From Variovorax paradoxus (lineage in GTDB: Bacteria > Pseudomonadota > Gammaproteobacteria > Burkholderiales > Burkholderiaceae_C): a DNA stretch of 64,000 nt. Of this stretch, positions 1 to 64,000 are shown in pieces (the stretch's first letter is position 1; the number at the start of each line of letters is the position of its first letter). Under the pieces are notes generated by a model, which had not been told where the DNA came from, did not search any database, and was given only the letters and a program-made list of their open reading frames with translations. The stretch is from NCBI RefSeq assembly GCF_030815855.1, contig NZ_JAUSXG010000001.1, positions 1,364,001-1,428,000 on the forward strand, in the 5' to 3' direction. Position numbers and translations under genes: made by a program.

Positions 1-111
1 GCTGCGGGCGCCAGACGCTTTCTGGGCTTGCGCCCCTGTGGACCAAACGCAGCAGGCGGCCAGCAGGGCAAGGGAGGCGGCGCGGAAGGGCGCAGGAAAA
101 AAAGATCGCAT
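1..111 (-). CDS. Exported protein, N-terminus only (runs off the left edge)
   Basis: The minus strand opens with an ATG at 111 and stays open to base 1, giving 37 residues. They form a classic Sec signal peptide: Arg at residues 2 and 10, a hydrophobic Ala/Leu/Cys core around residues 11-22, and a probable signal peptidase I site after the Ala-Gln-Ala near residue 29. It lies 52 bp downstream of the TgpA-like gene on the same strand, so it may be the fourth gene of that operon. No strong ribosome binding site is visible before the ATG. The mature protein is outside the window, so no function can be assigned. The signal peptide makes a real gene likely. Confidence 0.6.
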   Translation of the reverse strand, partial: MRSFFPAPFRAASLALLAACCVWSTGAQAQKASGARS

Positions 112-163
112 GGGGGCGATTGTGCCGCCCGCCGCGAGCCCGCCTGCGCGGACACATGCGGTT

Positions 164-2182
164 TCAGCGCCTGGGATTCGGTGCGGGCCAGTTCAAGCGG
201 CGGAACTCGCTGCGCAGAGCGGCCAACGAAGCCGGGAAGGTCTTGGCATAGCGCTGGGCTTCCAGCTTCAGAAGCCAGTCGCGCACGGCTTCTGCCGCGA
301 GGCCGAAGCGCGCTTCGGCCTGCGCGGCCATCTGGCGCGGCGGCGCTGTGTCCGGCACCTCCAGTCCGGCTTTCACCAAGCGCGTGCGCGCTTGGCCCAG
401 CAGGCGCAGCCACGGGTCGTGCTGGCTGCGTTCCCACAGGGTCCACGCCGCGCCGGCCAGGCTTGCACCCACCAGCAGGTAGAGCAGTACGTACGCCAGG
501 TCTTCGAGGCTGGGCGCTTCGAAGCCGAGGCTCTTCAGCAGGTTGAGCTGCCGACTCTGGGTGTAGTTGAGCACCCACTGGTTCCAGCTGTTGTTCACGG
601 CCTCCCACGCGGCGCGCACGTTCTGCGCAAGGGTCGGGCTCATTGCGCCGATGGCGCCGGCGAACAGGCCCGGCTGCGGCGCAAGCCGCTGGAACTGGCC
701 GACCCGGCCCGGCGATACGGCCGCGGTCGGGTCGACCCGCACCCAGCCCATGCCTTCCTGCCAGACCTCGCTCCACGCGTGCGCGTCGCTCTGGCGCACC
801 ACCCAGTAGTTGTCGACGCTGTTGAGTTCTCCGCCCTGGTAGCCGGTCACGATGCGCGCCGGAATGCCCAGGCCGCGCATCAGCACCACGAAGGCCGAGG
901 CGATGTGCTCGCAGAAGCCCTCCTTGCGATCGAACCAGAACTCGTCGGCGGTGTTGGCACCATACACGCCGGGTTCCAGTGTGTAGGTGTAGCCGCCGGT
1001 ACGCAGCCGTTGCATCGCGGCGCGTACGAAAGCGGCCGTATCGGCATTGGCAAGCTCGGGCTGAGCGCGCATTTCCGCTGCGAGCGCCGCGGTGCGCGGG
1101 TTCAGGCCCGGCGGCAACGCAAGGTAAGGCCGCAGCGCGCCGGTCTGCCGAGTCGGGCCGCTCAGGAATCGGGTGTAGCTTTCGGCGCGGTAGCGCACAA
1201 GGTCGGAAACCGGCCGGTTGGCGATCCATTGCAGGTCGGGCGTTCCCGTCACTTCGAAGCCGGGTGCCTCGGGTGCGCTTTGCGCGGCATCGAGCGTGAG
1301 CAGCCAGGGCCGATGGTTCGGCTCGAGCGTGATCTCGTAGCGCACCGGCGCGCCGCTGGTGCGCAGGTTGGCCGACGATTGCGCGCCGCGCGCCCAGGGC
1401 GGCAGCGCCGTCCATTCGCGCCCGTCGAACTGCGTCAGCACCGGGCCGCGGAAGTACAGCTGGCTTTGCGGCGGCGCGCGGTCGTTGTCGAACTTGATGC
1501 GCGCCGCAACGCTGTCGTCGAGCGCCAGCTCGGCAATGGTGCCCACGCGCATGGTGTTCGACAGCCCCGTGCGGCCCACCATGGCGTCGCTGGGTGTGCC
1601 CCACAGCGGCGCGAAGCGCGGGAACAGCAGGAACAGCGCAAGCATGATCGGTGCGCCCAGCAGGGCCATCCAGCTGGCGGTGCGGGCAGCCTGCATGAGC
1701 GGCGGCTTGCCCACCGGCATGTGCGCATTGACCAGCGCCGTGAGCAGGCCCAGCAGGGCGAGCAGCATGGTGACCGCGGTCATCAGCGACTGCGAGTAGA
1801 AGAAGTTCGTCAGCATCGCGAAGAAGCCGAGGAAGAACAGCACGAAGGCGTCTCTTCGCGCGCGCAGCTCCAGCGTCTTGAGCGCCAGCAGAATCACGAC
1901 CAGCGTGACTCCCGGGTCGCGGCCGAGCAGCGTGCGGTGGGTGGCGAAGGTGGCGGCCAGCGTCAGCGCCAGCAGGCCGGCGCGCCACCACTTGCTCGGA
2001 AGGGGGCGGGCCTCGATCGCAAGCGTGCCGCGCCACACCAGCACCATCGCGGTGATGGCGGTGCACCACCACGGCAGGTTCTCGGCCTGCGGCAACACGA
2101 TCAGCGCAATGACCGAGAGCAGGAACAGCGTGTCCCGGGCATCCCTTGGCAGCGCCGCGATTTCGCGCCTGAACCTGTTCAT
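164..2182 (-). CDS. TgpA-like membrane transglutaminase (DUF3488 + transglutaminase core)
   Basis: 672 residues. The N-terminal third holds about six membrane segments (DUF3488). A large periplasmic region follows with a transglutaminase fold: a Cys in a Gly-Phe-Cys-Glu-His motif near residue 421, a His in Asp-Ala-His-Ala-Trp near 467 and an Asp in Val-Asp-Pro-Thr near 482 form the Cys-His-Asp triad. A late membrane segment and a DUF4129-like cytosolic tail end the protein. TgpA of Pseudomonas aeruginosa is the known homologue; its physiological substrate is unsettled. The ATG at 2182 was preferred over one at 2266, which would overlap the DUF58 gene by 47 bp. It is the third gene after moxR and DUF58, which usually travel with tgpA. 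Confidence 0.9.
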   Translation of the reverse strand: MNRFRREIAALPRDARDTLFLLSVIALIVLPQAENLPWWCTAITAMVLVWRGTLAIEARPLPSKWWRAGLLALTLAATFATHRTLLGRDPGVTLVVILLALKTLELRARRDAFVLFFLGFFAMLTNFFYSQSLMTAVTMLLALLGLLTALVNAHMPVGKPPLMQAARTASWMALLGAPIMLALFLLFPRFAPLWGTPSDAMVGRTGLSNTMRVGTIAELALDDSVAARIKFDNDRAPPQSQLYFRGPVLTQFDGREWTALPPWARGAQSSANLRTSGAPVRYEITLEPNHRPWLLTLDAAQSAPEAPGFEVTGTPDLQWIANRPVSDLVRYRAESYTRFLSGPTRQTGALRPYLALPPGLNPRTAALAAEMRAQPELANADTAAFVRAAMQRLRTGGYTYTLEPGVYGANTADEFWFDRKEGFCEHIASAFVVLMRGLGIPARIVTGYQGGELNSVDNYWVVRQSDAHAWSEVWQEGMGWVRVDPTAAVSPGRVGQFQRLAPQPGLFAGAIGAMSPTLAQNVRAAWEAVNNSWNQWVLNYTQSRQLNLLKSLGFEAPSLEDLAYVLLYLLVGASLAGAAWTLWERSQHDPWLRLLGQARTRLVKAGLEVPDTAPPRQMAAQAEARFGLAAEAVRDWLLKLEAQRYAKTFPASLAALRSEFRRLNWPAPNPRR

Positions 2183-2219
2183 GCGCGGTGCTCCGTACCG
2201 GGAGGGCGGGTGGCGTCGC

Positions 2220-3200
2220 TCAACATAGGGCCAACGCCTCCAGGCAGGCCCTGCGGTGGGCTTCACCCTGCGAGGGCTGCAGCACCCGTCCGGCGATGCG
2301 GATTCCGTAGTCCACGCCCAGGCGGTCCGCCATCAGCACCCACGCGCAGAGCCGCGACACGCGGGCCTCGGTATCGGCGAGGTTGGCGGCCTGCGCATCG
2401 AGCCACAGCTCTTCGCGCTGCGTCTGCTGCGTATCGCGGCTCACCAGATCTTCCGATCCGGTGGCTTGCGCCCGGGCCGCTTTTTTCCAGACCACGAGCT
2501 TGAGCGGGTCGCCGCGCCGGTAAGCCCGCAGGCCGTCGTACTCTCCGGCGGCTTGCGCGCGCAAGGCCGCCGATGTGGCCGCCGGTCCCGACAGGGGCTC
2601 GCCAGGCGGCAGAGCCGGGGGATGCGCTTCGGGCGTGGGATAGACCAGCATCTGCGCGGCCGGCCGCCACACCGTCCAGACGCGGAATGTTCCGAGCGGA
2701 AACCGTGTTTCCGCGGTGAGCGCCGGCACGGGGTGAAGGCCGCGCTTCTCGGGCTGGAACGCGATCTCGACGGTGGCGCTGCCTTCGGCCGGCACGTCCG
2801 TCCAGGCCCATTGGCCGCTGCCACGCACCGCCATGCCGATGCCGTAGCGCACGCTGCGCCGGGTGTTGTGCAGCACCACGCGAAATACGGCGGCGGCGCC
2901 CGCGTAGTGCGGCTCGGGCGGCGTCAGGTGCATGGCCAGGCCGCGCAGCGTGGCATGGCAGACATGCATGCCCACGGCCACGCTGCCGGCGAGCAGAAAG
3001 GTCAGCAGGTAGCCGAGATTGAGCTGGTAGTTGATCGACGCGATCAAGAGCACCAGCAGCGTGGCGCCCAGGGTCCAGCCGGCCCGCGTGGGCACGATAT
3101 AGACGTTGCGCTGCGTGAGCTCCAGCGTGTCCGAAGGCGGCCGGCGCGACAGGAACCAGCCGTCGATGCGCGAGCGTAGCGACGCGATCATCGGTGGCAA
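2220..3200 (-). CDS. DUF58 domain protein (MoxR-associated)
   Basis: 326 residues with two hydrophobic segments near residues 40-80 and a soluble C-terminal half. The hallmark DUF58 stretch lies around residues 217-240, with Glu-Tyr-Asp-Gly-Leu-Arg-Ala-Tyr-Arg-Arg-Gly-Asp followed by a Trp-Lys-Lys-Ala-Ala motif. DUF58 proteins contain a vWA-like fold and act with MoxR AAA+ ATPases, probably in assembling or maturing envelope proteins. It sits 16 bp downstream of moxR and 37 bp before the TgpA-like gene, all on the minus strand, so one transcript is likely. The precise role is unknown for the family. Confidence 0.88.
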   Translation of the reverse strand: MPPMIASLRSRIDGWFLSRRPPSDTLELTQRNVYIVPTRAGWTLGATLLVLLIASINYQLNLGYLLTFLLAGSVAVGMHVCHATLRGLAMHLTPPEPHYAGAAAVFRVVLHNTRRSVRYGIGMAVRGSGQWAWTDVPAEGSATVEIAFQPEKRGLHPVPALTAETRFPLGTFRVWTVWRPAAQMLVYPTPEAHPPALPPGEPLSGPAATSAALRAQAAGEYDGLRAYRRGDPLKLVVWKKAARAQATGSEDLVSRDTQQTQREELWLDAQAANLADTEARVSRLCAWVLMADRLGVDYGIRIAGRVLQPSQGEAHRRACLEALALC

Positions 3201-3216
3201 ACGGGACAGTTCATTT

Positions 3217-4155
3217 TTACGGCAGCGGCACGTCGGCGATCATGGCGCGCACCTGCTCCACGGCGCCGCGGCCTGCATCGCCCACGGGAGTGAGGCGGTG
3301 GGCGACGGTCTGCGGCAGTATCGACTGCACGTCATCGGGCGCGACGTAGTTGCGGTTGGCCAGCAGCGCCTGCGCCTTGGCGGCGCGCAGCACCGCAATG
3401 CCGGCGCGCGGCGAAAGGCCCTGCAAGAACCAGCGGCCGGAGCGCGTGGCGGCGATCAGGTCCTGCACGTAGTTCAGCAGCGGCTCGGCCGCATGCACCT
3501 GCTGAACGCGTTGCTGCAGCGCCGTGAGCTCGCCGGCGGTCAGCATCGCGGGCAGGGTGGCCAGCATCTCGCGGCGGTCGGCGCCCGCGAGCAGTTCGCG
3601 TTCGGCGGCGCGGTCCGGGTAGCCGAGCGAGATGCGCATCAGGAACCGGTCGAGCTGCGATTCGGGCAACGCGAAGGTGCCGAGCTGGTCCTGCGGGTTC
3701 TGCGTGGCAATCACGAAGAACGGCGTGGGCAGCGGCCGGGTCTCGCCTTCGATGGTGACCTGCTTTTCTTCCATGGCCTCGAGCAGCGCGCTCTGGGTCT
3801 TGGGGCTGGCGCGGTTGATTTCGTCGGCCAGCAGCACCTGCGCGAAGATCGGACCGGGATGAAACACGAAGGCCTGCTGCCCCCGATCGTAGATGGCCAC
3901 GCCCGACAGGTCGCCGGGCATCAGGTCGGCGGTGAACTGAACGCGCGAAAACTGCAGGCCGAAGGTGTGCGAGAGCGCATGGGCGAGGGTGGTCTTGCCG
4001 ACCCCCGGCACGTCCTCGATCAGCAGGTGCCCGCCCGCCAGCAGGCAGGCCACGCAGTCGCGCACTTGCGCCTCTTTGCCGACGATCACCGTGTTAAGCT
4101 GATTCAGCAAAGTGGCAAGCTTCGCAGCAACGTCCATATTTGTATCCATATGCAA
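3217..4155 (-). CDS. moxR: MoxR-family AAA+ ATPase
   Basis: 312 residues. Walker A is Gly-Val-Gly-Lys-Thr in a Glu-Asp-Val-Pro context near residues 47-56. Walker B is Leu-Leu-Ala-Asp-Glu-Ile-Asn-Arg near 108-115. Sensor 1 is Ala-Thr-Gln-Asn-Pro near 149, and an AAA lid domain makes up the C-terminal third. MoxR ATPases work as chaperone-like remodellers with DUF58/vWA partners, here the next gene. It is first in a minus-strand operon, and its promoter must lie in the 68-bp gap shared with the divergent deacetylase gene. Several in-frame ATGs (4155, 4149, 4137) make the exact start uncertain. A second, clearly different MoxR lies at 12688. Confidence 0.9.
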   Translation of the reverse strand: MHMDTNMDVAAKLATLLNQLNTVIVGKEAQVRDCVACLLAGGHLLIEDVPGVGKTTLAHALSHTFGLQFSRVQFTADLMPGDLSGVAIYDRGQQAFVFHPGPIFAQVLLADEINRASPKTQSALLEAMEEKQVTIEGETRPLPTPFFVIATQNPQDQLGTFALPESQLDRFLMRISLGYPDRAAERELLAGADRREMLATLPAMLTAGELTALQQRVQQVHAAEPLLNYVQDLIAATRSGRWFLQGLSPRAGIAVLRAAKAQALLANRNYVAPDDVQSILPQTVAHRLTPVGDAGRGAVEQVRAMIADVPLP

Positions 4156-4223
4156 ACGATACCGTAAGACCGCGCGGCCCCATGCTGTGTGAGGTCTAGA
4201 TACGACAGAGACACGGCAAAGAG

Positions 4224-5177
4224 ATGGGCAAGACCGGCTACTTCACACATCGCGATTGCTGGAAGCACGACATGGGACGGGGCCACCCCGAATGTCCCGA
4301 GCGGCTGGATGCCATCGAAGACAGGCTGCTGCTGTCCGGCGTGGGCGATGCGCTCGAACACCGGGACGTTCCATTGGCCACCCTTGCCCAGATCACGCGC
4401 GCGCACAGCGAGGCGCATCTGGAACACCTCGAATCGCTTCACCAGCGCCTGGTGGCCGATGAGCCGGCCGGCGGCCCCAGCCATGCGCAGCTCGACCCCG
4501 ACACCATTCTGAACCGCTTCACCTTGCTGGCCGCGCGGCGCGCCGCCGGCGCCGCCATTGCCGCCACCGACGCGGTGATGGCCGGCGAGATCGAGAACGC
4601 CTTCTGCTCGGTGCGGCCGCCCGGACACCATGCCTGCTACGAGCAGGCCATGGGCTTCTGCTTTCTCAACAACGTAGCCATCGCGGCGCGGCATGCGCTC
4701 GAGGTGCATGGCCTGGAGCGCGTGGCGGTGGTCGATTTCGACGTGCACCACGGCAACGGCACCGAGAACATTCTCTCGAACGATCCGCGCGTGCTGATGG
4801 TGGGCTTCTTCCAGCATCCGTTCTATCCGTACAGCGGTACCGAGCACCCGGCCTCGAACATGCTGAACCTGCCGATCCCGGCCTACACCAAGGGCATGGA
4901 TGTGCGCGAGCTGATCGAGGCGGCTTGGATGCCCCGGCTCGAGGAGTTCGGGCCCGAGATGATCTTCGTGAGCGCGGGCTTCGACGCCCACCGCGAGGAC
5001 GACCTGGGCCAGCTCGGGCTCACCGAGAACGACTTCGCCTGGATCACGAGCCGCATCCAGGACGTGGCCAGGCGCCATTCGCGCGGGCGCATCGTCTCGA
5101 TGCTCGAGGGCGGCTACAACCTCGATGCGCTGGCGCGCAGCGTCGAGGCGCACATCCGCGTCCTGGCCGATCTGTAA
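4224..5177 (+). CDS. Histone deacetylase-fold amidohydrolase
   Basis: 317 residues, full length for bacterial HDAC-like amidohydrolases. Diagnostic motifs appear in order: Arg-Pro-Pro-Gly-His-His-Ala near residue 133, Asp-Phe-Asp-Val-His-His-Gly-Asn-Gly-Thr near 171 (zinc ligands and catalytic His pair), Ser-Ala-Gly-Phe-Asp-Ala-His near 254 (third zinc ligand) and Leu-Glu-Gly-Gly-Tyr-Asn near 296. The fold removes acetyl groups from lysines, polyamines or small amides. The bacterial substrate cannot be read from sequence; acetylpolyamine or another class II amide is likely. It is divergent from moxR and 24 bp upstream of the MscS gene. Confidence 0.9.
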   Translation: MGKTGYFTHRDCWKHDMGRGHPECPERLDAIEDRLLLSGVGDALEHRDVPLATLAQITRAHSEAHLEHLESLHQRLVADEPAGGPSHAQLDPDTILNRFTLLAARRAAGAAIAATDAVMAGEIENAFCSVRPPGHHACYEQAMGFCFLNNVAIAARHALEVHGLERVAVVDFDVHHGNGTENILSNDPRVLMVGFFQHPFYPYSGTEHPASNMLNLPIPAYTKGMDVRELIEAAWMPRLEEFGPEMIFVSAGFDAHREDDLGQLGLTENDFAWITSRIQDVARRHSRGRIVSMLEGGYNLDALARSVEAHIRVLADL

Positions 5178-5201
5178 CGCCGCGGGCGCGACCATGGCGC
5201 C

Positions 5202-6497
5202 ATGTTTTCCCAAGAGATGAATTTCAACGATTTCACACAACGATTGGCGCAGGTCGATGCGCGCGGCCTGGGCATTGAACTGGCGGCACTGGTCGCTTGC
5301 GTGGCCCTGGCCTGGATGGCGAGCCGCTGGTTCGGGCGCGACCAGCCCAAGGATTCGATCTGGTTCGGCGAGCGCACCTTCGACGGCGTGCTGTTTCCTC
5401 TGCTGGCGCTGGTTTTCACCGAACTCGCCCGCCGCCTGGTGACCGGCTTCCAGCCGGTGCTGGTGCTGCGCATCGCGGTATCGGTTTTTCTGTCGCTGCT
5501 GGTCATTCGGCTGTTCGCGCGCGTGATGAGGGCGGTTTTTCCCACTTCCAACCTCGTGCGGCTGCTGGAGCGCACGATTTCCTGGCTGGCCTGGATTGCC
5601 GCCATTCTCTGGATCGTCGGCCTGCTGCCGCCCGTGCTGGCCGAACTCGACAACATCACGCTGGCTTTCGGCAAGACGCGCGTCAGCCTGCAAACCATCA
5701 TCCAGGGTGCGCTGTCCGCGGGGTTGGTGCTGGTGATCGCGCTGTGGATTGCCGCCACCATCGAGAAGCGCATCCTGCTCGAGGCCGTGACCGATCTTTC
5801 GATGCGCAAGGTGGCGTCGAACGCGGTGCGCGCCATCCTGCTGCTGGTGGGGCTGCTGTTTGCGTTGTCGGCGGTGGGCGTCGACCTCACGGCGCTCTCG
5901 GTGCTGGGCGGCGCACTCGGCGTGGGCCTGGGTTTCGGGCTGCAGAAGCTCGCGGCCAACTACGTGAGCGGGTTCGTCATCCTGCTCGAACGCTCCATCC
6001 GCATCGGCGACAACGTCAAGGTCGACACCTTCGAGGGCCGCATCACCGACATCAAGACGCGCTACACGCTCATCCGGGCGGGCAACGGGCGCGAGGCCAT
6101 CGTGCCGAACGAGTCGCTCATCACCAGCCGCGTCGAGAACCTCTCGATGGCGGACCGCAAGTTCAACATCACGACCAGCGTCGTGGTGGGCTACGACAGC
6201 GACGTGGCGCAGGTCCAGTCCATCCTGTGCGGGGCCGCGAAATCGCAGCCGCGCGTCATGACCGACCCCGAGCCGGTGACTTTTCTCGCCAGCTTTGCCC
6301 CCGACGGGCTCGAGTTCGTCCTGAACTTCTGGGTCGCGGACCCGGACAAGGGCAAGGACAACGTGCGCTCGGCCATCAACATCGCGATTCTCGAAGGCCT
6401 GCGCAGCGCGGACATCGACATTCCCTATCCCCAGCGCGTGCTGCGGGTCGAGTCGCTGCCGCCGGGCGTTTCCGGCACCCGCGAGGCTGCCGTATAA
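5202..6497 (+). CDS. MscS-family mechanosensitive ion channel
   Basis: 431 residues. Five or so hydrophobic segments occupy roughly residues 15-255, more than the three of E. coli MscS. The pore-lining helix is Gly/Ala/Leu rich (Val-Leu-Gly-Gly-Ala-Leu-Gly-Val-Gly-Leu-Gly-Phe-Gly near 229-243). The conserved beta domain follows, with Ile-Gly-Asp and Arg-Ile-Thr-Asp-Ile near 265-280 and Val-Pro-Asn-Glu near 304. Such channels open on hypo-osmotic shock to release solutes. A second ATG five codons in (5217) is an alternative start. It is probably co-transcribed with the deacetylase, and an A/T-flanked palindrome follows its stop. Confidence 0.9.
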   Translation: MFSQEMNFNDFTQRLAQVDARGLGIELAALVACVALAWMASRWFGRDQPKDSIWFGERTFDGVLFPLLALVFTELARRLVTGFQPVLVLRIAVSVFLSLLVIRLFARVMRAVFPTSNLVRLLERTISWLAWIAAILWIVGLLPPVLAELDNITLAFGKTRVSLQTIIQGALSAGLVLVIALWIAATIEKRILLEAVTDLSMRKVASNAVRAILLLVGLLFALSAVGVDLTALSVLGGALGVGLGFGLQKLAANYVSGFVILLERSIRIGDNVKVDTFEGRITDIKTRYTLIRAGNGREAIVPNESLITSRVENLSMADRKFNITTSVVVGYDSDVAQVQSILCGAAKSQPRVMTDPEPVTFLASFAPDGLEFVLNFWVADPDKGKDNVRSAINIAILEGLRSADIDIPYPQRVLRVESLPPGVSGTREAAV

Positions 6498-6502
6498 TCA
6501 CG

Positions 6503-6525
6503 AAAAAGCACGATCGTTCTTTTTT
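6503..6525. terminator. A-tract/T-tract palindrome after the MscS gene
   Basis: A near-perfect 22-base palindrome begins six bases after the MscS stop. It has five A, a G+C-containing centre around CGATCG, then a run of T, with one mismatched pair. Its layout could terminate transcription from either side. The centre is short for a strong hairpin, so it could instead be an operator in front of etfB. A TATAAT at 6493-6498 overlaps the MscS stop and might be a minus-10 element for etfB, but no convincing minus-35 box accompanies it. Confidence 0.4.
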
Positions 6526-6631
6526 GCCATGCGATGCCAGTCGCCATGAGCGCAGGTGCGGCAAAGGCCGGACCCTAAAATGACCGGTTGCCCTCGAAGC
6601 CCCCTTTTTGCAATCCAACGGAGTCAAGTCA

Positions 6632-7381
6632 ATGAAGGTTCTAGTGCCTGTCAAACGGGTCGTCGATTACAACGTCAAGGTGCGCGTGAAGAGCGACGGC
6701 ACCGGGGTGGACATTGCCAACGTCAAGATGAGCATGAACCCCTTCGACGAGATCGCCGTTGAAGAAGCCGTTCGCCTGAAAGAGAAGGGCGTGGTCACCG
6801 AAGTGATCGCCGTCTCGTGCGGCGATGCCAAATGCCAGGAAACCCTGCGCACCGCCATGGCCATCGGCGCCGACCGCGGCATCCTCGTCGAGACCACCGA
6901 AGAGCTCCAGCCGTTGGCCGTGGCCAAGCTGCTCAAGGCGCTGGTCGACAAGGAACAGCCCCAGCTGATCATCCTCGGCAAACAGGCCATCGACGACGAT
7001 GCCAACCAGACCGGCCAAATGCTCGCTGCCCTGGCCGACCTGCCGCAAGCCACCTTCGCCTCCAAGGTCGAAGTGGCGGACGGCAAGGCTGTTGTCACCC
7101 GCGAAGTCGATGGCGGCCTGGAAACCGTGAGCCTCAGCCTGCCGGCCGTCATCACGACCGACCTGCGCCTGAACGAGCCGCGCTACGTCACCCTGCCCAA
7201 CATCATGAAGGCCAAGAAGAAGACGCTCGACGTCTTCAAGCCCGAAGACCTGGGCGTGGACGTGAAGCCGCGCCTGAAGACCCTCAAGGTCAGCGAGCCG
7301 CCCAAGCGCGGCGCCGGCATCAAGGTGCCCGACGTCGCCACCCTGGTGGACAAGCTCAAGAACGAAGCAAAAGTAATTTGA
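6632..7381 (+). CDS. etfB: Electron transfer flavoprotein, beta subunit
   Basis: 249 residues, the usual EtfB length. It begins with [12 protein letters not shown] and carries the AMP-binding fold with Asp-Asp-Asp-Ala-Asn-Gln-Thr-Gly near residues 125-132. EtfB pairs with EtfA to carry electrons from acyl-CoA and other dehydrogenases to ETF:quinone oxidoreductase. The ATG at 6632 follows a CGGAG ribosome site by about ten bases; an in-frame ATG at 6608 would add eight residues before the conserved start. etfA follows 76 bp later and an acyl-CoA dehydrogenase, a likely electron donor, lies after that. Confidence 0.96.
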
Positions 7382-7457
7382 AGTCATTGCGGGACAGACC
7401 GCAGTGGCGAAGCCGCAAGCTCTGTCCCCAACTGATCAAGATTTTTTGGAACAAAAA

Positions 7458-8390
7458 ATGACCGCACTTGTTATTGCCGAACACGACCACGCGACTGTCA
7501 AGCCCGCGACCCTCAACACCGTGACCGCGGCCCTGGCCTGCGGCGGCGACGTCCACGTGCTCGTGGCCGGTGCCAACGCCGCCGAAGCCGGCAAGGCCGC
7601 CGCGCAGATCGTGGGCGTGGCCAAGGTCATCGTGGCCGACAGCCCCTCGCTCGCCGAGAACCTGGCCGAGAACGTGGCTGCCCAGGTGCTGGCGATTGCC
7701 GGCAACTACAGCCACATCCTGTTCCCCTCGACCGCCAACGGCAAGAACGTCGCTCCGCGCGTGGCTGCCAAGCTCGACGTGGCGCAGATCTCCGACATCA
7801 CTTTGGTTGTGAGCCCCGACACGTTCGAGCGCCCGATCTACGCCGGCAACGCGATTGCCACCGTGCAGAGCAGCGATGCCACCAAGGTGATCACCGTGCG
7901 GACGACCGGCTTCGACGCCGCAGCCGCCACCGGTGGCAGCGCGACTGTCGAAACTGCCGAAGGCGTGGCCGACAGCGGCAAGTCGAGCTTCGTGGGCCGC
8001 GAAGTCACGAAGAGCGAACGCCCCGAACTGACCGCCGCGAAGATCATCGTGTCCGGTGGCCGAGCCCTCGGCAGCGCCGAGAAGTTCACCGAGGTGATGG
8101 CGCCTTTGGCCGACAAGCTCAACGCGGGCTTGGGCGCCAGCCGCGCCGCAGTGGACGCGGGCTACGCCCCCAACGACTGGCAAGTGGGCCAGACCGGCAA
8201 GATCGTCGCACCGCAGCTGTACATCGCAGCGGGCATTTCGGGCGCCATTCAGCACTTGGCCGGCATGAAGGACTCCAAGGTGATCGTCGCGATCAACAAG
8301 GACGAAGAAGCGCCGATCTTCTCGGTGGCCGACTACGGGCTCGTGGCCGACCTGTTCACGGCCGTGCCCGAGCTGGTGAAGGCGCTCTGA
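7458..8390 (+). CDS. etfA: Electron transfer flavoprotein, alpha subunit
   Basis: 310 residues, typical EtfA. The N-terminal domain starts Met-Thr-Ala-Leu-Val-Ile-Ala-Glu-His. The C-terminal FAD-binding domain shows Val-Ser-Gly-Gly-Arg-Ala-Leu near residues 197-203, [10 protein letters not shown] near 226, Val-Gly-Gln-Thr-Gly-Lys near 244 and Ala-Gly-Ile-Ser-Gly-Ala-Ile-Gln-His near 258. It binds the FAD of the EtfAB dimer. An in-frame ATG at 7404 was rejected because the extra 18 residues precede the conserved start. A strong intrinsic terminator follows at 8412. Confidence 0.96.
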
Positions 8391-8411
8391 TCGCAACGCC
8401 GCACTGAGCCG

Positions 8412-8437
8412 AAGGGCATCGTTCGCGATGCCCTTTT
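8412..8437 (+). terminator. Intrinsic terminator after etfBA
   Basis: A perfect 10-bp stem (AAGGGCATCG with CGATGCCCTT) closes on a TTCG tetraloop and runs into four T residues. It starts 22 bases after the etfA stop. This is a textbook Rho-independent terminator. It separates etfBA from the acyl-CoA dehydrogenase gene that starts at 8465. Confidence 0.9.
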
Positions 8438-8464
8438 CGTATCCGCTGTATCTGGAGACAAGAC

Positions 8465-10273
8465 ATGAGCTACACCGCCCCCCTCAAGGACATGCTGTTC
8501 GACATCGAGCACCTGGCCAACATTGGCGAGATCGCCAAGCTGCCCGGCTTCGAAGACGCAGGTCTTGAAACCGCACAGGCCGTGCTCGAGGAGTGCGCGC
8601 GCTTCAACCAGGATGTGGTCGCGCCGTTGAACGTCGAGGGCGACCGCAATCCCTCGGCTTTCAAGGGCGGTGAAGTCACCACCACGCCGGGCTTCAAGGA
8701 AGCGTTCGCGCAGTATGTCTCGGGCGGCTGGCAGGGCCTGCAGCATCCGTCGGAGTTCGGCGGCCAGGGCCTGCCCAAGACCATCGGCGCGGCCTGCGGC
8801 GAGATGCTCAACTCGGCCAACATGAGCTTCGCGCTGTGCCCGCTCCTGAGCGACGGCGCCATCGAGGCGCTGCTCACGGCCGGCTCCGACGAGCTCAAGG
8901 CGGTGTATCTCGAAAAGCTCGTGAGCGGCCAGTGGACCGGCACGATGAACCTCACCGAGCCGCAGGCCGGCAGCGACCTGGCCATGGTGCGCAGCCGCGC
9001 CGAACCGCAGGTGAGTCCATCCGGGCAGCCCGACGGCACCTACAAGATCTTCGGCACCAAGATCTTCATCACCTACGGTGAGCACGACATGGCCGAGAAC
9101 ATCGTGCATCTCGTGCTTGCGCGCGTGACCGGCGCACCCGAAGGCGTGAAGGGCATCAGCCTGTTCGTGGTGCCGAAGTTCATGGTCGGCAAGGACGGCG
9201 CACTCGGCGAGCGCAACGATGTGCACTGCGTGAGCATCGAGCACAAGATGGGCATCAAGGCCTCGCCGACCGCCGTGCTGCAGTACGGCGACAACGGCGG
9301 TGCCGTGGGCTATATCGTGGGCCAGGAAAACCGCGGCCTCGAGTACATGTTCATCATGATGAACTCGGCCCGCTATGCCGTGGGCATGCAGGGCATCGCG
9401 ATTGCGGAGCGCGCCTACCAGCACGCCGTGGCCTATGCGAAAGACCGCGTGCAGAGCCGACCGGTCGATGGCTCCATCAACGCCAGCGCGCCCATCATTC
9501 ACCACCCCGACGTCAAGCGAATGCTGATGACGATGCGTGCCTACACCGAGGGTTGCCGCGCGATGGCGAGCGTGGCTGCCGCCGCCTACGACGCCGCGCA
9601 CCACCACCCCGATGCGGAAGCGCGCAAGCAGAACCAGGCCTTCTACGAATTCATGGTGCCGCTCGTGAAGGGCTACAGCACCGAGATGAGCCTGGAGGTG
9701 ACATCGCTCGGCGTGCAGGTGCACGGCGGCATGGGCTTCATCGAGGAGACCGGTGCGGCGCAGTACTACCGCGACGCCAAGATCCTCACGATCTACGAAG
9801 GCACCACCGCGATCCAGGCCAACGACCTCGTGGGCCGCAAGACGGCGCGCGACGGCGGCCAGACGGCCAAGGCCATCGCGGCGCAAATCGAGAAGACCGA
9901 GGTCGAGCTGGCCAAGAGCGACAGCCCGGCCGCCGCGGCGGTTCTCAAGCGCCTGAAGGCTGCTCGCCAAGCGTTCGTGGAGGTGGTCGATTTCGTTGCG
10001 GGCCAGACCAAGGCCTCGCCGAATGCGGTGTTCGCAGGCAGCGTGCCCTACCTGATGCTCGCGGGCAACCTCGTGGCCGGCTGGCAGCTGGCGCGCTCGC
10101 TGATCATTGCCGAGGAGCTTGCCTCGCGCAGCGTCGATGTCGGCTTCATGCAAGCCAAGGTCGCGACGGCGCGCTTCTACGCCGAGCACATCCTGAACAA
10201 GGTGCCGGGAATCCGCGACAGCATCGTCGACGGCGCCGAGAGCGTCACCGCGCTGGCGCTCGACGCGTTCTGA
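8465..10273 (+). CDS. Acyl-CoA dehydrogenase (large, with C-terminal extension)
   Basis: 602 residues, longer than the 380-400 of classic acyl-CoA dehydrogenases. This matches the subclass with an extra N-terminal segment and a C-terminal acetyl-CoA-dehydrogenase-like domain. FAD-contacting Thr-Glu-Pro-Gln-Ala-Gly-Ser-Asp lies near residue 163. A conserved Ile-Tyr-Glu-Gly-Thr-Thr-Ala-Ile-Gln-Ala-Asn-Asp segment near 441-452 carries the likely catalytic glutamate. It removes two hydrogens from an acyl-CoA and passes electrons to ETF, encoded just upstream. Chain-length preference cannot be inferred. The ribosome site is TGGAGACAAGAC before the ATG. It has its own transcript, judging by the terminator ahead of it. 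Confidence 0.93.
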   Translation: MSYTAPLKDMLFDIEHLANIGEIAKLPGFEDAGLETAQAVLEECARFNQDVVAPLNVEGDRNPSAFKGGEVTTTPGFKEAFAQYVSGGWQGLQHPSEFGGQGLPKTIGAACGEMLNSANMSFALCPLLSDGAIEALLTAGSDELKAVYLEKLVSGQWTGTMNLTEPQAGSDLAMVRSRAEPQVSPSGQPDGTYKIFGTKIFITYGEHDMAENIVHLVLARVTGAPEGVKGISLFVVPKFMVGKDGALGERNDVHCVSIEHKMGIKASPTAVLQYGDNGGAVGYIVGQENRGLEYMFIMMNSARYAVGMQGIAIAERAYQHAVAYAKDRVQSRPVDGSINASAPIIHHPDVKRMLMTMRAYTEGCRAMASVAAAAYDAAHHHPDAEARKQNQAFYEFMVPLVKGYSTEMSLEVTSLGVQVHGGMGFIEETGAAQYYRDAKILTIYEGTTAIQANDLVGRKTARDGGQTAKAIAAQIEKTEVELAKSDSPAAAAVLKRLKAARQAFVEVVDFVAGQTKASPNAVFAGSVPYLMLAGNLVAGWQLARSLIIAEELASRSVDVGFMQAKVATARFYAEHILNKVPGIRDSIVDGAESVTALALDAF

Positions 10274-10353
10274 TCCAGGGCTTCGTGTCGCCCACCTGAC
10301 GGGCGACGCGGCCTTCCTCTTATATAAAACCGAAACCCCACCCCGGAGACGAC

Positions 10354-11316
10354 ATGTCCAAGCTGCCCCCCGTCCTCGCGAACCTGCCGCTGCCGATCAT
10401 CGGCTCGCCGCTGTTCATCATCAGCAACCCCAAGCTCGTGATCGCGCAATGCAAGGCCGGCGTGGTCGGCTCGATGCCGGCGCTCAACGCACGCCCGGCG
10501 GCGCAGCTCGAAGAGTGGCTGATCGAGATCACCGAAGAGCTCGCGGCCTACAACAAGGCCAACCCCCACAAGCCCGCCGCGCCGTTCGCCATCAACCAGA
10601 TCGTGCACAAGAGCAACGACCGCCTCGAGCACGACATGGAGATGGTCGTGAAGTACAAGGTGCCGATCGTCATCACCTCGCTGGGCGCGCGCACCGACGT
10701 GAACGACGCGGTGCACAGCTACGGCGGCGTGACGCTGCACGACATCATCAACAACAAGTTCGCGCAGAAGGCGATCGAGAAGGGCGCAGACGGCATCATT
10801 GCCGTGGCGGCCGGTGCCGGCGGCCATGCGGGCGTGAAGAGCCCGTTTGCGCTGGTGCAGGAGATCCGCCAATGGTTCGACGGCCCGATCGCGCTGTCGG
10901 GCTCCATCGCCTCCGGCGGCGCGGTGCTCGCGGCGCAGGCCATGGGCGCCGACTTCGCCTACATCGGCACCGCCTTCATCGCGACCGAAGAAGCGCGCGC
11001 CAGCGACGAATACAAGCAGGCCATCGTCGATGGCACCTCCGACGACATCGTGTACTCGAACCTCTTCACCGGCGTGCACGGCAACTACCTGGCGCCCAGC
11101 ATCGTCAAGGCCGGCATGGACCCGGCCAACCTGCCGGAGGGCGACGTGAAGACCATGAATTTCGCCGCCGGCGAAGGCAGCAAGGCCAAGGCCTGGAAAG
11201 ACATCTGGGGCTCGGGCCAGGGCATCGGCGCCGTGACAGAAGTGGCCAGCGCCGCTGCGTTCATCGAAAAGCTCAAGCGCGAATACCAGGAAGCAAGGCA
11301 GCGGTTGGCGCTTTGA
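10354..11316 (+). CDS. Nitronate monooxygenase (2-nitropropane dioxygenase family)
   Basis: 320 residues with a TIM-barrel FMN-binding pattern. Ala-Gly-Gly-His-Ala-Gly near residues 155-160 carries the conserved His; Ser-Gly-Ser-Ile-Ala-Ser-Gly-Gly near 182 and Gly-Ala-Asp-Phe-Ala-Tyr-Ile-Gly-Thr near 199 bind FMN phosphate. The family oxidises nitronates such as propionate-3-nitronate, although many members are annotated by similarity only. A GGAGACGAC ribosome site precedes the ATG. A small inverted repeat (GTCGCCC/GGGCGAC, 10287-10307) lies between it and the acyl-CoA dehydrogenase and may weaken read-through. The acyltransferase gene follows with overlap or a very short gap. Confidence 0.9.
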   Translation: MSKLPPVLANLPLPIIGSPLFIISNPKLVIAQCKAGVVGSMPALNARPAAQLEEWLIEITEELAAYNKANPHKPAAPFAINQIVHKSNDRLEHDMEMVVKYKVPIVITSLGARTDVNDAVHSYGGVTLHDIINNKFAQKAIEKGADGIIAVAAGAGGHAGVKSPFALVQEIRQWFDGPIALSGSIASGGAVLAAQAMGADFAYIGTAFIATEEARASDEYKQAIVDGTSDDIVYSNLFTGVHGNYLAPSIVKAGMDPANLPEGDVKTMNFAAGEGSKAKAWKDIWGSGQGIGAVTEVASAAAFIEKLKREYQEARQRLAL

Positions 11317-11366
11317 ACGGCGCGCACAGACCGGCGCCTGCCGCGGAGTCCGCGCAGCGCGGGCGC

Positions 11367-12473
11367 ATGCCGCTGCTCGACATTGCCAAGGGCATCGCTT
11401 GCGCGGTGATCGTCGGGCATCACCTGTCGCGCTATGGCGCCATGCCGGTGGGCGCCTTTCCCCTCGCACCGGATTTCCTCGGGTGGCTGATCGACGACGG
11501 CCGGCTTGCCGTGCAGGTGTTCCTGGTGATTGCAGGCTTTCTCGCGGCCGCAAGCCTGGCGCCTGACGGCGTGCTGCGGGTCGACCGGCCGATGGCGCGC
11601 ATCCTGCAGCGCTACGGCCGCCTGGTCATGCCGTATCTGGCCGCGCTCACCGTATGCGTGCTGGTGGCCGCGCTCGTGCGCCCCTGGATGAGCGGCGACG
11701 ATGTCCCGGCATCGCCCAGCATCGGCCAGTTGTTCGCGCACGGATTGCTGATGCAGGACCTGCTCGGATACGAGGCGCTCTCCACCGGCGTCTGGTACGT
11801 GGCCATCGACTTTCAGCTGTTCGTGCTCGCGCTCTCGCTCATGAGCCTGCCCGCCATGCTGCGGCGGAGCCCGGTCGCACCGGCCTCGCGTGAACGCTGG
11901 ATTCCCGTGGCGCTGGTGCTCGCGTTGGCCGTGGCCTCGCTGACGCTCTTCAATCGCGACGCGGGGCTCGACGACACGGCGCTCTATTTCTTCGGTGCCT
12001 ATGGGCTCGGCATGCTGGCGTTCTGGATCGGTCGCGCCACGCGCGCCAGCACCTGGCAGGGCGCCATCGCGTTGCTGGCGTTGACCGGCGCGGGCGCACT
12101 CGCCATCGACTGGCGCAGCCGCATCGCGATTGCACTGGTGAGTGCGCTGCTGATCGCCGTCGCGCAGCGGCAGGACTGGCTCTCTCTGGCGGGCCGGCCG
12201 AACGCGGCCATGCCCTTGCAGCGCCTGGGCCGCATCTCGTATTCGCTGTTCCTCATTCACTTTCCGGTGCTTCTCGCCATGAACGCAGCGGTTGTGCAGC
12301 TGGGGCCGCATGCCGGGTGGATCGATGCGCTGGGCATGGCCGTGACCTTCGGCCTTTCCGTGGCGGCCGCGCTGGTGCTGCACCGTTGGGTGGAGGTGCG
12401 GCCGGCCTCCTGGCGTGCGGTGGCTGCCTTGTTTGCCGCGCTGCTGGTCAGCGGGATGCTGGTTTCGGCTTGA
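11367..12473 (+). CDS. Membrane acyltransferase (acyltransferase 3 family)
   Basis: 368 residues and about ten membrane segments. The N-terminus has the family pattern Leu-Asp-Ile-Ala-Lys-Gly-Ile followed by a His-His pair at residues about 20-21; the second His matches the catalytic His of acyltransferase 3 (OafA/WecH-like) proteins. A later Ser-Tyr-Ser-Leu-Phe-Leu-Ile-His-Phe-Pro motif near residue 292 is also typical. These enzymes O- or N-acylate surface glycans or other exported molecules from the cytoplasmic side. A TTG at 11313 overlapping the previous stop could add 18 residues. The ATG start at 11367 is chosen because the conserved domain begins there. Confidence 0.85.
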   Translation: MPLLDIAKGIACAVIVGHHLSRYGAMPVGAFPLAPDFLGWLIDDGRLAVQVFLVIAGFLAAASLAPDGVLRVDRPMARILQRYGRLVMPYLAALTVCVLVAALVRPWMSGDDVPASPSIGQLFAHGLLMQDLLGYEALSTGVWYVAIDFQLFVLALSLMSLPAMLRRSPVAPASRERWIPVALVLALAVASLTLFNRDAGLDDTALYFFGAYGLGMLAFWIGRATRASTWQGAIALLALTGAGALAIDWRSRIAIALVSALLIAVAQRQDWLSLAGRPNAAMPLQRLGRISYSLFLIHFPVLLAMNAAVVQLGPHAGWIDALGMAVTFGLSVAAALVLHRWVEVRPASWRAVAALFAALLVSGMLVSA

Positions 12474-12687
12474 ACTGAGCGCGGGAAATGACCGTGTCCC
12501 TGTCAGCGGGGACGGTGACTTCTGTGTTCCTTCTTTTCGGCCACGTGGGTTCGAGGTTCTCGCGCGCGAGGTATTTATCGGCGCTCGCCCGCCATATCTG
12601 AGAAAAAATCCGCGCGCCGTGGCACGGCATGGCCTCGTTGCTGCGGCACACTCTCTGCATCTTTACGTGCAGAGAACTCTTTCTTCG

Positions 12688-13842
12688 ATGACCAGTCATT
12701 CCCTTCAGACTTCCGCAGATCATGTGCGCCAAGCGATCCGTACGTCCACCGCCGGGCTCATCGGCCGCGAGCAATTGGCCGAGCTGATAGTGCTGGCCGC
12801 CGTGGCCCAGGAGCACCTGCTGGTGGTTGGTCCGCCCGGAACTGCCAAGAGTGCGGTAGTGCGCCGAGTGGCGCAGAGTCTGGGCGGGCGCTACTTCGAA
12901 TACCTGCTCGGGCGTTTCACGGAGCCATCGGAGCTATTCGGCCCGGTCGATCTCAACAAGCTGCGTGCGGGCACTGTCGAGACCGACGTGACTGGCATGC
13001 TGCCCGAGGCCGACGTGGCGTTTCTGGACGAGGTCTTCCTGGGCTCCACCGCGATTCTGAATACGCTGCTCGGCGTACTCAACGAGCGGCGCTTCCGGCG
13101 CGGCCACACCCAGCTGCACTGCCCGTTGCGTGTGTGCGTAGGCGCGGCCAATGCATTGCCCGACGACGAAGGGCTCGCGGCTTTCGGAGACCGCTTTCTG
13201 CTGCATGTTTTCATCGAGCCGTTGCCTGACCATCAGCTCGAGGCCATGCTCACTGGCGGTTGGCGCTCCGACCACTCGCCCTCGGGCACGGGCACGGCGC
13301 TGGCGGACCTGGACACCCTGTGTCAGCAACTCAAGCAGGTCGACTTGAGCGGCGTGCAGCCGGCGCTAGCCAACGCGATCCGCAAGCTGCGCCAATCCGG
13401 CGTACAGCTGTCGGACCGCCGTATTGTGAAGTCGCAGCGCTTGCTGGCCGCCGCAGCCGTGCTGGCTGGCCGCCTGCACACCACCGAGGCCGATCTTTGG
13501 CCTCTGCTGTATGTGCTGCCCACGCAGGAGGCGCAGCAAAGCGCACGCGACGTTCTGCGCGACGCTTTCGCCAACGCCAATCATCCGCACCTGCTGAGCG
13601 CGGTGGAAGAGGCCACGCTGCAGCCGTTGTCGCGCGCCGCGCGGCTGGCCGAGTCGGCGCGCGCTTGCCTGGAGGGCGAGCCCGCCGCCGTGCGCGCGCA
13701 GGCAGAGAGTGTGCTGCGCGAGATCGACGCCAACTTCAACAGCGAGCAACTGCCCGAGGCATTGGGTGGTCTGCGCGGGCAACTTGTCGAACGCCTTGTG
13801 TCCTCTGTTTCCGGGCCCGCTTTTACTCCCGCTTCCGCATGA
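12688..13842 (+). CDS. MoxR-type AAA+ ATPase of a bpX ternary system
   Basis: 384 residues. Walker A is Gly-Pro-Pro-Gly-Thr-Ala-Lys-Ser at 48-55, Walker B is Val-Ala-Phe-Leu-Asp-Glu-Val-Phe near 109-116, and Asn-Ala-Leu-Pro-Asp-Asp-Glu follows sensor 1 near 155. The C-terminal ~150 residues form a helical lid and tail, longer than in the other MoxR at 3217. It resembles the RavA/MoxR branch. The next three genes overlap it head to tail (ATGATG/TGA at 13839). Together they match the MoxR-vWA-beta-propeller ternary systems described by comparative genomics as predicted conflict or signalling devices, where the ATPase would be the motor. The true role is not established. Confidence 0.88.
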   Translation: MTSHSLQTSADHVRQAIRTSTAGLIGREQLAELIVLAAVAQEHLLVVGPPGTAKSAVVRRVAQSLGGRYFEYLLGRFTEPSELFGPVDLNKLRAGTVETDVTGMLPEADVAFLDEVFLGSTAILNTLLGVLNERRFRRGHTQLHCPLRVCVGAANALPDDEGLAAFGDRFLLHVFIEPLPDHQLEAMLTGGWRSDHSPSGTGTALADLDTLCQQLKQVDLSGVQPALANAIRKLRQSGVQLSDRRIVKSQRLLAAAAVLAGRLHTTEADLWPLLYVLPTQEAQQSARDVLRDAFANANHPHLLSAVEEATLQPLSRAARLAESARACLEGEPAAVRAQAESVLREIDANFNSEQLPEALGGLRGQLVERLVSSVSGPAFTPASA

Positions 13843-14288
13843 TGAGCCAGGCGACCTTGTTCGCCTGGCGCTGGCGTGCGCGCGCCGAGGCGCTGCCCGC
13901 GCAGGCGGCCGTTGCCTGGGGGGCCGCGGCGCGCGTGCTGCACGCACGGCTGCGGCAGTTCGAGCCTGAGCACCAAGTCGGCCTTTCTGCCACCGCCAGC
14001 CGCGACCTGCTGATCGTGGTGGGCGAGGGGGCCGCCCTCCCGTGGGTCGATGGCATCGCCTATGCCGGGCCCTGCACCGAAACGCCCGGTCTGTGGCTGC
14101 CGACGCTTGAAGAGCCTGACCTGCCCGCGGATTTGATCGCACGCAGCTTGGAGCGCCAGCACCAAGGGCGCCAGCCGCTGTTGTTGTGGCCGCGGCCTGA
14201 AGCCGTGCTGCCGCTGGACCGGCTGCTTCCGCTGTCGCAGCCGCTGCTCGCCCGCATTTTGACCCACTGGCAGGGAGGTGGAGCGTGA
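13839..14288 (+). CDS. Small bpX5-like component of the MoxR ternary system
   Basis: 149 residues, no membrane segment and no signal peptide. The centre carries an Ala-Leu-Pro-Trp-Val-Asp-Gly-Ile-Ala-Tyr motif (near residues 66-75), followed by a Gly-Leu-Trp-Leu-Pro-Thr stretch near 84. This pattern recalls the bpX5 domain, from memory. The start overlaps the moxR stop by four bases and its own stop overlaps the GTG of the next gene, so the products are probably made in fixed ratio. Function is unknown; it is likely an adaptor of the complex. The bpX number is less certain than the membership of the system. Confidence 0.7.
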   Translation: MMSQATLFAWRWRARAEALPAQAAVAWGAAARVLHARLRQFEPEHQVGLSATASRDLLIVVGEGAALPWVDGIAYAGPCTETPGLWLPTLEEPDLPADLIARSLERQHQGRQPLLLWPRPEAVLPLDRLLPLSQPLLARILTHWQGGGA

Positions 14289-16159
14289 GCGCCGCGACCA
14301 CCGAACTCCCCGCGGCGCTCAAGCCCTGGCACCCATGGCTCGAATGGTTCGGCGCCGAACTGGCGGCCGAACTCGGCGCGCTGATCCAGCGCATGCAGCC
14401 GCTTTTGGGCCGCTTCCAGGGCGAGGTGCGCGGCGGGCAGCCCGAGCCCGACGGTCTCGACGATCTGCGTCGGCGCGGACGCTACGAGCGCCTGCTCTCC
14501 ACCGAATGGCTGCTGGCCGACGAACTGCCCGACGAGTTCCTGCGCCGCGCGGCTTCGAGCGAGCATCTTTTCCTGGCGCCGCGCCCGCGCTCGCGCGAGG
14601 CTGAAAAAGGCATCGTCGCGATCTTCGACACCGGCCCGCTGCAGCTCGGCGCGCCGCGCCTCGGCCAACTCGCACTCTGGATCCTGCTGGCGCGCCGCGC
14701 GGCGCAGACCGGCGGTGCGCTCCAGTGGGGCGTGCTGCAGATACCCGGCAAGCTGCACGATACGCACGACGTGCGCCAGCTCAAGCTCCTGATGAAGAGC
14801 CGCAGCTATGTGGTCGGTGACCCAGAGCACGCCGATGAATGGCAAGCGGCGCTTGCCGAATTGCCGCACCCGCCCGGGGAAAGCTGGCTGATCGGCGCCG
14901 CACCGGTGCAGCAGCCCATGGCCGAGCGCTGGACCAGCCATCGCATCCGCCTGTGCCGGGCCGTGCAGAGCGATGTGCTCGAAGTGTCTCTGAGCGGGCG
15001 CGCCGGACTGAGCCATGCCGCACTGCCGCTGCCGTCGGTGAAGACGGCGGTGCCGCTGCTCAAAGGCGAGTTCACCTCGGTGGCGCCGGCCACCGTGCAC
15101 CAACGTCACCGCGGCCGCATTTCGTTGCAGCGACCGCCATTGATTTCCCCGCACGGCGCGCACGTCGCGGTGCAGTTGCTCGACGAGCCGGGCGTGGTAG
15201 TGTTTCCCGTCGCCAGCCTCGCGCAGCGCAAACCCGGCAAGCCCAGGTACCAGCGTTGGGGCGACGGGCTGGAGCCGCTGACGGCCATGTTCGCGGGCAA
15301 GCGTTTGGGTGCTTTGCTGGGCTTTGAGCGCTCGATGTATTTCTGGCAGGTCCAGGGGTTGGGCAGTTTCATCGCGCCCGAGGTGGATGTGTTCCGCGCA
15401 CCGCCCGGGCTTGGCTCGTGGCTGCCCTCGGCTTGGCTGCACAACGCCCAGAAGCAGTGCGTGTGCGTGCTCGACAAGGACAACCGGCTCGTGGCCTGGG
15501 AGGCGTCGAGGATCGGCACGCCATCCTTGGAGCCCAAGCCGCCGAAGCTGATCGACAGGCACGTGATGGGTATGCTCCAGTGGTCTGACAGCGCGCTGGT
15601 CTATGCAGTCATCCGCTCGAACCTCCTGGTGCTGTGCCGGTTGGGCCTGGAAGCCTCGCCTTCGACGGTGCTCACGGTATGCACGCGGGCAGAGGATACC
15701 GTCGTGCTCTTTGGCGGAGGTACGCAGTGGAAGCGCGGCATCGGCAGCTGCGCGGTGCGCATCGCCGCCGCTACCGGCGGGAACGAAACCTGGCGCATCT
15801 ACGAGCCCACGCCCCAGGCCGCCAGTGCCGGCATGCGGTACTTCGAGTCCTCGAAGGCTTGGACAAGTTTCGAACTCACCATCCATCGGGGCATCGCCCT
15901 GGTTCATGACACCAAGAACACACGCTTTGCGATGCTGAGCCTGTCGCCCGATCGGACCGCGCTGGTGCTGCACGCGAAGGACGAGCGACCCGAAGTGGTC
16001 TATACCGCGCCCGAGCGCATCGAAAAGGTCAGCGTCTGCCCCAACAGCGGGTTGGCCGTGATGCTTACCGTCCACAAGAAGGTCATCTTTTATGTGGTGC
16101 CCGAGCGTGCATTGCGCGCCGTGCTGCATGGCGAAGGAGCGGACGATGCAGTTGCCTGA
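14285..16159 (+). CDS. Degenerate vWA plus beta-propeller protein of the MoxR ternary system
   Basis: 624 residues with a GTG start overlapping the previous stop. Residues ~60-200 look like a vWA fold: Arg-Leu-Leu-Ser-Thr-Glu-Trp-Leu-Leu, then a hydrophobic strand into Phe-Asp-Thr-Gly-Pro at 114-118 and Gly-Ala-Pro-Arg-Leu-Gly-Gln-Leu-Ala. The strand and Asp115 sit where a metal-site DxSxS would be, but both serines are absent, so divalent metal binding is probably altered or lost. From about residue 215 on, short repeated beta-strand blocks with Trp/Gly/Asp spacing suggest a beta-propeller. The predicted role is a substrate- or target-binding partner of the MoxR motor. It overlaps the last gene by 14 bp. 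Confidence 0.72.
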   Translation: MSAATTELPAALKPWHPWLEWFGAELAAELGALIQRMQPLLGRFQGEVRGGQPEPDGLDDLRRRGRYERLLSTEWLLADELPDEFLRRAASSEHLFLAPRPRSREAEKGIVAIFDTGPLQLGAPRLGQLALWILLARRAAQTGGALQWGVLQIPGKLHDTHDVRQLKLLMKSRSYVVGDPEHADEWQAALAELPHPPGESWLIGAAPVQQPMAERWTSHRIRLCRAVQSDVLEVSLSGRAGLSHAALPLPSVKTAVPLLKGEFTSVAPATVHQRHRGRISLQRPPLISPHGAHVAVQLLDEPGVVVFPVASLAQRKPGKPRYQRWGDGLEPLTAMFAGKRLGALLGFERSMYFWQVQGLGSFIAPEVDVFRAPPGLGSWLPSAWLHNAQKQCVCVLDKDNRLVAWEASRIGTPSLEPKPPKLIDRHVMGMLQWSDSALVYAVIRSNLLVLCRLGLEASPSTVLTVCTRAEDTVVLFGGGTQWKRGIGSCAVRIAAATGGNETWRIYEPTPQAASAGMRYFESSKAWTSFELTIHRGIALVHDTKNTRFAMLSLSPDRTALVLHAKDERPEVVYTAPERIEKVSVCPNSGLAVMLTVHKKVIFYVVPERALRAVLHGEGADDAVA

Positions 16160-19124
16160 GCGCAAGCCCATGCGTATGCGCGCGGCCGAGGTTCGCCACC
16201 CCGTGCTCAAGGGGCGGCAACTTGTGGCGGGGCTGTGGTTTTCTTCCGAATGGCTGGCCGAGCCTCATCGCGCGCGGCGCATCGTCGAAGCCTGGCGCGC
16301 GGGCGCGCGGCTGTTCCGATTCGCCCAGGGTGACTTGCTGCGGTTCGCAGCGCCGGTCTCGCTCGATTGCGACCGGCTTGCCGGCTGGCCGCTTCGGCGC
16401 GAAGGAGCCGCCCTGTGCTCGGCCGAGCTTGCGCCATCCGAACGCGACGCACTGCCGATGGGCGACGTGTGGCTGGTGCAGGGCGGCGAGGTTCTCTCGC
16501 TGCAGCTCTCGCAGGCCGAGCCCTTCGACGTATCGATGTGGCTCGACACCGGTCCCGCCCTACTCGACACCTTCGATTGCCGCGAAACCCTGCCCGAACC
16601 GGTGGTGCTCGACACGGATGGACGCTCGGTGCGCGAGGTTCTCGGCGATGCAATTGCGCCGGCCAGCGACGGGCAATTGGACTTCCTCAAGGCCGTGGCC
16701 GATCGCGCACGCGCCATGGAGGCCCGCCGCAGCATCATGGCCCCCGAGGCGCCCGTCCAGCGTCGAGGCGGCAGTGCGGGCAGCGGCTACAAGTGGTGGG
16801 GCTGGGCGCTGGGCGCGCTGGTCCTGCTGTGGCTCATTGTCTCCGGCGAAAACCGGGCGCCGTCCCCGCTGGACCTGGCGAAGCCGAATGCCCCGCGTCA
16901 CGAACCCCCCACGCAGTTCGACGCATCGTCGATCCGCATCGCGATCATCACGCTGCTGATCGTGGCCTTGGTGATCTGGGCAACGACCCGCGTGCAAGCG
17001 CACCGAGCGCGTCAAGGAACGGGCCGCCGCCCTGTGCGCGCGGCCAAGCCTGCGCCGGCGCGTACCGATCCAACGCCATCGCCGCCGGCGTCTTCGCTGA
17101 AGCCGCGCGGCAATGCAAGGCCGCTGCGTTCGCGCTGGCGCGATTGGCTCGCGCGCATGGCCATCGCGTCCCAGGTTTCGAAGCTACTGGGCCGCCAGCA
17201 GGCCGCTTACATGCGGCGCATGCTCAAGATGTTCGACGACGGCGATCTCATGGAGGCCTTGCGCCACGCGATTCCTCTGGGCGGCGATGCACACGATGTC
17301 GGTCAGGCCTTGGGTACACCCGGTCGGCGTGAGAGCCTGTCGCTCAACGGGTCGACAGGGTCGCGTTCAAGTATCTACCTCGACGACAACTTCCAGGACC
17401 ATCTGCGGCAGCTCTACCGAAAGAGCTTCGAGAAGCTGGACCGTGATGGCCGCATCGACGAGGCGGTGTTCGTGCTGGCCGAGTTGCTTCAGTCGCACCA
17501 GGAGGCGCTTGACTACCTGGAGAAGCACCTGCGCTTTGCGCAGGCCGCCGAACTCGCGCTCAGCTGGGACCGCCCGCCCGAAGTCATCGTGCGCCTCCTG
17601 TGCCTGGCCGGCGACTGGCGGCGCGCCATCGCGGTCGCGCGCCGCGACAACGCCTTCGCCAACACGGTGATGCAACTACAAGCCAGGTGGCCCGAGATGG
17701 CGAACCGACTGCGCGAGGAATGGGGCCAATCGCTGGCTCAGCGCGGCGAGTGGCTGCAGGCGGTGGATGCCGTCTGGCCCGTGGCCGCCGCGCGCGAACA
17801 GGCGATGACGTGGCTTCTGGCGGCCGAGGACGCTGATGACCGGCTTGCGGCGCGCGCGCTGGTGCAGCGCGCACTGTTGCTGCCTGACACGCTTGATGCC
17901 TGCGCGGAGCGCCTGCGTGCCCTTCGCGACGCCCCGCTCCTGCACCGCGAACGCGCCGCGCTCGCGAGCGAACTGTTGGCCGTGGCCGACCACAACGCCA
18001 CCTCACGCGGTTTGGTGGCCGTGCTGGCGCCTGCACTGATTGCCGATCACGCAGGCGGGCACGGGCGCATGGACAAGCGCTCTTTCCAGTCGCTGTTGCG
18101 CATCCATGGCGACCAGATGCTGCGCGCCGACATGCCGGGCGGCGAGATGCCGGGTTTCGAGCCCCGGCTGCTCACCGCGCGTTCCAACGTGTTGCCACTG
18201 GACGCGCCATCGGCCGGTGCGCATGTCGTGCACGACGCGGCCTTGCTCGACGACGACCGTTATCTGTTGGCACTCGGAGAGGCGGGTGCTGTCATGACCG
18301 ACAGCGCAGGCCGTGTGCTGGCCCGCTTCGCGGTGCCGGCGTATCGGCTGGTGCCCGCCTACAGCGGACAGGTCGCATTGGCGCTGGCGCAACGCGACGG
18401 CCTTTGGCGCGTGAGCCGGCTCGACCTGGTGCGGCGCCAGATCGACGACCTGGGCCTGTCCACCATCGCGCATTTCGCCAGCGAATTCGACGGCACCGGC
18501 TGGACCGTGGCGCGCGGCAATCGAATCCAGGTGCTGGACACGGGCCGCTCCCTGCAGGACGTGCTCTGGCAGGTGGCCGACCTGCCGGGGGAGGTGGTCG
18601 AACTCACGGCCACGCGTTACCTGGAGCAGTTCGTTGTGCATGACGACGTGCTGGGCCCTAGCCTCTGGCGCTATCAGCGTCAGCCGCGGCGTCTGCAGAG
18701 CCGCGAGGCGATGGACTTCTCTGCAGCCCCGATTTCCAAGCACATGCTGCACCCGCAGTTGGGCGCGTTCCGCCTGCTGAGCGAGGTCGATGGCGACGGC
18801 GCCCTTTGCCTGCGATGGCGGGTGATGCACGGCACGGAGGGTGAAATTCGCCTGGCCGACCACCAGGACGCACCGGAGGGCACGACGCTGGGCTTCTGGG
18901 TCGATCGCGACTGGCTGGTAGTGATGCGCGCCTTGTCCGGGAACACCACAGTGCAATGGTTCAACATGCGCGGAGGCCGCATGGCGGCATCGATGGCGTG
19001 GCCCGCCGGTGCCGAGCCGAACATACGCGCAGTTGTCGACGGCTGGCTGCTCTTCGACGCCCAGGGGCGGGTGCTGCACCTGAATACCGAGCGCAGTGTG
19101 ACGTCCGGTTTTTCTATCCGCTGA
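16146..19124 (+). CDS. Large bpX6-like membrane protein with C-terminal beta-propeller
   Basis: 992 residues; a GAAGGAG ribosome site lies seven bases before the ATG at 16146. Residues ~8-160 match my memory of the bpX6 domain (His-Pro-Val-Leu-Lys-Gly, Gly-Leu-Trp-Phe, Gly-Asp-Leu-Leu-Arg-Phe). Two hydrophobic helices near 214-232 and 262-282 are separated by a short proline-rich loop, so the protein is probably a membrane hairpin. A basic linker follows, then alpha-helical repeat-like sequence (~330-640). From ~665 to the end, beta-propeller-like blocks appear. It would anchor the MoxR/vWA complex at the inner membrane with most of its mass cytosolic. No enzymatic motif was found. Confidence 0.72.
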   Translation: MQLPERKPMRMRAAEVRHPVLKGRQLVAGLWFSSEWLAEPHRARRIVEAWRAGARLFRFAQGDLLRFAAPVSLDCDRLAGWPLRREGAALCSAELAPSERDALPMGDVWLVQGGEVLSLQLSQAEPFDVSMWLDTGPALLDTFDCRETLPEPVVLDTDGRSVREVLGDAIAPASDGQLDFLKAVADRARAMEARRSIMAPEAPVQRRGGSAGSGYKWWGWALGALVLLWLIVSGENRAPSPLDLAKPNAPRHEPPTQFDASSIRIAIITLLIVALVIWATTRVQAHRARQGTGRRPVRAAKPAPARTDPTPSPPASSLKPRGNARPLRSRWRDWLARMAIASQVSKLLGRQQAAYMRRMLKMFDDGDLMEALRHAIPLGGDAHDVGQALGTPGRRESLSLNGSTGSRSSIYLDDNFQDHLRQLYRKSFEKLDRDGRIDEAVFVLAELLQSHQEALDYLEKHLRFAQAAELALSWDRPPEVIVRLLCLAGDWRRAIAVARRDNAFANTVMQLQARWPEMANRLREEWGQSLAQRGEWLQAVDAVWPVAAAREQAMTWLLAAEDADDRLAARALVQRALLLPDTLDACAERLRALRDAPLLHRERAALASELLAVADHNATSRGLVAVLAPALIADHAGGHGRMDKRSFQSLLRIHGDQMLRADMPGGEMPGFEPRLLTARSNVLPLDAPSAGAHVVHDAALLDDDRYLLALGEAGAVMTDSAGRVLARFAVPAYRLVPAYSGQVALALAQRDGLWRVSRLDLVRRQIDDLGLSTIAHFASEFDGTGWTVARGNRIQVLDTGRSLQDVLWQVADLPGEVVELTATRYLEQFVVHDDVLGPSLWRYQRQPRRLQSREAMDFSAAPISKHMLHPQLGAFRLLSEVDGDGALCLRWRVMHGTEGEIRLADHQDAPEGTTLGFWVDRDWLVVMRALSGNTTVQWFNMRGGRMAASMAWPAGAEPNIRAVVDGWLLFDAQGRVLHLNTERSVTSGFSIR

Positions 19125-19131
19125 GTAGCAA

Positions 19132-19554
19132 TTACTTCCAGGGCGCAGGCGGCGGAATCTCGCAGACCGGCTCGACGTCGATGCTCTTGAAATCGGCCGG
19201 CGAGACGATTTCCAGGTATTCCATATCGGGCGAGTAGTCGAACAGGAAGTGGCGGATGCCGGGCCGCTGGTGCACGACGTCGCCGGCTTCCACGAGCGTT
19301 TCCTTGTCTTCGTACATGAAGCGGGCCCAGCCCTTGACCATGATCACGATCTGGAAGTCCGCCTCGTGGCGGTGCCAGCCGGTGCCCGTTTCGGGTGCCA
19401 TGTTGGCCTTGACGAGGTGCGCGATGACTTTGCCGTGGGTCGCCTCCGCGATGCCGAGGTCGCGATACAGGAAGAAATCGCGCAGGCCTCCCGGGACGAA
19501 CTCCGTGTCGCCGGGCTTGACGTGGGAGAACTGGGTGGCGGTTCGGTCCGGCAT
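19132..19554 (-). CDS. Small cupin-domain protein
   Basis: 140 residues. The cupin core reads Gly-Thr-Gly-Trp-His-Arg-His-Glu-Ala-Asp-Phe-Gln near residues 56-67, giving the two His and Glu of cupin motif 1. Motif 2 (His-Gln-Arg-Pro-Gly-Ile-Arg-His) lies near 97-104. Such single-domain cupins bind a metal and act in sensing, sugar or aromatic metabolism; no specific substrate can be assigned. The ATG at 19554 follows AAGGA by eight bases; a longer in-frame start at 19638 lacks support. It is convergent with the bpX6-like gene (7-bp gap) and divergent from the ArsR gene. Confidence 0.8.
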   Translation of the reverse strand: MPDRTATQFSHVKPGDTEFVPGGLRDFFLYRDLGIAEATHGKVIAHLVKANMAPETGTGWHRHEADFQIVIMVKGWARFMYEDKETLVEAGDVVHQRPGIRHFLFDYSPDMEYLEIVSPADFKSIDVEPVCEIPPPAPWK

Positions 19555-19724
19555 GGGGCGTTCCTTCGAGGTGATGTGGTGTCGCGGTGCGGCACGCATA
19601 AAGCGTTCCTGAGAGACGAGGAGGCGGGCGCCACGCAATCCAAAAAAGAAAAGACACCATAGAGCTGAAGCCCATGGGACGTGTCTCCTTGACGCCCTTG
19701 CGCGCCAGCCAGATACTCAACCAC

Positions 19725-20171
19725 ATGGTTCACTCAGATTCCGCCACGCTCGATGCCGTCTTTGCCGCGCTTTCGGATCCCACGCGCCGCGCCGTGCTGG
19801 AAAGCCTGGGCGAGCGCAGCCTCAGCGTGACCGAGCTTGCAGAGCCGCACGCGATGTCGCTGACCGGCTTCATGAAGCACCTGCGCGTGCTCGAGGACGC
19901 TGGCCTTATTTCGCGCACGAAAGACGGCCGGGTCGTGCGGTGCGAACTCTCGCCGCGGCCCATGCAGGAGGCTGCCGTGTGGTTATCTCGCTACGAGAAA
20001 TTCTGGACCAAGCGCCTCGATGCACTGGCGCGCTTTCTCTACCACCAAGAGGAGACCGAATGGCAAAACCTGCCGCCCCCGCCAAAGAGCGACCCTCGCT
20101 CACCCTCCGCAGGCACTACCCCGTCACCGCGGAAAAAGTCTGGCGTGCGTGGACCGACCCGCAAGCGCTGA
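19725..20171 (+). CDS. ArsR-family transcriptional regulator
   Basis: 148 residues from the ATG at 19725. Residues 5-95 are an ArsR winged helix: Phe-Ala-Ala-Leu-Ser-Asp-Pro-Thr-Arg-Arg-Ala-Val near 12, a recognition helix around Leu-Thr-Gly-Phe-Met-Lys-His-Leu-Arg-Val-Leu near 47, and a wing with Lys-Asp-Gly-Arg-Val-Val. No metal-binding cysteine pair is present, as in the SRPBCC-linked ArsR group. The last ~35 residues are Pro/Ser/Arg rich and overlap the next gene by 112 bp in another frame, an unusual tail that may be a frameshift product. It probably represses its own operon with the SRPBCC protein and MFS pump. Confidence 0.88.
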   Translation: MVHSDSATLDAVFAALSDPTRRAVLESLGERSLSVTELAEPHAMSLTGFMKHLRVLEDAGLISRTKDGRVVRCELSPRPMQEAAVWLSRYEKFWTKRLDALARFLYHQEETEWQNLPPPPKSDPRSPSAGTTPSPRKKSGVRGPTRKR

Positions 20172-20521
20172 AAGCCTGGTTTGGCCCCGAGGAAATCGTT
20201 TCCGTTCCGCTCGCAGAAGTCGACCTGCGCGTAGGCGGCCGCTTTCGCGTGACCATGCTCGCGGCCGATGGCGAGACGCACGACGTGAGCGGCGTCTACC
20301 TGGAGCTCGTGCCCAACCGGAAGCTGGTTTTCAGCTGGGCCTGGCGCAGCACACCGGAGCGCGAATCGCGCGTGACGGTGCTGATCGAGCCTGACGGCAA
20401 CGGCTGCGAACTGGTTCTGATGCACGAGCAGTTCTTCGATGAGGCCGCGCGCGACGGACACAACCACGGCTGGACCGGCGCCATGGTCAAGCTCGAGCAA
20501 TGGGTTGGTGGAAACGGCTGA
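20060..20521 (+). CDS. SRPBCC (AHSA1/START-like) domain protein
   Basis: 153 residues. The family pattern is complete: Arg-His-Tyr-Pro-Val-Thr-Ala-Glu-Lys-Val-Trp-Arg-Ala-Trp-Thr-Asp-Pro near 18-34, Trp-Phe-Gly-Pro-Glu near 40, Asp-Leu-Arg-Val-Gly-Gly-Arg-Phe near 55, and a C-terminal Gly-Trp-Thr-Gly helix. The fold forms a deep hydrophobic ligand pocket. ArsR-SRPBCC pairs are common and poorly understood. The ribosome site AAGAGGAGACCGA before ATG 20060 is excellent, even though it lies inside the ArsR reading frame. The stop abuts the MFS start. Confidence 0.9.
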   Translation: MAKPAAPAKERPSLTLRRHYPVTAEKVWRAWTDPQALKAWFGPEEIVSVPLAEVDLRVGGRFRVTMLAADGETHDVSGVYLELVPNRKLVFSWAWRSTPERESRVTVLIEPDGNGCELVLMHEQFFDEAARDGHNHGWTGAMVKLEQWVGGNG

Positions 20522-22105
20522 ATGACCGGCCCGCGCGACGAGTCTGCCGGCAGGCCGCCACCCGCCCGCGCCACGGTGCGCGAGTGGACCGGCCTGGCCG
20601 TCATTGCGCTACCGTGCATGCTCTATTCGATGGATCTCACGGTATTGAACCTTGCAATTCCATCGATCAGCGAAGACCTCAAGCCCACCGCGTCGCAACT
20701 GCTGTGGATCGTCGATATCTACGGCTTCTTCGTCGCCGGGCTGCTGGTTACCATGGGAACGCTGGGCGACCGCATCGGCCGCAGGCGGCTGCTGCTGATT
20801 GGCGCGGCGGCGTTCGGCATCGCCTCGGTGCTGGCCGCGTTTTCCACCAGTGCCAACATGCTCATCGCGACGCGGGCGTTGCTTGGCGTCGCGGGTGCAA
20901 CGCTGGCACCGTCGACGCTCTCGCTGATCCGCAACATGTTTCTCGATCCGGGGCAGCGCACCGTGGCCATTGGCGTCTGGATCTCCAGCTACTCGGCCGG
21001 TGCGGTCATCGGCCCGGTGCTGGGCGGTGTGCTGCTGCAGTTCTTTCCGTGGGGCTCGGTGTTCCTGATCGGCGTGCCCGTGATGGTGCTGCTGCTGATG
21101 CTCGGCCCCATCCTGCTGCCCGAGTACCGCGACCCGGACCCGGGGCGGCTCGACCTGGCCAGCGTGACGCTTTCGCTCGGCGCGGTGTTGGCGGCCATCT
21201 ACGGCATCAAGCAGGTGGCGGAACACGGGCCCGATGCCGTGTCGGCGCTGGCCCTTGTGGCGGGCGTGGTGCTCGGGTGGGCGTTCGCGCGCAGGCAGCG
21301 GCGGCTCACCGACCCGATGATCGACCTGCGCCTGTTCCGGTTGCCGGCCTTCAGTATTTCACTGGCCGCCTACATGCTGGCGTGCTTCGTGATGTTCGGC
21401 CTCTTTCTCTACAACGCACAGTACATGCAGTTGGTACTCGGCCTGTCGCCGCTGCATGCGGGCATTTGGAGCGTGCCCGGCGCGGCTGCCTTCATCGCCG
21501 GCTCCATGGTCGTTTCAGCGCTGGTGCGCCGCATGCGGCCGGCCTTTGTGATGGGCGGCGGGTTGGGCATGGCGGCTTTGGGGTTCGCGATGCTCGTGGT
21601 GCTCCCCGCAGAGGGCGGCTTGGCCTGGATGGTGAGCAGCACCGTCGTTTCTTCCCTTGGCCTGGCGCCGGTGTTCACGCTGGCCACCGACCTGGTGGTG
21701 GGCAGCGCGCCGCCCGAGCGGGCCGGCGTGGCGTCGGCCATCTCGGAAACGAGTTCGGAGTTCGGCGGTGCGCTCGGCATTGCGATGTTGGGCAGCATCG
21801 GCGCGGCCATCTACCGCGCCACGATGGCCGATGCCGTTCCCGCCGGTTTGGCGGGTGCCGCCGAAGTGGAAGCGGCGCGCAGCACGCTCGGCGGCGCGGT
21901 GGCCCTGGCCGGGCAACTTGGAGGCACCGTGGGCGCCGAACTGCTCGACACAGGCCGGGCCGCCTTGCTGCACGGCCTGCGGCTTGCGGCCGGCATTTGC
22001 GCGGCGGTGCTGCTGGCGATGGGCGCGCTGGTGGCCGTGCGGCTGCGCAGCGCCGGAGAGGCCGCGCAGCCTGATGCGCCGCCGGACGCATTGCCGGGGC
22101 GCTGA
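20522..22105 (+). CDS. MFS drug efflux transporter, 14-segment DHA2 type (QacA/SmvA-like)
   Basis: 527 residues with about 14 membrane helices. Helix 1 has Ser-Met-Asp-Leu-Thr-Val-Leu-Asn-Leu-Ala-Ile-Pro, the motif typical of DHA2 pumps. Motif A is Gly-Asp-Arg-Ile-Gly-Arg-Arg-Arg near residues 80-87, and antiporter motif C (Gly-Pro-Val-Leu-Gly-Gly) lies near 162. The closest known types are QacA and SmvA, which export cationic biocides using the proton gradient. It starts one base after the SRPBCC stop, so ArsR regulation of an efflux operon is likely. Substrate is unknown. Confidence 0.9.
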   Translation: MTGPRDESAGRPPPARATVREWTGLAVIALPCMLYSMDLTVLNLAIPSISEDLKPTASQLLWIVDIYGFFVAGLLVTMGTLGDRIGRRRLLLIGAAAFGIASVLAAFSTSANMLIATRALLGVAGATLAPSTLSLIRNMFLDPGQRTVAIGVWISSYSAGAVIGPVLGGVLLQFFPWGSVFLIGVPVMVLLLMLGPILLPEYRDPDPGRLDLASVTLSLGAVLAAIYGIKQVAEHGPDAVSALALVAGVVLGWAFARRQRRLTDPMIDLRLFRLPAFSISLAAYMLACFVMFGLFLYNAQYMQLVLGLSPLHAGIWSVPGAAAFIAGSMVVSALVRRMRPAFVMGGGLGMAALGFAMLVVLPAEGGLAWMVSSTVVSSLGLAPVFTLATDLVVGSAPPERAGVASAISETSSEFGGALGIAMLGSIGAAIYRATMADAVPAGLAGAAEVEAARSTLGGAVALAGQLGGTVGAELLDTGRAALLHGLRLAAGICAAVLLAMGALVAVRLRSAGEAAQPDAPPDALPGR

Positions 22106-22155
22106 CGAACACCCATACTGCAGGCTCCACGACGAGACGATGAACGGAGCCTCCC

Positions 22156-22341
22156 ATGAGCAACGAACTTCGCAAGAAGCTGCATGACCTGGCGGAACTG
22201 GCCGACAACACCACCGATCCGCAGACCAAGGCCATCGTCGAGGCCATACGGCTTCAGACCGCCGTGCTGAACGAGCGGCTCTTCTCCATCGAACTGCAGC
22301 TGGGCACGCTCACCAAGCGCATGGAAAACACGACTGACTGA
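22156..22341 (+). CDS. Small conserved-looking helical protein, 61 residues
   Basis: A GGAGCCTCCC ribosome site precedes the ATG. The product is highly charged and alpha-helical, with heptad-like hydrophobic spacing over residues 5-55 (Leu/Leu/Ala/Ile/Leu), consistent with a short coiled coil. No membrane segment, signal peptide or metal motif is visible. It lies between the MFS pump and aroC, with 50 bp before and 32 bp after. I do not recognise the family. The good ribosome site and codon use support a real gene. Confidence 0.6.
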
Positions 22342-22373
22342 GTGGCCGCCGCTTTGTGGGGATAATCCCCGCC

Positions 22374-23486
22374 ATGAGCGGCAACACATTCGGAACTCTT
22401 TTCGCGGTCACCAATTTCGGCGAGTCGCACGGCCCGGCCATCGGCTGCGTCATCGACGGCTGCCCGCCGGGCATGGAACTGAGCGAAGCCGACATCCAGG
22501 GCGACCTCGACCGCCGGCGCCCCGGCACCAGCCGCCACGTCACGCAGCGCAACGAGCCCGACGCGGTGCAGATTCTTTCCGGCGTGTACGAAGGCAAGAC
22601 CACCGGCACCCCGATTGCGCTGTTGATCCAGAACACCGACCAGCGCAGCAAGGACTACGGCCAGATCGCCCAGCAGTTCCGCCCCGGTCACGCCGACTTC
22701 ACCTACTGGAAGAAATACGGCATTCGCGATCCGCGCGGCGGCGGGCGTTCTTCGGCGCGGCTCACGGCACCCATGGTGGCGGCCGGCGCGGTCGCCAAGA
22801 AGTGGCTGGCCGAAAAGCACGGCATGGTGTTTCGAGGCTGCATGACGCAGATCGGCGAAATTGCCATTCCGTTCGAGAACTGGGACCACGTGCCCAACAA
22901 CCCCTTCTTCGCGCCGATGGCCGACGTGAGCGAGCTCGAGGCGTACATGGACCGCCTGCGCAAGGCCGGCGATTCGTGCGGCGCGCGCATTCGCGTCACC
23001 GCAACCAATGTGCCCATCGGGTTGGGCGAGCCGCTGTTCGACAAGCTCGATGCCGAAATCGCCTACGCGATGATGGGCATCAACGCGGTGAAGGCGGTCG
23101 AGATTGGCGCGGGCTTCGACAGCATCACGCAGCGCGGCACCACGCATGGCGACTCGATCACGCCCACCGGCTTTGTCACCAACAACGCGGGCGGCATTCT
23201 CGGCGGCATCAGTTCGGGGCAAGACCTCGAGGTGAGCATCGCGATCAAGCCCACCAGCTCGATCATCAGTCCGCGCCAGTCCATCGACATTCACAACAAC
23301 CCGGTCGAGGTGGTCACCAAGGGCCGCCACGATCCGTGCGTGGGCATTCGTGCCACGCCCATTGCCGAAGCCATGCTCGCGCTGGTGGTCATGGAGCACG
23401 TGCTGCGCAACCGCGCGCAGTGCGGCGACGTGCAAACGCAAGCCGACAAGACCGAAGCTGCCTCGCCGCAGGCGTCTTTCCTCTAG
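22374..23486 (+). CDS. aroC: Chorismate synthase
   Basis: 370 residues, full length. The start Met-Ser-Gly-Asn-Thr-Phe-Gly and Phe-Gly-Glu-Ser-His-Gly-Pro-Ala near residues 16-23 are signature 1. Arg-Gly-Gly-Gly-Arg-Ser-Ser-Ala-Arg near 120-128 and a C-terminal Arg-His-Asp-Pro-Cys near 319-323 complete the set. It converts 5-enolpyruvylshikimate 3-phosphate to chorismate with reduced FMN, the last step of the common aromatic pathway. The ATG at 22374 is favoured over 22356. The TAG stop overlaps the GTG of the next MFS gene by one base. Confidence 0.97.
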
Positions 23487-24679
23487 TGCCCACTCCGCCA
23501 CCAGTGGCCGCCGGACGCGGCCACCTGTTGGCGTTTGCTGGTCTGTCGGCCAGCTATTTCGCGCACATCGGTTTCTTCAATCCTTACCTGCCGCTGTGGC
23601 TCAAGGACCTGGGCCTGCCGATCTTCACGATCAGCCTGCTGGCCTCGGTGCAGTCGATCACGCGCGTGTTTGCGCCCTACGCGTGGGGTGCGCTCAGCGA
23701 CCACACCGGGCATCGTGTGAAGCTGCTGCGCTTCAGTGCCGCGGTGGCTCTGGCCAGCTCGTTCGGGCTCTGGTGGAACGGAGGCACGTGGTGGCTCGCG
23801 CTGGTGCTGCTGGTGATGTTCACTCACACCAGTTCGATGATGTCGCTCACCGAGGCCGCCATGGCACAGCTCGTGGCCGGCGACTGGGGCCGCTACGGGC
23901 GCATCCGCCTGTGCGGCTCGGCCGGCTTCCTGGTGACGGTGTTCTTCGCGGGTGAGTGGTTCGAGCGCTTCGGCATGAAGCACTTTCCGGCTTGGGCCGC
24001 GGGCACGCTGGCCGTCGTGCTGATTGCGACGATGAAGCTGCCCGACATCCGCGAACCAGTGGCTGCGCATGATGCGGTGAAGGAGCCCATCGGCCCGGTG
24101 CTGCGCATTCCGGCGGTGCGGTGGTTCTTTGCGGCGCTGTTCTTCCAGGTGATGTCGCACTTCTCGGTCTATGCCTTTTTCTCGCTGTACCTCGACTCGC
24201 TGGGCTACGGCAAGAGCGTCATCGGCATGCTCTGGGCCCTGTCGGTGGTGGCCGAGATCGTCTGGTTCTTTCTGCAGGGGCGGCTCATCGGCCTCTTGCC
24301 GATGCCGCGCTGGATGCTGGTGTGCGGCATCGCCGCCGTGGCGCGGCTGGGCCTCACGGCCGGGCTGGGCGGCTCGATTGCGGCGCTTGTCGTCGCGCAG
24401 TGGCTGCACGCGCTGAGTTTTGCGGCGCACCACACCACCTGCATTGCCGTGGTGTCGCGCCGCTTCCCGGGGCGCCTGCGCGGGCGAGGCCAGGCGCTCT
24501 TCACGGTGATCGGCTACGGCTTTGGCGGCGTGCTGGGCGTGCTCCTCGGCGGCGCTGCCGCGCAGGAGCTCGGCTACCGCACGATGTTCGCGCTGGCGGC
24601 CTTGCTGGCGGTGGCGGGCAGTCTGTGCGCCTGGCGGGTGATAAGGCTCGAACAGATGGAGCGCGGGGGCAGAGGGTAA
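23486..24679 (+). CDS. MFS transporter, HcaT/LacY-like 12-segment type
   Basis: 397 residues from a GTG that shares one base with the aroC stop. Twelve hydrophobic helices are apparent. The opening pattern (Ser-Ala-Ser-Tyr-Phe-Ala-His-Ile-Gly-Phe-Phe-Asn-Pro-Tyr-Leu-Pro) and Gly-Ala-Leu-Ser-Asp-His-Thr-Gly-His-Arg near residue 72 fit the MFS_1-like/3-phenylpropionate (HcaT) permease group. Substrate is unknown; linkage to aroC may be only conserved order in this bacterial family. A hairpin at 24735 probably ends the transcript. Confidence 0.85.
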   Translation: MPTPPPVAAGRGHLLAFAGLSASYFAHIGFFNPYLPLWLKDLGLPIFTISLLASVQSITRVFAPYAWGALSDHTGHRVKLLRFSAAVALASSFGLWWNGGTWWLALVLLVMFTHTSSMMSLTEAAMAQLVAGDWGRYGRIRLCGSAGFLVTVFFAGEWFERFGMKHFPAWAAGTLAVVLIATMKLPDIREPVAAHDAVKEPIGPVLRIPAVRWFFAALFFQVMSHFSVYAFFSLYLDSLGYGKSVIGMLWALSVVAEIVWFFLQGRLIGLLPMPRWMLVCGIAAVARLGLTAGLGGSIAALVVAQWLHALSFAAHHTTCIAVVSRRFPGRLRGRGQALFTVIGYGFGGVLGVLLGGAAAQELGYRTMFALAALLAVAGSLCAWRVIRLEQMERGGRG

Positions 24680-24734
24680 TTCCGCCGTCTTCCCGCCCAT
24701 TCCGGCTGAAGGCTATCCGCCCCTTCGGCCGATG

Positions 24735-24767
24735 AGATCACCCTGAAAGCGCTATTCCGGGTGATCT
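24735..24767 (+). terminator. Probable terminator after aroC-MFS
   Basis: A 9-bp perfect stem (AGATCACCC with GGGTGATCT) encloses a 15-base loop and is followed by TTAAAT. It lies 56 bases after the MFS stop. The loop is long and the T-run short, so termination strength is uncertain. It marks the left edge of the T6SS island. Confidence 0.6.
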
Positions 24768-24965
24768 TTAAATACTAAGTATTCCTGCCAAAGTGCGCCG
24801 CGTTGCGGACCGGCAATTCATGCCCTCATTTCCATGACATTGATCGCTGATGCGATCAGGCCGTGAACTTTTTATTCAAAACGGCGATTTAACAATTTTT
24901 GGCATTGGCTCTTACGATAAATCAACATTTAAAATAATTGTGAACAGGTGCAATGGGAGGTGAGC
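24768..24965 (+). promoter_or_regulatory. AT-rich promoter region of the vgrG island
   Basis: This 198-bp gap is markedly A+T-rich against a G+C-rich background and has no convincing gene. A candidate sigma-70 promoter is TTGGCT at 24905-24910, a 17-base spacer, then TTTAAA at 24928-24933. A strong ribosome site (GGGAGGTGA, 24956-24964) follows for the short coupled ORF. The AT richness would suit H-NS/MvaT-type silencing of a horizontally acquired island; that is inference. Confidence 0.4.
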
Positions 24966-25052
24966 GTGAAGCTCATTCTGAAAACAATATTCTTATTGGT
25001 TGGATTGCCATTAGGTAATTCGGCTTATCGGCCGAGTGCGGTGCCGCAATGA
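24966..25052 (+). CDS. Short leader ORF coupled to vgrG (28 residues)
   Basis: A GTG at 24966 with a strong GGGAGGTGA ribosome site opens a 28-residue frame. It begins with two Lys and a hydrophobic Ile/Leu/Phe/Val stretch (residues 3-15) and ends at a TGA overlapping the vgrG ATG (ATGA at 25049-25052). vgrG itself has no good ribosome site, so translation of the leader could drive vgrG translation. The peptide resembles a tiny membrane or signal-like peptide. It could equally be the remnant of a longer gene. No family is recognised. Confidence 0.5.
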   Translation: MKLILKTIFLLVGLPLGNSAYRPSAVPQ

Positions 25053-28000
25053 GCCGTCGCGTCAGCATCCGAACGCCCTTGGGCGAGTCGTTGCAATTTC
25101 ACCAACTGGTGGGCCGGGAGGCGCTGAGCCAGCTCTACGCCTTCGACATCGGCCTGCTGGGCAGCAGCAACGCCATCGACTCCAAAGCCCTGCTCGGCAA
25201 GGCCTCGACGGTGGCGGTGGAAACCGAAAGCGGTGGCGTGCGCTATCTCGGTGGCATTGCGACCCGGTTCGGCCTGCAACAGGAAGACGCGCGCCATTCC
25301 TTCTATCGCATGCAACTGCGGCCCTGGCTGTGGCTTGCCACGCGGCGCAGCGATTTCCGCATCTTCCAGGGCAAGAGCGTGCCCGACATAGTGACCGAAG
25401 TGCTGGGCAGCTACGGCTATCCCATCGAGAAGAAGCTCAGCCGGGGCGACTACCGCCGCTGGGACTACTGCGTCCAGTACCACGAGAGCGACTTCAATTT
25501 CATCTCGCGGCTGTGCGAGCTCGAAGGCATTTATTACTATTTCCGGCACGAGGCTTCGCAGCACGTCCTGGTGTTTGCGGACGACATTGCGAGCTCGCAC
25601 GCACCGCTGCCTGGCGGAGAGTCGGTGCGCTTTCACCCGCTCGAAAAATCCGGCATGGGCCAGCGCGAGCGCATCTATGCCTGGGAAACCGCGGAAGAGG
25701 TGCGCGCGGGCCATCACTACAACAACGACTTCGACTTCGAGAAGCCCAAGGCCGACCTCTCGCACCTGCGGCAGATGCCGCCCGGCCACGACCACGACAG
25801 CTACGAGAACTACGAGTGGCCCGGCGGCTTCGTGCAGCACGCCGACGGCGAGACCTACGCGCGCCTGCGCAATGAAGAGCAATTGAGCCAACGCAGCCGC
25901 GCGAGCGGCCGCTCCAACCTGCGCGAACTGGCAACCGGCCACACGCTGCGTCTTGCCGGCCACCCCCGGGCCGACCAGAACCAGCAGTACCTGCTGACAA
26001 GCGTGAGCTATCACCTGCAGGAGAACCTGCAGGCCAGCGAGGGCGCGGACGCTACCGAGGGCTCGGTGCAGCGCTTCGCGTTCGATGCGCAGCCCACCAG
26101 CCTGGCATGGCGCCCGCAGCGCACCACGCCCAAGCCGCGCACCCGCGGTCCGCAGACCGCCATGGTGGTGGGCCCGGCCGGCGAAGAAATCTGGACCGAC
26201 CCGTACGGCCGCATCAAGGTGCAGTTTCACTGGGACCGCCTCGGCAAGGACGACGAGAACTCCAGCTGCTGGGTGCGCGTGTCCACCGCCTGGGCGGGCG
26301 CCACCTTCGGCGCGGTGTCCGTGCCGCGCATCGGCATGGAGGTGATCGTCGACTTTCTGAACGGCGACCCGGACTATCCGATCGTGACGGGCTGCGTCTA
26401 CAACGCCGACACCATGGCGGCGTGGCAGTTGCCGGAGCAAAAGCACCTGTCAGGCATTCGCAGCCGCGAACTGGGCGGCGGGCGCGGCAATCACCTGGTG
26501 CTGGACGACACCCACGGAAAGATCCAGGCGCAGTTGCGCAGCGACCACCAGGCCAGCCAGCTGAGCGTGGGGCACATCGGCCGCATCGAAGACACGGCGG
26601 GGCGCAAGGAGCCGCGCGGGCAGGGCTTCGAGTTGCGCACGGATGGGCATGGCGTGGCACGCGCAGCCAAGGGGCTGCTGGTAACCACAGAGCCGCGGCT
26701 CAACGCGCAGGCGCACACCACCGACATGGGCGAGACCGTCGGTCGGCTCACGCAGGCCGGCGACCTGCACGAGGGCCTGAGCGAAGCGGCCCAGGCCGCG
26801 CAGGCGCACGATGCGGGCGACCAGGACGAAGTCGCCAAGGGCCTGAAGGAGCAGAACGACGCCATCAAGGGCCAGGGCGGCAATCGCGAGCAGGGCGACT
26901 TCCCCGAGTTTCAGGAGCCGCACCTCACGCTTGCCAGCGCCAAGGGCCTGCAAACCGTGGCGCAGGGTTCCACGCACGTGGTGAGCAACGAGCACAACGC
27001 GCTCACCAGCGGCGGCCACACGAGCGTGAGCGCAGGCAGGAGCTTTCTGGTGAGCGTGCAGAGCGCCATCCGCATGTTCGCTTCCAAGGCCGGCATGCGG
27101 CTGGTGGCGGCCAGCGCCGACATCGACATCAAGGCGCTGAAGGACAGCGTCAATGTGCTCGCCAAGCTCAACATCACGCAAACCGCCAACAAGATCACCA
27201 TTCACGCGAAGGAAGAGGTGGTGATCAACGGCGGCTCCAGCTACAGCCGCTGGAGTTCGGGCGGTATCGAGCACGGCACCTCGGGCACCTGGCGCGAACA
27301 CGCGGCGGTGCACAGCCTGGTGGGACCGGCCAGCCAGGGCAAGCCCTCGCTGCCCAACCCGCCGCAGTTGCCCAAGGGCCAGCTCGATCTGTACCACCAG
27401 TACATCAAGCCCACCGGCGAAAAGCACCAGGGCGTCGCGCAAGGCGACTTCACCGTGGTCGATTCCGAAGGCGGCACGCACGCCGGCACCTTCGATCGCA
27501 ATGGCTTCGCAAGCGTGTCGGGTTTGCCGATCGGCACCGCGAAGGTCACCTTCGGCAAGGACCCGCGCGATCCGTGGGACGAGGGCAGCTACTTTGGCAC
27601 GCCCAAGGACTGGAAGGCAAAAGAACCTGCCGGCGGCGGCGCCGATGCGGCGGGCGCTGGGTCGGGATTGTCGGGCGTTCTAAGCAGTGCGGGCAATCTT
27701 GCCGGCTGGGCCGGTTCAGCCGGCGGCGCCGCGGGCGCGCTCGCGGGCGTCGCCGGCATGAACAGCAAGACCGCGGGCATGCTCGGGCAGGTCACCCAGG
27801 CGGCCGGCATGGCGCAGCAGGCAGTGGGCGCCGCGCAGGACCTTCGGCAAGGCGGCGCCAAGGCGCTGTTGGGCCAGGCCAGCCAGGCCGCCACTGGCAT
27901 GGCAATGCAGGCCGCTGGCGCGCGGCTCGGACCGATGGGCGCACCCGTCGCCGGTATTGCCAATGTGGCGAGCAGTGCGATGAGCGGCGGCGTGCCGGCC

Positions 28001-28075
28001 GGCATCAAGACGGGCATTGCCACAGCCGCCACTAATCCCGCGCTTGCGGGGCGCACCCCGGGCTTCATCGGCTGA
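25049..28075 (+). CDS. vgrG: Type VI secretion spike protein VgrG (TssI) with C-terminal extension
   Basis: 1008 residues. Order: a gp27/phage GPD-like base (1-~350), a gp5-like OB domain (~365-465, with Asp-Pro-Tyr-Gly-Arg-Ile-Lys-Val-Gln-Phe-His-Trp-Asp and Val-Ser-Thr-Ala-Trp-Ala-Gly), a needle with DUF2345 (~600-770, Thr-Leu-Ala-Ser-Ala-Lys-Gly-Leu), a small transthyretin-like carboxypeptidase-regulatory domain (~775-850), and a Gly/Ala-rich hydrophobic tail to 1008. It trimerises as the puncturing tip and carries cargo. The TTR-like domain is a known adaptor that binds effectors. The adjacent rhs genes lack PAAR, so they may ride on this extension. No T6SS core gene is nearby: this is an orphan vgrG island. 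Confidence 0.95.
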   Translation: MSRRVSIRTPLGESLQFHQLVGREALSQLYAFDIGLLGSSNAIDSKALLGKASTVAVETESGGVRYLGGIATRFGLQQEDARHSFYRMQLRPWLWLATRRSDFRIFQGKSVPDIVTEVLGSYGYPIEKKLSRGDYRRWDYCVQYHESDFNFISRLCELEGIYYYFRHEASQHVLVFADDIASSHAPLPGGESVRFHPLEKSGMGQRERIYAWETAEEVRAGHHYNNDFDFEKPKADLSHLRQMPPGHDHDSYENYEWPGGFVQHADGETYARLRNEEQLSQRSRASGRSNLRELATGHTLRLAGHPRADQNQQYLLTSVSYHLQENLQASEGADATEGSVQRFAFDAQPTSLAWRPQRTTPKPRTRGPQTAMVVGPAGEEIWTDPYGRIKVQFHWDRLGKDDENSSCWVRVSTAWAGATFGAVSVPRIGMEVIVDFLNGDPDYPIVTGCVYNADTMAAWQLPEQKHLSGIRSRELGGGRGNHLVLDDTHGKIQAQLRSDHQASQLSVGHIGRIEDTAGRKEPRGQGFELRTDGHGVARAAKGLLVTTEPRLNAQAHTTDMGETVGRLTQAGDLHEGLSEAAQAAQAHDAGDQDEVAKGLKEQNDAIKGQGGNREQGDFPEFQEPHLTLASAKGLQTVAQGSTHVVSNEHNALTSGGHTSVSAGRSFLVSVQSAIRMFASKAGMRLVAASADIDIKALKDSVNVLAKLNITQTANKITIHAKEEVVINGGSSYSRWSSGGIEHGTSGTWREHAAVHSLVGPASQGKPSLPNPPQLPKGQLDLYHQYIKPTGEKHQGVAQGDFTVVDSEGGTHAGTFDRNGFASVSGLPIGTAKVTFGKDPRDPWDEGSYFGTPKDWKAKEPAGGGADAAGAGSGLSGVLSSAGNLAGWAGSAGGAAGALAGVAGMNSKTAGMLGQVTQAAGMAQQAVGAAQDLRQGGAKALLGQASQAATGMAMQAAGARLGPMGAPVAGIANVASSAMSGGVPAGIKTGIATAATNPALAGRTPGFIG

Positions 28076-28133
28076 AGCGGCACCGCGCGTATTTCGAATA
28101 ACAAGACGTCTCGGGAACAGGGAAAACAAGGCA

Positions 28134-31100
28134 ATGGCGGAAGGATCGCAACAACAACCACCTCAAAGAGAACCCCAGACCGCGGTCGCCCCCCTGAACA
28201 CCATCGTCAAGGAGGACATCGCGGCGGCGAGCAAGGCGGTGGACGACTGGCTGCGCTCGTTCAGCGGCGGCTACGTCACGCTCGAACGGCTGACCATGGT
28301 GCTGGGCAGCATTCCGATCGTCGGCAACATCATGGCGCTGGTGGATGTGTTCCTGGACATCATCAACATCGTCGAGAAGAAGGCCAAGGACGGGGTCGAA
28401 GCATTTCTGACGTGGGTGAGCCTGGGCATCAACCTGATCGGTCTGATCCCGCTGCCGCCGACCATGGCGGCGGCGCGCATGAGCCTGCGGCCCACGCTGC
28501 ACCTGGTGAAGCAGCAGCTTAAAACTGCGGCGTCGAACCTGAGCGAGACCATCGTCGTGGTGCTGATTGGGCATTTGAACGCGACGATCATGGGCGAGCT
28601 GGACAAGTTCATCGACGGCGCCATTGCGCTGCTCGAAGACATGCTGAAGCGCTGCGCGAACCTGGCAGACCAAATCGTGGACAACCTGGTGGACATCCTG
28701 CGGCGCGTCGTGGGGCAGAAGGACCTGTTCACTGTGGCCAAGCCCGTGGCGTCCGAGGCCAAGGTGCACGACCCTAAAACGCAAAGCACCTGGAGCCGCA
28801 TGTGGGGCAGTGCGGTGCGCTACACCAAGGAGTCGGCGAACTACGTGGCCAAGGCGGCGGCGAGCCAGCTTCCCGCAGGCGTCGCTAGTCGAGTCAACGG
28901 CGTCATCACGCAGATGCTGGACTTCAAGCGCCTGCTGCGCGGGCAGTTGTCGAAGCTGGCCGACCGCGAGGCGCAGGCCAGCATCATGTGGCTGCTGCAC
29001 AGGCTCAAGGCCGCGCTGCTGCGTAAGCGCGGCCAGCGCGCGGCGATCGTGCCGCCGGCAAAAGGAGCGCAGGCGGAGAAGGACAAGCCTGGAGCCGCGC
29101 TCGGCCACATCAGCAAGCAGGCACCCGCCCGCAAGGACCCGGGCTGCCGCAATCGGCCGGCGCGCGCGGCCGTCGGCGGCTCCATCAGCCTTGCGACCGG
29201 CAGCGAAAGCTTCGTGCATACCGACTTTGTTCTGAGCGCGCCGCTTTCGATTACGTGGTCGCGTGTCTATCGCAGCCAGCTGGATGCCTATGACCGCGGC
29301 ATGCTGGGTGCGCGCTGGATCACGCCGTACACGACACGCATCGACATTGCGCCGAACGGCGGGCTGGTCTACCACGGCGTCGACGGACGCAGCCACTCGT
29401 ATCCGATGCTCGCAGTGGGACAGGTGCATCGCGATGCAGTCGAAGACCTGACGCTGAGCCAGCTCAGCGACACGCTGTTGACGCTGGACTTCGGCAAGCA
29501 GGGTGACTGGCAAGAGATCTACGAACGCGTGGAAGGCCAGCCTCGCTACCGTCTTGTGGCGCAGCAGGCCAAAGACGGCCTGTCCATCGGCCTGCGCTAC
29601 GACCACGTGATCGCGTCGACAGGCGAGCGCGTGCTGAGCGACATCATCAGCAAGCAGGGCGATGCCGTGATGGCGCACGTCGGCACCCAGCCCGATGCAA
29701 AGACCGGCCTCGTCCAGTCGCTGTGGGAGCTGAAGGACGGCCAGGTCGTGCGCCAGCTGGCCGCCTACACGCACGATGCCGAACATGACCTGATTGCCGC
29801 GCAGGACGAGAACGGCGCCAGCTGGAGCTACGCCTACGGCCACCACCTGGTCACCCGCTACACCGACCGCACCGGCCGCGGCATGAACCTCGAGTACGAC
29901 GGCACCGGCGCCGACGCCAAGGCCGTGCGCGAGTGGAGCGACGACGGCAGCTTTGCACTGCAGCTGGAATGGGACGCCAACATCCGCCTGACCTATGTCA
30001 CCGATGCGCTGGGAGGCGAGACCTGGCACTACTACGACATCGAGGGTTACACCTACCGCGTCATCCACCCCGACAAGCTGGAGGAATGGTTCTTTCGCGA
30101 CGATGCAAAGAACGTCACGCGCCATGTGCATACCGACGGAACCACCGACGACTACAGCTACGACGAAGACGGCAACCTGCAGACGCACACCCGTGCCGAC
30201 GGCAGCCGGGTGCACTTCGAGTACGACAACCAGCACCGCCTCACCGGCATTCGCGACGCCGAGGGCGGTGGTTGGAAGCGCGGCTACGACGCACAGGGTC
30301 ATCTGACGGAAGAGACCGACCCGCTGGGCCACAAGACCGAGTACGCCTATGACAAGGCCGGGCGGCCCGTGCGCGTGACGGACGCCAAGGGCGGGACGAA
30401 GCTGCTGAGCTACACGCCCGGCGGCCTCCTCGCGAGCTTCACCGATTGTTCGGGCAAGACCCGGCGTTGGGAATACGACAGCCGCGGCCGGACGATCAAG
30501 GCCATCGACGCTGCGGGCCAGATCGCGCGCTACCGCTACAGCCCATCGGGTGAAGGCATCGTGCAGCGTGGCGACGGCAACTCCCCTGGTCAGCTCGAAG
30601 AGATCACCTCGCCCGACGCCACGCGGGAGCACTTCGTGCACGATGCCGAAGGCCGGTTGCTCGCGCACATCGACCCGCTTGGGCGCAGAAGGCGCTACAG
30701 CTACACGCGCTCAGGCCTCGTGTCCGGCCGCGTCGATGCCGCGGGTCATTCGCTCAGCTACCAGTGGGATCTGCTCGGCCGGCTGACCGAACTGCAGAAC
30801 GAGAACGGCAGCCGCTACAGCTTCAGCTATGACCCCGTGGGCCGGTTGCTTCAGGAAACCGGCTTCGATCGCAAGACCACCCGCTACCGCCACGAAGAAG
30901 GCACAGGCCGGCTTGTGGCGGTGGAAGAGGGCGCACGCGTGATGCAGCTGCAATTCGATGTGATGGGACGCCTGGTCGAACGCACCGCCGGCGAGGGCAC
31001 CGAGCGCTTCGCATTCGATGGCAATGGTCGAATGATCGAAGCCGTCAACCGCAATGCGCGCCTGCAGTGGTTCTACGACCCGGCCGGCAATCTCACGCGT

Positions 31101-32855
31101 GAGCATCACCACTACATTGCGAACGCGCGCACGGCAGTCTGGCAGCACCGCTACGACGAGCTCAACCAGCGCGTCGCAACGATTCGTCCTGACGGCCACA
31201 CCACCCAGTGGCTGACCTATGGCTCCGGGCATGTGCACGGCCTCCTGCTCGACGGCGAAGACATTCTGGGATTCGAGCGCGACGATCTTCACCGCGAAGT
31301 CTTGCGCGAACAGCGCAACGGCATCAGCCAGCGGCTGCGCTACGACAGCGGCGGCCGGCTGCTGCAGCAGGACATCGGGCAAACACGAACGAACGCCATC
31401 GACGCGCTGCAACTGCGCCGCAGCTACAGCTACGACAAGGCCGGCCACCTGATCGCCATCGGTGACAGCCGCCACGGCAACTTCAGCTACCGCTACGACC
31501 CCGTCGACCGCCTTGTGGAGGCCAACAGCCGCCTGGGCCGCGAGGTGTTTGCCTTCGACCCGGCAGGCAACATCACCAGCCCGGCGAGCACCGGACCCTT
31601 GGCCGAGAAGGCCGCGGCGCATAAGCTGCTCGACAACCTGCTGAAGGAATATGCCGGCACCCGCTATCGCTACGACGAGCATGGCAATCTCGTCGAGCGC
31701 ACGCGCAACGGCCGCAAGACCGCCTTTGCATGGGACGGCTTTGGCCGGATGACCGCCGCCACCAGCGAAGACGGCACCGCCACCATCTTCAGCTACGACC
31801 CAATGGGCCGGCGCATATCCAAGCACGCCCACGATGCCGTGACGCTGTTTGGCTGGGACGGCGACACACTGGCTTTCGAAAGCACCCAGACCATCGCGGG
31901 CGCGCAAGAGCAGCGAGGCCGGGGCTGGAGCGTGCACTACATCCACGAGCGAAACTCCTTCGTGCCGCTGGTGCAGGTGCGCCAGGCGCGGGCCATCGCC
32001 TTGAGCAAGACGCCTGATGTGAAGGCGTTGATGGCAGCCAACGGCGGTGCCTACGACATCGAGCAAGACCCGCTCTGGAACGGCGAAGCGCAACCCCAGG
32101 CCGAAGGCTTCACGCTGGACGAGATCGCCTTCTACCAATGCGACCACCTCGGCACGCCGCACGAACTCACCGACCACGAAGGTCGCTTGGCATGGTCCGC
32201 CCAGTACAAGGCCTGGGGCGAGGCGCGCGAAGCCATCAGCGAGGCCGGGCGGCGTGCCGGCTTTGCGAACCCTATCCGTTTCCAGGGCCAGTATTTCGAC
32301 GCTGAAACCGGCCTTCACTACAACCGCCACCGCTACTACGATCCGGCGAGCGGGCGCTATGTCTCGCCCGATCCGATGGGGCTGGCTGGCGGGCGCAACC
32401 TGCATGTGTATGTGGGTAACAACCCGGTGCGTGGCATCGATCCGCTGGGGCTGGTGGACATCAACATGTTCCCGCATGACGAGGCGATCCGAACGTCGGG
32501 AGACAACATTCCGAATCCGCCGGGCACCTTCACGGTGGGTGGGCACGGGAACAGCTCAATCATGCAAAACGCGTCGCGCCAGCCGGTGAAGCCGGCCGAG
32601 CTGGCCGAGCAGATCCGTGCGCATCCCTCGTACAAGAATGGGCAACACGTCGTGTTGATGTCGTGCGAAACCGGCAAGGGCGATGCACCCTTCGCGCAGC
32701 ACCTTGCGAACGAGCTCGACGCACCGGTGAGTGCGCCCGACAAATTCCTGTGGATCTGGCCTGACGGCAAAACCCGGCCCGCGGGCATGACGGCCGACAG
32801 GAAGATGGACACTTCCGACCTCGGGAAATGGCGCACATTCAGGCCAGAGCCATGA
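28134..32855 (+). CDS. rhs: RHS-repeat T6SS effector with caspase-like C-terminal toxin (rhs1)
   Basis: 1573 residues from ATG 28134. Residues ~40-120 hold two hydrophobic helices and a conserved N-terminal region shared with rhs2; no PAAR domain is present. A DUF6531-like entry near 350 leads to about 1000 residues of Tyr-Asp RHS repeats that form the toxin cage. The core ends at Asp-Pro-Leu-Gly-Leu (residues 1436-1440), where the RHS autoprotease usually cuts. The variable 133-residue tail contains Val-Gly-Gly-His-Gly-Asn (His1471) and Met-Ser-Cys-Glu-Thr-Gly (Cys1511). This His/Cys dyad is typical of clan CD caspase-like or C80 cysteine peptidases. The tail is thus a candidate protease toxin. 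The stop overlaps the next gene's ATG, a usual effector-immunity arrangement. Confidence 0.92.
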   Translation: MAEGSQQQPPQREPQTAVAPLNTIVKEDIAAASKAVDDWLRSFSGGYVTLERLTMVLGSIPIVGNIMALVDVFLDIINIVEKKAKDGVEAFLTWVSLGINLIGLIPLPPTMAAARMSLRPTLHLVKQQLKTAASNLSETIVVVLIGHLNATIMGELDKFIDGAIALLEDMLKRCANLADQIVDNLVDILRRVVGQKDLFTVAKPVASEAKVHDPKTQSTWSRMWGSAVRYTKESANYVAKAAASQLPAGVASRVNGVITQMLDFKRLLRGQLSKLADREAQASIMWLLHRLKAALLRKRGQRAAIVPPAKGAQAEKDKPGAALGHISKQAPARKDPGCRNRPARAAVGGSISLATGSESFVHTDFVLSAPLSITWSRVYRSQLDAYDRGMLGARWITPYTTRIDIAPNGGLVYHGVDGRSHSYPMLAVGQVHRDAVEDLTLSQLSDTLLTLDFGKQGDWQEIYERVEGQPRYRLVAQQAKDGLSIGLRYDHVIASTGERVLSDIISKQGDAVMAHVGTQPDAKTGLVQSLWELKDGQVVRQLAAYTHDAEHDLIAAQDENGASWSYAYGHHLVTRYTDRTGRGMNLEYDGTGADAKAVREWSDDGSFALQLEWDANIRLTYVTDALGGETWHYYDIEGYTYRVIHPDKLEEWFFRDDAKNVTRHVHTDGTTDDYSYDEDGNLQTHTRADGSRVHFEYDNQHRLTGIRDAEGGGWKRGYDAQGHLTEETDPLGHKTEYAYDKAGRPVRVTDAKGGTKLLSYTPGGLLASFTDCSGKTRRWEYDSRGRTIKAIDAAGQIARYRYSPSGEGIVQRGDGNSPGQLEEITSPDATREHFVHDAEGRLLAHIDPLGRRRRYSYTRSGLVSGRVDAAGHSLSYQWDLLGRLTELQNENGSRYSFSYDPVGRLLQETGFDRKTTRYRHEEGTGRLVAVEEGARVMQLQFDVMGRLVERTAGEGTERFAFDGNGRMIEAVNRNARLQWFYDPAGNLTREHHHYIANARTAVWQHRYDELNQRVATIRPDGHTTQWLTYGSGHVHGLLLDGEDILGFERDDLHREVLREQRNGISQRLRYDSGGRLLQQDIGQTRTNAIDALQLRRSYSYDKAGHLIAIGDSRHGNFSYRYDPVDRLVEANSRLGREVFAFDPAGNITSPASTGPLAEKAAAHKLLDNLLKEYAGTRYRYDEHGNLVERTRNGRKTAFAWDGFGRMTAATSEDGTATIFSYDPMGRRISKHAHDAVTLFGWDGDTLAFESTQTIAGAQEQRGRGWSVHYIHERNSFVPLVQVRQARAIALSKTPDVKALMAANGGAYDIEQDPLWNGEAQPQAEGFTLDEIAFYQCDHLGTPHELTDHEGRLAWSAQYKAWGEAREAISEAGRRAGFANPIRFQGQYFDAETGLHYNRHRYYDPASGRYVSPDPMGLAGGRNLHVYVGNNPVRGIDPLGLVDINMFPHDEAIRTSGDNIPNPPGTFTVGGHGNSSIMQNASRQPVKPAELAEQIRAHPSYKNGQHVVLMSCETGKGDAPFAQHLANELDAPVSAPDKFLWIWPDGKTRPAGMTADRKMDTSDLGKWRTFRPEP
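28170..29000 (+). repeat. rhs N-terminal homology block, copy 1
   Basis: This block encodes the hydrophobic N-terminal region of rhs1 and is nearly identical to about 34916-35760 in rhs2. Long exact runs are visible around 28180-28500. It marks the duplication that produced the two rhs genes, or later exchange between them. Confidence 0.85.
29640..30372 (+). repeat. Near-identical rhs core tract, copy 1
   Basis: The tract aligns without gaps to 36436-37168 (offset 6796) with only scattered, mostly silent differences. The flanking rhs sequence on both sides is clearly more divergent. That contrast suggests recent recombination or gene conversion between rhs1 and rhs2 rather than uniform divergence. 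Confidence 0.85.
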
Positions 32856-33904
32856 AGCAAGCCACCAGCCCATTGCGCGCGATGCCGATACTGCTCGCGT
32901 TGGTTTTTTCTCTCTCTCAGGCCACGGAGACACATCCCATGGACAAGGACATGCCCACATCGAGCGCGCAGATCTATGCGCTCGACGACGCGCAGCGGAT
33001 CGATCTCGCCAGGAAGGCCGAAGCCGGCGATGCGGAGGCCGCCTTTCGCCTCTCGCAGCACTACACCTTCACGCACTCGGACGCTGATCAGCGCACGCAC
33101 TGGCTGTCGGTGGCGGCCAAGGCGGGCCATGTGGTAGCGCAATCCAACCTCGCCTCCGACTTGAGCACGGACGGCAAGGACCTTGCCCAGGCCGCACAGT
33201 GGGCCGCGGAGGCCCGAAGGAATGGCAGTCCCGATGCGGACCGGCTTCTAGGGGCGATCGAGGCCGCACAGTCCGCCATGCTCACGCCCGAAGAGCAGAC
33301 CACGTTGGCCGCGAAGGCCGAAGCCGGCGATGCCGAGGCCGCGTTCCGCTTGTCAAGGTACCGCAACTTCGTGCACCAGGACCGCACGCAGACACGGCGC
33401 TGGCGCAAGCTGGCGGCCGAGGGCGGCCATGCGCCGGCCCAGTACGAGCTCGCCGTCGACCTGTACATGAACGGCAAGGACCTCGCACAGGCCGCGAGAT
33501 GGGCCGCCGAGGCACGCAAGAACGGCGACGCGGATGCAGGCCGGCTGCTGCGGGAGATCGAGGCGCTGCAGTCCGCCTCGCTCACATCCGACGAAGAGGC
33601 CGCGCTGGTCGCGAAGGCCGAAGCCGGGGATGCCGAGGCCGCGTTCCGGCTTTCGAAGTATTACCACTTCGTGCATCAGGACGGCCGCGTGCGGGGGCGG
33701 CGCTGGCTCGTTCGGGCGGCCGAGGGAGGCCAGGCGACGGCGCAGTATGACCTTGCCGTGGTCCTGCAATTGGACGGCGGCACCGTGGCCCAAGCCGCGC
33801 ACTGGGCCGCGCAGGCACACAGGAATGGCGATGTGGATGCGCAACGGCTGCTGCAGAGAATCGAAGCCTTGCGTTCCCCAGCGCGCAAGCAGCCCGGCAA
33901 CTGA
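32852..33904 (+). CDS. Exported Sel1-like repeat protein, candidate immunity to rhs1
   Basis: 350 residues; the ATG overlaps the rhs1 stop (ATGA). An N-terminal signal peptide (Arg near 9, hydrophobic core 11-22, Ala-type cleavage near 24) without a lipobox Cys suggests a periplasmic protein. The rest is three tandem ~97-residue modules, each with Ala-Lys-Ala-Glu-Ala-Gly-Asp-Ala-Glu-Ala-Ala-Phe-Arg-Leu-Ser and a Gly-Gly-His/Gln-Ala-x-Ala-Gln-Tyr pattern: helix pairs of the Sel1/TPR type. Position directly after a toxin tail makes it a candidate immunity protein. The export signal would then imply that the toxin acts, or is met, in the periplasm. Confidence 0.8.
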   Translation: MKQATSPLRAMPILLALVFSLSQATETHPMDKDMPTSSAQIYALDDAQRIDLARKAEAGDAEAAFRLSQHYTFTHSDADQRTHWLSVAAKAGHVVAQSNLASDLSTDGKDLAQAAQWAAEARRNGSPDADRLLGAIEAAQSAMLTPEEQTTLAAKAEAGDAEAAFRLSRYRNFVHQDRTQTRRWRKLAAEGGHAPAQYELAVDLYMNGKDLAQAARWAAEARKNGDADAGRLLREIEALQSASLTSDEEAALVAKAEAGDAEAAFRLSKYYHFVHQDGRVRGRRWLVRAAEGGQATAQYDLAVVLQLDGGTVAQAAHWAAQAHRNGDVDAQRLLQRIEALRSPARKQPGN

Positions 33905-33984
33905 GTTGCCAGGTCATCATCCCTCGGCGACATCTTGCGCGAAGCGGGGAGCCGCTGAGCGCCTAACGCAATGGAGAACAGCTC

Positions 33985-34371
33985 ATGGAAAACGATGCTT
34001 CCGCTTCGGACTCGTCTCTCTCTCCCATTTCGGGCGCTCAGAGCTATGCGCTCACTGACGAGCAACGCCTTGCGCTAATGGCAAAGGCGGAAGCCGGCAA
34101 CGCCGACTCCGCCTTTCGGCTCTCGCTGTACTACACCTTCACGTTCTCCGATCCCGATCAATCGATGCACTGGCTTTCGATGGCGGCCAAGGGTGGCCAC
34201 AGCATTGCGCAGCACAACCTTGCCTATGACCTTTACATGAACGGCACGGATATCGCAAAGGCTGCCTATTGGGCCGCGGAGTCGCAGAGGAACGGCAACG
34301 CCGAAGCCGGCTGGCTGTTGAGCGAAATCGAAACCGAGAAGGTCGTTTCAGGGTGGAGCCCGCTGACGTGA
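33985..34371 (+). CDS. Cytosolic Sel1-like repeat protein, single module
   Basis: 128 residues with no signal peptide. It carries one module homologous to those of the upstream exported protein (Ala-Lys-Ala-Glu-Ala-Gly-Asn-Ala-Asp-Ser-Ala-Phe-Arg-Leu-Ser near residues 32-46, then Met-Ala-Ala-Lys-Gly-Gly-His). It probably arose by duplication of one module and lost, or never had, the export signal. It may protect the cytosol against the same toxin or be a remnant. The stop overlaps the GTG of the pentapeptide gene. Confidence 0.75.
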   Translation: MENDASASDSSLSPISGAQSYALTDEQRLALMAKAEAGNADSAFRLSLYYTFTFSDPDQSMHWLSMAAKGGHSIAQHNLAYDLYMNGTDIAKAAYWAAESQRNGNAEAGWLLSEIETEKVVSGWSPLT

Positions 34372-34862
34372 GCTCGCAGTTGATCATCCTGGCCCACGAC
34401 ATGTGGCGCAAAGGCGCAGGCGGAGCGCCGGCGGGCCTTGTGGGGCAGGCCGACAGCTTCGCCTACGCAGGGCTCGACCTGGGACTGGCGCAGTTCGCCG
34501 GCTCGACTTTCGCGGGCACCAGCTTCACCGCGACCAGCTTCAAGCAGGCGGGTTGGAGCGCCTGCCAGTTCACCGGTTGCAACTTCACGCAGTGCGACTT
34601 CAGCGGCATATCGATTACCGGCTGCACCTTCGTCAACTGCAGCTTCACGCGCGCCAACTTCGACGGCGGCAGCATCGGCACCAGCACCTTCACGCAGTGC
34701 CAATGGGACGACATCAGCTTTGCGGGCGGCCGCTGGAATGACGTCGGCGTGCTGAACTGCGGCGGCACCGTGGTGCATGCGCAGGGCCTGCAAGGGCGCA
34801 GCGTGGACTTCACGGGCAGCACCTTCGAGCAGCTGGAGTTCCAGGGCGCGAACATCAACTGA
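34368..34862 (+). CDS. Pentapeptide-repeat protein
   Basis: 164 residues from a GTG overlapping the previous stop (GTGA), with GGTGGAG nine bases before. Residues ~30-160 show the A(D/N)LxX-type five-residue periodicity with Phe at the centre (Ala-Gly-Ser-Thr-Phe, Thr-Gly-Cys-Asn-Phe, Thr-Gln-Cys-Asp-Phe and so on), which builds a right-handed square beta-helix. In T6SS loci such proteins occur beside VgrG/RHS genes as adaptors or DUF2169-linked effector loaders; a DUF2169 partner is not seen here. It could also be a second immunity or loading factor for rhs2, which starts 16 bp later. Confidence 0.82.
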   Translation: MSSQLIILAHDMWRKGAGGAPAGLVGQADSFAYAGLDLGLAQFAGSTFAGTSFTATSFKQAGWSACQFTGCNFTQCDFSGISITGCTFVNCSFTRANFDGGSIGTSTFTQCQWDDISFAGGRWNDVGVLNCGGTVVHAQGLQGRSVDFTGSTFEQLEFQGANIN

Positions 34863-34878
34863 GGGGGAATCAGAAAAA

Positions 34879-37800
34879 ATGTCAGGGACGGAAGGCACCA
34901 AGGCGCCGGCGCAGCGCGAACCCCAGACCGCGGTCGCCCCCCTGAACACCATCGTCAAGGAGGACATCGCGGCGGCCAGCAAGGCGGTGGACGACTGGCT
35001 GCGCTCGTTCAGCGGCGGCTATGTCACGCTGGAGCGGCTGACCATGGTGCTGGGCAGCATTCCGATCGTCGGCAACATCATGGCGCTGGTGGATGTGTTC
35101 CTGGACATCATCAACATCGTCGAGAAAAAAGCCAAGGACGGCGTCGAGGCCTTCTTGGTCTGGGTGAGCCTGGGCATCAACCTGATCGGGCTGATCCCGC
35201 TGCCGCCGACCATGGCGGCGGCGCGCATGAGCCTGCGGCCCACGCTGCACCTGGTGAAGCAGCAGCTCAAGAGCGCCACCTCCAACCTGGGCGAGGCGAT
35301 CGTCACCACGCTGGTCGGGCACCTTAATGCCACCATCGTGGGAGAGCTCGACAAGTTCATCGACGGCGCCATAGACAAGCTCGACGGCATCCTGAAGAGC
35401 TGCGCGGACCTGGCCGACAAGATCATCGACAACCTCGTGGACATTCTTCGGCGCGTGCTGGGGCAGAAGGACCTGTTCACCGTCGCCAGACCCGGCGCGG
35501 CGGAAACGAAGGTGCACGACCCGAAGACGCAAAGCACCTGGAGCCGGATGTGGGGCAGTGCGGTGCGCTACACCAAGGAGTCTGCGAACTACGTGGCCAA
35601 GGCGGCGGCGAGCCAACTGCCCGCGGGTGTCGCGAGCCGGGTCGACGGCGTCATCGCGCAGATGCTGGACTTCAAGCGGCTACTGCGCGGGCAGTTGTCG
35701 AAGCTGGCGGACCGGGAGGCGCAGGCCAGCATCATGTGGCTGCTGCACAAGCTGCGGGATGCGTTGCTGCGCAAGAAAGGCAAGGGGTCGGCCATCGTGT
35801 CGCCGCAGGCGGGGGCCAAGGCCGAGAAGGCCAAGCCGGGTACGGCGCTCGGCCACATCGGCAAGCAGGCACCGCCCACGGGAAATCCCGACTGCGGAAA
35901 AAACTGCCCTGCGCCGGCGCGCATCGGCGCTTCGATCAGCCTCGCGACCGGCAATGAGAGCTTCACGCACACCGATTTTGTCCTTGCCGCGCCGCTGCCC
36001 ATCGAATGGGCGCGCACCTACGCCAGCGACCTGGACGCCTTCGACCGAGGCAGCCTGGGTGCACGATGGATCACGCCCTACAGCATGCGCGTGGACATCA
36101 CGACGCCCTTGCGCGGCGCTCGCAAGGGACGCGCGAGTCTGGTCTATCGCGCAGCCGACGGGCGCAGCCACGCGTATCCGGTGCTGGCCGTCGGACAGGC
36201 GCATCGCGATGCCATCGAGGAAATAACGGTTTCGCGCCTCAGCGAGACCTTGCTGGCGCTCGACTTCGGCAAGCCGCTGCCCGCGGGAGAGCAAGCCGAT
36301 TGGCGCGAGCTCTACGAACTGGTCGACAGCGAGCAGCCGCACTTTCGCCTGGTCGCGCAGCAGGCCAAGGACGGCCAATCCATCGGCCTGCGCTACGACC
36401 ACGTGATCGCCTCTACCGGCGAGCAGGTGCTCAGCGACATCATCAGCAAGCAGGGCGATGCGGTGATGGCGCACGTCGGCACCCAGCCCGATGCAAAGAC
36501 CGGCCTCGTCCAGTCGCTGTGGGAGCTGAAGGAAGGCCAGGTCGTGCGCCAGCTGGCCGCCTACACGCACGATGCCGAACATGACCTGATTGCCGCGCAG
36601 GACGAGAACGGCGCCAGCTGGAGCTACACCTACAGCCAGCACCTTGTCACCCGCTACACCGACCGCACCGGCCGCGGCATGAACCTGGAATACAACGGCA
36701 CCGGCGCCGACGCCAAGGCCGTGCGCGAGTGGTCCGACGACGGCAGCTTTGCACTGCAGCTGGAGTGGGACGCCAACATCCGCCTGACCTATGTCACCGA
36801 TGCGCTGGGAGGCGAGACCTGGCACTACTACGACATCGAGGGCTACACCTACCGAATCATCCACCCCGACAAGCTGGAGGAATGGTTCTTCCGCGACGAT
36901 GCAAAGAACGTCACGCGGCATGTGCATACCGACGGAACCACCGACGACTACAGCTACGACGAAGACGGCAACCTGCAGACGCACACCCGTGCCGACGGCA
37001 GCCGGGTGCACTTCGAGTACGACAGCCAGCACCGCCTCACCGGCATCCGCGATGCCGAGGGCGGTGGTTGGAAGCGCGGCTACGACGCACAGGGTCATCT
37101 GACGGAAGAGATCGATCCGCTGGGCCACAAGATCGAGTACGCCTATGACAAGGCCGGGCGGCCTGTGCGCATTACCGATGCGAAGGGCGGCGTGAAGGCG
37201 CTTGCTTATTCCCCGTCAGGGCAATTGCTCAGCTACACCGATTGCTCCGCGAAGACCAGCCGATGGGAGTACGACGAGCGTGGCCGTGTGACCAAGGCCG
37301 TGGACGCAGCAGGCAACACCACCGGCTATCGCTATGCCAGTGGCCAACTCGAAGAAATCGTGCTGCCCGACAAGACCAGCGAGCACTTAACGCACGACGC
37401 CGAAGGGCGTCTGCTCGCACACGCCGACGCGCTCGGCCGGCGTACCCGCTACAGCTACACGCGCGCAGGCCTCATCGCGAGCCGCACCGACGCTGCCGGC
37501 CGCTCGCTCAAATACCACTGGGACTTGTTGGGCCGGCTCACAGAGCTGCAGAACGAGAACGGCAGCCACTACAACTTTCACTACGACCCCGTAGGACGGC
37601 TGCTCGAAGAAACCGGCTTCGACCGCAAGACCACGCACTATCGCCACGAGGCAACCACCGGTACGCTCGCCGAAGTGGTCGAGGCCGGCCACGCGACCCA
37701 GCTGCAGTTCGATTCACTCGGCCGACTTGTCGAGCGGAATGCCGGGGGAGGCCAGCTGGAGCACTTCGCGTACGACCGCAATGGCCGCTTGGTGCAGGCC

Positions 37801-39576
37801 GCCAATCGCGATGCGCGCTTGCAGTGGTTCTATGACCCGGCGGGCAACCTGACGCGCGAGCATCACCATTACCTTGCGAATGCGCGCACGGCGGTCTGGC
37901 AGCACCGCTACGACGAGCTCAACGAGCGTGTTGCCACCACTCGCCCCGACGGCCACGTGACCCAATGGCTCACCTATGGTTCTGGCCATGTGCACGGCCT
38001 TCTTGTCGACGGGCAAGACATTCTCGGCTTCGAGCGCGACGACCTGCACCGCGAAGTGGCCAGGGAGCAGGGCAACGGCCTGAGCCAGCGCCAGAAGTAC
38101 GACCCCGCCGGCCGGCTGCTGGAGCAACGCATTTCGCAAACCGGCCGCGGCCCTGCCGATGCGCTGGAGCTCAGCCGCCGCTACACCTACGACAAGGCCG
38201 GCCAGCTCACCGCCATTGGCGACAGCCGCCGCGGCCGGCTGGACTACCGCTACGACCCGGTCGGCCGCCTGCTCGAAGCCAACAGCCGGCTCGGCCGCGA
38301 GGTCTTCGCCTTCGATCCTGCGGGCAATATCGTCGACCCTGCCTTGGCTGAAGGCCCGGTGCAGCGCACGGCCAACAAGCTGCTCGACAACCTGCTGAAG
38401 GAGTACGCCGGCACCAGCTACCGCCATGACGAACGCGGCAATCTCGTTGAGCGCGTGAAGAACGGGCGCAAGACCGTCTTCGCATGGGACGGCTTCAGTC
38501 GCATGGCGGCCGCTACCGATCCCGATGGCATTACCACCACATTCAGCTACGACCCGCTGGGCCGCCGCGTCGCCAAACGGTCACGCGACGCGACCACCTC
38601 GTTCGGATGGGACGGCGACGTGCTTGCATTCGAGAGCACCCAAAGCACCGCTGCGCTGAACGAGCAGCAGGGGCAGGGATGGAGCGTGCACTACATCCAC
38701 GAGCGCGATTCGTTCGTGCCGCTGGTGCAGATCAGGCAGCCGCGCGCCATGGCGCTGAGCGAGACCACGGATGTGAAGGCGCTGATGGAAGCGAACGGCG
38801 GCGCGTACGACATCGAGCAGGATCCGCTGTGGAATGGCGAGCAGCGCAGCGTGCCGAGCGCCTTCGACGGGAAGGAGATGGCGTTCTATCAATGCGACCA
38901 CCTGGGTACGCCGCAAGAACTGACGGACCATGAGGGAAGCATTGCCTGGTCGGCGCAGCACAAGGCCTGGGGCGAGGCGCGGGAGACGATCAGCGAGGCG
39001 GGGAGAAGGGCGGGGCTCAGGAATCCGATCCGGTTTCAGGGACAGTATTTCGATGAGGAAACGGGGCTGCATTACAACCGGTACCGGTACTACGATCCGT
39101 ATGCAGGACGATTCCTCTCGCGAGATCCGGTTGGCCTACTCGGTGGCTTCAATTTGCACCAGTTCGTTCCTAACCCGGTCGAATGGATTGATCCACTAGG
39201 TCTCGCACGCCAAAAAGGAATTACTCCAAATAACAAGGGCACTCGGACGACTATAGAAGGAGGGGCGCTTCCAGAGGCCGCGGTGGGCTACAGCGGACGA
39301 GCCGGCGGAAGTGGTGCCAGCAACCCTGTGGTCAAGGAACTCTATGACTCCGTGCCGGAGGAACTGCAATCCCCAACGCATTCATGGTGCGGTGAACCGG
39401 ACGCACTTAGCGGAGTTGCCAACCAGCACAATGTGTCGAATGTTGCCGAGCTTCGCAAGGTTGTTCATGGCGCCACTTCGACTACCGTCAGAAATGATGG
39501 GGTAGCTCTTCCGTTCTGTAGTTCGTGTGGACATGTGATGCGTCGGCTTGGCGTATGTGATGGAGCAAAAAAATGA
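34879..39576 (+). CDS. rhs: RHS-repeat T6SS effector with deaminase-like C-terminal toxin (rhs2)
   Basis: 1565 residues, paralogous to rhs1 across the N-terminal region, DUF6531 entry and RHS core. It also lacks PAAR. The core ends at Asp-Pro-Leu-Gly-Leu (1438-1442). The 123-residue tail is unrelated to that of rhs1 and less G+C-rich. It carries Trp-Cys-Gly-Glu-Pro-Asp-Ala-Leu-Ser with Cys1504 and Glu1506, and Pro-Phe-Cys-Ser-Ser-Cys with Cys1547 and Cys1550. This CxE...CxxC layout is that of zinc nucleic-acid or nucleotide deaminases, closest to the YwqJ-like toxin group from memory. The target base and nucleic acid are unknown. The stop overlaps the next gene (ATGA), its likely immunity partner. 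Confidence 0.92.
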   Translation: MSGTEGTKAPAQREPQTAVAPLNTIVKEDIAAASKAVDDWLRSFSGGYVTLERLTMVLGSIPIVGNIMALVDVFLDIINIVEKKAKDGVEAFLVWVSLGINLIGLIPLPPTMAAARMSLRPTLHLVKQQLKSATSNLGEAIVTTLVGHLNATIVGELDKFIDGAIDKLDGILKSCADLADKIIDNLVDILRRVLGQKDLFTVARPGAAETKVHDPKTQSTWSRMWGSAVRYTKESANYVAKAAASQLPAGVASRVDGVIAQMLDFKRLLRGQLSKLADREAQASIMWLLHKLRDALLRKKGKGSAIVSPQAGAKAEKAKPGTALGHIGKQAPPTGNPDCGKNCPAPARIGASISLATGNESFTHTDFVLAAPLPIEWARTYASDLDAFDRGSLGARWITPYSMRVDITTPLRGARKGRASLVYRAADGRSHAYPVLAVGQAHRDAIEEITVSRLSETLLALDFGKPLPAGEQADWRELYELVDSEQPHFRLVAQQAKDGQSIGLRYDHVIASTGEQVLSDIISKQGDAVMAHVGTQPDAKTGLVQSLWELKEGQVVRQLAAYTHDAEHDLIAAQDENGASWSYTYSQHLVTRYTDRTGRGMNLEYNGTGADAKAVREWSDDGSFALQLEWDANIRLTYVTDALGGETWHYYDIEGYTYRIIHPDKLEEWFFRDDAKNVTRHVHTDGTTDDYSYDEDGNLQTHTRADGSRVHFEYDSQHRLTGIRDAEGGGWKRGYDAQGHLTEEIDPLGHKIEYAYDKAGRPVRITDAKGGVKALAYSPSGQLLSYTDCSAKTSRWEYDERGRVTKAVDAAGNTTGYRYASGQLEEIVLPDKTSEHLTHDAEGRLLAHADALGRRTRYSYTRAGLIASRTDAAGRSLKYHWDLLGRLTELQNENGSHYNFHYDPVGRLLEETGFDRKTTHYRHEATTGTLAEVVEAGHATQLQFDSLGRLVERNAGGGQLEHFAYDRNGRLVQAANRDARLQWFYDPAGNLTREHHHYLANARTAVWQHRYDELNERVATTRPDGHVTQWLTYGSGHVHGLLVDGQDILGFERDDLHREVAREQGNGLSQRQKYDPAGRLLEQRISQTGRGPADALELSRRYTYDKAGQLTAIGDSRRGRLDYRYDPVGRLLEANSRLGREVFAFDPAGNIVDPALAEGPVQRTANKLLDNLLKEYAGTSYRHDERGNLVERVKNGRKTVFAWDGFSRMAAATDPDGITTTFSYDPLGRRVAKRSRDATTSFGWDGDVLAFESTQSTAALNEQQGQGWSVHYIHERDSFVPLVQIRQPRAMALSETTDVKALMEANGGAYDIEQDPLWNGEQRSVPSAFDGKEMAFYQCDHLGTPQELTDHEGSIAWSAQHKAWGEARETISEAGRRAGLRNPIRFQGQYFDEETGLHYNRYRYYDPYAGRFLSRDPVGLLGGFNLHQFVPNPVEWIDPLGLARQKGITPNNKGTRTTIEGGALPEAAVGYSGRAGGSGASNPVVKELYDSVPEELQSPTHSWCGEPDALSGVANQHNVSNVAELRKVVHGATSTTVRNDGVALPFCSSCGHVMRRLGVCDGAKK
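34916..35760 (+). repeat. rhs N-terminal homology block, copy 2
   Basis: This is the partner of 28170-29000. Both encode the hydrophobic helices and conserved leader of the RHS proteins. Exact identity runs for tens of bases at several points. Confidence 0.85.
36436..37168 (+). repeat. Near-identical rhs core tract, copy 2
   Basis: This is the partner of 29640-30372 with constant offset 6796. Differences are few and mostly at third codon positions, unlike the next 300 bases downstream where the two genes diverge and differ in length. Confidence 0.85.
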
Positions 39577-40064
39577 ATGGACCATTCAGCGATGCTGAAG
39601 AAGAAGAACTCGAACTTCTCGAGTACGAACTGACGAAGGGCGAGGTTACTTACGGCCGAATGATGAAGATGTATGCCGAGTTTTTACTCGCATCCATCCG
39701 ACGGAGGCAGGGCGCACAAGAAATCAGTCCGTCTCTTGAGTTGGATTTGCTGGTTCAACACCTTCAAACGGCAATTGCCAGTTTCGGCACTGCCAATAGT
39801 GACGGAGTGCGAAGTGCATGCAGAGTCGAGCTAGTGCGGCTTTCTCGTCGCCTTGAAAGCGAACGACCGGATCTTGCGGCCCTCCTTCGATGCGCTGTCT
39901 GCTGCTTCTATGAAGAAGGCGGCGGATGGGACCCCGATAAAGAAGAGGACGCAACGCCTATCCCGCTTTACCTCTTTTTGCTCAAACGATTCGATCCCCG
40001 CATGGCGGCGGAGCTTTTGACATACGTGCGCACGCATCTGCTTGAGAAAAACTGTGGACCTTAA
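39573..40064 (+). CDS. Probable immunity protein for the rhs2 deaminase toxin
   Basis: 163 residues, no signal peptide, acidic and helical. The ATG overlaps the rhs2 stop (ATGA), the usual position of a cognate immunity gene, and the cytosolic prediction suits a nucleic-acid-directed toxin. The first 20 residues are rich in Glu; a later segment has a Cys-Cys pair near residue 110 and a Trp-Asp-Pro-Asp-Lys-Glu-Glu acidic loop near 119-126 that could mimic nucleic acid. No family is recognised. Base composition is lower in G+C than the rhs core, matching the toxin tail and suggesting joint acquisition. Confidence 0.75.
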   Translation: MNGPFSDAEEEELELLEYELTKGEVTYGRMMKMYAEFLLASIRRRQGAQEISPSLELDLLVQHLQTAIASFGTANSDGVRSACRVELVRLSRRLESERPDLAALLRCAVCCFYEEGGGWDPDKEEDATPIPLYLFLLKRFDPRMAAELLTYVRTHLLEKNCGP

Positions 40065-40073
40065 AGGTCTTAA

Positions 40074-40490
40074 ATGCAAGAATGCCAAGTCATGATTGAA
40101 TCCGCAGAGCGTTTTAAGGCTTTATCTTCCAGCCAAGATGAAATGGATGTAAATAGATCCCTATTTTATTCGGCTTCTCTTGATGTCTGGATGGAAATTA
40201 TTAACTGCGATGCTGCGAGGCATCTGGATGTGGCGCAAAACCGTACAATTCCCGACGAAATCAAAAGAATGCTAGTGGAAAAGGGAAATCCCACTGTGCG
40301 CTCAATGATTGCTGAGAAGCGAAAGTTGCCACCTGATTTGTTTTTTGTTTTATCCAAGGATTCAGATTCTCTGGTGCGGCAGAAAATCGCAGCTAACGCA
40401 AAGACCCCGCCTGAGATACTTCAGCATCTGCTCCAAGATGTTGATGAGAATGTTGCACGTGTTGCTCGATATAGGGTTGAGAGTAAATAG
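40074..40490 (+). CDS. Small LRV/HEAT-like repeat protein, orphan immunity candidate
   Basis: 138 residues. From about residue 48 it shows repeats of ~24 residues (Ala-Arg-His-Leu-Asp-Val-Ala-Gln-Asn, then Pro-Thr-Val-Arg-Ser-Met-Ile-Ala-Glu, Ser-Leu-Val-Arg-Gln-Lys-Ile-Ala-Ala-Asn, Glu-Asn-Val-Ala-Arg-Val-Ala). This is the leucine-rich-variant/HEAT pattern found in several polymorphic-toxin immunity proteins. It lies nine bases after the previous gene in a low-GC block. An ATG at 40092 is an alternative start. No toxin partner is adjacent, so it may be an orphan kept from a displaced toxin. Confidence 0.65.
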   Translation: MQECQVMIESAERFKALSSSQDEMDVNRSLFYSASLDVWMEIINCDAARHLDVAQNRTIPDEIKRMLVEKGNPTVRSMIAEKRKLPPDLFFVLSKDSDSLVRQKIAANAKTPPEILQHLLQDVDENVARVARYRVESK

Positions 40491-40540
40491 CGATATATTT
40501 TGCTCGTGTCGCACGCGGTATTGAGTTAAATTCTGACGGG

Positions 40541-40996
40541 ATGGCGATTTATTTGAAAGCTATGGGAGGAGAAGGCGCTAAATCCTGTCGTTTTGTCGAA
40601 TCCATGGCAACACAAATATTTCCCCGCTACGTTCATAAGATGTACTACCGCCTGCTCGCCATGGGTGGTGACGAGCTCGATGAATTCCATATCAACGAAG
40701 AGCCTTGGCGCGCCAAGCTGTTCGATGCAATGAAGGTGGACTTCGACAGCTTCGGCCCGGTGAGCAAGCAAAGAGTTTTGGAAGCCCTGGAATACATCTG
40801 GTCATCTGGTCAGATCGAGAAGCTCTGGAGTTGGGTCGTACCTCAAGCAGTGGACCTCGATGAAGTTGAGGACAAGCCTGCCTACTTGTGCGCCCTGTAC
40901 AAAAAGCTTTCTGGCCACGAGCCGCACAGAGACTTCGGCCCGGATGTGGAGTTGGTCAAGAGCGCAGGACCGCAAGGCGTTGACGTGCACGAATAG
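40541..40996 (+). CDS. Unrecognised small protein, possible orphan immunity gene
   Basis: 151 residues, soluble, no signal peptide. It has aromatic-rich helices (Met-Tyr-Tyr-Arg-Leu-Leu near 37, Tyr-Ile-Trp-Ser-Ser near 88, Trp-Ser-Trp near 100) and an acidic stretch, Asp-Leu-Asp-Glu-Val-Glu-Asp. I do not recognise the family. It sits in the low-GC block between the rhs2 immunity genes and a displaced rhs tail, which is where orphan immunity genes accumulate. The ribosome site (GACGGG) is weak, so the start is uncertain. Confidence 0.5.
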   Translation: MAIYLKAMGGEGAKSCRFVESMATQIFPRYVHKMYYRLLAMGGDELDEFHINEEPWRAKLFDAMKVDFDSFGPVSKQRVLEALEYIWSSGQIEKLWSWVVPQAVDLDEVEDKPAYLCALYKKLSGHEPHRDFGPDVELVKSAGPQGVDVHE

Positions 40997-41059
40997 TTCT
41001 TCAGTTTCTGCCACGAAAAAGCCGCCTGTCACTCAACCGCTGAAGCTGGGTTGCTGCTA

Positions 41060-41914
41060 GCAGCAAGGGAAAGGATGGAGCGTGCACTACATCCACGAGC
41101 GCGATTCGTTCGTGCCGCTGATGCAGATCAGGCAGCCGCGCGCCATGGTGCTGAACGAGACGCCGGATGTGAAGGCGCTGATGGAAGCGAACGGACGCGC
41201 GTATGACATAGAGCAGGACCCGCTGTGGAACGGCGAACAGCGCAGCGTGCCGAGCGCCTTCGAGCGCAAGGATGGCGTTCTCGTTCTATCAGTGCGACCA
41301 CCTGGGTACGCCGGAGGAGTTGACGGACCATGAGGGAAGCATTGCGTGGTCCGCGCAGTACAAGGCTTGGGGCGAGGCGTGGGAGACGATCAGCGAGGCG
41401 GGGAGAAGGGCAAGGGTTCAGGAATCCGATCCGGTTCCAGGGACAGTACTTCGATGAGGAAACGGGGCTGCATTACAACCGGTATCAGTACGACGATCCA
41501 ATCGCCGAACGGTTTGTGTCCAAAGATCCCATCGCCTTGGCTGGAGGGTTGAACCTGCATGTTTATGCATCGAATTCAATTGCATGGATTGATCCTCTCG
41601 GTCTGCAGCCTCGCGTACCGCCCCATATCTCGCAACAAAAACAAACTGGTCACGTAAAAGGCACACCTCAGTACCGAAATCGAGTGGATGTCGGAAAACC
41701 GACGTCGTGTTTTTTGTGACTGGAGTGCAGCGATAAAGCACACGGATGAAGCATGGACAAACGGAACACAAGTTCCAGGACGGCCGGAGTGAAGGACTAC
41801 GAATTTGGAACGCCGGCTGGCGAAGGGCCGAAGGGTGGCGCTCAGAGTAAGGTGAGAGTCCACCAAGATTCAAAAGGAAAGATCCATGGACACCCGGCCG
41901 GCCCAGAAACATAA
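41060..41914 (+). pseudogene. Displaced rhs core end plus frameshifted Ntox50-like toxin tail
   Basis: Bases ~41080-41500 nearly repeat rhs2 38680-39100 (the His-Tyr-Ile-His-Glu-Arg region to the Tyr-Tyr-Asp-Pro region), so this is a detached C-terminal rhs module without a start. The reading frame breaks near 41270 (loss of two bases against rhs2) and near 41411 (gain of one). After Asp-Pro-Leu-Gly-Leu (ending 41605) a third tail type begins: Gln-Lys-Gln-Thr-Gly-His-Val-Lys-Gly-Thr-Pro-Gln-Tyr. It stops at 41717 in a T-run. Other frames continue with Gly-Lys-Ile-His-Gly-His-Pro to a TAA at 41914. The pattern recalls the Ntox50 (BECR-fold RNase) group, now inactivated by frameshifts. Confidence 0.8.
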
Positions 41915-41922
41915 GGACTCTT

Positions 41923-42387
41923 ATGAAAAGCACTTGGATTGCCCTCCTCGAGGCTAAGTATAAAAATCTTAAAGCACCAAACTACTCTTTTGTATTGGAT
42001 GAAATCGGGAAAAATCCATATGCGAAAGTTGTTGAAGATATTCGGAGAGGATTTTCCATAAATGAGGATACTGACGAGAATACCGACATCAGCTTCGGTT
42101 ATGTCTTGTTCCTTGCGCCTGGGCGTGATTTTTTGCTCAGAATCTCAATGATTGCGCCTTATGCATTTTTGGCAAAAATCAAGGAGAGAGGCTCAACATC
42201 GCAACCAATCGTTCGTGAAAATACCCAGGATGCAATGGAGCTCGACGTGTTAAAAATACTCGAGTCCCACGGAATTTCGATGTTCGACGAAAAGAGCTTG
42301 AAAATCGGTGTACCTGATTCTGGCAAGGATTCAAAGTCGCTTTATCAATGGATGTTTGTAGACGAAGAAATCCCGCCATGGAGTTGA
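41923..42387 (+). CDS. Probable immunity protein for the displaced toxin tail
   Basis: 154 residues, cytosolic, complete frame, with AAGGA six bases before the ATG. It starts nine bases after the end of the degraded toxin. It has a helical N-terminus, a Ser-Phe-Gly-Tyr-Val-Leu-Phe-Leu strand near 50 and an acidic end. No family is recognised. An intact immunity gene after a dead toxin is expected, because immunity against sister cells still carrying the toxin remains useful. Confidence 0.65.
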   Translation: MKSTWIALLEAKYKNLKAPNYSFVLDEIGKNPYAKVVEDIRRGFSINEDTDENTDISFGYVLFLAPGRDFLLRISMIAPYAFLAKIKERGSTSQPIVRENTQDAMELDVLKILESHGISMFDEKSLKIGVPDSGKDSKSLYQWMFVDEEIPPWS

Positions 42388-42472
42388 TGCGAGCACGAAC
42401 GTGTTTTATGCCGAAACTTCTCGCCTCTAGGAGGTCGAGGCAACTAGTGCTCAAAATTTTCTGAAGCGGCAT

Positions 42473-42742
42473 TTGCGTGCCGAAAGGATGAATGAATGCT
42501 GGCCCGTCCCTCGGAAACGTTCTGAAAACAGCTATACGAGTGGAGTCGATCCAAAAAAGCTTTTGCAGGTATTTTCCCTAGAGAACCCAGGCGTGGTGGA
42601 CTTCAAGTTGTTGACGGACTTTCCCAAGCGGGGAGTACTAACGGTTGACGGGGAAGTCTGGAAATACGAGCTCTGCTGGCCGTTCGTCCGGTTCGCTGAC
42701 GACATCAAGATGAGGGAAGCCCTGCGGGTTTTCGATAACTAA
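42473..42742 (+). CDS. Short low-GC ORF, possible gene remnant
   Basis: The frame is open from a TAG at 42428 to a TAA at 42740-42742; a TTG at 42473 (89 residues) or an ATG at 42488 (84 residues) could start it. No good ribosome site is visible for either. The product is soluble with Trp/Phe-rich C-terminal strands. Composition matches the preceding island rather than the frc operon after it. It may be a truncated immunity gene. The 85 bases before it hold nothing recognisable. Confidence 0.35.
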   Translation: MRAERMNECWPVPRKRSENSYTSGVDPKKLLQVFSLENPGVVDFKLLTDFPKRGVLTVDGEVWKYELCWPFVRFADDIKMREALRVFDN

Positions 42743-42867
42743 ATCCACTTGATTTAGTCCCCGCGCTGTCGGATAGTCTCCCTGCGCCCGGACGCCCACG
42801 CCTTCCACGGCCCGCATCCGGATCCCAAGACCGCAGGCGCATGCCGCCTGCCCACGGAGACACACAC

Positions 42868-43872
42868 ATGCTCAGTTCCCGCTCCATCCTGGCCCTGGCG
42901 GCTATGTCCCTGGCCGCATCGTCCGCTGCCTTTGCCGCCGACCAGCCCGTCATCGGCCTCGTCACCAAGACTGAAACCAACCCCTTCTTCGTCAAGATGA
43001 AGGAGGGCGCGCAGGAGGAAGCCAAGAAGCTCGGCGCCAAGCTGCTTTCGGGCGCGGGCAAGGCCGACGGCGACAACGCGGGCCAGATCACGGCCATGGA
43101 AAACATGATTGCCGCGGGTGCCAAGACCATCCTCATCACGCCGAGCGACGCCAAGGCGATCGTGCCGGCGATCAAGAAGGCGCGCGACAAGGGCATCATG
43201 GTGATTGCGCTCGACAGCCCGGCCGATCCGCCGGATGCGACCGATGCGCTCTTCGCCACCAACAACTACACGGCCGGCGTGCTGATCGGCGAATACGCCA
43301 AGGCCGCGATGGCGGGCAAGCCCGCGAAGATCATCGCGCTCGACCTGTTGCCGGGCCACCCGGTGGGCGCGCAGCGGCACAACGGCTTCATGAAGGGCTT
43401 CGGGCTTGCGGCGAACGATGCCAAGTCGAACGAGCTGTCGAAGGCGCCTGAAATCGTCTGCATGGCAGACAGCTTCGGCGACCAGGCCAAGGCGCAGACG
43501 GCGATGGAAAACTGCCTGCAAAGGGCGCCCGAGGTGAACCTGGTCTACACCATCAACGAGCCCGCCGCGGCCGGTGCCTACAACGCGCTGAAGCGTGCGG
43601 GCAAGGAGAAGGGCGTGATGATCGTCTCGGTCGACGGCGGTTGCCAGGGCATCAAGGACACCAACGCCGGCGTGATCGCGGCGACATCGCAGCAGTACCC
43701 GCTCAAGATGGCGGCCATGGGCGTGGCGGCGGGCGTGGAATATGCCAAGACGGGCAAGAAGGCCTCGGGCTACGTCGACACGGGCGTGACGCTCATCGCC
43801 GGCAAGAGCGTGGCTGGCGTCGACAGCAAGGACACCAAGACCGGCGCCGAGCTGTGCTGGGGCAAGAAGTAA
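42868..43872 (+). CDS. frcB: Fructose-type ABC transporter, periplasmic binding protein
   Basis: 334 residues. A signal peptide covers residues 1-23 (Ser-Ser-Ala-Ala-Phe-Ala-Ala site). The mature protein begins with a Pro-Val-Ile-Gly-Leu-Val-Thr-Lys-Thr-Glu-Thr-Asn-Pro-Phe-Phe motif, has Ile-Thr-Pro-Ser-Asp near 91-95, Val-Tyr-Thr-Ile-Asn-Glu-Pro-Ala near 226-233 and Val-Ser-Val-Asp-Gly-Gly-Cys near 253, and ends Asp-Thr-Lys-Thr-Gly with Cys-Trp-Gly. This closely recalls FrcB of Sinorhizobium meliloti (fructose, also mannose/ribose). ATG 42868 follows CGGAGA; the ATG at 42841 would extend before the signal peptide. First gene of frcBCA. Confidence 0.88.
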   Translation: MLSSRSILALAAMSLAASSAAFAADQPVIGLVTKTETNPFFVKMKEGAQEEAKKLGAKLLSGAGKADGDNAGQITAMENMIAAGAKTILITPSDAKAIVPAIKKARDKGIMVIALDSPADPPDATDALFATNNYTAGVLIGEYAKAAMAGKPAKIIALDLLPGHPVGAQRHNGFMKGFGLAANDAKSNELSKAPEIVCMADSFGDQAKAQTAMENCLQRAPEVNLVYTINEPAAAGAYNALKRAGKEKGVMIVSVDGGCQGIKDTNAGVIAATSQQYPLKMAAMGVAAGVEYAKTGKKASGYVDTGVTLIAGKSVAGVDSKDTKTGAELCWGKK

Positions 43873-43891
43873 GCAGGCCCGGAGCATCCTG

Positions 43892-44851
43892 ATGGCGAAA
43901 TCTCCGACGCACCACATTCCGTGGGGCGCCCTGGGGCCGTGGCTGGCCCTGCTTGGCGCATGCATCTTCTTTGCGACCCAGTCCGACCGCTTTCTGACGG
44001 GTGGCAACCTCTCGCTGATCATGCAGCAGGTGATGGTGGTCGGCGTGATCGCCATCGGCCAGACGCTGATCATTCTCACGGCCGGCATCGACCTGTCGTG
44101 CGGCATGGTGATGGCGTTGGGCAGCATCATCATGAGCAAGTTCGCGACCGAGCTCGGGCTGCCGGTTCCGGTGGCCATCCTGTGCGGCGTGGGGGTGACG
44201 ACGCTGTTCGGCCTGCTCAACGGCTTGCTGGTCACGCGCATCAAGCTGCCGCCGTTCATCGTGACGCTGGGCACGCTGAACATCGCGTTCGCAATCACGC
44301 AGCTGTATTCCTCTTCGCAGACCATCACCGACCTGCCCGCCGGCCTTACCGGGCTGGGCACCACGTTCGCCATCGGCAATGCCGAAATGGCCTGGGGCGT
44401 GGTGCTGATGGTGGTGCTCTATGCGCTCGCGTGGTTCGTGCTGCGCGAAACAGCCGCGGGCCGGCACATCTATGCCGTGGGCAACAACGCCGAGGCCACG
44501 CGCCTGGTCGGCATTCCGACGCAGCGCGTGCTGCTGGGCGTGTACGTGGCGGCGGGCGTGCTCTACGGCATCGCCTCGCTGCTGTCGGTGGCGCGCACCG
44601 GCGTGGGCGATCCGAACGCGGGGCAGACCGAAAATCTCGACGCCATCACGGCCGTGGTGCTCGGCGGCACCAGCCTGTTCGGCGGCCGCGGCGTGGTGCT
44701 GGGTTCGTTGATCGGCGTGTTGATCGTGGGGGTGTTCCGCAACGGGCTCACGCTGATGGGCGTGTCGTCGATCTACCAGGTGCTGGTGACGGGCGTGCTG
44801 GTGATTCTTGCGGTCGCTGCGGATCAGCTCTCGCGCAAGGGGGCCCGCTGA
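43892..44851 (+). CDS. frcC: Fructose-type ABC transporter, permease
   Basis: 319 residues with eight to ten membrane helices of the RbsC/FrcC family. The conserved Leu-Thr-Ala-Gly-Ile-Asp-Leu-Ser-Cys-Gly segment near 63-72 and a Gly-Gly-Thr-Ser-Leu-Phe-Gly-Gly-Arg-Gly motif near 258-267 contact the ATPase. It starts 19 bp after frcB and its TGA overlaps the frcA ATG. It forms a homodimeric sugar channel in the inner membrane. Confidence 0.92.
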   Translation: MAKSPTHHIPWGALGPWLALLGACIFFATQSDRFLTGGNLSLIMQQVMVVGVIAIGQTLIILTAGIDLSCGMVMALGSIIMSKFATELGLPVPVAILCGVGVTTLFGLLNGLLVTRIKLPPFIVTLGTLNIAFAITQLYSSSQTITDLPAGLTGLGTTFAIGNAEMAWGVVLMVVLYALAWFVLRETAAGRHIYAVGNNAEATRLVGIPTQRVLLGVYVAAGVLYGIASLLSVARTGVGDPNAGQTENLDAITAVVLGGTSLFGGRGVVLGSLIGVLIVGVFRNGLTLMGVSSIYQVLVTGVLVILAVAADQLSRKGAR

Positions 44852-45648
44852 TGAACGCAGTCGCCAACCCCAAGATCGTGATGCAGGCCAAGGGCCTGGT
44901 GAAGCGCTACGGGCAGGTCACGGCGCTCGACGGTGTCGACTTCGAACTGCGCGAAGGTGAAATCCTCGCGGTGATCGGTGACAACGGCGCGGGCAAGTCG
45001 TCGCTCATCAAGGCGCTCTCGGGTGCGGTGGTGCCGGACGAGGGCGAGATCCTGCTCGACGGTGCGCCGGTGCATTTTCGCAACCCGCTCGACGCGCGCC
45101 GCGCGGGCATCGAGACGGTCTACCAAGACCTGGCGGTGGCTCCCGCCATGACCATCTACGAAAACCTCTTTCTCGGCCGCGAACTGCGCCGCCCGGGTTT
45201 CATGGGCAAGGTGCTGCGCATGCTCGACAAGAAGAAGATGCTGCAGGAAAGCGCCGCGCGCATGGCGGACCTGAAGGTCGGCATCCAGTCGATGACGCAG
45301 GCGGTCGAGACGCTTTCGGGCGGACAGCGCCAATGCGTGGCCGTGGCGCGCAGCGCGGCCTTCGCGCGGCACGTGGTCATCATGGACGAGCCCACCGCTG
45401 CGCTGGGCGTGAAAGAGGGCAACATGGTGCTCGAGCTGATCCGCCGCGTGCGGGATCGCGGCCTGCCCGTGGTGCTCATCAGCCACAACATGCCGCATGT
45501 GTTCGAGGTGGCCGATCGCATTCACGTGGCGCGCCTCGGCAAGCGTGCGGCCGTGCTCAACCCGAAGCACATCAGCATGAGCGACACGGTGGCCGTGATG
45601 ACCGGCGCCATGACGGCCGACCAGCTGCCCGCGGAGGCGCATGCCTGA
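44851..45648 (+). CDS. frcA: Fructose-type ABC transporter, single-domain ATPase
   Basis: 265 residues: one nucleotide-binding domain, unlike the double-domain RbsA of ribose systems, which supports the Frc assignment. Walker A is Gly-Asp-Asn-Gly-Ala-Gly-Lys-Ser-Ser near 43-51, the signature is Leu-Ser-Gly-Gly-Gln-Arg-Gln near 155-161, and Walker B is Val-Val-Ile-Met-Asp-Glu-Pro-Thr near 173-180, followed by the switch His in Leu-Ile-Ser-His-Asn. Start and stop codons overlap both neighbours, so expression is tightly coupled to frcC and the ROK regulator. Confidence 0.92.
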   Translation: MNAVANPKIVMQAKGLVKRYGQVTALDGVDFELREGEILAVIGDNGAGKSSLIKALSGAVVPDEGEILLDGAPVHFRNPLDARRAGIETVYQDLAVAPAMTIYENLFLGRELRRPGFMGKVLRMLDKKKMLQESAARMADLKVGIQSMTQAVETLSGGQRQCVAVARSAAFARHVVIMDEPTAALGVKEGNMVLELIRRVRDRGLPVVLISHNMPHVFEVADRIHVARLGKRAAVLNPKHISMSDTVAVMTGAMTADQLPAEAHA

Positions 45649-46864
45649 TGCAGAAGCCGCCGCGCGCCCGCCCGACCTGTTGCGCCCGCGCGGCTCCAAC
45701 CAGGTCGGCATGCGCCAGTTCAACGAACGCGTGGTGCTGCAGGCCCTGCGCGTTCACACCAGCCTGCCCAAGGCCGAGCTCGCGCGGCTCACCGGGCTGA
45801 GCGCGCAGACCATCGGGCTCATCACCGCGCGGCTCGAGGAAGACGGGCTCATCGTGAAGCAGGGCCGCGTGCGCGGCCGCATCGGGCAGCCTTCGGTGCC
45901 GCTGGCGCTCAACCCCGACGGGGCCTTTGCCATCGGCATCAAGGTGGGCCGGCGCGGTGCCGAATGGCTGCTGATCGACTTCGCCTCGCAGGTGCGCGAA
46001 CGGTTTGCGATGAACTACGACTTTCCGGATGCGGACGCATTGCTGCCGGCAATTGCGCGGCACATCCATCGATTGCGCGACGGGCTCGGTCCGCTCGCCG
46101 CGCGCAACGTGGGCGCGGGGCTGGTCGCGCCATTCCTGCTGGGCGGCTGGCACCGCACGCTGGGCCTGTCGAAGGCGCAGGCGGACGAGTGGAACCAGAT
46201 GGACCTGCTGGCCGAGGTGCGGGCACGCACCGAGGTGCCGGTGAGCTTTGCGCGCGACACGGTGGCCGCCTGCGTGGCCGAGCTGGTCGGCGGGCGCGGG
46301 CACGACCTGAAGAGCTTTCTCTACATCTTCGTCGACACCTTCGTGGGCGGCGGGCTGGTCATCGATTCGCACCTGCACACGGGCGCGCATGGCAACGCGG
46401 GTGCGCTGGCTTCGTTGCCGATGCAGTCGGTGCGGCCCGGTGGGGCGCCGCCATCGCAGGTGATGGCCGAGGCCTCGCTGTGGGAACTGGAGCAGCGCCT
46501 GCAGGGTGAAGGGCTGGACCCCACCGCGGCTTATGACGACCGCGCGCTGCAGCCGCCTTTTGCCGCCGCGACGCAGGCTTGGCTCGGCTCCGCATCGCTG
46601 GCTCTCGCGCACGCCATCGTCAGCAGCACCGCGGTACTCGACCTCGCCGACGTGGTGATGGACGGCTCCATGTCACGTGCATTGCTGCAAGCCTTGCTCG
46701 GCCAGACACGCGCCGCACTGGCGCGATGCAACTGGGAAGGCCTGTGGCCGCCGCAGCTGCACGGAGGCAGGGCGGGTGCGCAGGCGTGTGCCCTGGGCGG
46801 TGCGATGCTGCCGCTGCACGCCAACTTCGCGCCGGACCACGACGTGTTCCTGAAGGCGGCCTGA
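45641..46864 (+). CDS. ROK-family transcriptional repressor of the frc operon
   Basis: 407 residues. A winged helix-turn-helix lies at 22-85 (Leu-Ala-Arg-Leu-Thr-Gly-Leu-Ser-Ala-Gln-Thr, then Gly-Arg-Ile-Gly-Gln-Pro). The remaining ~300 residues are a ROK sugar-binding fold, but the kinase phosphate motif (Asp-x-Gly-x-Thr) and the Cys-x-Cys-Gly-x-x-Gly-Cys zinc motif are not evident. It should therefore sense sugar without phosphorylating it. It overlaps frcA by eight bases. Autoregulation of the frc operon by its transported sugar is the likely logic. In rhizobia, frc loci also carry a ROK regulator (FrcR). Confidence 0.87.
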   Translation: MPDAEAAARPPDLLRPRGSNQVGMRQFNERVVLQALRVHTSLPKAELARLTGLSAQTIGLITARLEEDGLIVKQGRVRGRIGQPSVPLALNPDGAFAIGIKVGRRGAEWLLIDFASQVRERFAMNYDFPDADALLPAIARHIHRLRDGLGPLAARNVGAGLVAPFLLGGWHRTLGLSKAQADEWNQMDLLAEVRARTEVPVSFARDTVAACVAELVGGRGHDLKSFLYIFVDTFVGGGLVIDSHLHTGAHGNAGALASLPMQSVRPGGAPPSQVMAEASLWELEQRLQGEGLDPTAAYDDRALQPPFAAATQAWLGSASLALAHAIVSSTAVLDLADVVMDGSMSRALLQALLGQTRAALARCNWEGLWPPQLHGGRAGAQACALGGAMLPLHANFAPDHDVFLKAA

Positions 46865-46878
46865 GAAGCTTGCGCCGC

Positions 46879-47376
46879 TCAAAGGCTCGCCGACGCGTGC
46901 AGGTCGCGCGGCAGCCGCAGCGTGCTCGCGCGCGCGCCTTCGGGGCAAGGTCCGTCTGAATAGGCGGCATTGCCTTCCGGCATGACGCACTTGTGCACCT
47001 CGACGATGGCCGGCGCGGCCTTGGCGGCCGGCTCCTGCGGAGCGACCACCGGGGCCCCGACGTTCGCGCTTGCGAGCGGCGCATAAGCGGGCGCGTAAGG
47101 GGACATGGGCATGACAGGTTCCGGGGAGGAGCCGGCCACTTCATCCGGCAACGCGCGCTTGCCGGCGGCTGGTGCGGCGGGCTCGACGTGCGCCGGCATG
47201 ACCGCGGGTGCCAAGGCCGGTGCGCGCGCCGCGCTCTCTTGAACCAGGTCTTTCAAGGTCACATAGAAAAGCGACGCTGCCACCAGCGCCACGCCCAGGC
47301 AAGGCGCCCAGTACCGGGTGGAGCCTTGCGCAATATCCGTTTGCCCGGACTTGCCGATCATCTGTTCGAGGCCCAT
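46879..47376 (-). CDS. Membrane-anchored protein with DUF4124-like C-terminus
   Basis: 165 residues from ATG 47376, with AAGGAG before it. One hydrophobic segment (~residues 23-40) is followed by a long Ala/Pro-rich linker. The last ~45 residues resemble DUF4124: Val-His-Lys-Cys-Val then Gly-Asn-Ala-Ala-Tyr-Ser-Asp-Gly-Pro-Cys-Pro, with a likely disulfide between the two Cys. It probably spans the inner membrane once with the DUF4124 part in the periplasm. The role of DUF4124 is unknown. It is convergent with the ROK gene. Confidence 0.7.
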   Translation of the reverse strand: MGLEQMIGKSGQTDIAQGSTRYWAPCLGVALVAASLFYVTLKDLVQESAARAPALAPAVMPAHVEPAAPAAGKRALPDEVAGSSPEPVMPMSPYAPAYAPLASANVGAPVVAPQEPAAKAAPAIVEVHKCVMPEGNAAYSDGPCPEGARASTLRLPRDLHASASL

Positions 47377-47567
47377 GGCTGAAGCTCCTTGGTCGTGTTC
47401 AGCCGTTCTACTGGCCGGAACCGACCGCCCTTGTAGGCCTGCGCCATGCACCACGACGGAATACGCCTCGAAAACGCCGCGGAGAAAGCCGCTTGGACGG
47501 TTGGAATGGCCGAGACGCGAGAGTTTCGATAATGCAGTCCGTCCCGTAGAGAACCGAACCGCAAAAA

Positions 47568-48218
47568 ATGAGTGCCGCAGATTTCCTCTTCGCCCCCGAA
47601 GTACAAAAGCTACTGATGGTTGCCTACGCGGCGCCCGACCAACAGTTTTCTTCCAACGAGCTGGCCAAGCGCTCGAAGCTCGACCCTGACGATGCGGTGC
47701 GCACGCTCGAGCACCTCGTCGGCAGCGGCATCCTGAAGCGGAACAAGCCGAAGGCCGACGAGGCAGAGACCCTCTCGGTCGACCGCGCGTTCATCTTTCA
47801 CGACGAGTTGCGAAACATCGCGCTGAAGTCTTTTGCCGCAGCCGAACCGGTCCGCTCCATGCTGCGCACCAAGTTCAAGGACTCGGTCATGCGCGCTTTC
47901 ATCCTGCAAGAGGACAAGGACGGCACCCTGGAGCTGCTCGTCGTGCACGGCCAGCTGATGCCCGATGAATCGGCCATGAAGGCCGCGTGCCAGAAGCTGT
48001 CGAAGAACATCCACCGCCACCTGAAGATGCACGTCATCTCGAGCGCCAGGTTCAACAGCATGGCGCCGCGGGACCCGCTTGCGTCGAAGCTGGTCGTGCC
48101 GGGCGCGCTCGAGATCATCGCGCTCGGGGATACGAAGGCCCAGCCGCCCGTCGAGAAGGTCGGCCTTTTGCAAAGCGCGAAGAAGAAGCTCGCAACGCTG
48201 TCGCGCCCATTGGCGTGA
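47568..48218 (+). CDS. Winged-helix protein with a nucleotidyltransferase-like C-terminal part
   Basis: 216 residues. Residues 5-80 form a MarR/ArsR-like winged helix (Phe-Ser-Ser-Asn-Glu-Leu-Ala-Lys-Arg-Ser-Lys-Leu, then Leu-Glu-His-Leu-Val-Gly-Ser-Gly-Ile-Leu-Lys). The second half (~85-190) has an alternating strand/helix pattern (Leu-Glu-Leu-Leu-Val-Val-His-Gly) like the MNT-type nucleotidyltransferase fold often fused to such winged helices, but the Gly-Ser-x-Ala/Asp-x-Asp catalytic motif is not seen. It is a probable DNA-binding regulator of unknown target. It is divergent from the DUF4124 gene. Confidence 0.6.
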   Translation: MSAADFLFAPEVQKLLMVAYAAPDQQFSSNELAKRSKLDPDDAVRTLEHLVGSGILKRNKPKADEAETLSVDRAFIFHDELRNIALKSFAAAEPVRSMLRTKFKDSVMRAFILQEDKDGTLELLVVHGQLMPDESAMKAACQKLSKNIHRHLKMHVISSARFNSMAPRDPLASKLVVPGALEIIALGDTKAQPPVEKVGLLQSAKKKLATLSRPLA

Positions 48219-48248
48219 ACGCCCGGCGCGAGGCCATGCAGGCCCGGC

Positions 48249-49259
48249 TCAGTCCGGCTTGATATTTGCCCTTGCAATCACCTTTTGCCAACGCGCCTGC
48301 TCGGCCGCAATGAACTGCGCGAACTGTTCGGGCGTGCCGCCGATGGCTTCTGCCGCGTCGCCTGTCAGCCGCTGCATCGAGTCGGGCGACTTCACGGCCT
48401 TCATGGTTTCGGCCGAGAGCTTGGCCAACTGAGCGGGCTCGATGCTGGCCGGCGCAAGCATGCCGTACCACTGCGTCATCTCGAAGCCCGGAAAGCCTTG
48501 CTCGGCCACCGTGGCCACGTCGGGCAGTTGCGGTAAACGCTTGGCCGAACCCGTGGCAATGCAGCGCACCTTGCCGGCCTTGATGAACGGAAGGACGGCG
48601 GCCGCACCGATGGCCGAGGCATCGAGCCGGCCCGAGAGCAGGTCGGTCACCATGGGCCCGGTGCCGCGGTAGGGCACATGCAGCATGAAGACATTGGCGG
48701 TCATCTTCAGGTACTCGAAAGCCAGGTGGCCCGCGCTGCCGTTGCCCGCGGAGCCGTAGCTCAGCTTGCCCGGCTTCGACTTGGCGTAGGCGATGAATTC
48801 CTTCAGGTTCTGGGCCGGTACGTCGGGGTGCACCACATACAGGCTGGGCACCTTGGCCAGCAGGCTCACGGGCTTGAAGTCCTTGTTCGCGTCGTAGGGC
48901 AGCTTGGCAAAGATGTACGGGTTGACCGCAAGCGTGCCGATGTGCCCGAGGATCAAGGTGTGCTGGTCGGTCGCGCGCGCCACTTCGCTCATGGCAATGT
49001 TGCCGGCCGCACCGGGCTTGTTGTCGACGAACACGCTTTGTCCCAAGGTGCGAGAAAGCTCGGCGGCGGTGGAGCGCGCCACGATCTCCGAACTGCCGCC
49101 GGGCGCAAAGGGCACGACGAAGCGAATCGACTTGCTGGGCCAGGTCGCTTGTGCGGAAGCCATCGAAGGCAGCAGGCCTCCCAAGGCCAGCGCGCCGCCG
49201 CCCTGCAGCCATTGGCGGCGTGTGGACTGTTGATCGTTCAGGAAGTGGTCGTCGGACAT
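48249..49259 (-). CDS. Bug/TctC-family solute-binding protein
   Basis: 336 residues. The N-terminus has a twin-arginine signal (Ser-Thr-Arg-Arg-Gln-Trp-Leu, then a Gly/Ala/Leu core ending Ala-Ser-Ala near 35), so it is probably Tat-exported. The mature part begins Trp-Pro-Ser-Lys-Ser-Ile-Arg-Phe-Val-Val-Pro-Phe-Ala-Pro-Gly-Gly, the Bug signature, and has Asp-Asn-Lys-Pro-Gly-Ala-Ala-Gly-Asn near 78-86. Bug receptors bind carboxylates or aromatics for tripartite tricarboxylate transporters; no membrane subunits are adjacent, as is common for Bug proteins in Burkholderiales. It lies 70 bp after the iclR-type regulator on the same strand, so its ligand might be a shikimate-pathway acid. Confidence 0.92.
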   Translation of the reverse strand: MSDDHFLNDQQSTRRQWLQGGGALALGGLLPSMASAQATWPSKSIRFVVPFAPGGSSEIVARSTAAELSRTLGQSVFVDNKPGAAGNIAMSEVARATDQHTLILGHIGTLAVNPYIFAKLPYDANKDFKPVSLLAKVPSLYVVHPDVPAQNLKEFIAYAKSKPGKLSYGSAGNGSAGHLAFEYLKMTANVFMLHVPYRGTGPMVTDLLSGRLDASAIGAAAVLPFIKAGKVRCIATGSAKRLPQLPDVATVAEQGFPGFEMTQWYGMLAPASIEPAQLAKLSAETMKAVKSPDSMQRLTGDAAEAIGGTPEQFAQFIAAEQARWQKVIARANIKPD

Positions 49260-49329
49260 GAATTCGTCTCCATTGCTTTTTGCGTGAGGGGATCATCTTG
49301 CCCGACGAATGCCGCTGCAAAGAGCCCGG

Positions 49330-50124
49330 TCAGATCAGGTTGCGCATGGCCTGCGCCGTTTCGCGCAGCACCGGCAGCACGCGCGCCACCGCATCCTCGG
49401 AGCTTTCGTGGCCCATGGGCATGGTGATGTTGAGCGCGCCCATCAGCATGCCGTGCCGGTCGCGCAGCGGCACCGCGATGCCGCGCGAGTTGAGGTCGAG
49501 CTGCTGTTCCGAAAGCGCCCACCCCTGTGCGCGGATGCGCGCCAGTTCGAGCTTCATGCGTTCCTTGCTCGCGATGGTGTGCGAGGTGAACACCTGCAGC
49601 TGCCGGGTCGCGAGCCAGTCGGCCAGCTCGGCGTCGCCGCGCAGCGAAAGCATCAGCATGCCCGCGGCCGTAACCTGCGCCGGCACGCGCGCGCCGAGCA
49701 CGTAGCCGGTGCTCATGCTGCGGTTGGGGCCGTTGCGCGCGATGTAGACCACCTCGTCGCCGTCCATCACGCTGAGGTAGGCGATCTCGTTGGTGCCGGC
49801 CGCCACGCGCTGCAGAAAAGGCTGGACGATGCGCGGCAGCCGCGCCGAGTCGAGGTACGACTGGCCCAGCCGCAGCACGCGCGGCGTGAGCCAGAACAGC
49901 TTGCCGTCGCTCGCCACATAGCCCATGTGCTGCAGCGTCAGCAGGTAGCGCCGCGCGGCCGTGCGGGTCATGCCCGTGCGTTCGCCGGCCTGGCTGGCGG
50001 TGAGGCGCGGGTGGGCGTCGTCGAAAGCTTCGATGATGCTCACGCCGCGCTCCAGGCCCGCGATCCAGTCGCGCTTGTCGAGCCCGGGCGGCGCGGGAGA
50101 AAGGTCGGCGAGGTCGGTGCTCAT
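49330..50124 (-). CDS. IclR-family regulator, PcaR/PobR-like
   Basis: 264 residues from ATG 50124. The N-terminal winged helix (~15-85) contains Leu-Glu-Arg-Gly-Val-Ser-Ile-Ile-Glu-Ala-Phe and Gly-Met-Thr-Arg-Thr-Ala-Ala-Arg-Arg-Tyr-Leu-Leu-Thr-Leu. The Arg-Arg-Tyr form is typical of the PcaR/PcaU/PobR branch. The C-terminal effector domain (~95-260) has Ser-Val-Met-Asp-Gly-Asp-Glu-Val-Val-Tyr and Leu-Asn-Ser-Arg-Gly-Ile-Ala-Val-Pro. It is divergent from the shikimate/pca cluster, and PcaR-like boxes occur in the shared gap and before quiC1. The inducer could be protocatechuate, beta-ketoadipate or a related acid. The much longer open frame extending it upstream is antisense to real genes. 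Confidence 0.93.
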   Translation of the reverse strand: MSTDLADLSPAPPGLDKRDWIAGLERGVSIIEAFDDAHPRLTASQAGERTGMTRTAARRYLLTLQHMGYVASDGKLFWLTPRVLRLGQSYLDSARLPRIVQPFLQRVAAGTNEIAYLSVMDGDEVVYIARNGPNRSMSTGYVLGARVPAQVTAAGMLMLSLRGDAELADWLATRQLQVFTSHTIASKERMKLELARIRAQGWALSEQQLDLNSRGIAVPLRDRHGMLMGALNITMPMGHESSEDAVARVLPVLRETAQAMRNLI

Positions 50125-50164
50125 GGCGGGGAGTGTGCCGCGCGGCAGGCGCCGTCGCGATCTA

Positions 50165-50205
50165 CGCTTATCGGGATTAACCCTGTTTTTGTACGATAAG
50201 CGAAC
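50165..50205. promoter_or_regulatory. Candidate PcaR-like operator pair in the iclR-aroE divergent promoter
   Basis: CGCTTATCG at 50165-50173 and CGATAAGCG at 50194-50202 are perfect inverted copies, with centres 29 bases apart. The right copy lies within GTACGATAAGCGAAC (50191-50205), which matches 12 of 15 positions of the PcaR/PcaU 15-mer as I remember it (GTTCGATAATCGCAC). The element lies between iclR (start 50124) and aroE1 (start 50323), the right place to control both. Confidence 0.65.
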
Positions 50206-50322
50206 GTGTTGAGTCGATGATCGTCCATTTTCGATGACGAAATGGTCAGGACCACAGGGCAGGTGGATAAAGTCCGCGCTGGCATCGGCTTTGGAGCGAT
50301 TGCCGCACAAAAGGGGCAAGAC

Positions 50323-51246
50323 ATGACCACCTCCATCACCGGCAATACCCTGGCGTACCTGATCCCCGGCGACCCCGTGCGCAACGTGCGCCTGCCGAAG
50401 ATGTTCAACGCCGTCTTCGAGCGTTTCGGCATCGACGCGGTGCTGATTCCCATGCAGGTGCCGCTGCGCGACTTCGCGGTGTTCCTCAAGTCGGCGTTCC
50501 TGGCCCGCAATGTGCGCGGCATGGTGATTGCGCCGCCGCACAAGCCGCTGGCGGTCGACCTGCTCGACGGATGCGGCTTGTTCGGCCGCGTGGCCGGCTC
50601 GGTCAACGTGGTGCGCCGTGTCGAAAACAACGAACTGGAGGGCGACCTGTTCGACGGCGAGGGCCTCCTGGGCGCGCTGGACCACTTCAACATTCCATTC
50701 CGCGGCAAGCGGGTGCTGATTCTCGGGGCCGGCGTGAGCGCCGCGGCCATCGGCGTTGCGCTGGCCGAAGGCGGCACGGTCAACGGTGCCGAGCACATCG
50801 CCCTCTACGACACCTCGGCCGGCAAGGCGGCGGGCGTGGCGGCCAAGCTCGATGCGTTTTTCGATGCCCGTGTGGTGGCGGTCGACAGCAACGCACCCGA
50901 GGGCTACGACCTGGTCATCAATGCCACGCCGCTGGGGCTGGACGAGGCCGACGCGCTGCCCGTCGACGTCGCCCGCATGGAGCGGCATGCCGCGCTGTTC
51001 GACATTCTGCTGCGCAACCAGCCGACGCCGCTGGTGCGCGCAGCGCGTGCACGCGGCCTCAATGCGCAGGCCGGCTTCGAGATGCTGATCCAGCAGATGC
51101 CGCATTACTTTGCCTACTTCGGCCATGCGGATGCGGCGCACGGTCTGCGCAAGGACGCGAACTTTCTGCGCGAAATCATCTATCCACCGGCCATGCAGGC
51201 GGAGATTCGCCACCCCTTGCGCTACCAGTCCCCGAGCGTCGCGTGA
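50323..51246 (+). CDS. Shikimate/quinate dehydrogenase (AroE family), first copy
   Basis: 307 residues from ATG 50323 with AAGGGG eight bases before; an in-frame GTG/ATG-type start at 50242 would cover the operator region. Catalytic Lys lies in Pro-Pro-His-Lys-Pro near 67-70, and the substrate Asp in Phe-Asp-Gly-Glu-Gly near 109-113. The NAD(P) loop is Gly-Ala-Gly-Val-Ser-Ala-Ala-Ala near 132-139, and Asn-Ala-Thr-Pro-Leu-Gly-Leu near 199. The context is catabolic, so it probably oxidises shikimate or quinate to the 3-dehydro acid rather than reducing it for biosynthesis. It is the first gene of the operon. Confidence 0.88.
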   Translation: MTTSITGNTLAYLIPGDPVRNVRLPKMFNAVFERFGIDAVLIPMQVPLRDFAVFLKSAFLARNVRGMVIAPPHKPLAVDLLDGCGLFGRVAGSVNVVRRVENNELEGDLFDGEGLLGALDHFNIPFRGKRVLILGAGVSAAAIGVALAEGGTVNGAEHIALYDTSAGKAAGVAAKLDAFFDARVVAVDSNAPEGYDLVINATPLGLDEADALPVDVARMERHAALFDILLRNQPTPLVRAARARGLNAQAGFEMLIQQMPHYFAYFGHADAAHGLRKDANFLREIIYPPAMQAEIRHPLRYQSPSVA

Positions 51247-51272
51247 GCCGGGAGCCGGGAGCCGGGAGCCGG
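51245..51272 (+). repeat. Four tandem copies of a 7-base unit
   Basis: The unit GAGCCGG is repeated four times without interruption, starting within the stop codon of aroE1. Seven-base units make copy-number changes harmless here because the run is outside coding sequence. It may vary between strains; any effect on dctQ expression is speculative. Confidence 0.85.
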
Positions 51273-51342
51273 CGCACGGACATGTTGCCGGACGTGGTCC
51301 GATCTGAACGAGAACTTGTTGAAGAAGAAAAGAGGAGACGCA

Positions 51343-51903
51343 ATGACAAAGATATTCGACGGCTACTGCAAGCTGCTCGACGCACTGATCGCGCTGGCGC
51401 TTGCGATCATGGTCGTGCTGGTGTTCGGCAACGTGGTGCTTCGCTATGCCTTCAATTCGGGCATCACCATCTCGGAGGAGGTGTCGCGCTGGCTCTTTGT
51501 GTGGGTCACGTTCCTGGGCGCCGTGGTGGCGGTGAGGGAGCGCGCGCATCTGGGCACCGACTTCCTCGTGGCGCGCCTGCCGGTGCTGGGCAAGAAGATC
51601 TGCCTGGTGGCCGGCCATCTGCTCATGCTGTATGCGACCTGGCTGCTGTTCAGCGGCAGCCTGGCCCAGGCGAAGATCAATTGGGACGTGCAGGCGCCGG
51701 TGACCGGTGCGTCGACCGCGATCTTCTACGCCTCGGGCATCGTGTTCGCCGTTTCGGCGGCGGTGTTCCTGCTGAGCGACCTGGCGCGTGCGCTCACCGG
51801 CAAGCTGGGCGACGACGAACTCGTGATGGTGAAGGAGTCGGAAGACCTGGCGCAGCTCGAGCGCGACGACATGACCGAGCACAAGACCCGCGACAAGCGC
51901 TGA
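51343..51903 (+). CDS. dctQ: TRAP transporter small membrane subunit (DctQ type)
   Basis: 186 residues with four membrane helices (~15-37, 47-66, 85-106, 125-147) and a charged C-terminal tail. A Glu-Glu-Val-Ser-Arg-Trp-Leu-Phe-Val-Trp motif near 43-52 is the DctQ hallmark. AGGAG precedes ATG 51343. It pairs with the DctM channel 16 bp downstream and the DctP receptor after that, giving a sodium-driven importer of an organic acid. Within this cluster, shikimate, quinate or protocatechuate-type acids are the likely cargo. Confidence 0.92.
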   Translation: MTKIFDGYCKLLDALIALALAIMVVLVFGNVVLRYAFNSGITISEEVSRWLFVWVTFLGAVVAVRERAHLGTDFLVARLPVLGKKICLVAGHLLMLYATWLLFSGSLAQAKINWDVQAPVTGASTAIFYASGIVFAVSAAVFLLSDLARALTGKLGDDELVMVKESEDLAQLERDDMTEHKTRDKR

Positions 51904-51918
51904 AAGCCTGAACCCGCC

Positions 51919-53199
51919 ATGACCGTATTCATCTTCCTCGGCTCGTTGCTCGCCGCAATGGCGCTGGGCATACCGATCGCCTATTCGCTGCTGCTTTCGG
52001 GCGTGGCGCTGATGTACCACCTCGACCTGTTCGACGCGCAGATTCTTGCGCAGAACGTGGTGAACGGCGCCGACAGTTTTCCGCTGCTGGCCGTGCCCTT
52101 CTTCATGCTCGCCGGCGAGATCATGAATGTCGGCGGCCTTTCCAAGCGGATCGTCAATCTGGCGCTGACGCTCGTCGGCCATCGCCGCGGAGGGCTGGGC
52201 TTCGTGGCCATCGTGGCGGCCTGCCTGCTGGCCGCGCTCTCGGGTTCGGCCGTTGCGGACACCGCCGCGCTGGCCGCATTGCTGCTGCCGATGATGGTGC
52301 GCGCAGGGCACGACAAGGCGCGCGCCGCGGGCCTCATCGCTTCGGCCGGCATCATCGCGCCAGTCATTCCGCCCTCGATCGGCTTCGTGATCTTCGGCGT
52401 TGCCGCCAACGTGTCGATCAGCAAGCTGTTTCTTGCGGGCATCGTGCCCGGCCTCATGCTGGGGATCGGCATCGCCGTTGCATGGTGGTGGGTCGCCAAG
52501 CGCGAGAACGTCCAGCCGCCGCCCAAGGCCACGGGCGCCGAACGTGCGAAGGCCTTCAAGGAGTCGCTGTGGGCGCTGTTCCTTCCAGTGATCGTGCTGG
52601 TCGGCCTGAAGATGGGCGTATTCACGCCGACCGAAGCGGCCGTGGTGGCGGCGGTCTACGCGCTGTTCGTCGCAATGGTGGTCTACCGCGAGATGAATTT
52701 CGCGCAGCTCTATCAAGTCTTCGTGAGCGCGGCCAAGACAACGTCCGTGATCATGTTCCTGGTGGCGGCAGCCATGGTTTCCGCCTGGCTCATCACCGTG
52801 GCCGACCTGCCGAGCAAGCTGGTCAGCCTGCTCGAGCCCTTCATGGGCAACCAGACCTTGCTGCTGATTGCCATCATGCTGCTCGTGATGGCCGTCGGCA
52901 CGGCCATGGACATGACGCCGACCATCCTGATTCTCACGCCGGTGTTGATGCCGGTGGTCAAGGCCGCGGGCATCGATCCGGTGTACTTCGGCGTGCTGTT
53001 CATCATCAACAACGCCATCGGCCTCATCACCCCGCCGGTGGGCACCGTGCTCAACGTCGTGGCGGGCGTCGGCAAGATGAAGATGGACGAGGTGACCCGC
53101 GGCGTGCTGCCGTTCATGACGGCGCAGTTCATCGTGATGTTCCTGCTTGTATTTTTTCCCTCGCTCGTGCTGGTGCCCATGCGCTGGTTTGCCAACTGA
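51919..53199 (+). CDS. dctM: TRAP transporter large membrane subunit (DctM type)
   Basis: 426 residues, the normal DctM length, with about 12 helices. It shows Gly-Ile-Pro-Ile-Ala-Tyr-Ser near 17, Ser-Gly-Ser-Ala-Val-Ala-Asp-Thr-Ala-Ala near 109-118 and a Pro-Pro-Ser-Ile-Gly-Phe-Val motif near 151-157. The second half repeats this with Met-Asp-Met-Thr-Pro-Thr and Asn-Asn-Ala-Ile-Gly-Leu-Ile-Thr-Pro-Pro-Val-Gly near 362-373. It is the elevator-type transport subunit that uses a sodium gradient. Confidence 0.95.
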   Translation: MTVFIFLGSLLAAMALGIPIAYSLLLSGVALMYHLDLFDAQILAQNVVNGADSFPLLAVPFFMLAGEIMNVGGLSKRIVNLALTLVGHRRGGLGFVAIVAACLLAALSGSAVADTAALAALLLPMMVRAGHDKARAAGLIASAGIIAPVIPPSIGFVIFGVAANVSISKLFLAGIVPGLMLGIGIAVAWWWVAKRENVQPPPKATGAERAKAFKESLWALFLPVIVLVGLKMGVFTPTEAAVVAAVYALFVAMVVYREMNFAQLYQVFVSAAKTTSVIMFLVAAAMVSAWLITVADLPSKLVSLLEPFMGNQTLLLIAIMLLVMAVGTAMDMTPTILILTPVLMPVVKAAGIDPVYFGVLFIINNAIGLITPPVGTVLNVVAGVGKMKMDEVTRGVLPFMTAQFIVMFLLVFFPSLVLVPMRWFAN

Positions 53200-53248
53200 C
53201 GCCGAGCCCGCGTTCCTTTTCTCGACCTGAAACCCTAGGAGACACTCC

Positions 53249-54259
53249 ATGAAGAAGACCCTCACCCGCGCCCTCTGCCTGGGCATTGCCATGCTGCTCC
53301 CCGTGGCCGCTGCCGTCGCGCAAGACATCAAGGAGCGTTCGATCAAGTTCGCGTTCCAGAACCAGGGCGACCATCCCCAGGCGTTGGGCGCAAAAAAGTT
53401 CGGCGACCTCGTTGCGCAGAAGTCGGGCAACAAGATGCAGGTCAAGCTGTTCCCGGGCGGCACGCTCGGCGGCGACGTGCAGACCGTTTCGGCCATTCAG
53501 GGCGGCACCATCGAGATGACCGTTCTCAACGCCGGCATTCTTTCCAACCAGATCAAGGCCTTCGCGGTCTTCGACTTTCCCTTCCTGTTCGCCAACCCGC
53601 AGGAAGCCGATGCGGTGACCGACGGGCCGTTCGGCAAGAAGCTGTTTTCGGAACTGCCGGCCAAGAATCTCGTCGGCCTCGGCTACTGGGACCTGGGCTT
53701 TCGCAACGTGACCAACAGCAAGCGCCCGATCAACAAGGTGGAAGACCTGGCGGGCCTGAAGATCCGCGTGATCCAGTCGCCGATCTACATCGATCTGTTC
53801 ACCGCCCTGGGCGCCAATGCCACCCCGATGCCGTTCCCCGAGCTCTATCCGGCGCTCGAGCAGAAGGCGGTCGACGGCCAGGAAAATCCGAACACGGTCA
53901 TCCGCACCTCGAAGTTCGCCGAAGTGCAAAAGCATCTTGCGCTGACGCAGCACGTCTACAACCCGCAGGCGCTGATCGTCGGCAAGAAGCTCTGGGATTC
54001 GCTCAGCGAAGCCGAAAAGAAAATCATGACCGAAGCGGCCGACGAAGCCACCAAGTACGAGCGCGAGGTGTCGCGCGGACAGGCGCAAGCCGCGCTCGCC
54101 GACCTCAAGAAGGCCGGGATGCAGGTGACCGAGTTCAGCCCGGCCGAAATGCAGCGCCTTCGCGACAAGGTCAAGCCTGTGGTGGAAAAGCACAGCGCCC
54201 TGGTCGGCGAAGCCGTGGTGAAAGACCTGTACGCCGAAATCGCGAAGGTCCGCAAGTAA
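53249..54259 (+). CDS. dctP: TRAP transporter periplasmic receptor (DctP type)
   Basis: 336 residues. Signal peptide 1-25 (Lys-Lys near the start, site after Val-Ala-Gln/Ala). Mature DctP features are Gly-Gly-Thr-Leu-Gly-Gly-Asp near 70-76, Gly-Leu-Lys-Ile-Arg-Val near 169-174 (carboxylate-binding Arg) and Gln-Glu-Asn-Pro near 210-213. It binds the acid in the periplasm and delivers it to DctQM. GGAGACACTCC precedes the ATG. Confidence 0.95.
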   Translation: MKKTLTRALCLGIAMLLPVAAAVAQDIKERSIKFAFQNQGDHPQALGAKKFGDLVAQKSGNKMQVKLFPGGTLGGDVQTVSAIQGGTIEMTVLNAGILSNQIKAFAVFDFPFLFANPQEADAVTDGPFGKKLFSELPAKNLVGLGYWDLGFRNVTNSKRPINKVEDLAGLKIRVIQSPIYIDLFTALGANATPMPFPELYPALEQKAVDGQENPNTVIRTSKFAEVQKHLALTQHVYNPQALIVGKKLWDSLSEAEKKIMTEAADEATKYEREVSRGQAQAALADLKKAGMQVTEFSPAEMQRLRDKVKPVVEKHSALVGEAVVKDLYAEIAKVRK

Positions 54260-54273
54260 ATCCAAGAAGGCGA

Positions 54274-55119
54274 ATGAAGGACAGCATGATCACCGGCAAG
54301 ACCACCCTCGTCGCGCACCTGGGCTTTCCCACCGAGAGCTTCAAGGCGCCGATGATCTACAACCCCTGGTTCGACAAGCAGGGCATCGATGCGGTCGTGG
54401 TGCCGATGGGCGTCAAGCCCGAGGACTATCCGGCGGCATTCGCGGCGCTGTTCCGGCTCACCAACATCCGGGGTGCGCTGGTGACCATGCCGCACAAGAT
54501 CACGACCATGGCGCTGGTCGACGAGGTCACGCCGACCGCGAAGATCGCCGGCGCCTGCAACGCGGTGCTCAAGCGCGCCGACGGCACACTGGTGGGCGAC
54601 CAGTTCGACGGCGCCGGCTTCGTGCGCGGCGTTCTGCGCAAGGGCCGCGCGCTCGAGGGCACGCGCGTGCTGGTTTCGGGAAGCGGCGGTGTCGGCTCGG
54701 CCATTGCGGCTTCGCTGGCGGCCGCGGGCGTCGCGCAGATTGCGCTCTTCGACGCCCACACGCCGTCGGCCGATGCGCTCGCCGGACGGTTGCGCGCGCA
54801 CTATCCGGCGCTCGCCGTGTCCACGGGCTCGAACGATCCGGCCGGCTTCGACGTGGTCGTCAATGCCACGCCGCTGGGCATGAAGGAGGACGACCCGCTG
54901 CCTTTCGACGTGGACCGCATCGCGCCGTCGACCTTCGTCGGCGAGGTGGTCATGAAGTCCGAGTACACACCGCTGCTGCGCGCCGCACTGGACAAGGGCT
55001 GCGCGGTGCAGGTGGGCACCGACATGCTGTTTGAAATGATTCCCGCGTATCTTGAGTTCTTCGGTTTCGGCACCGCCACGGCCGACGAGTTGCGCGCCGA
55101 GGCGAAGATCAGCTACTGA
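54274..55119 (+). CDS. Shikimate/quinate dehydrogenase (AroE family), second copy
   Basis: 281 residues. Catalytic Lys in Met-Pro-His-Lys-Ile-Thr near 71-76, Phe-Asp-Gly-Ala-Gly near 111, NAD(P) loop Gly-Ser-Gly-Gly-Val-Gly-Ser-Ala near 136-143 and Asn-Ala-Thr-Pro-Leu-Gly-Met near 196. Sequence divergence from the first copy is high, so the two probably differ in substrate (quinate against shikimate) or cofactor. ATG 54274 lies close behind AGAAGG; ATG 54286 is an equally placed alternative. It is 14 bp after dctP in the same operon. Confidence 0.88.
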   Translation: MKDSMITGKTTLVAHLGFPTESFKAPMIYNPWFDKQGIDAVVVPMGVKPEDYPAAFAALFRLTNIRGALVTMPHKITTMALVDEVTPTAKIAGACNAVLKRADGTLVGDQFDGAGFVRGVLRKGRALEGTRVLVSGSGGVGSAIAASLAAAGVAQIALFDAHTPSADALAGRLRAHYPALAVSTGSNDPAGFDVVVNATPLGMKEDDPLPFDVDRIAPSTFVGEVVMKSEYTPLLRAALDKGCAVQVGTDMLFEMIPAYLEFFGFGTATADELRAEAKISY

Positions 55120-55216
55120 GTGGCCGCCACCGCACGCCCGCGGCGCGACGCCGGAGGCGGGCGCGGTGTAATGCCGTTTCGCCCACTCGATTTTTTTGAC
55201 GCAGGAGGCGTTCACC

Positions 55217-56428
55217 ATGAGTATTTTTGAAGGCTTTCTTTCCACCTCCGAGACGCTTTCAGCCTTCAGCGACCGCAATTTCGTCGATGCCATGCTGCGC
55301 TTCGAGGCGGCGCTCACGCGCGCCCAGGCCGCACTCGGGCTGGTGCCCGAATCGGCCGCCCATTCGATTGTCGGCAGCTGCAAGGTCGAACTGTTCGACG
55401 TGGCCAAGATCGTGCGCGACAGCGGCCGCGCGGGCAGCGTCGCGATTCCGCTCGTCAAGGCACTGAAAGAGGCCGTGGGCCTGTTCAACCCCGAGGCCGT
55501 GCCCTTCGTGCATTTCGGCAGCACCAGCCAGGATGTGATCGACACGGCCATGGCGCTGGTCACGCGTGAAGGCATCGCGCTGATCGAAGCCGATGTCGAC
55601 CGCGCTATCGAGGCGCTGCTGCAGCACGCCACGCAGCATGCGGCCACGCCGATTCTTGCGCGCACGCTGATGCAGCCGGCGTCGGTCACGAGCTTCGGCC
55701 TCAAGTGCGCAGGCTGGGCCGCGCCGCTGGTGCGCAGCCGCGAGCGCCTGCGAACGGCCGCGCGCCACGCGCTGAACGTGCAGCTCGGCGGCGCGGTCGG
55801 CACGCTCTCGCAGATGAAGGGGCAGGGCCCGGCCGTCGTGCAGCGCGTGGTGGACGAACTCGGCCTGGGCAATGCCGGAGCCACCTGGCACACGCAGCGC
55901 GACGAATGGGTGGCGCTCGGCTGCGAGCTGGGCCTGCTCGTGGGCAGCCTGGGCAAGATCGCGCGCGACATTTCGCTCATGGGCCAGTACGAAGTCGGCG
56001 AGGTGGCCGAACCCACCGAACCGGGCCGCGGCAGTTCTTCGGCGATGCCGCACAAGCGCAACCCCGTGGCGGCCATGGTTGCGCTGGCCGCGGCGCAGCG
56101 TGCGCCCCAGCGCGTGGCTGCGCTGCTGGCCGCGATGCCGCAGGAGCACGAGCGTGCGCTCGGTGGCTGGCAGGCCGAGCTGGCCGAGTGGCCGCAGCTG
56201 CTGATGTCCGCGCACGGCAGCGTGCGCGCATTGGCCGGCGCGCTGCCGGGCCTGCAGATCGACGCGGCACGCATGCGTGCCAACATCGACACGCTGCGTG
56301 CGGAATTGCCGCGCGAGGCCGCCGACGAATGGTTCGACCCCGCCCTGGCCGAGCTCGCCGGCGAGACCGCGCTGCGCCAGGTGGCGGCCTTGCGCGCCCA
56401 ACTGACTGCGAAAGAAAAATCCCGATGA
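55217..56428 (+). CDS. pcaB: 3-carboxy-cis,cis-muconate cycloisomerase
   Basis: 403 residues, slightly shorter than the ~450 of many PcaB. It belongs to the fumarase/aspartase superfamily: Gly-Ser-Thr-Ser-Gln-Asp near residue 103 and the loop Gly-Ser-Ser-Ser-Ala-Met-Pro-His-Lys-Arg-Asn-Pro near 274-285 (catalytic Ser loop). It cyclises 3-carboxymuconate, the product of protocatechuate 3,4-dioxygenase, to 4-carboxymuconolactone. ATG 55217 follows a strong AGGAGG. The last base triplet overlaps the pcaC start. The dioxygenase genes are not in the window. Confidence 0.92.
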   Translation: MSIFEGFLSTSETLSAFSDRNFVDAMLRFEAALTRAQAALGLVPESAAHSIVGSCKVELFDVAKIVRDSGRAGSVAIPLVKALKEAVGLFNPEAVPFVHFGSTSQDVIDTAMALVTREGIALIEADVDRAIEALLQHATQHAATPILARTLMQPASVTSFGLKCAGWAAPLVRSRERLRTAARHALNVQLGGAVGTLSQMKGQGPAVVQRVVDELGLGNAGATWHTQRDEWVALGCELGLLVGSLGKIARDISLMGQYEVGEVAEPTEPGRGSSSAMPHKRNPVAAMVALAAAQRAPQRVAALLAAMPQEHERALGGWQAELAEWPQLLMSAHGSVRALAGALPGLQIDAARMRANIDTLRAELPREAADEWFDPALAELAGETALRQVAALRAQLTAKEKSR

Positions 56429-56850
56429 CCGATGCAAGCACACCTCCCGCCGGCGACTACGAAGCGGGCCTCGTCAACCGGCGCCGCGTGCTCGGCGACG
56501 CGTGGGTCGACAAGTCGCTGGCCAACCGCAACGAGTTCAATGCCGAATTCCAGGAACTGATCACGCGCCACGCCTGGAACGACATCTGGGGCCGGCCTGC
56601 GCTCGGCGACAAGACGCGGCGCTACATGGTGCTGTCGATGATGCTGGGCATTCACGCCTACGAAGAATTCGCGATGCACGTGCGCGCGGCGCTCGACGGC
56701 CCGCCCGAATCGCGCCTGACGCCCGAGGACATCAAGGAAGTCATCATGATGGCGGCCATCTATTGCGGCGTGCCGGTGGCCAACCACGCATTCGGCATTG
56801 CCACCGGCATCCTGCGCGAGAAGGGCCTGCTGGCAGCGGCCCCGAAGTGA
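56425..56850 (+). CDS. pcaC: 4-carboxymuconolactone decarboxylase
   Basis: 141 residues, typical size for the stand-alone enzyme. The N-terminal Tyr-Glu-Ala-Gly-Leu-Val-Asn-Arg-Arg-Arg-Val-Leu-Gly near 13-25 and Tyr-Cys-Gly-Val-Pro-Val-Ala-Asn-His-Ala-Phe near 111-121 are PcaC hallmarks. It converts carboxymuconolactone to beta-ketoadipate enol-lactone. ATGA overlaps exist at both ends (pcaB upstream; GTG of the MFS gene downstream). Confidence 0.95.
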   Translation: MTDASTPPAGDYEAGLVNRRRVLGDAWVDKSLANRNEFNAEFQELITRHAWNDIWGRPALGDKTRRYMVLSMMLGIHAYEEFAMHVRAALDGPPESRLTPEDIKEVIMMAAIYCGVPVANHAFGIATGILREKGLLAAAPK

Positions 56851-58067
56851 CCGGGCCGAGCCGTACCCGCAAGGGCCGCTTCGAGCTCGGCTTCACCTTG
56901 CTGCTGCCGCTGCTCCTGGCGGCGCAGCCCGTGGCCACCGACAGCTACCTGCCGGCGCTGCCCGCCATCGCGAAGGAACTGGGTTCGGCCAGCACCAGCC
57001 TCACGCTGTTCGTGCTGGCCTTCGGCTTTGCGCAATTGCTGTGCGGCCCGCTCGCCGACCGTTTCGGCCGCCGGCCGGTGCTGCTGGCCGGGCTCGGGTG
57101 CTACGTCGTTGCCGCATCAGGCGGTGCGTTCGCCGGCAGCGTGGCAGTGCTCGCGGGCTGGCGCACGCTGCAGGGATTTTCGATGGCCGCCATCCTGGTG
57201 TGCGCGCGTGCCGCGGTGCGCGACCTGTACCCCGCGCACGAGGGGCCGCATGTCATGGCGCGCGGACTCACGGGCCTGGGCGTGGTCGGGCTGCTGGCGC
57301 CGCTCGTGGGCGCATGGCTGGTGCAGGGGGCCGGCTGGCGCTGGGTGATGGCGTCGATGGCGCTCTATGCGTTGGTGCTTCTTGCGCTCTGCTGGCGTTC
57401 GTTCGGCGAAACGCGGCGGCCGCTGGCGGGCGACGTGTCGGCGCCGCGCGGCAGCGCCCGTGCCGTGTTCGCGAGCCGCAGCTTTCGGGCCTGGGCCTCG
57501 GTGGCCGCAACCACCTACGGCGGCCTGTTCTGCTTCCTGCTGCTGTCGCCGATGGTCTACATCGGCTACCTGGGCTGGTCGCCCGCGATGTACGGCTGGA
57601 TTCCGGCCGGCGGCTCGCTGGTCTACATCTTCAGCACCACCCTGTGCCGGCGGCTGCTGCGCAAGCGCGGGCCGGTGCGCACCGTGCAGCTCGGCGCCGT
57701 GCTGAGCATTGCCGGCGCAACGATCCAGGCGCTGGGCTGCTGGCTGGCGCCGCACAGCGCCGTGCCGCTGCTCGCGGGCCACGCGGTCTATTGCCTCGGC
57801 CACGGCATTCACCAGCCCTGCGGACAGGCCGGTGCGGTGGGCGACCTGCCGCACCTGGCGGGGCGGGCCGTCTCGTGGTCGGGGTTCGGCATGATGATGG
57901 TCGCATTCAGCGTCGGCCAGATTGCGGCACAGTTCGTCGACACCGGTTTCTCGAACGGTGCCTGGCCGATGGTCGTGCCGATGCTGCTCGCGGGCTGCGT
58001 GCTGCTGGCCATCGCATTCTTCTGGCTGCCGCGCCTGTCTCCACACCCGATAAAGGAATCACCATGA
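56847..58067 (+). CDS. MFS transporter, Bcr/CflA type, embedded in the pca genes
   Basis: 406 residues from a GTG overlapping the pcaC stop. Twelve helices. Thr-Asp-Ser-Tyr-Leu-Pro-Ala-Leu-Pro near 31-39 and Gly-Pro-Leu-Ala-Asp-Arg-Phe-Gly-Arg-Arg-Pro near 65-75 are Bcr/CflA-type motifs, a drug:proton antiporter branch (DHA1). Its stop overlaps the pcaD ATG, so it is firmly part of the operon. It might export a toxic intermediate or overflow aromatic acid. That role is inferred from position only. Confidence 0.88.
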   Translation: MTGPSRTRKGRFELGFTLLLPLLLAAQPVATDSYLPALPAIAKELGSASTSLTLFVLAFGFAQLLCGPLADRFGRRPVLLAGLGCYVVAASGGAFAGSVAVLAGWRTLQGFSMAAILVCARAAVRDLYPAHEGPHVMARGLTGLGVVGLLAPLVGAWLVQGAGWRWVMASMALYALVLLALCWRSFGETRRPLAGDVSAPRGSARAVFASRSFRAWASVAATTYGGLFCFLLLSPMVYIGYLGWSPAMYGWIPAGGSLVYIFSTTLCRRLLRKRGPVRTVQLGAVLSIAGATIQALGCWLAPHSAVPLLAGHAVYCLGHGIHQPCGQAGAVGDLPHLAGRAVSWSGFGMMMVAFSVGQIAAQFVDTGFSNGAWPMVVPMLLAGCVLLAIAFFWLPRLSPHPIKESP

Positions 58068-58828
58068 CCCGTTTGAACATCGTCCGCGAAGGCAGCGGCC
58101 CCTTCGTCGTGCTGAGCCATGCGCTCGGCTGCGACCTGCACATGTGGGACGGTGTGGCCGAGCAGCTTGCGCGCGGCCATACCGTGATCCGCTACGACCA
58201 CCGCAACCACGGCAGCTCGGAGGTGGTGCCGGGCGCGCTGCGCGTCGAGACGCTGGCACAAGACGTCGCGGAACTCATCCAGCGCGAGGCGGGCGGAGAG
58301 CCGGTGCACTTCGTCGGCCTCTCGATGGGCGGCATGACCGCGCAAGCGCTCGCGGTTCGGCACCCTGAACTGCTGCGCAGCGTGGTGATCGCGAATTCGT
58401 CGGCGCACTATTCCGACCCATCGCCCTGGCGCGCGCGCGTCGAAACGGTGGCCGGCAAGGGCGTCGCGGCGATCGCGCCGGGCGCCGTTTCCCGCTGGCT
58501 GACGCCCGGCTATGTCACGACCGGGGAAGGCAAGGCCGCCGCCCAGGCGTTGAACGAGGTGCTGGTGCGCACCGACCCGCAGGGCTATATCGAAAGCTGC
58601 AACGCCGTGGCCGCCATCGACTTTCGCGAGAGCAACCGCCGCATCGCGGTGCCCACGCTGGTCATCGCAGGGCTGCAGGACGAAGCCACGCCGCTGGTCA
58701 TGTCCGAAGCCATGGTGGCTGCCATTCCCGGTGCGCGCCTGGCCACCATCGACGCGGCCCACCTCAGCGCGGTGGAGCGGCCGGTCGAATTCGCCCAACT
58801 GCTGATCGATTACTGGCGCAGTCTCTGA
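58064..58828 (+). CDS. pcaD: 3-oxoadipate enol-lactonase
   Basis: 254 residues, alpha/beta hydrolase. The oxyanion His-Ala-Leu-Gly-Cys-Asp lies near 18-23 and the nucleophile elbow is Gly-Leu-Ser-Met-Gly-Gly near 85-90. The acid lies in Gly-Leu-Gln-Asp-Glu near 202-206, and the catalytic His in Asp-Ala-Ala-His-Leu-Ser near 228-233. It opens enol-lactone to beta-ketoadipate. It is the last gene of the long aroE1-to-pcaD transcript, judging by the 142-bp gap and the new operator before quiC1. Confidence 0.93.
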   Translation: MTRLNIVREGSGPFVVLSHALGCDLHMWDGVAEQLARGHTVIRYDHRNHGSSEVVPGALRVETLAQDVAELIQREAGGEPVHFVGLSMGGMTAQALAVRHPELLRSVVIANSSAHYSDPSPWRARVETVAGKGVAAIAPGAVSRWLTPGYVTTGEGKAAAQALNEVLVRTDPQGYIESCNAVAAIDFRESNRRIAVPTLVIAGLQDEATPLVMSEAMVAAIPGARLATIDAAHLSAVERPVEFAQLLIDYWRSL

Positions 58829-58899
58829 AAAATCGGCTCGCGCTCGGTGCGGGTTGGCCTAGGTCTAACCCCTATTTCGCGCGAAGAATGCACGTAGGC

Positions 58900-58914
58900 G
58901 TGCGATTATCGAAC
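58900..58914 (-). promoter_or_regulatory. PcaR/PcaU-type operator upstream of quiC1
   Basis: Read on the minus strand this is GTTCGATAATCGCAC, which equals all 15 positions of the PcaR operator of Pseudomonas as I remember it. It lies 57 bases before the quiC1 ATG and 72 bases after pcaD. It shares the CGATAA-CG core with the site pair between iclR and aroE1. Control by the local IclR regulator is the natural reading. Confidence 0.75.
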
Positions 58915-58970
58915 GGTGGAGGGGCGTAAAGCATTGTGGGCGGCGCGTGGTGTTTCTACAGTCGGCTCCC

Positions 58971-60863
58971 ATGCACCGCTCCATTGCCACCGTCTCTCTC
59001 AGCGGCACGCTGCGCCAGAAGCTCGAAGCCGTTTCGGCTGCGGGCTTCGACGGCATCGAGCTGTTCGAGAGCGACTTCGTCAACTTCAAGGGCAGCGCCG
59101 CCGAGCTGCGCCGCATCGCGTCGGACCTCGGCCTCTCGATCGACCTGTACCAGCCGTTCCGCGATTTCGAGGCCATGCCCGAGGCGCAGTTCCGGCGCAG
59201 CCTGGAGCGCGCCGAGCGCAAGTTCGACCTGATGGAAGCCATGGGCGCGCCGCTGATGCTGTGCTGCTCCAATACCTCCGCGCTGGCCATCGACGACCCG
59301 TCGCTTGCCGCGGCCCAATTGCACGAGTTGGCGGAGCGCGCCGCCCGCCGCGAGCTGCGCGTGGGTTTCGAGGCACTGGCCTGGGGCCGCTTCACGTCGC
59401 TCTACGGCCAGGCCTGGAACATCGTGCGCGAGGCGGATCACCCGAACCTCGGGTTGATTCTCGACAGCTTCCACACGCTGTCGCTGAAGGACGATCCCAC
59501 GGGCATCGCCGCCATTCCGGGCGACAAGATCTTCTTCTTGCAGATGGCCGACGCGCCGCTGCTTTCGATGGACGTGCTGCAGTGGGCCCGCCACCACCGC
59601 TCGTTCCCGGGGCAGGGCGATCTGGACGTGATCGGCTTCTTCGAGCAGGTGCTGCGCGCGGGCTACACCGGGCCGCTGTCGCTCGAAATCTTCAACGACG
59701 TCTTCCGCGAGACGCCGAATCGGCGCACCGCCGTGGACGCAATGCGCTCGCTGCTGTACCTCGAAAGCGAAGCCCACCGGCGGCTCGCATCGGCGGCCGA
59801 TGCGCCCGCGCGGACGCCGTGCATCGAACTGTTCACCCCGCCGCCCGTACCGGCCCTTTCGGGCCTGTCGTTCATCGAGTTCGCGGCCGATGAAACTTCC
59901 GCCAAGACGCTCGGCACGCTGCTGGGACAGCTCGGTTTCCGCCGCGTCGGCCGGCACCGTTCCAAGGCCGTGGTGCTGTACCGCCAAGGCGAGATCAACC
60001 TGATCGTCAACGCGCAGCCCGACTCGTTCGCACGCAGCCGCTTCGATGCGCACGGCACCTCGGTCTGCGCGCTGGGTGTGCGCTGCGCCGATCCGCTGGC
60101 GGCCGTGGAACGTGCCACCGGCATGCGCTCGCAGCGCCACGACAGCCCGGTCGGGCCGAACGAATTGCGCGTGCCCGCCATCGTCGCGCCGGGCGGCAAT
60201 CTCGTTCACTTCGTGTCCGAAGCACTGGGCGCCAACGGCCTGTACGAGGCCGACTTCATTCTCGAAGAAGACACGGCAGCGCACGTCGGCGATGCGGGCC
60301 TGACGCAGATCGACCACGTGGCGCTTGGCTTGGCGGTGGACCAGCTCGATACCTGGGTGCTGTTTTCGCGCGCGGTGCTGGGGCTGGAGCCGGGCGAGAG
60401 CCTGGAGCTGGCCGACCCGTTCGGCCTGATCCGCAGCCGCGGCGTGGCCGATGCCGCGCGCAGCGTGCGGCTGGTGCTCAACGTGTCGCTGAGCCAGCGC
60501 ACCCGCACCGCGCGCACGCTGAGCGTGACCGGTGGCGGCGCGGTGCACCACATCGCACTGCGCTGCAACGATATCTTCGAGAGCGTGGAGCGGCTGCGCG
60601 CCGCCGGCACGCGCTTCGTGCCCATTTCGGACAACTACTACGACGACCTGGCGACCCGCATCGACCTCGACCCGGCGCTCGTTGCACGCATGCGCGCGGC
60701 AGGCGTGCTGTTCGACCGCTCTCCGGCGGGCGACTACCTGCACATCTACACCGAGAGCATCGAAGGCGGTCTCTTCTTCGAACTGGCACAACGCACCGCA
60801 GGCTACGACGCCTACGGTGCCCTCAACGCACCCGCGCGCATGGCATCGCAGGCGCAGGAATAA
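58971..60863 (+). CDS. quiC1: 3-dehydroshikimate dehydratase fused to an HPPD-like domain
   Basis: 630 residues. Residues 1-~275 form a TIM-barrel sugar-isomerase-like domain (Phe-Asp-Gly-Ile-Glu-Leu-Phe-Glu-Ser-Asp near 24-33; Gly-Phe-Glu-Ala-Leu-Ala-Trp-Gly and Ile-Leu-Asp-Ser-Phe-His-Thr further on) that dehydrates 3-dehydroshikimate to protocatechuate. Residues ~290-620 are a double VOC domain like 4-hydroxyphenylpyruvate dioxygenase. The 2-His-1-Glu metal triad is intact: His in Ile-Asp-His-Val-Ala, His in Val-His-His-Ile-Ala and Glu in Gly-Gly-Leu-Phe-Phe-Glu. This is the QuiC1 architecture of Pseudomonas. GTG 58947 is rejected for lack of a ribosome site; ATG 58971 begins the conserved sequence. 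Confidence 0.92.
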   Translation: MHRSIATVSLSGTLRQKLEAVSAAGFDGIELFESDFVNFKGSAAELRRIASDLGLSIDLYQPFRDFEAMPEAQFRRSLERAERKFDLMEAMGAPLMLCCSNTSALAIDDPSLAAAQLHELAERAARRELRVGFEALAWGRFTSLYGQAWNIVREADHPNLGLILDSFHTLSLKDDPTGIAAIPGDKIFFLQMADAPLLSMDVLQWARHHRSFPGQGDLDVIGFFEQVLRAGYTGPLSLEIFNDVFRETPNRRTAVDAMRSLLYLESEAHRRLASAADAPARTPCIELFTPPPVPALSGLSFIEFAADETSAKTLGTLLGQLGFRRVGRHRSKAVVLYRQGEINLIVNAQPDSFARSRFDAHGTSVCALGVRCADPLAAVERATGMRSQRHDSPVGPNELRVPAIVAPGGNLVHFVSEALGANGLYEADFILEEDTAAHVGDAGLTQIDHVALGLAVDQLDTWVLFSRAVLGLEPGESLELADPFGLIRSRGVADAARSVRLVLNVSLSQRTRTARTLSVTGGGAVHHIALRCNDIFESVERLRAAGTRFVPISDNYYDDLATRIDLDPALVARMRAAGVLFDRSPAGDYLHIYTESIEGGLFFELAQRTAGYDAYGALNAPARMASQAQE

Positions 60864-60894
60864 GCAATTTTTTCGTCAACCCTGGAGACAAACC

Positions 60895-62304
60895 ATGGCA
60901 ACCATCACGGCCCACGAGCCGAAAGGCAAGCACCAGTCGAAGAAGGCCACCGCAAGCGGCTGGATCGGCTCGGCGCTGGAGTACTACGACTTCTTCATCT
61001 ACGCCACCGCCGCGGCGCTGATCTTTCCGCAGATCTTCTTTCCGAAGGGCGATCCGCAGATCGCGATCATCGCGTCGCTTGCGACGTACGGCGTGGGTTA
61101 TGTCGCACGGCCGATCGGCGCCGTGTTGCTGGGCCACTGGGGTGACACGCACGGCCGCAAGACCGTGCTGATCCTCTGCATGTTCCTGATGGGCTTTTCC
61201 ACCATTGCCGTCGGCCTGCTGCCGACCTATGACCAGGTCGGCCTGTGGGCACCCGCGCTGCTGGTGGTGCTGCGCCTGATCCAGGGCTTCGCGGTGGCCG
61301 GCGAGATTTCCGGCGCGAGTTCGATGATCCTGGAGCACGCGCCGTTCGGGCGCCGCGGCTTCTTCGCGAGCTTCACGCTGCAGGGCGTGCAGGCCGGGCA
61401 GATCATGGCGGCCGCTGTGTTCCTGCCGCTCGCGCACTACATGGACAAGGACGCCTTCAATGCCTGGGGCTGGCGCATTCCGTTCCTGCTGAGCTTCATC
61501 GTCATTGTGGCCGGCTACATCATCCGCAAGGAAGTGGAGGAGACGCCCGCCTTCGCCGAAGTCGAGAAGAGTGCAGCGGTGCCGAAGGCGCCGGTGATCC
61601 AGGCCGTGACCGAGAGCTGGCGCGACATGCTGAGGGTGCTGCTGTGCTCCCTGATGAACGTGATTCCGGTGGTCGCGACCATCTTCGGTGCCGCCTATGC
61701 GGTGCAGCCGGGCTACGGCATCAACTTCGAGAAAGACATCTACCTCTGGATTCCGGTGATGGGCAACATCCTGGCCGTGATCGTGATCCCGTTCGTGGGC
61801 AACCTGTCGGACAAGGTCGGCCGCCGCCTGCCGATCATCGTCGGCGCCCTCGGTTCGGGCCTGCTGTCGTTCGGCTACCTGTACGCGATCAGCATACACA
61901 ACGTGCCGCTGGCCATCGTGATGTCGCTGCTGATGTGGGGCGTGGTCTACCAGGGCTACAACGCCGTGTTCCCGAGCTTCTATCCGGAGATGTTCCCCAC
62001 GCGCACCCGCGTCTCGGGCATGGCCATTTCGCAAAACATCGGCACCGCGATCACCGCGTTGCTGCCGGCGCTGTTCGTGGCGGTCGCGCCTCCCGGCGCC
62101 GCCAACATCCCGCTGGTGGTCGGTGCCATCACGCTGGCGATCTGTGCCATTGCCGCTGTCTCGGCGTGGACCGCGCGCGAAACCTACCGCGTGCACATGA
62201 ACGACCTGGGCAAGCCCGAAGCGGTGCCGGTGGACAAGCCCGAGTACGACCGCCTGCGCGAGCAGACGCTGGTGGACGCACGCCTGGCCAAGGCAGCCGC
62301 CTGA
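60895..62304 (+). CDS. MHS-family MFS importer, probable shikimate/dehydroshikimate permease
   Basis: 469 residues, 12 helices, metabolite:proton symporter branch (ShiA/KgtP/ProP). Gly-Ser-Ala-Leu-Glu-Tyr-Tyr-Asp-Phe-Phe-Ile-Tyr near 24-35 is the MHS hallmark; Gly-His-Trp-Gly-Asp-Thr-His-Gly-Arg-Lys near 80-89 is motif A; Arg-Leu-Ile-Gln-Gly-Phe-Ala-Val-Ala-Gly-Glu near 124-134 also fits. TGGAGACAAACC precedes the ATG. It follows quiC1 by 31 bp in the same operator-controlled unit, so shikimate or 3-dehydroshikimate is the likely substrate, in parallel with the TRAP system. Confidence 0.9.
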   Translation: MATITAHEPKGKHQSKKATASGWIGSALEYYDFFIYATAAALIFPQIFFPKGDPQIAIIASLATYGVGYVARPIGAVLLGHWGDTHGRKTVLILCMFLMGFSTIAVGLLPTYDQVGLWAPALLVVLRLIQGFAVAGEISGASSMILEHAPFGRRGFFASFTLQGVQAGQIMAAAVFLPLAHYMDKDAFNAWGWRIPFLLSFIVIVAGYIIRKEVEETPAFAEVEKSAAVPKAPVIQAVTESWRDMLRVLLCSLMNVIPVVATIFGAAYAVQPGYGINFEKDIYLWIPVMGNILAVIVIPFVGNLSDKVGRRLPIIVGALGSGLLSFGYLYAISIHNVPLAIVMSLLMWGVVYQGYNAVFPSFYPEMFPTRTRVSGMAISQNIGTAITALLPALFVAVAPPGAANIPLVVGAITLAICAIAAVSAWTARETYRVHMNDLGKPEAVPVDKPEYDRLREQTLVDARLAKAAA

Positions 62305-62351
62305 AGACCTTGCGCGCGCCAAGGGCGTCGGCGCCATGAAGAATGGCGCCC

Positions 62352-63026
62352 ATGACCTCTCACCTGAAGATCGATTTCGTTTCCGATGTCTCCTGCCCCT
62401 GGTGCGCCGTCGGCTTGAGTTCCCTCGAGGCGGCGCTCCGGCGTGTGGCGCCGGACGTTACGGCGGAGCTGCATTTCCAGCCCTTCGAGCTGAATCCGCA
62501 AATGCCGCCCGAGGGCCAGGACACCTTCGAGCACCTGAACCAGAAGTACGGCTCCACGCGCGAGCAGCAAGCGCAGTCGCGCGAGATGATCCGCCAACGC
62601 GGGGCCGAGGTGGGTTTCGATTTCAGCCCCGAAGGCCGCCCGCGCGTCTACAACACCTTCAACGCCCACCGCTTGCTGCACTGGGCCGAACTCGAAAGCC
62701 CCGCCAAACAGGCGGGACTCAAGAAGCTGCTGCTGAAGGCCTACTTCACCGACCGGCAGAACCCGTCGGATCCTGACGTGCTGGTTCGCGCGGCCACCGA
62801 GGCCGGGCTCGATGCGGCGCGCGCCCGAGAGATCCTGACGAGCGACGAGTTCGCCGCCGAGACCCGCGAGCGCGAACGCATGTACATCGATGCAGGCATC
62901 CACTCGGTGCCCGCGATCATCATCAACGACCAGCACCTGATTTCCGGCGGCCAGCCGGTCGAGGTGTTCGAGCGGGCGCTGAAGCAGATTGCGGGTGCGG
63001 AGCCGAGTGCGGTCGCAAGCGCCTGA
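62352..63026 (+). CDS. DsbA-family protein, FrnE-like
   Basis: 224 residues from ATG 62352 (62343 possible). The thioredoxin-fold motif Ser-Cys-Pro-Trp-Cys lies near residues 14-18, directly after an Ile-Asp-Phe-Val-Ser-Asp-Val strand. A helical insertion (~50-170) and a cis-Pro loop (Ser-Val-Pro-Ala-Ile near 186-190) follow. There is no signal peptide, so it is cytosolic like FrnE/polyketide-type oxidoreductases of the DsbA superfamily. Substrate is unknown; some members are 2-hydroxychromene isomerase-like. Confidence 0.92.
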   Translation: MTSHLKIDFVSDVSCPWCAVGLSSLEAALRRVAPDVTAELHFQPFELNPQMPPEGQDTFEHLNQKYGSTREQQAQSREMIRQRGAEVGFDFSPEGRPRVYNTFNAHRLLHWAELESPAKQAGLKKLLLKAYFTDRQNPSDPDVLVRAATEAGLDAARAREILTSDEFAAETRERERMYIDAGIHSVPAIIINDQHLISGGQPVEVFERALKQIAGAEPSAVASA

Positions 63027-63129
63027 GTCGACCCGCGGTTTCGGCCTGATGCGAAGCTGACCGCCAGCTTTACCTGACGGGCGGCGTTGAACGGTCAACC
63101 GGGCCTGCCTTGCGCGGGTTGATCGGTTC

Positions 63130-64000
<871 letters not shown>

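Follow-up and report, generated by a model that had tools for sequence, protein, structure and literature searches.

The β-propeller MoxR-vWA ternary systems, also known as MoxR-vWA subsystem 4, were described by Kaur et al. (2020, section 22; PMC7159879). The P-loop of their ATPase, bpMoxR, often reads GXXXTAKS, the N-terminus of their third component is highly variable, a link to a multicellular habit was given for the class, and a role in biological conflict was predicted for it, a prediction in print only (PMC7159879). Since its description in 2020, the propeller class has remained a computational prediction, and no experimental work on this type was found among the matches listed in open-licence PMC full text. 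In Pseudomonas syringae clade 2b-a, a set of ravA, bpX5, 6ND4, and bpX6 genes is clade-unique and located in a region of genome plasticity, RGP_32, with COG class V assigned to bpX5, according to the passages on this clade (PMC9677677). Better known relatives are RavA and ViaA, which are phospholipid-binding proteins localized at the inner membrane, as stated in parts of a report on these proteins (PMC9489729), and NorQD. For the latter, the relevant passages propose, from low-resolution cryo-EM and AlphaFold modeling, that the MoxR protein and the vWA protein are coupled via a finger of the vWA domain in the pore of the ring; the MIDAS of NorD is conserved, and the role proposed for NorQD is the remodeling of a membrane enzyme (PMC9976466).

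The locus considered here lies in a stretch of 64,000 nucleotides from Variovorax paradoxus, referred to as the window, and comprises four overlapping genes, all on the plus strand. The first gene (12688..13842) encodes a bpMoxR-type MoxR AAA+ ATPase of 384 amino acids (Pfam PF20030, E 9.1e-88), the second (13839..14288) a bpX5 protein of 149 amino acids (PF19921, E 2.7e-50), the third (14285..16159) a protein of 624 amino acids that occupies the place of the vWA-propeller component and has no Pfam family, and the fourth (16146..19124) a bpX6 membrane protein of 992 amino acids (PF19922, E 4.5e-64). The genes overlap by 4, 4, and 14 bp, respectively. If the alternative ATG at position 13842 is used for bpX5, its overlap with the moxR gene is reduced to 1 bp. 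For bpX6, an AAGGAG sequence immediately 5' of position 16146 and a Met in the same alignment column in 87 of 94 homologues support the start there. The reading frames, sizes, and overlaps given in the first-pass annotation were all confirmed, and its identification of a MoxR ATPase, a bpX5-like protein, and a membrane protein ending in a propeller agrees with the Pfam matches and, for the last, with hydropathy and the structure model.

With three of its four products matching named Pfam families, the locus fits the description of subsystem 4, as had been proposed. It shares with this subsystem the operon organization, the TAKS-type P-loop of bpMoxR, an extra small conserved gene, one component ending in a propeller, and a membrane protein with a helical region and a C-terminal propeller. 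The subsystem described by Kaur et al. has a TPR-like region in its third component, where the model predicts an α-solenoid here. The present locus differs in that its vWA half is unrecognized by profile and in that the bpX6 domain falls outside the variable parts of its subfamily. The P. syringae set has the same component names and likewise occupies one plasticity region, a likeness of annotation. The first-pass view of an undescribed system could not be upheld, as the class has been in print since 2020 and homologues in Variovorax already bear the NCBI name "bpX6 domain-containing protein".

The ATPase carries the P-loop GPPGTAKS and the Walker B motif FLDEV. The former was found in 28 of 30 aligned MoxR rows, the window's included, the other two having GPPGTGKS, and FLDEV together with DRFL was found in all 30; a 31st row, from locus L045, was excluded from this count. 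By sequence, the closest solved structure is that of RavA (3nbx; 131.6 bits, E 3.1e-37). A RavA-type AAA+ core, the pairing of a MoxR protein with a partner, and, from the passages on the RavA-ViaA side, inner-membrane localization (PMC9489729) connect the two systems, but the window's protein scores 152.7 bits against the 681 bits required by the NCBIfam equivalog for RavA. The small bpX5 protein showed no hydrophobic membrane segment. The RavA-ViaA pair of Escherichia coli is not known to include propellers, bpX5, or bpX6.

The third protein had been annotated as consisting of a degenerate vWA domain plus a propeller. The propeller part held up: in the AlphaFold model (mean pLDDT 87.8), the C-terminal half (residues 276-618; 15110..16138) is predicted to fold as a β-propeller. 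The vWA part is suggested by topology only. In the model, residues 108-260 (14606..15064) form an α/β region with the vWA-like order b-a-b-b-a-a-b, and Asp115, Gly117, and Gln120 are invariant in all 113 sequences aligned (from the best 120 among 280 matches). The putative MIDAS would be degenerate, i.e., D115-x-G-x-x-Q, with strand 199-204 not ending in a second acidic residue. A profile of the protein did not match sets of VWA_2 and CoxE sequences, restricted to those with a DxSxS motif (23 of 30 and 7 of 11, respectively), and scored no better than shuffled columns, whilst the positive control reached 95%. The best local alignment with a CoxE-type vWA domain places Asp115 on the MIDAS Asp column, but with a P of 0.22, to which no weight is given. 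No Pfam VWA family was found among the matches of 63 homologues, and no title naming a vWA domain appeared among the 50 matches listed for the structure, both match lists being filled by propellers. The best-conserved stretch comprises residues 61-140 (14465..14704), with a mean entropy per 20 columns of 0.47-1.05 bits versus 1.3-2.9 elsewhere in the 113 sequences. This stretch is a candidate for the adaptor surface facing MoxR.

The fourth protein (AlphaFold mean pLDDT 81.9) begins with the bpX6 domain (residues 16-183; 16191..16694), followed by a membrane region with helices at residues 217-233 and 260-290 (16794..17015), a predicted α-solenoid (residues ~330-662; 17133..18131), and a C-terminal β-propeller in the structure model (residues 683-990; 18192..19115). 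The models support solenoid and propeller domains in this protein as they do the propeller in the third. The helix at 260-290 is hydrophobic and likely transmembrane; it contains the only hydropathy peak above 1.6 (2.35 at residues 263-281), whilst helix 217-233 is a possible second transmembrane segment. Residues 201-300, around these helices, are among the most variable parts (entropy 2.6-2.9), and strong conservation is found in the solenoid at residues 421-580. Among 95 bpX6 proteins of this subfamily (from the best 120 among 347 matches), the linker at 181-320 is variable and the bpX6 domain fairly conserved, in contrast to the high N-terminal variability emphasized by Kaur et al.

Substitution rates show that MoxR is strongly conserved (dN/dS 0.06-0.10) and that its partners evolve faster (0.16-0.47), yet with purifying selection acting overall on all four genes, none of the four comparisons giving a dN/dS as high as 0.5. 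When L018, the nearest locus, is taken as the reference, bpX5 (0.19) and the third protein (0.18) are not faster than the neighboring MFS gene (0.18).

Whether the four genes are conserved together had been named as one of the checks on the first-pass reading, and they are. The same order on one strand was found in 25 of 28 loci retrieved through MoxR alone, an arrangement that, given this recurrence, is far beyond chance; the cassette is kept together in several proteobacterial genera. Two of the three exceptions are truncated where the contig or the locus ends, and the third is a distant locus in Nannocystaceae, in which a tblastn search with the proteins of the window detected none of the partners. 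Some of the counts from the genome scans are lower bounds, with at most 8-10 candidates scored per genome. Pairwise distances among the four proteins correlate over the 25 loci (Pearson 0.76-0.88), a correlation that species relatedness alone would also yield. Among the 45 widest-spread ORF families listed in the 10-kb flanks (families present in at least four loci), no fifth partner across unrelated genera was found beyond kinase and LysR paralogues; the shared families are confined to Variovorax or to Lysobacter-type loci, or are these common paralogues.

Within Variovorax, the cassette occupies a single chromosomal site as an optional insert, which is a new observation. It is carried by seven of 100 genomes of the genus, the window's included. 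The insert extends over 12468..19137, as judged from relatives without the cassette at the site, and in four of the 19 relatives compared there (L094, L096, L097, and L098), 34-50 bp are found instead. Upstream of the cassette, L102, L103, and L104 are identical in sequence to L019, L021, and L020, respectively; hence, the sets of Variovorax carriers overlap. A hairpin at 12652-12675, 5' of the cassette, was not seen by eye upstream of other Variovorax loci. The locus therefore offers a natural experiment, with one cassette, a defined site, and relatives that lack the cassette there, and does so in a genus that is not known to be dangerous.

Taken together, the locus is probably a new chromosomal member of the β-propeller MoxR-vWA ternary systems and would encode an accessory, ATP-driven remodeling complex at the inner membrane that acts as a switch in conflict or stress. 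The MoxR ATPase would form a ring, for which the N-terminal 260 residues of the third protein, conserved at 61-140, would be the vWA-like adaptor. The variable blades of both propellers may bind a target and a partner. The bpX6 protein would hold the complex at the inner membrane, where ATP turnover would remodel it. The complex would most likely be a threshold switch that responds to conflict or stress; a part in maturing a linked enzyme is less likely, as the cassette was not seen to be accompanied by any client gene. The motor-adaptor principle is proposed for the chaperones NorQ-NorD and CbbQ-CbbO, but there the MIDAS of NorD is conserved, whilst the putative one of the third protein is degenerate, and no linked client was seen here. 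The conservation map, with a rigid motor and solenoid and variable blades and linker, points to mutants for addressing this idea of a motor, an adaptor, and a reader.

The first-pass annotation envisaged a device triggered by stress or by an invader, and such triggering may be part of the function. A specifically anti-phage or anti-invader cassette, in which the propellers would detect the invader and the membrane protein would act by disrupting the membrane or by confining the infection, is possible but somewhat unlikely. It would be in line with the conflict role predicted for the class (PMC7159879), with the patchy presence as an optional insert at one site, with the faster divergence of the partners, and, as far as the passages cited above go, with the clade-unique P. 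syringae set in a plasticity region and its COG class V assignment (PMC9677677). However, the evidence for an anti-phage function is weak. No defense model of PADLOC-DB 2.0.0 fits the four proteins; MoxR matched seven models only at 1.9e-4 or weaker, and the other three had no match at E up to 1. Searches of plasmids and phages, the viral contigs by exact MoxR peptide patterns only, found no close copy of the cassette, and no killing or effector domain was recognized in its proteins. Matches in the flanks are scattered: at an E of up to 1e-15, a PADLOC scan of 129 ORFs from 14 loci matched 56 families, and all but one of the 25 listed had a single member. Those traced by rescanning 10 of the 129 ORFs were RtcR (L024) and two generic proteins, namely an IetA/AAA protein (L030) and a kinase (L036), the latter accounting for the matches to PD-T4-6 and mad6. 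Further families matched were MzaA (two members), mad3, RT, and PDC-M42C; as these lack an assigned gene, defense neighbors may occur in a minority of loci. No defense gene was found among the alternative cargo sampled at the Variovorax site, which is metabolic or regulatory where identified.

A membrane chaperone like RavA-ViaA or NorQD, which matures or remodels a respiratory or envelope complex whose genes lie elsewhere and is carried only by strains that need it, appears rather doubtful. The sequence kinship of MoxR with RavA, the membrane and phospholipid association of RavA and ViaA in the part of the source cited (PMC9489729), the remodeling proposed in the NorQD passages (PMC9976466), and the purifying selection on all four genes are compatible with it, as are the metabolic or regulatory appearance of the cassette's flanks in the window and of the alternative cargo. 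Carriage by so few genomes of the genus speaks against it, as does the divergence of the partners, which outpaces that of the motor over the set. Moreover, no client gene linked across genera was seen, unlike for norQD and coxDE, which are linked to their clients, in the case of NorD the gene of its client enzyme.

Alternatively, the systems may not serve defense at all but be exchangeable inner-membrane remodeling machines, with a fixed engine of MoxR, residues 61-140 of the third protein, and the bpX6 solenoid, whose rapidly changing parts, the propeller blades and the membrane linker, direct them to new targets from strain to strain. The optional nature of the insert and the metabolic or regulatory cargo otherwise sampled at its site would suit this idea, which is an unlikely one in our estimate.

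That the cassette belongs to the adjoining T6SS VgrG/Rhs cluster (from 25049), for example as an assembly chaperone, is very improbable: vgrG begins ~6 kb 3' of the cassette in the window and also lies downstream of it in carriers G465 and G500, but of the four genomes that gave no match to the cassette, two (G456 and G486) also have vgrG close to aroC, and it was found neither in 20 kb from carrier G457 nor in the named loci, covered to ~5 kb past the cassette, whilst the stretch of carrier G512 ended inside aroC and has no bearing on the question.

The divergent locus L045 contains a bpMoxR gene followed by a gene for an AAA_16-type protein and probably represents a different system.

The four genes of the cassette, in a single-contig genome of 5.95 Mb, all lie on the + strand and overlap successively by 4, 4 and 14 bp, as the first-pass annotation had claimed. 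Gene 1 (12688-13842) encodes a MoxR protein of the Pfam family bpMoxR (9.1e-88), gene 2 (13839-14288) a bpX5 protein (2.7e-50), gene 3 (14285-16159) protein 3, for which Pfam gave no family, and gene 4 (16146-19124) the bpX6 protein, protein 4 (4.5e-64); the domain set was established partly by models. Among named homologues, the best matches to proteins 3 and 4 come from Variovorax, and a PADLOC scan of the cassette proteins gave no convincing match. Immediately upstream of the MoxR start lies a palindrome with a 9-bp stem (12652-12675), none being seen by eye in the upstream sequences of the other Variovorax loci; a CTGCGGCACACT-like stretch is common to the window and most of these sequences.

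The locus is real and well built, and its predicted kind is already known, the Variovorax member being new. The first-pass annotation had presented it as the best candidate in the window for an undescribed system, but the available text of Kaur et al. (2020; PMC7159879) covers its kind: the class described there combines MoxR with a vWA component carrying a C-terminal propeller, the vWA being divergent in a subset, and a third component with a membrane segment, TPR and a propeller, whilst a subset has additional linked genes. As far as that text goes, a conflict role for the class is itself inferred (Kaur et al., 2020). In P. syringae, ravA, bpX5, 6ND4 and bpX6 are listed, in the part of the paper available, as clade-unique genes within one plasticity region (PMC9677677). 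No experimental work on the propeller class was found among the matches listed from the open-licence PMC literature.

The four genes are also conserved together. When MoxR was used as query against named genome contigs, 28 loci were found, 25 of which contain all four genes in the same order and on the same strand; two others (L035 and L038) are truncated. In the remaining one, the Nannocystaceae locus L045 (MoxR identity 39%), tblastn found no cassette partner, and this is possibly a different MoxR-centred system; at 10001-12803 of that locus lie its bpMoxR gene and, after it, a 540-aa AAA_16-type protein. Counting the window, MoxR and protein 3 adjoin bpX5 in 3/3 phylum-sample loci, and protein 3 adjoins bpX6 in all seven genus loci. 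Among the 45 ORF families listed, and kinase and LysR paralogues excepted, no fifth partner recurs in the 10-kb flanks across unrelated genera. Over 25 loci, the four proteins have correlated pairwise distances (Pearson 0.76-0.88), which shows shared history rather than contact, since the correlation has no species-tree control.

The presence of the cassette is patchy. With the window's own genome counted throughout, bpX6 was found in 7/100 genus genomes, in at least 3/399 of the family sample (two of these above the cut-off) and in at least 4/369 of the class sample, and bpX5 in 1/61 relatives and at least 3/398 of the phylum sample. Plasmids yielded one weak partial match to protein 4 (21% of the query, 35% identity), a search of phages with protein 4 gave none, and a pattern scan of viral contigs found no MoxR relative. 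The cassette has a GC content of 0.682, near that of its flanks (0.665 and 0.662), and thus gives no strong foreign signature.

The same cupin gene adjoins bpX6 in all seven genus carriers. The site was compared in 19 congeners without a bpX6 match, taken from the best cupin matches (~12 kb each). In four (L094, L096, L097 and L098), the window's left flank, which runs up to 12463-12467, and its right flank, which starts at 19138, are only 34-50 bp apart; six have about 1 to 9 kb of other DNA between them, and in nine the left flank falls outside the ~12 kb stretch. Therefore, the Variovorax space beside the cupin gene (window 12463-19138; L083-L107) is a variable site with exchangeable cargo. 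Within the stretch taken, the window's left flank was found in one of the six other carriers (L106). Ten cargo ORFs from eight relatives, two of which are carriers and six of which are not, were scanned with Pfam, yielding transporters, a transporter-type binding protein, LysR, cytochrome bd, an AMP-binding enzyme, a TonB receptor and a histidine kinase, two ORFs without a match, and no defence families. A TonB-receptor-like protein is common at the site in the carriers L102-L105 (L102 scanned, the rest via blastp clustering), and in others the site contains MFS, ABC or cytochrome bd genes. This presence and absence within Variovorax offers a useful natural design.

Compared with four Variovorax loci (L018-L021), dN/dS was 0.06-0.10 for MoxR, 0.16-0.29 for bpX5, 0.18-0.47 for protein 3 and 0.21-0.35 for protein 4. 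Thus, the partners evolve faster than the motor, yet under purifying selection overall. The downstream neighbors, where aligned, gave 0.03-0.04 (cupin), 0.16-0.18 (MFS), 0.18-0.23 (ArsR) and 0.04-0.10 (aroC), and in the comparison with the nearest locus neither bpX5 nor protein 3 was faster than the MFS neighbor. The cassette tends to have a higher dS (0.57-1.13) than the neighbors (0.29-0.64), in line with a history in part distinct from that of the flanks. Conservation is among the highest at residues 61-140 in protein 3 and 421-580 in protein 4; variability peaks in the propeller of protein 3 and, in protein 4, in the linker (181-320) and most of the last blades (821-960).

The cassette probably encodes an inner-membrane remodelling complex driven by ATP. 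For NorQD, the available text proposes that a vWA finger occupies the MoxR pore (PMC9976466). By analogy, protein 3 would engage a MoxR ring through its N-terminal part and dock onto protein 4 or a target through its propeller, with protein 4 as the anchor of the complex; we infer the ring formation, these contacts, and any trigger and output. A chaperone role comes close behind as the purpose of the cassette, and a conflict or stress response is the purpose we prefer.

Elsewhere in the window, a second, ordinary MoxR cluster (164-4155, -) comprises an AAA_3 MoxR gene (3217-4155, -), a TgpA-type transglutaminase gene (164-2266, -) and an intervening 326-aa ORF (2220-3200, -) without a Pfam match at E 0.001, at a position where one would expect a DUF58 protein. 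On the + strand, 25049-39576 contains a VgrG gene and, after it, genes for two large Rhs proteins, which are separated by a TPR-like ORF and a weakly Sel1-like one; VgrG is close to aroC also in two other carriers and in two genomes without a cassette match. Past the second Rhs gene, seven small ORFs (39573-42742, +) gave no Pfam match at E 0.001, and one of them (41923-42387) has an unusually low GC content of 0.46/0.35/0.45 by codon position.
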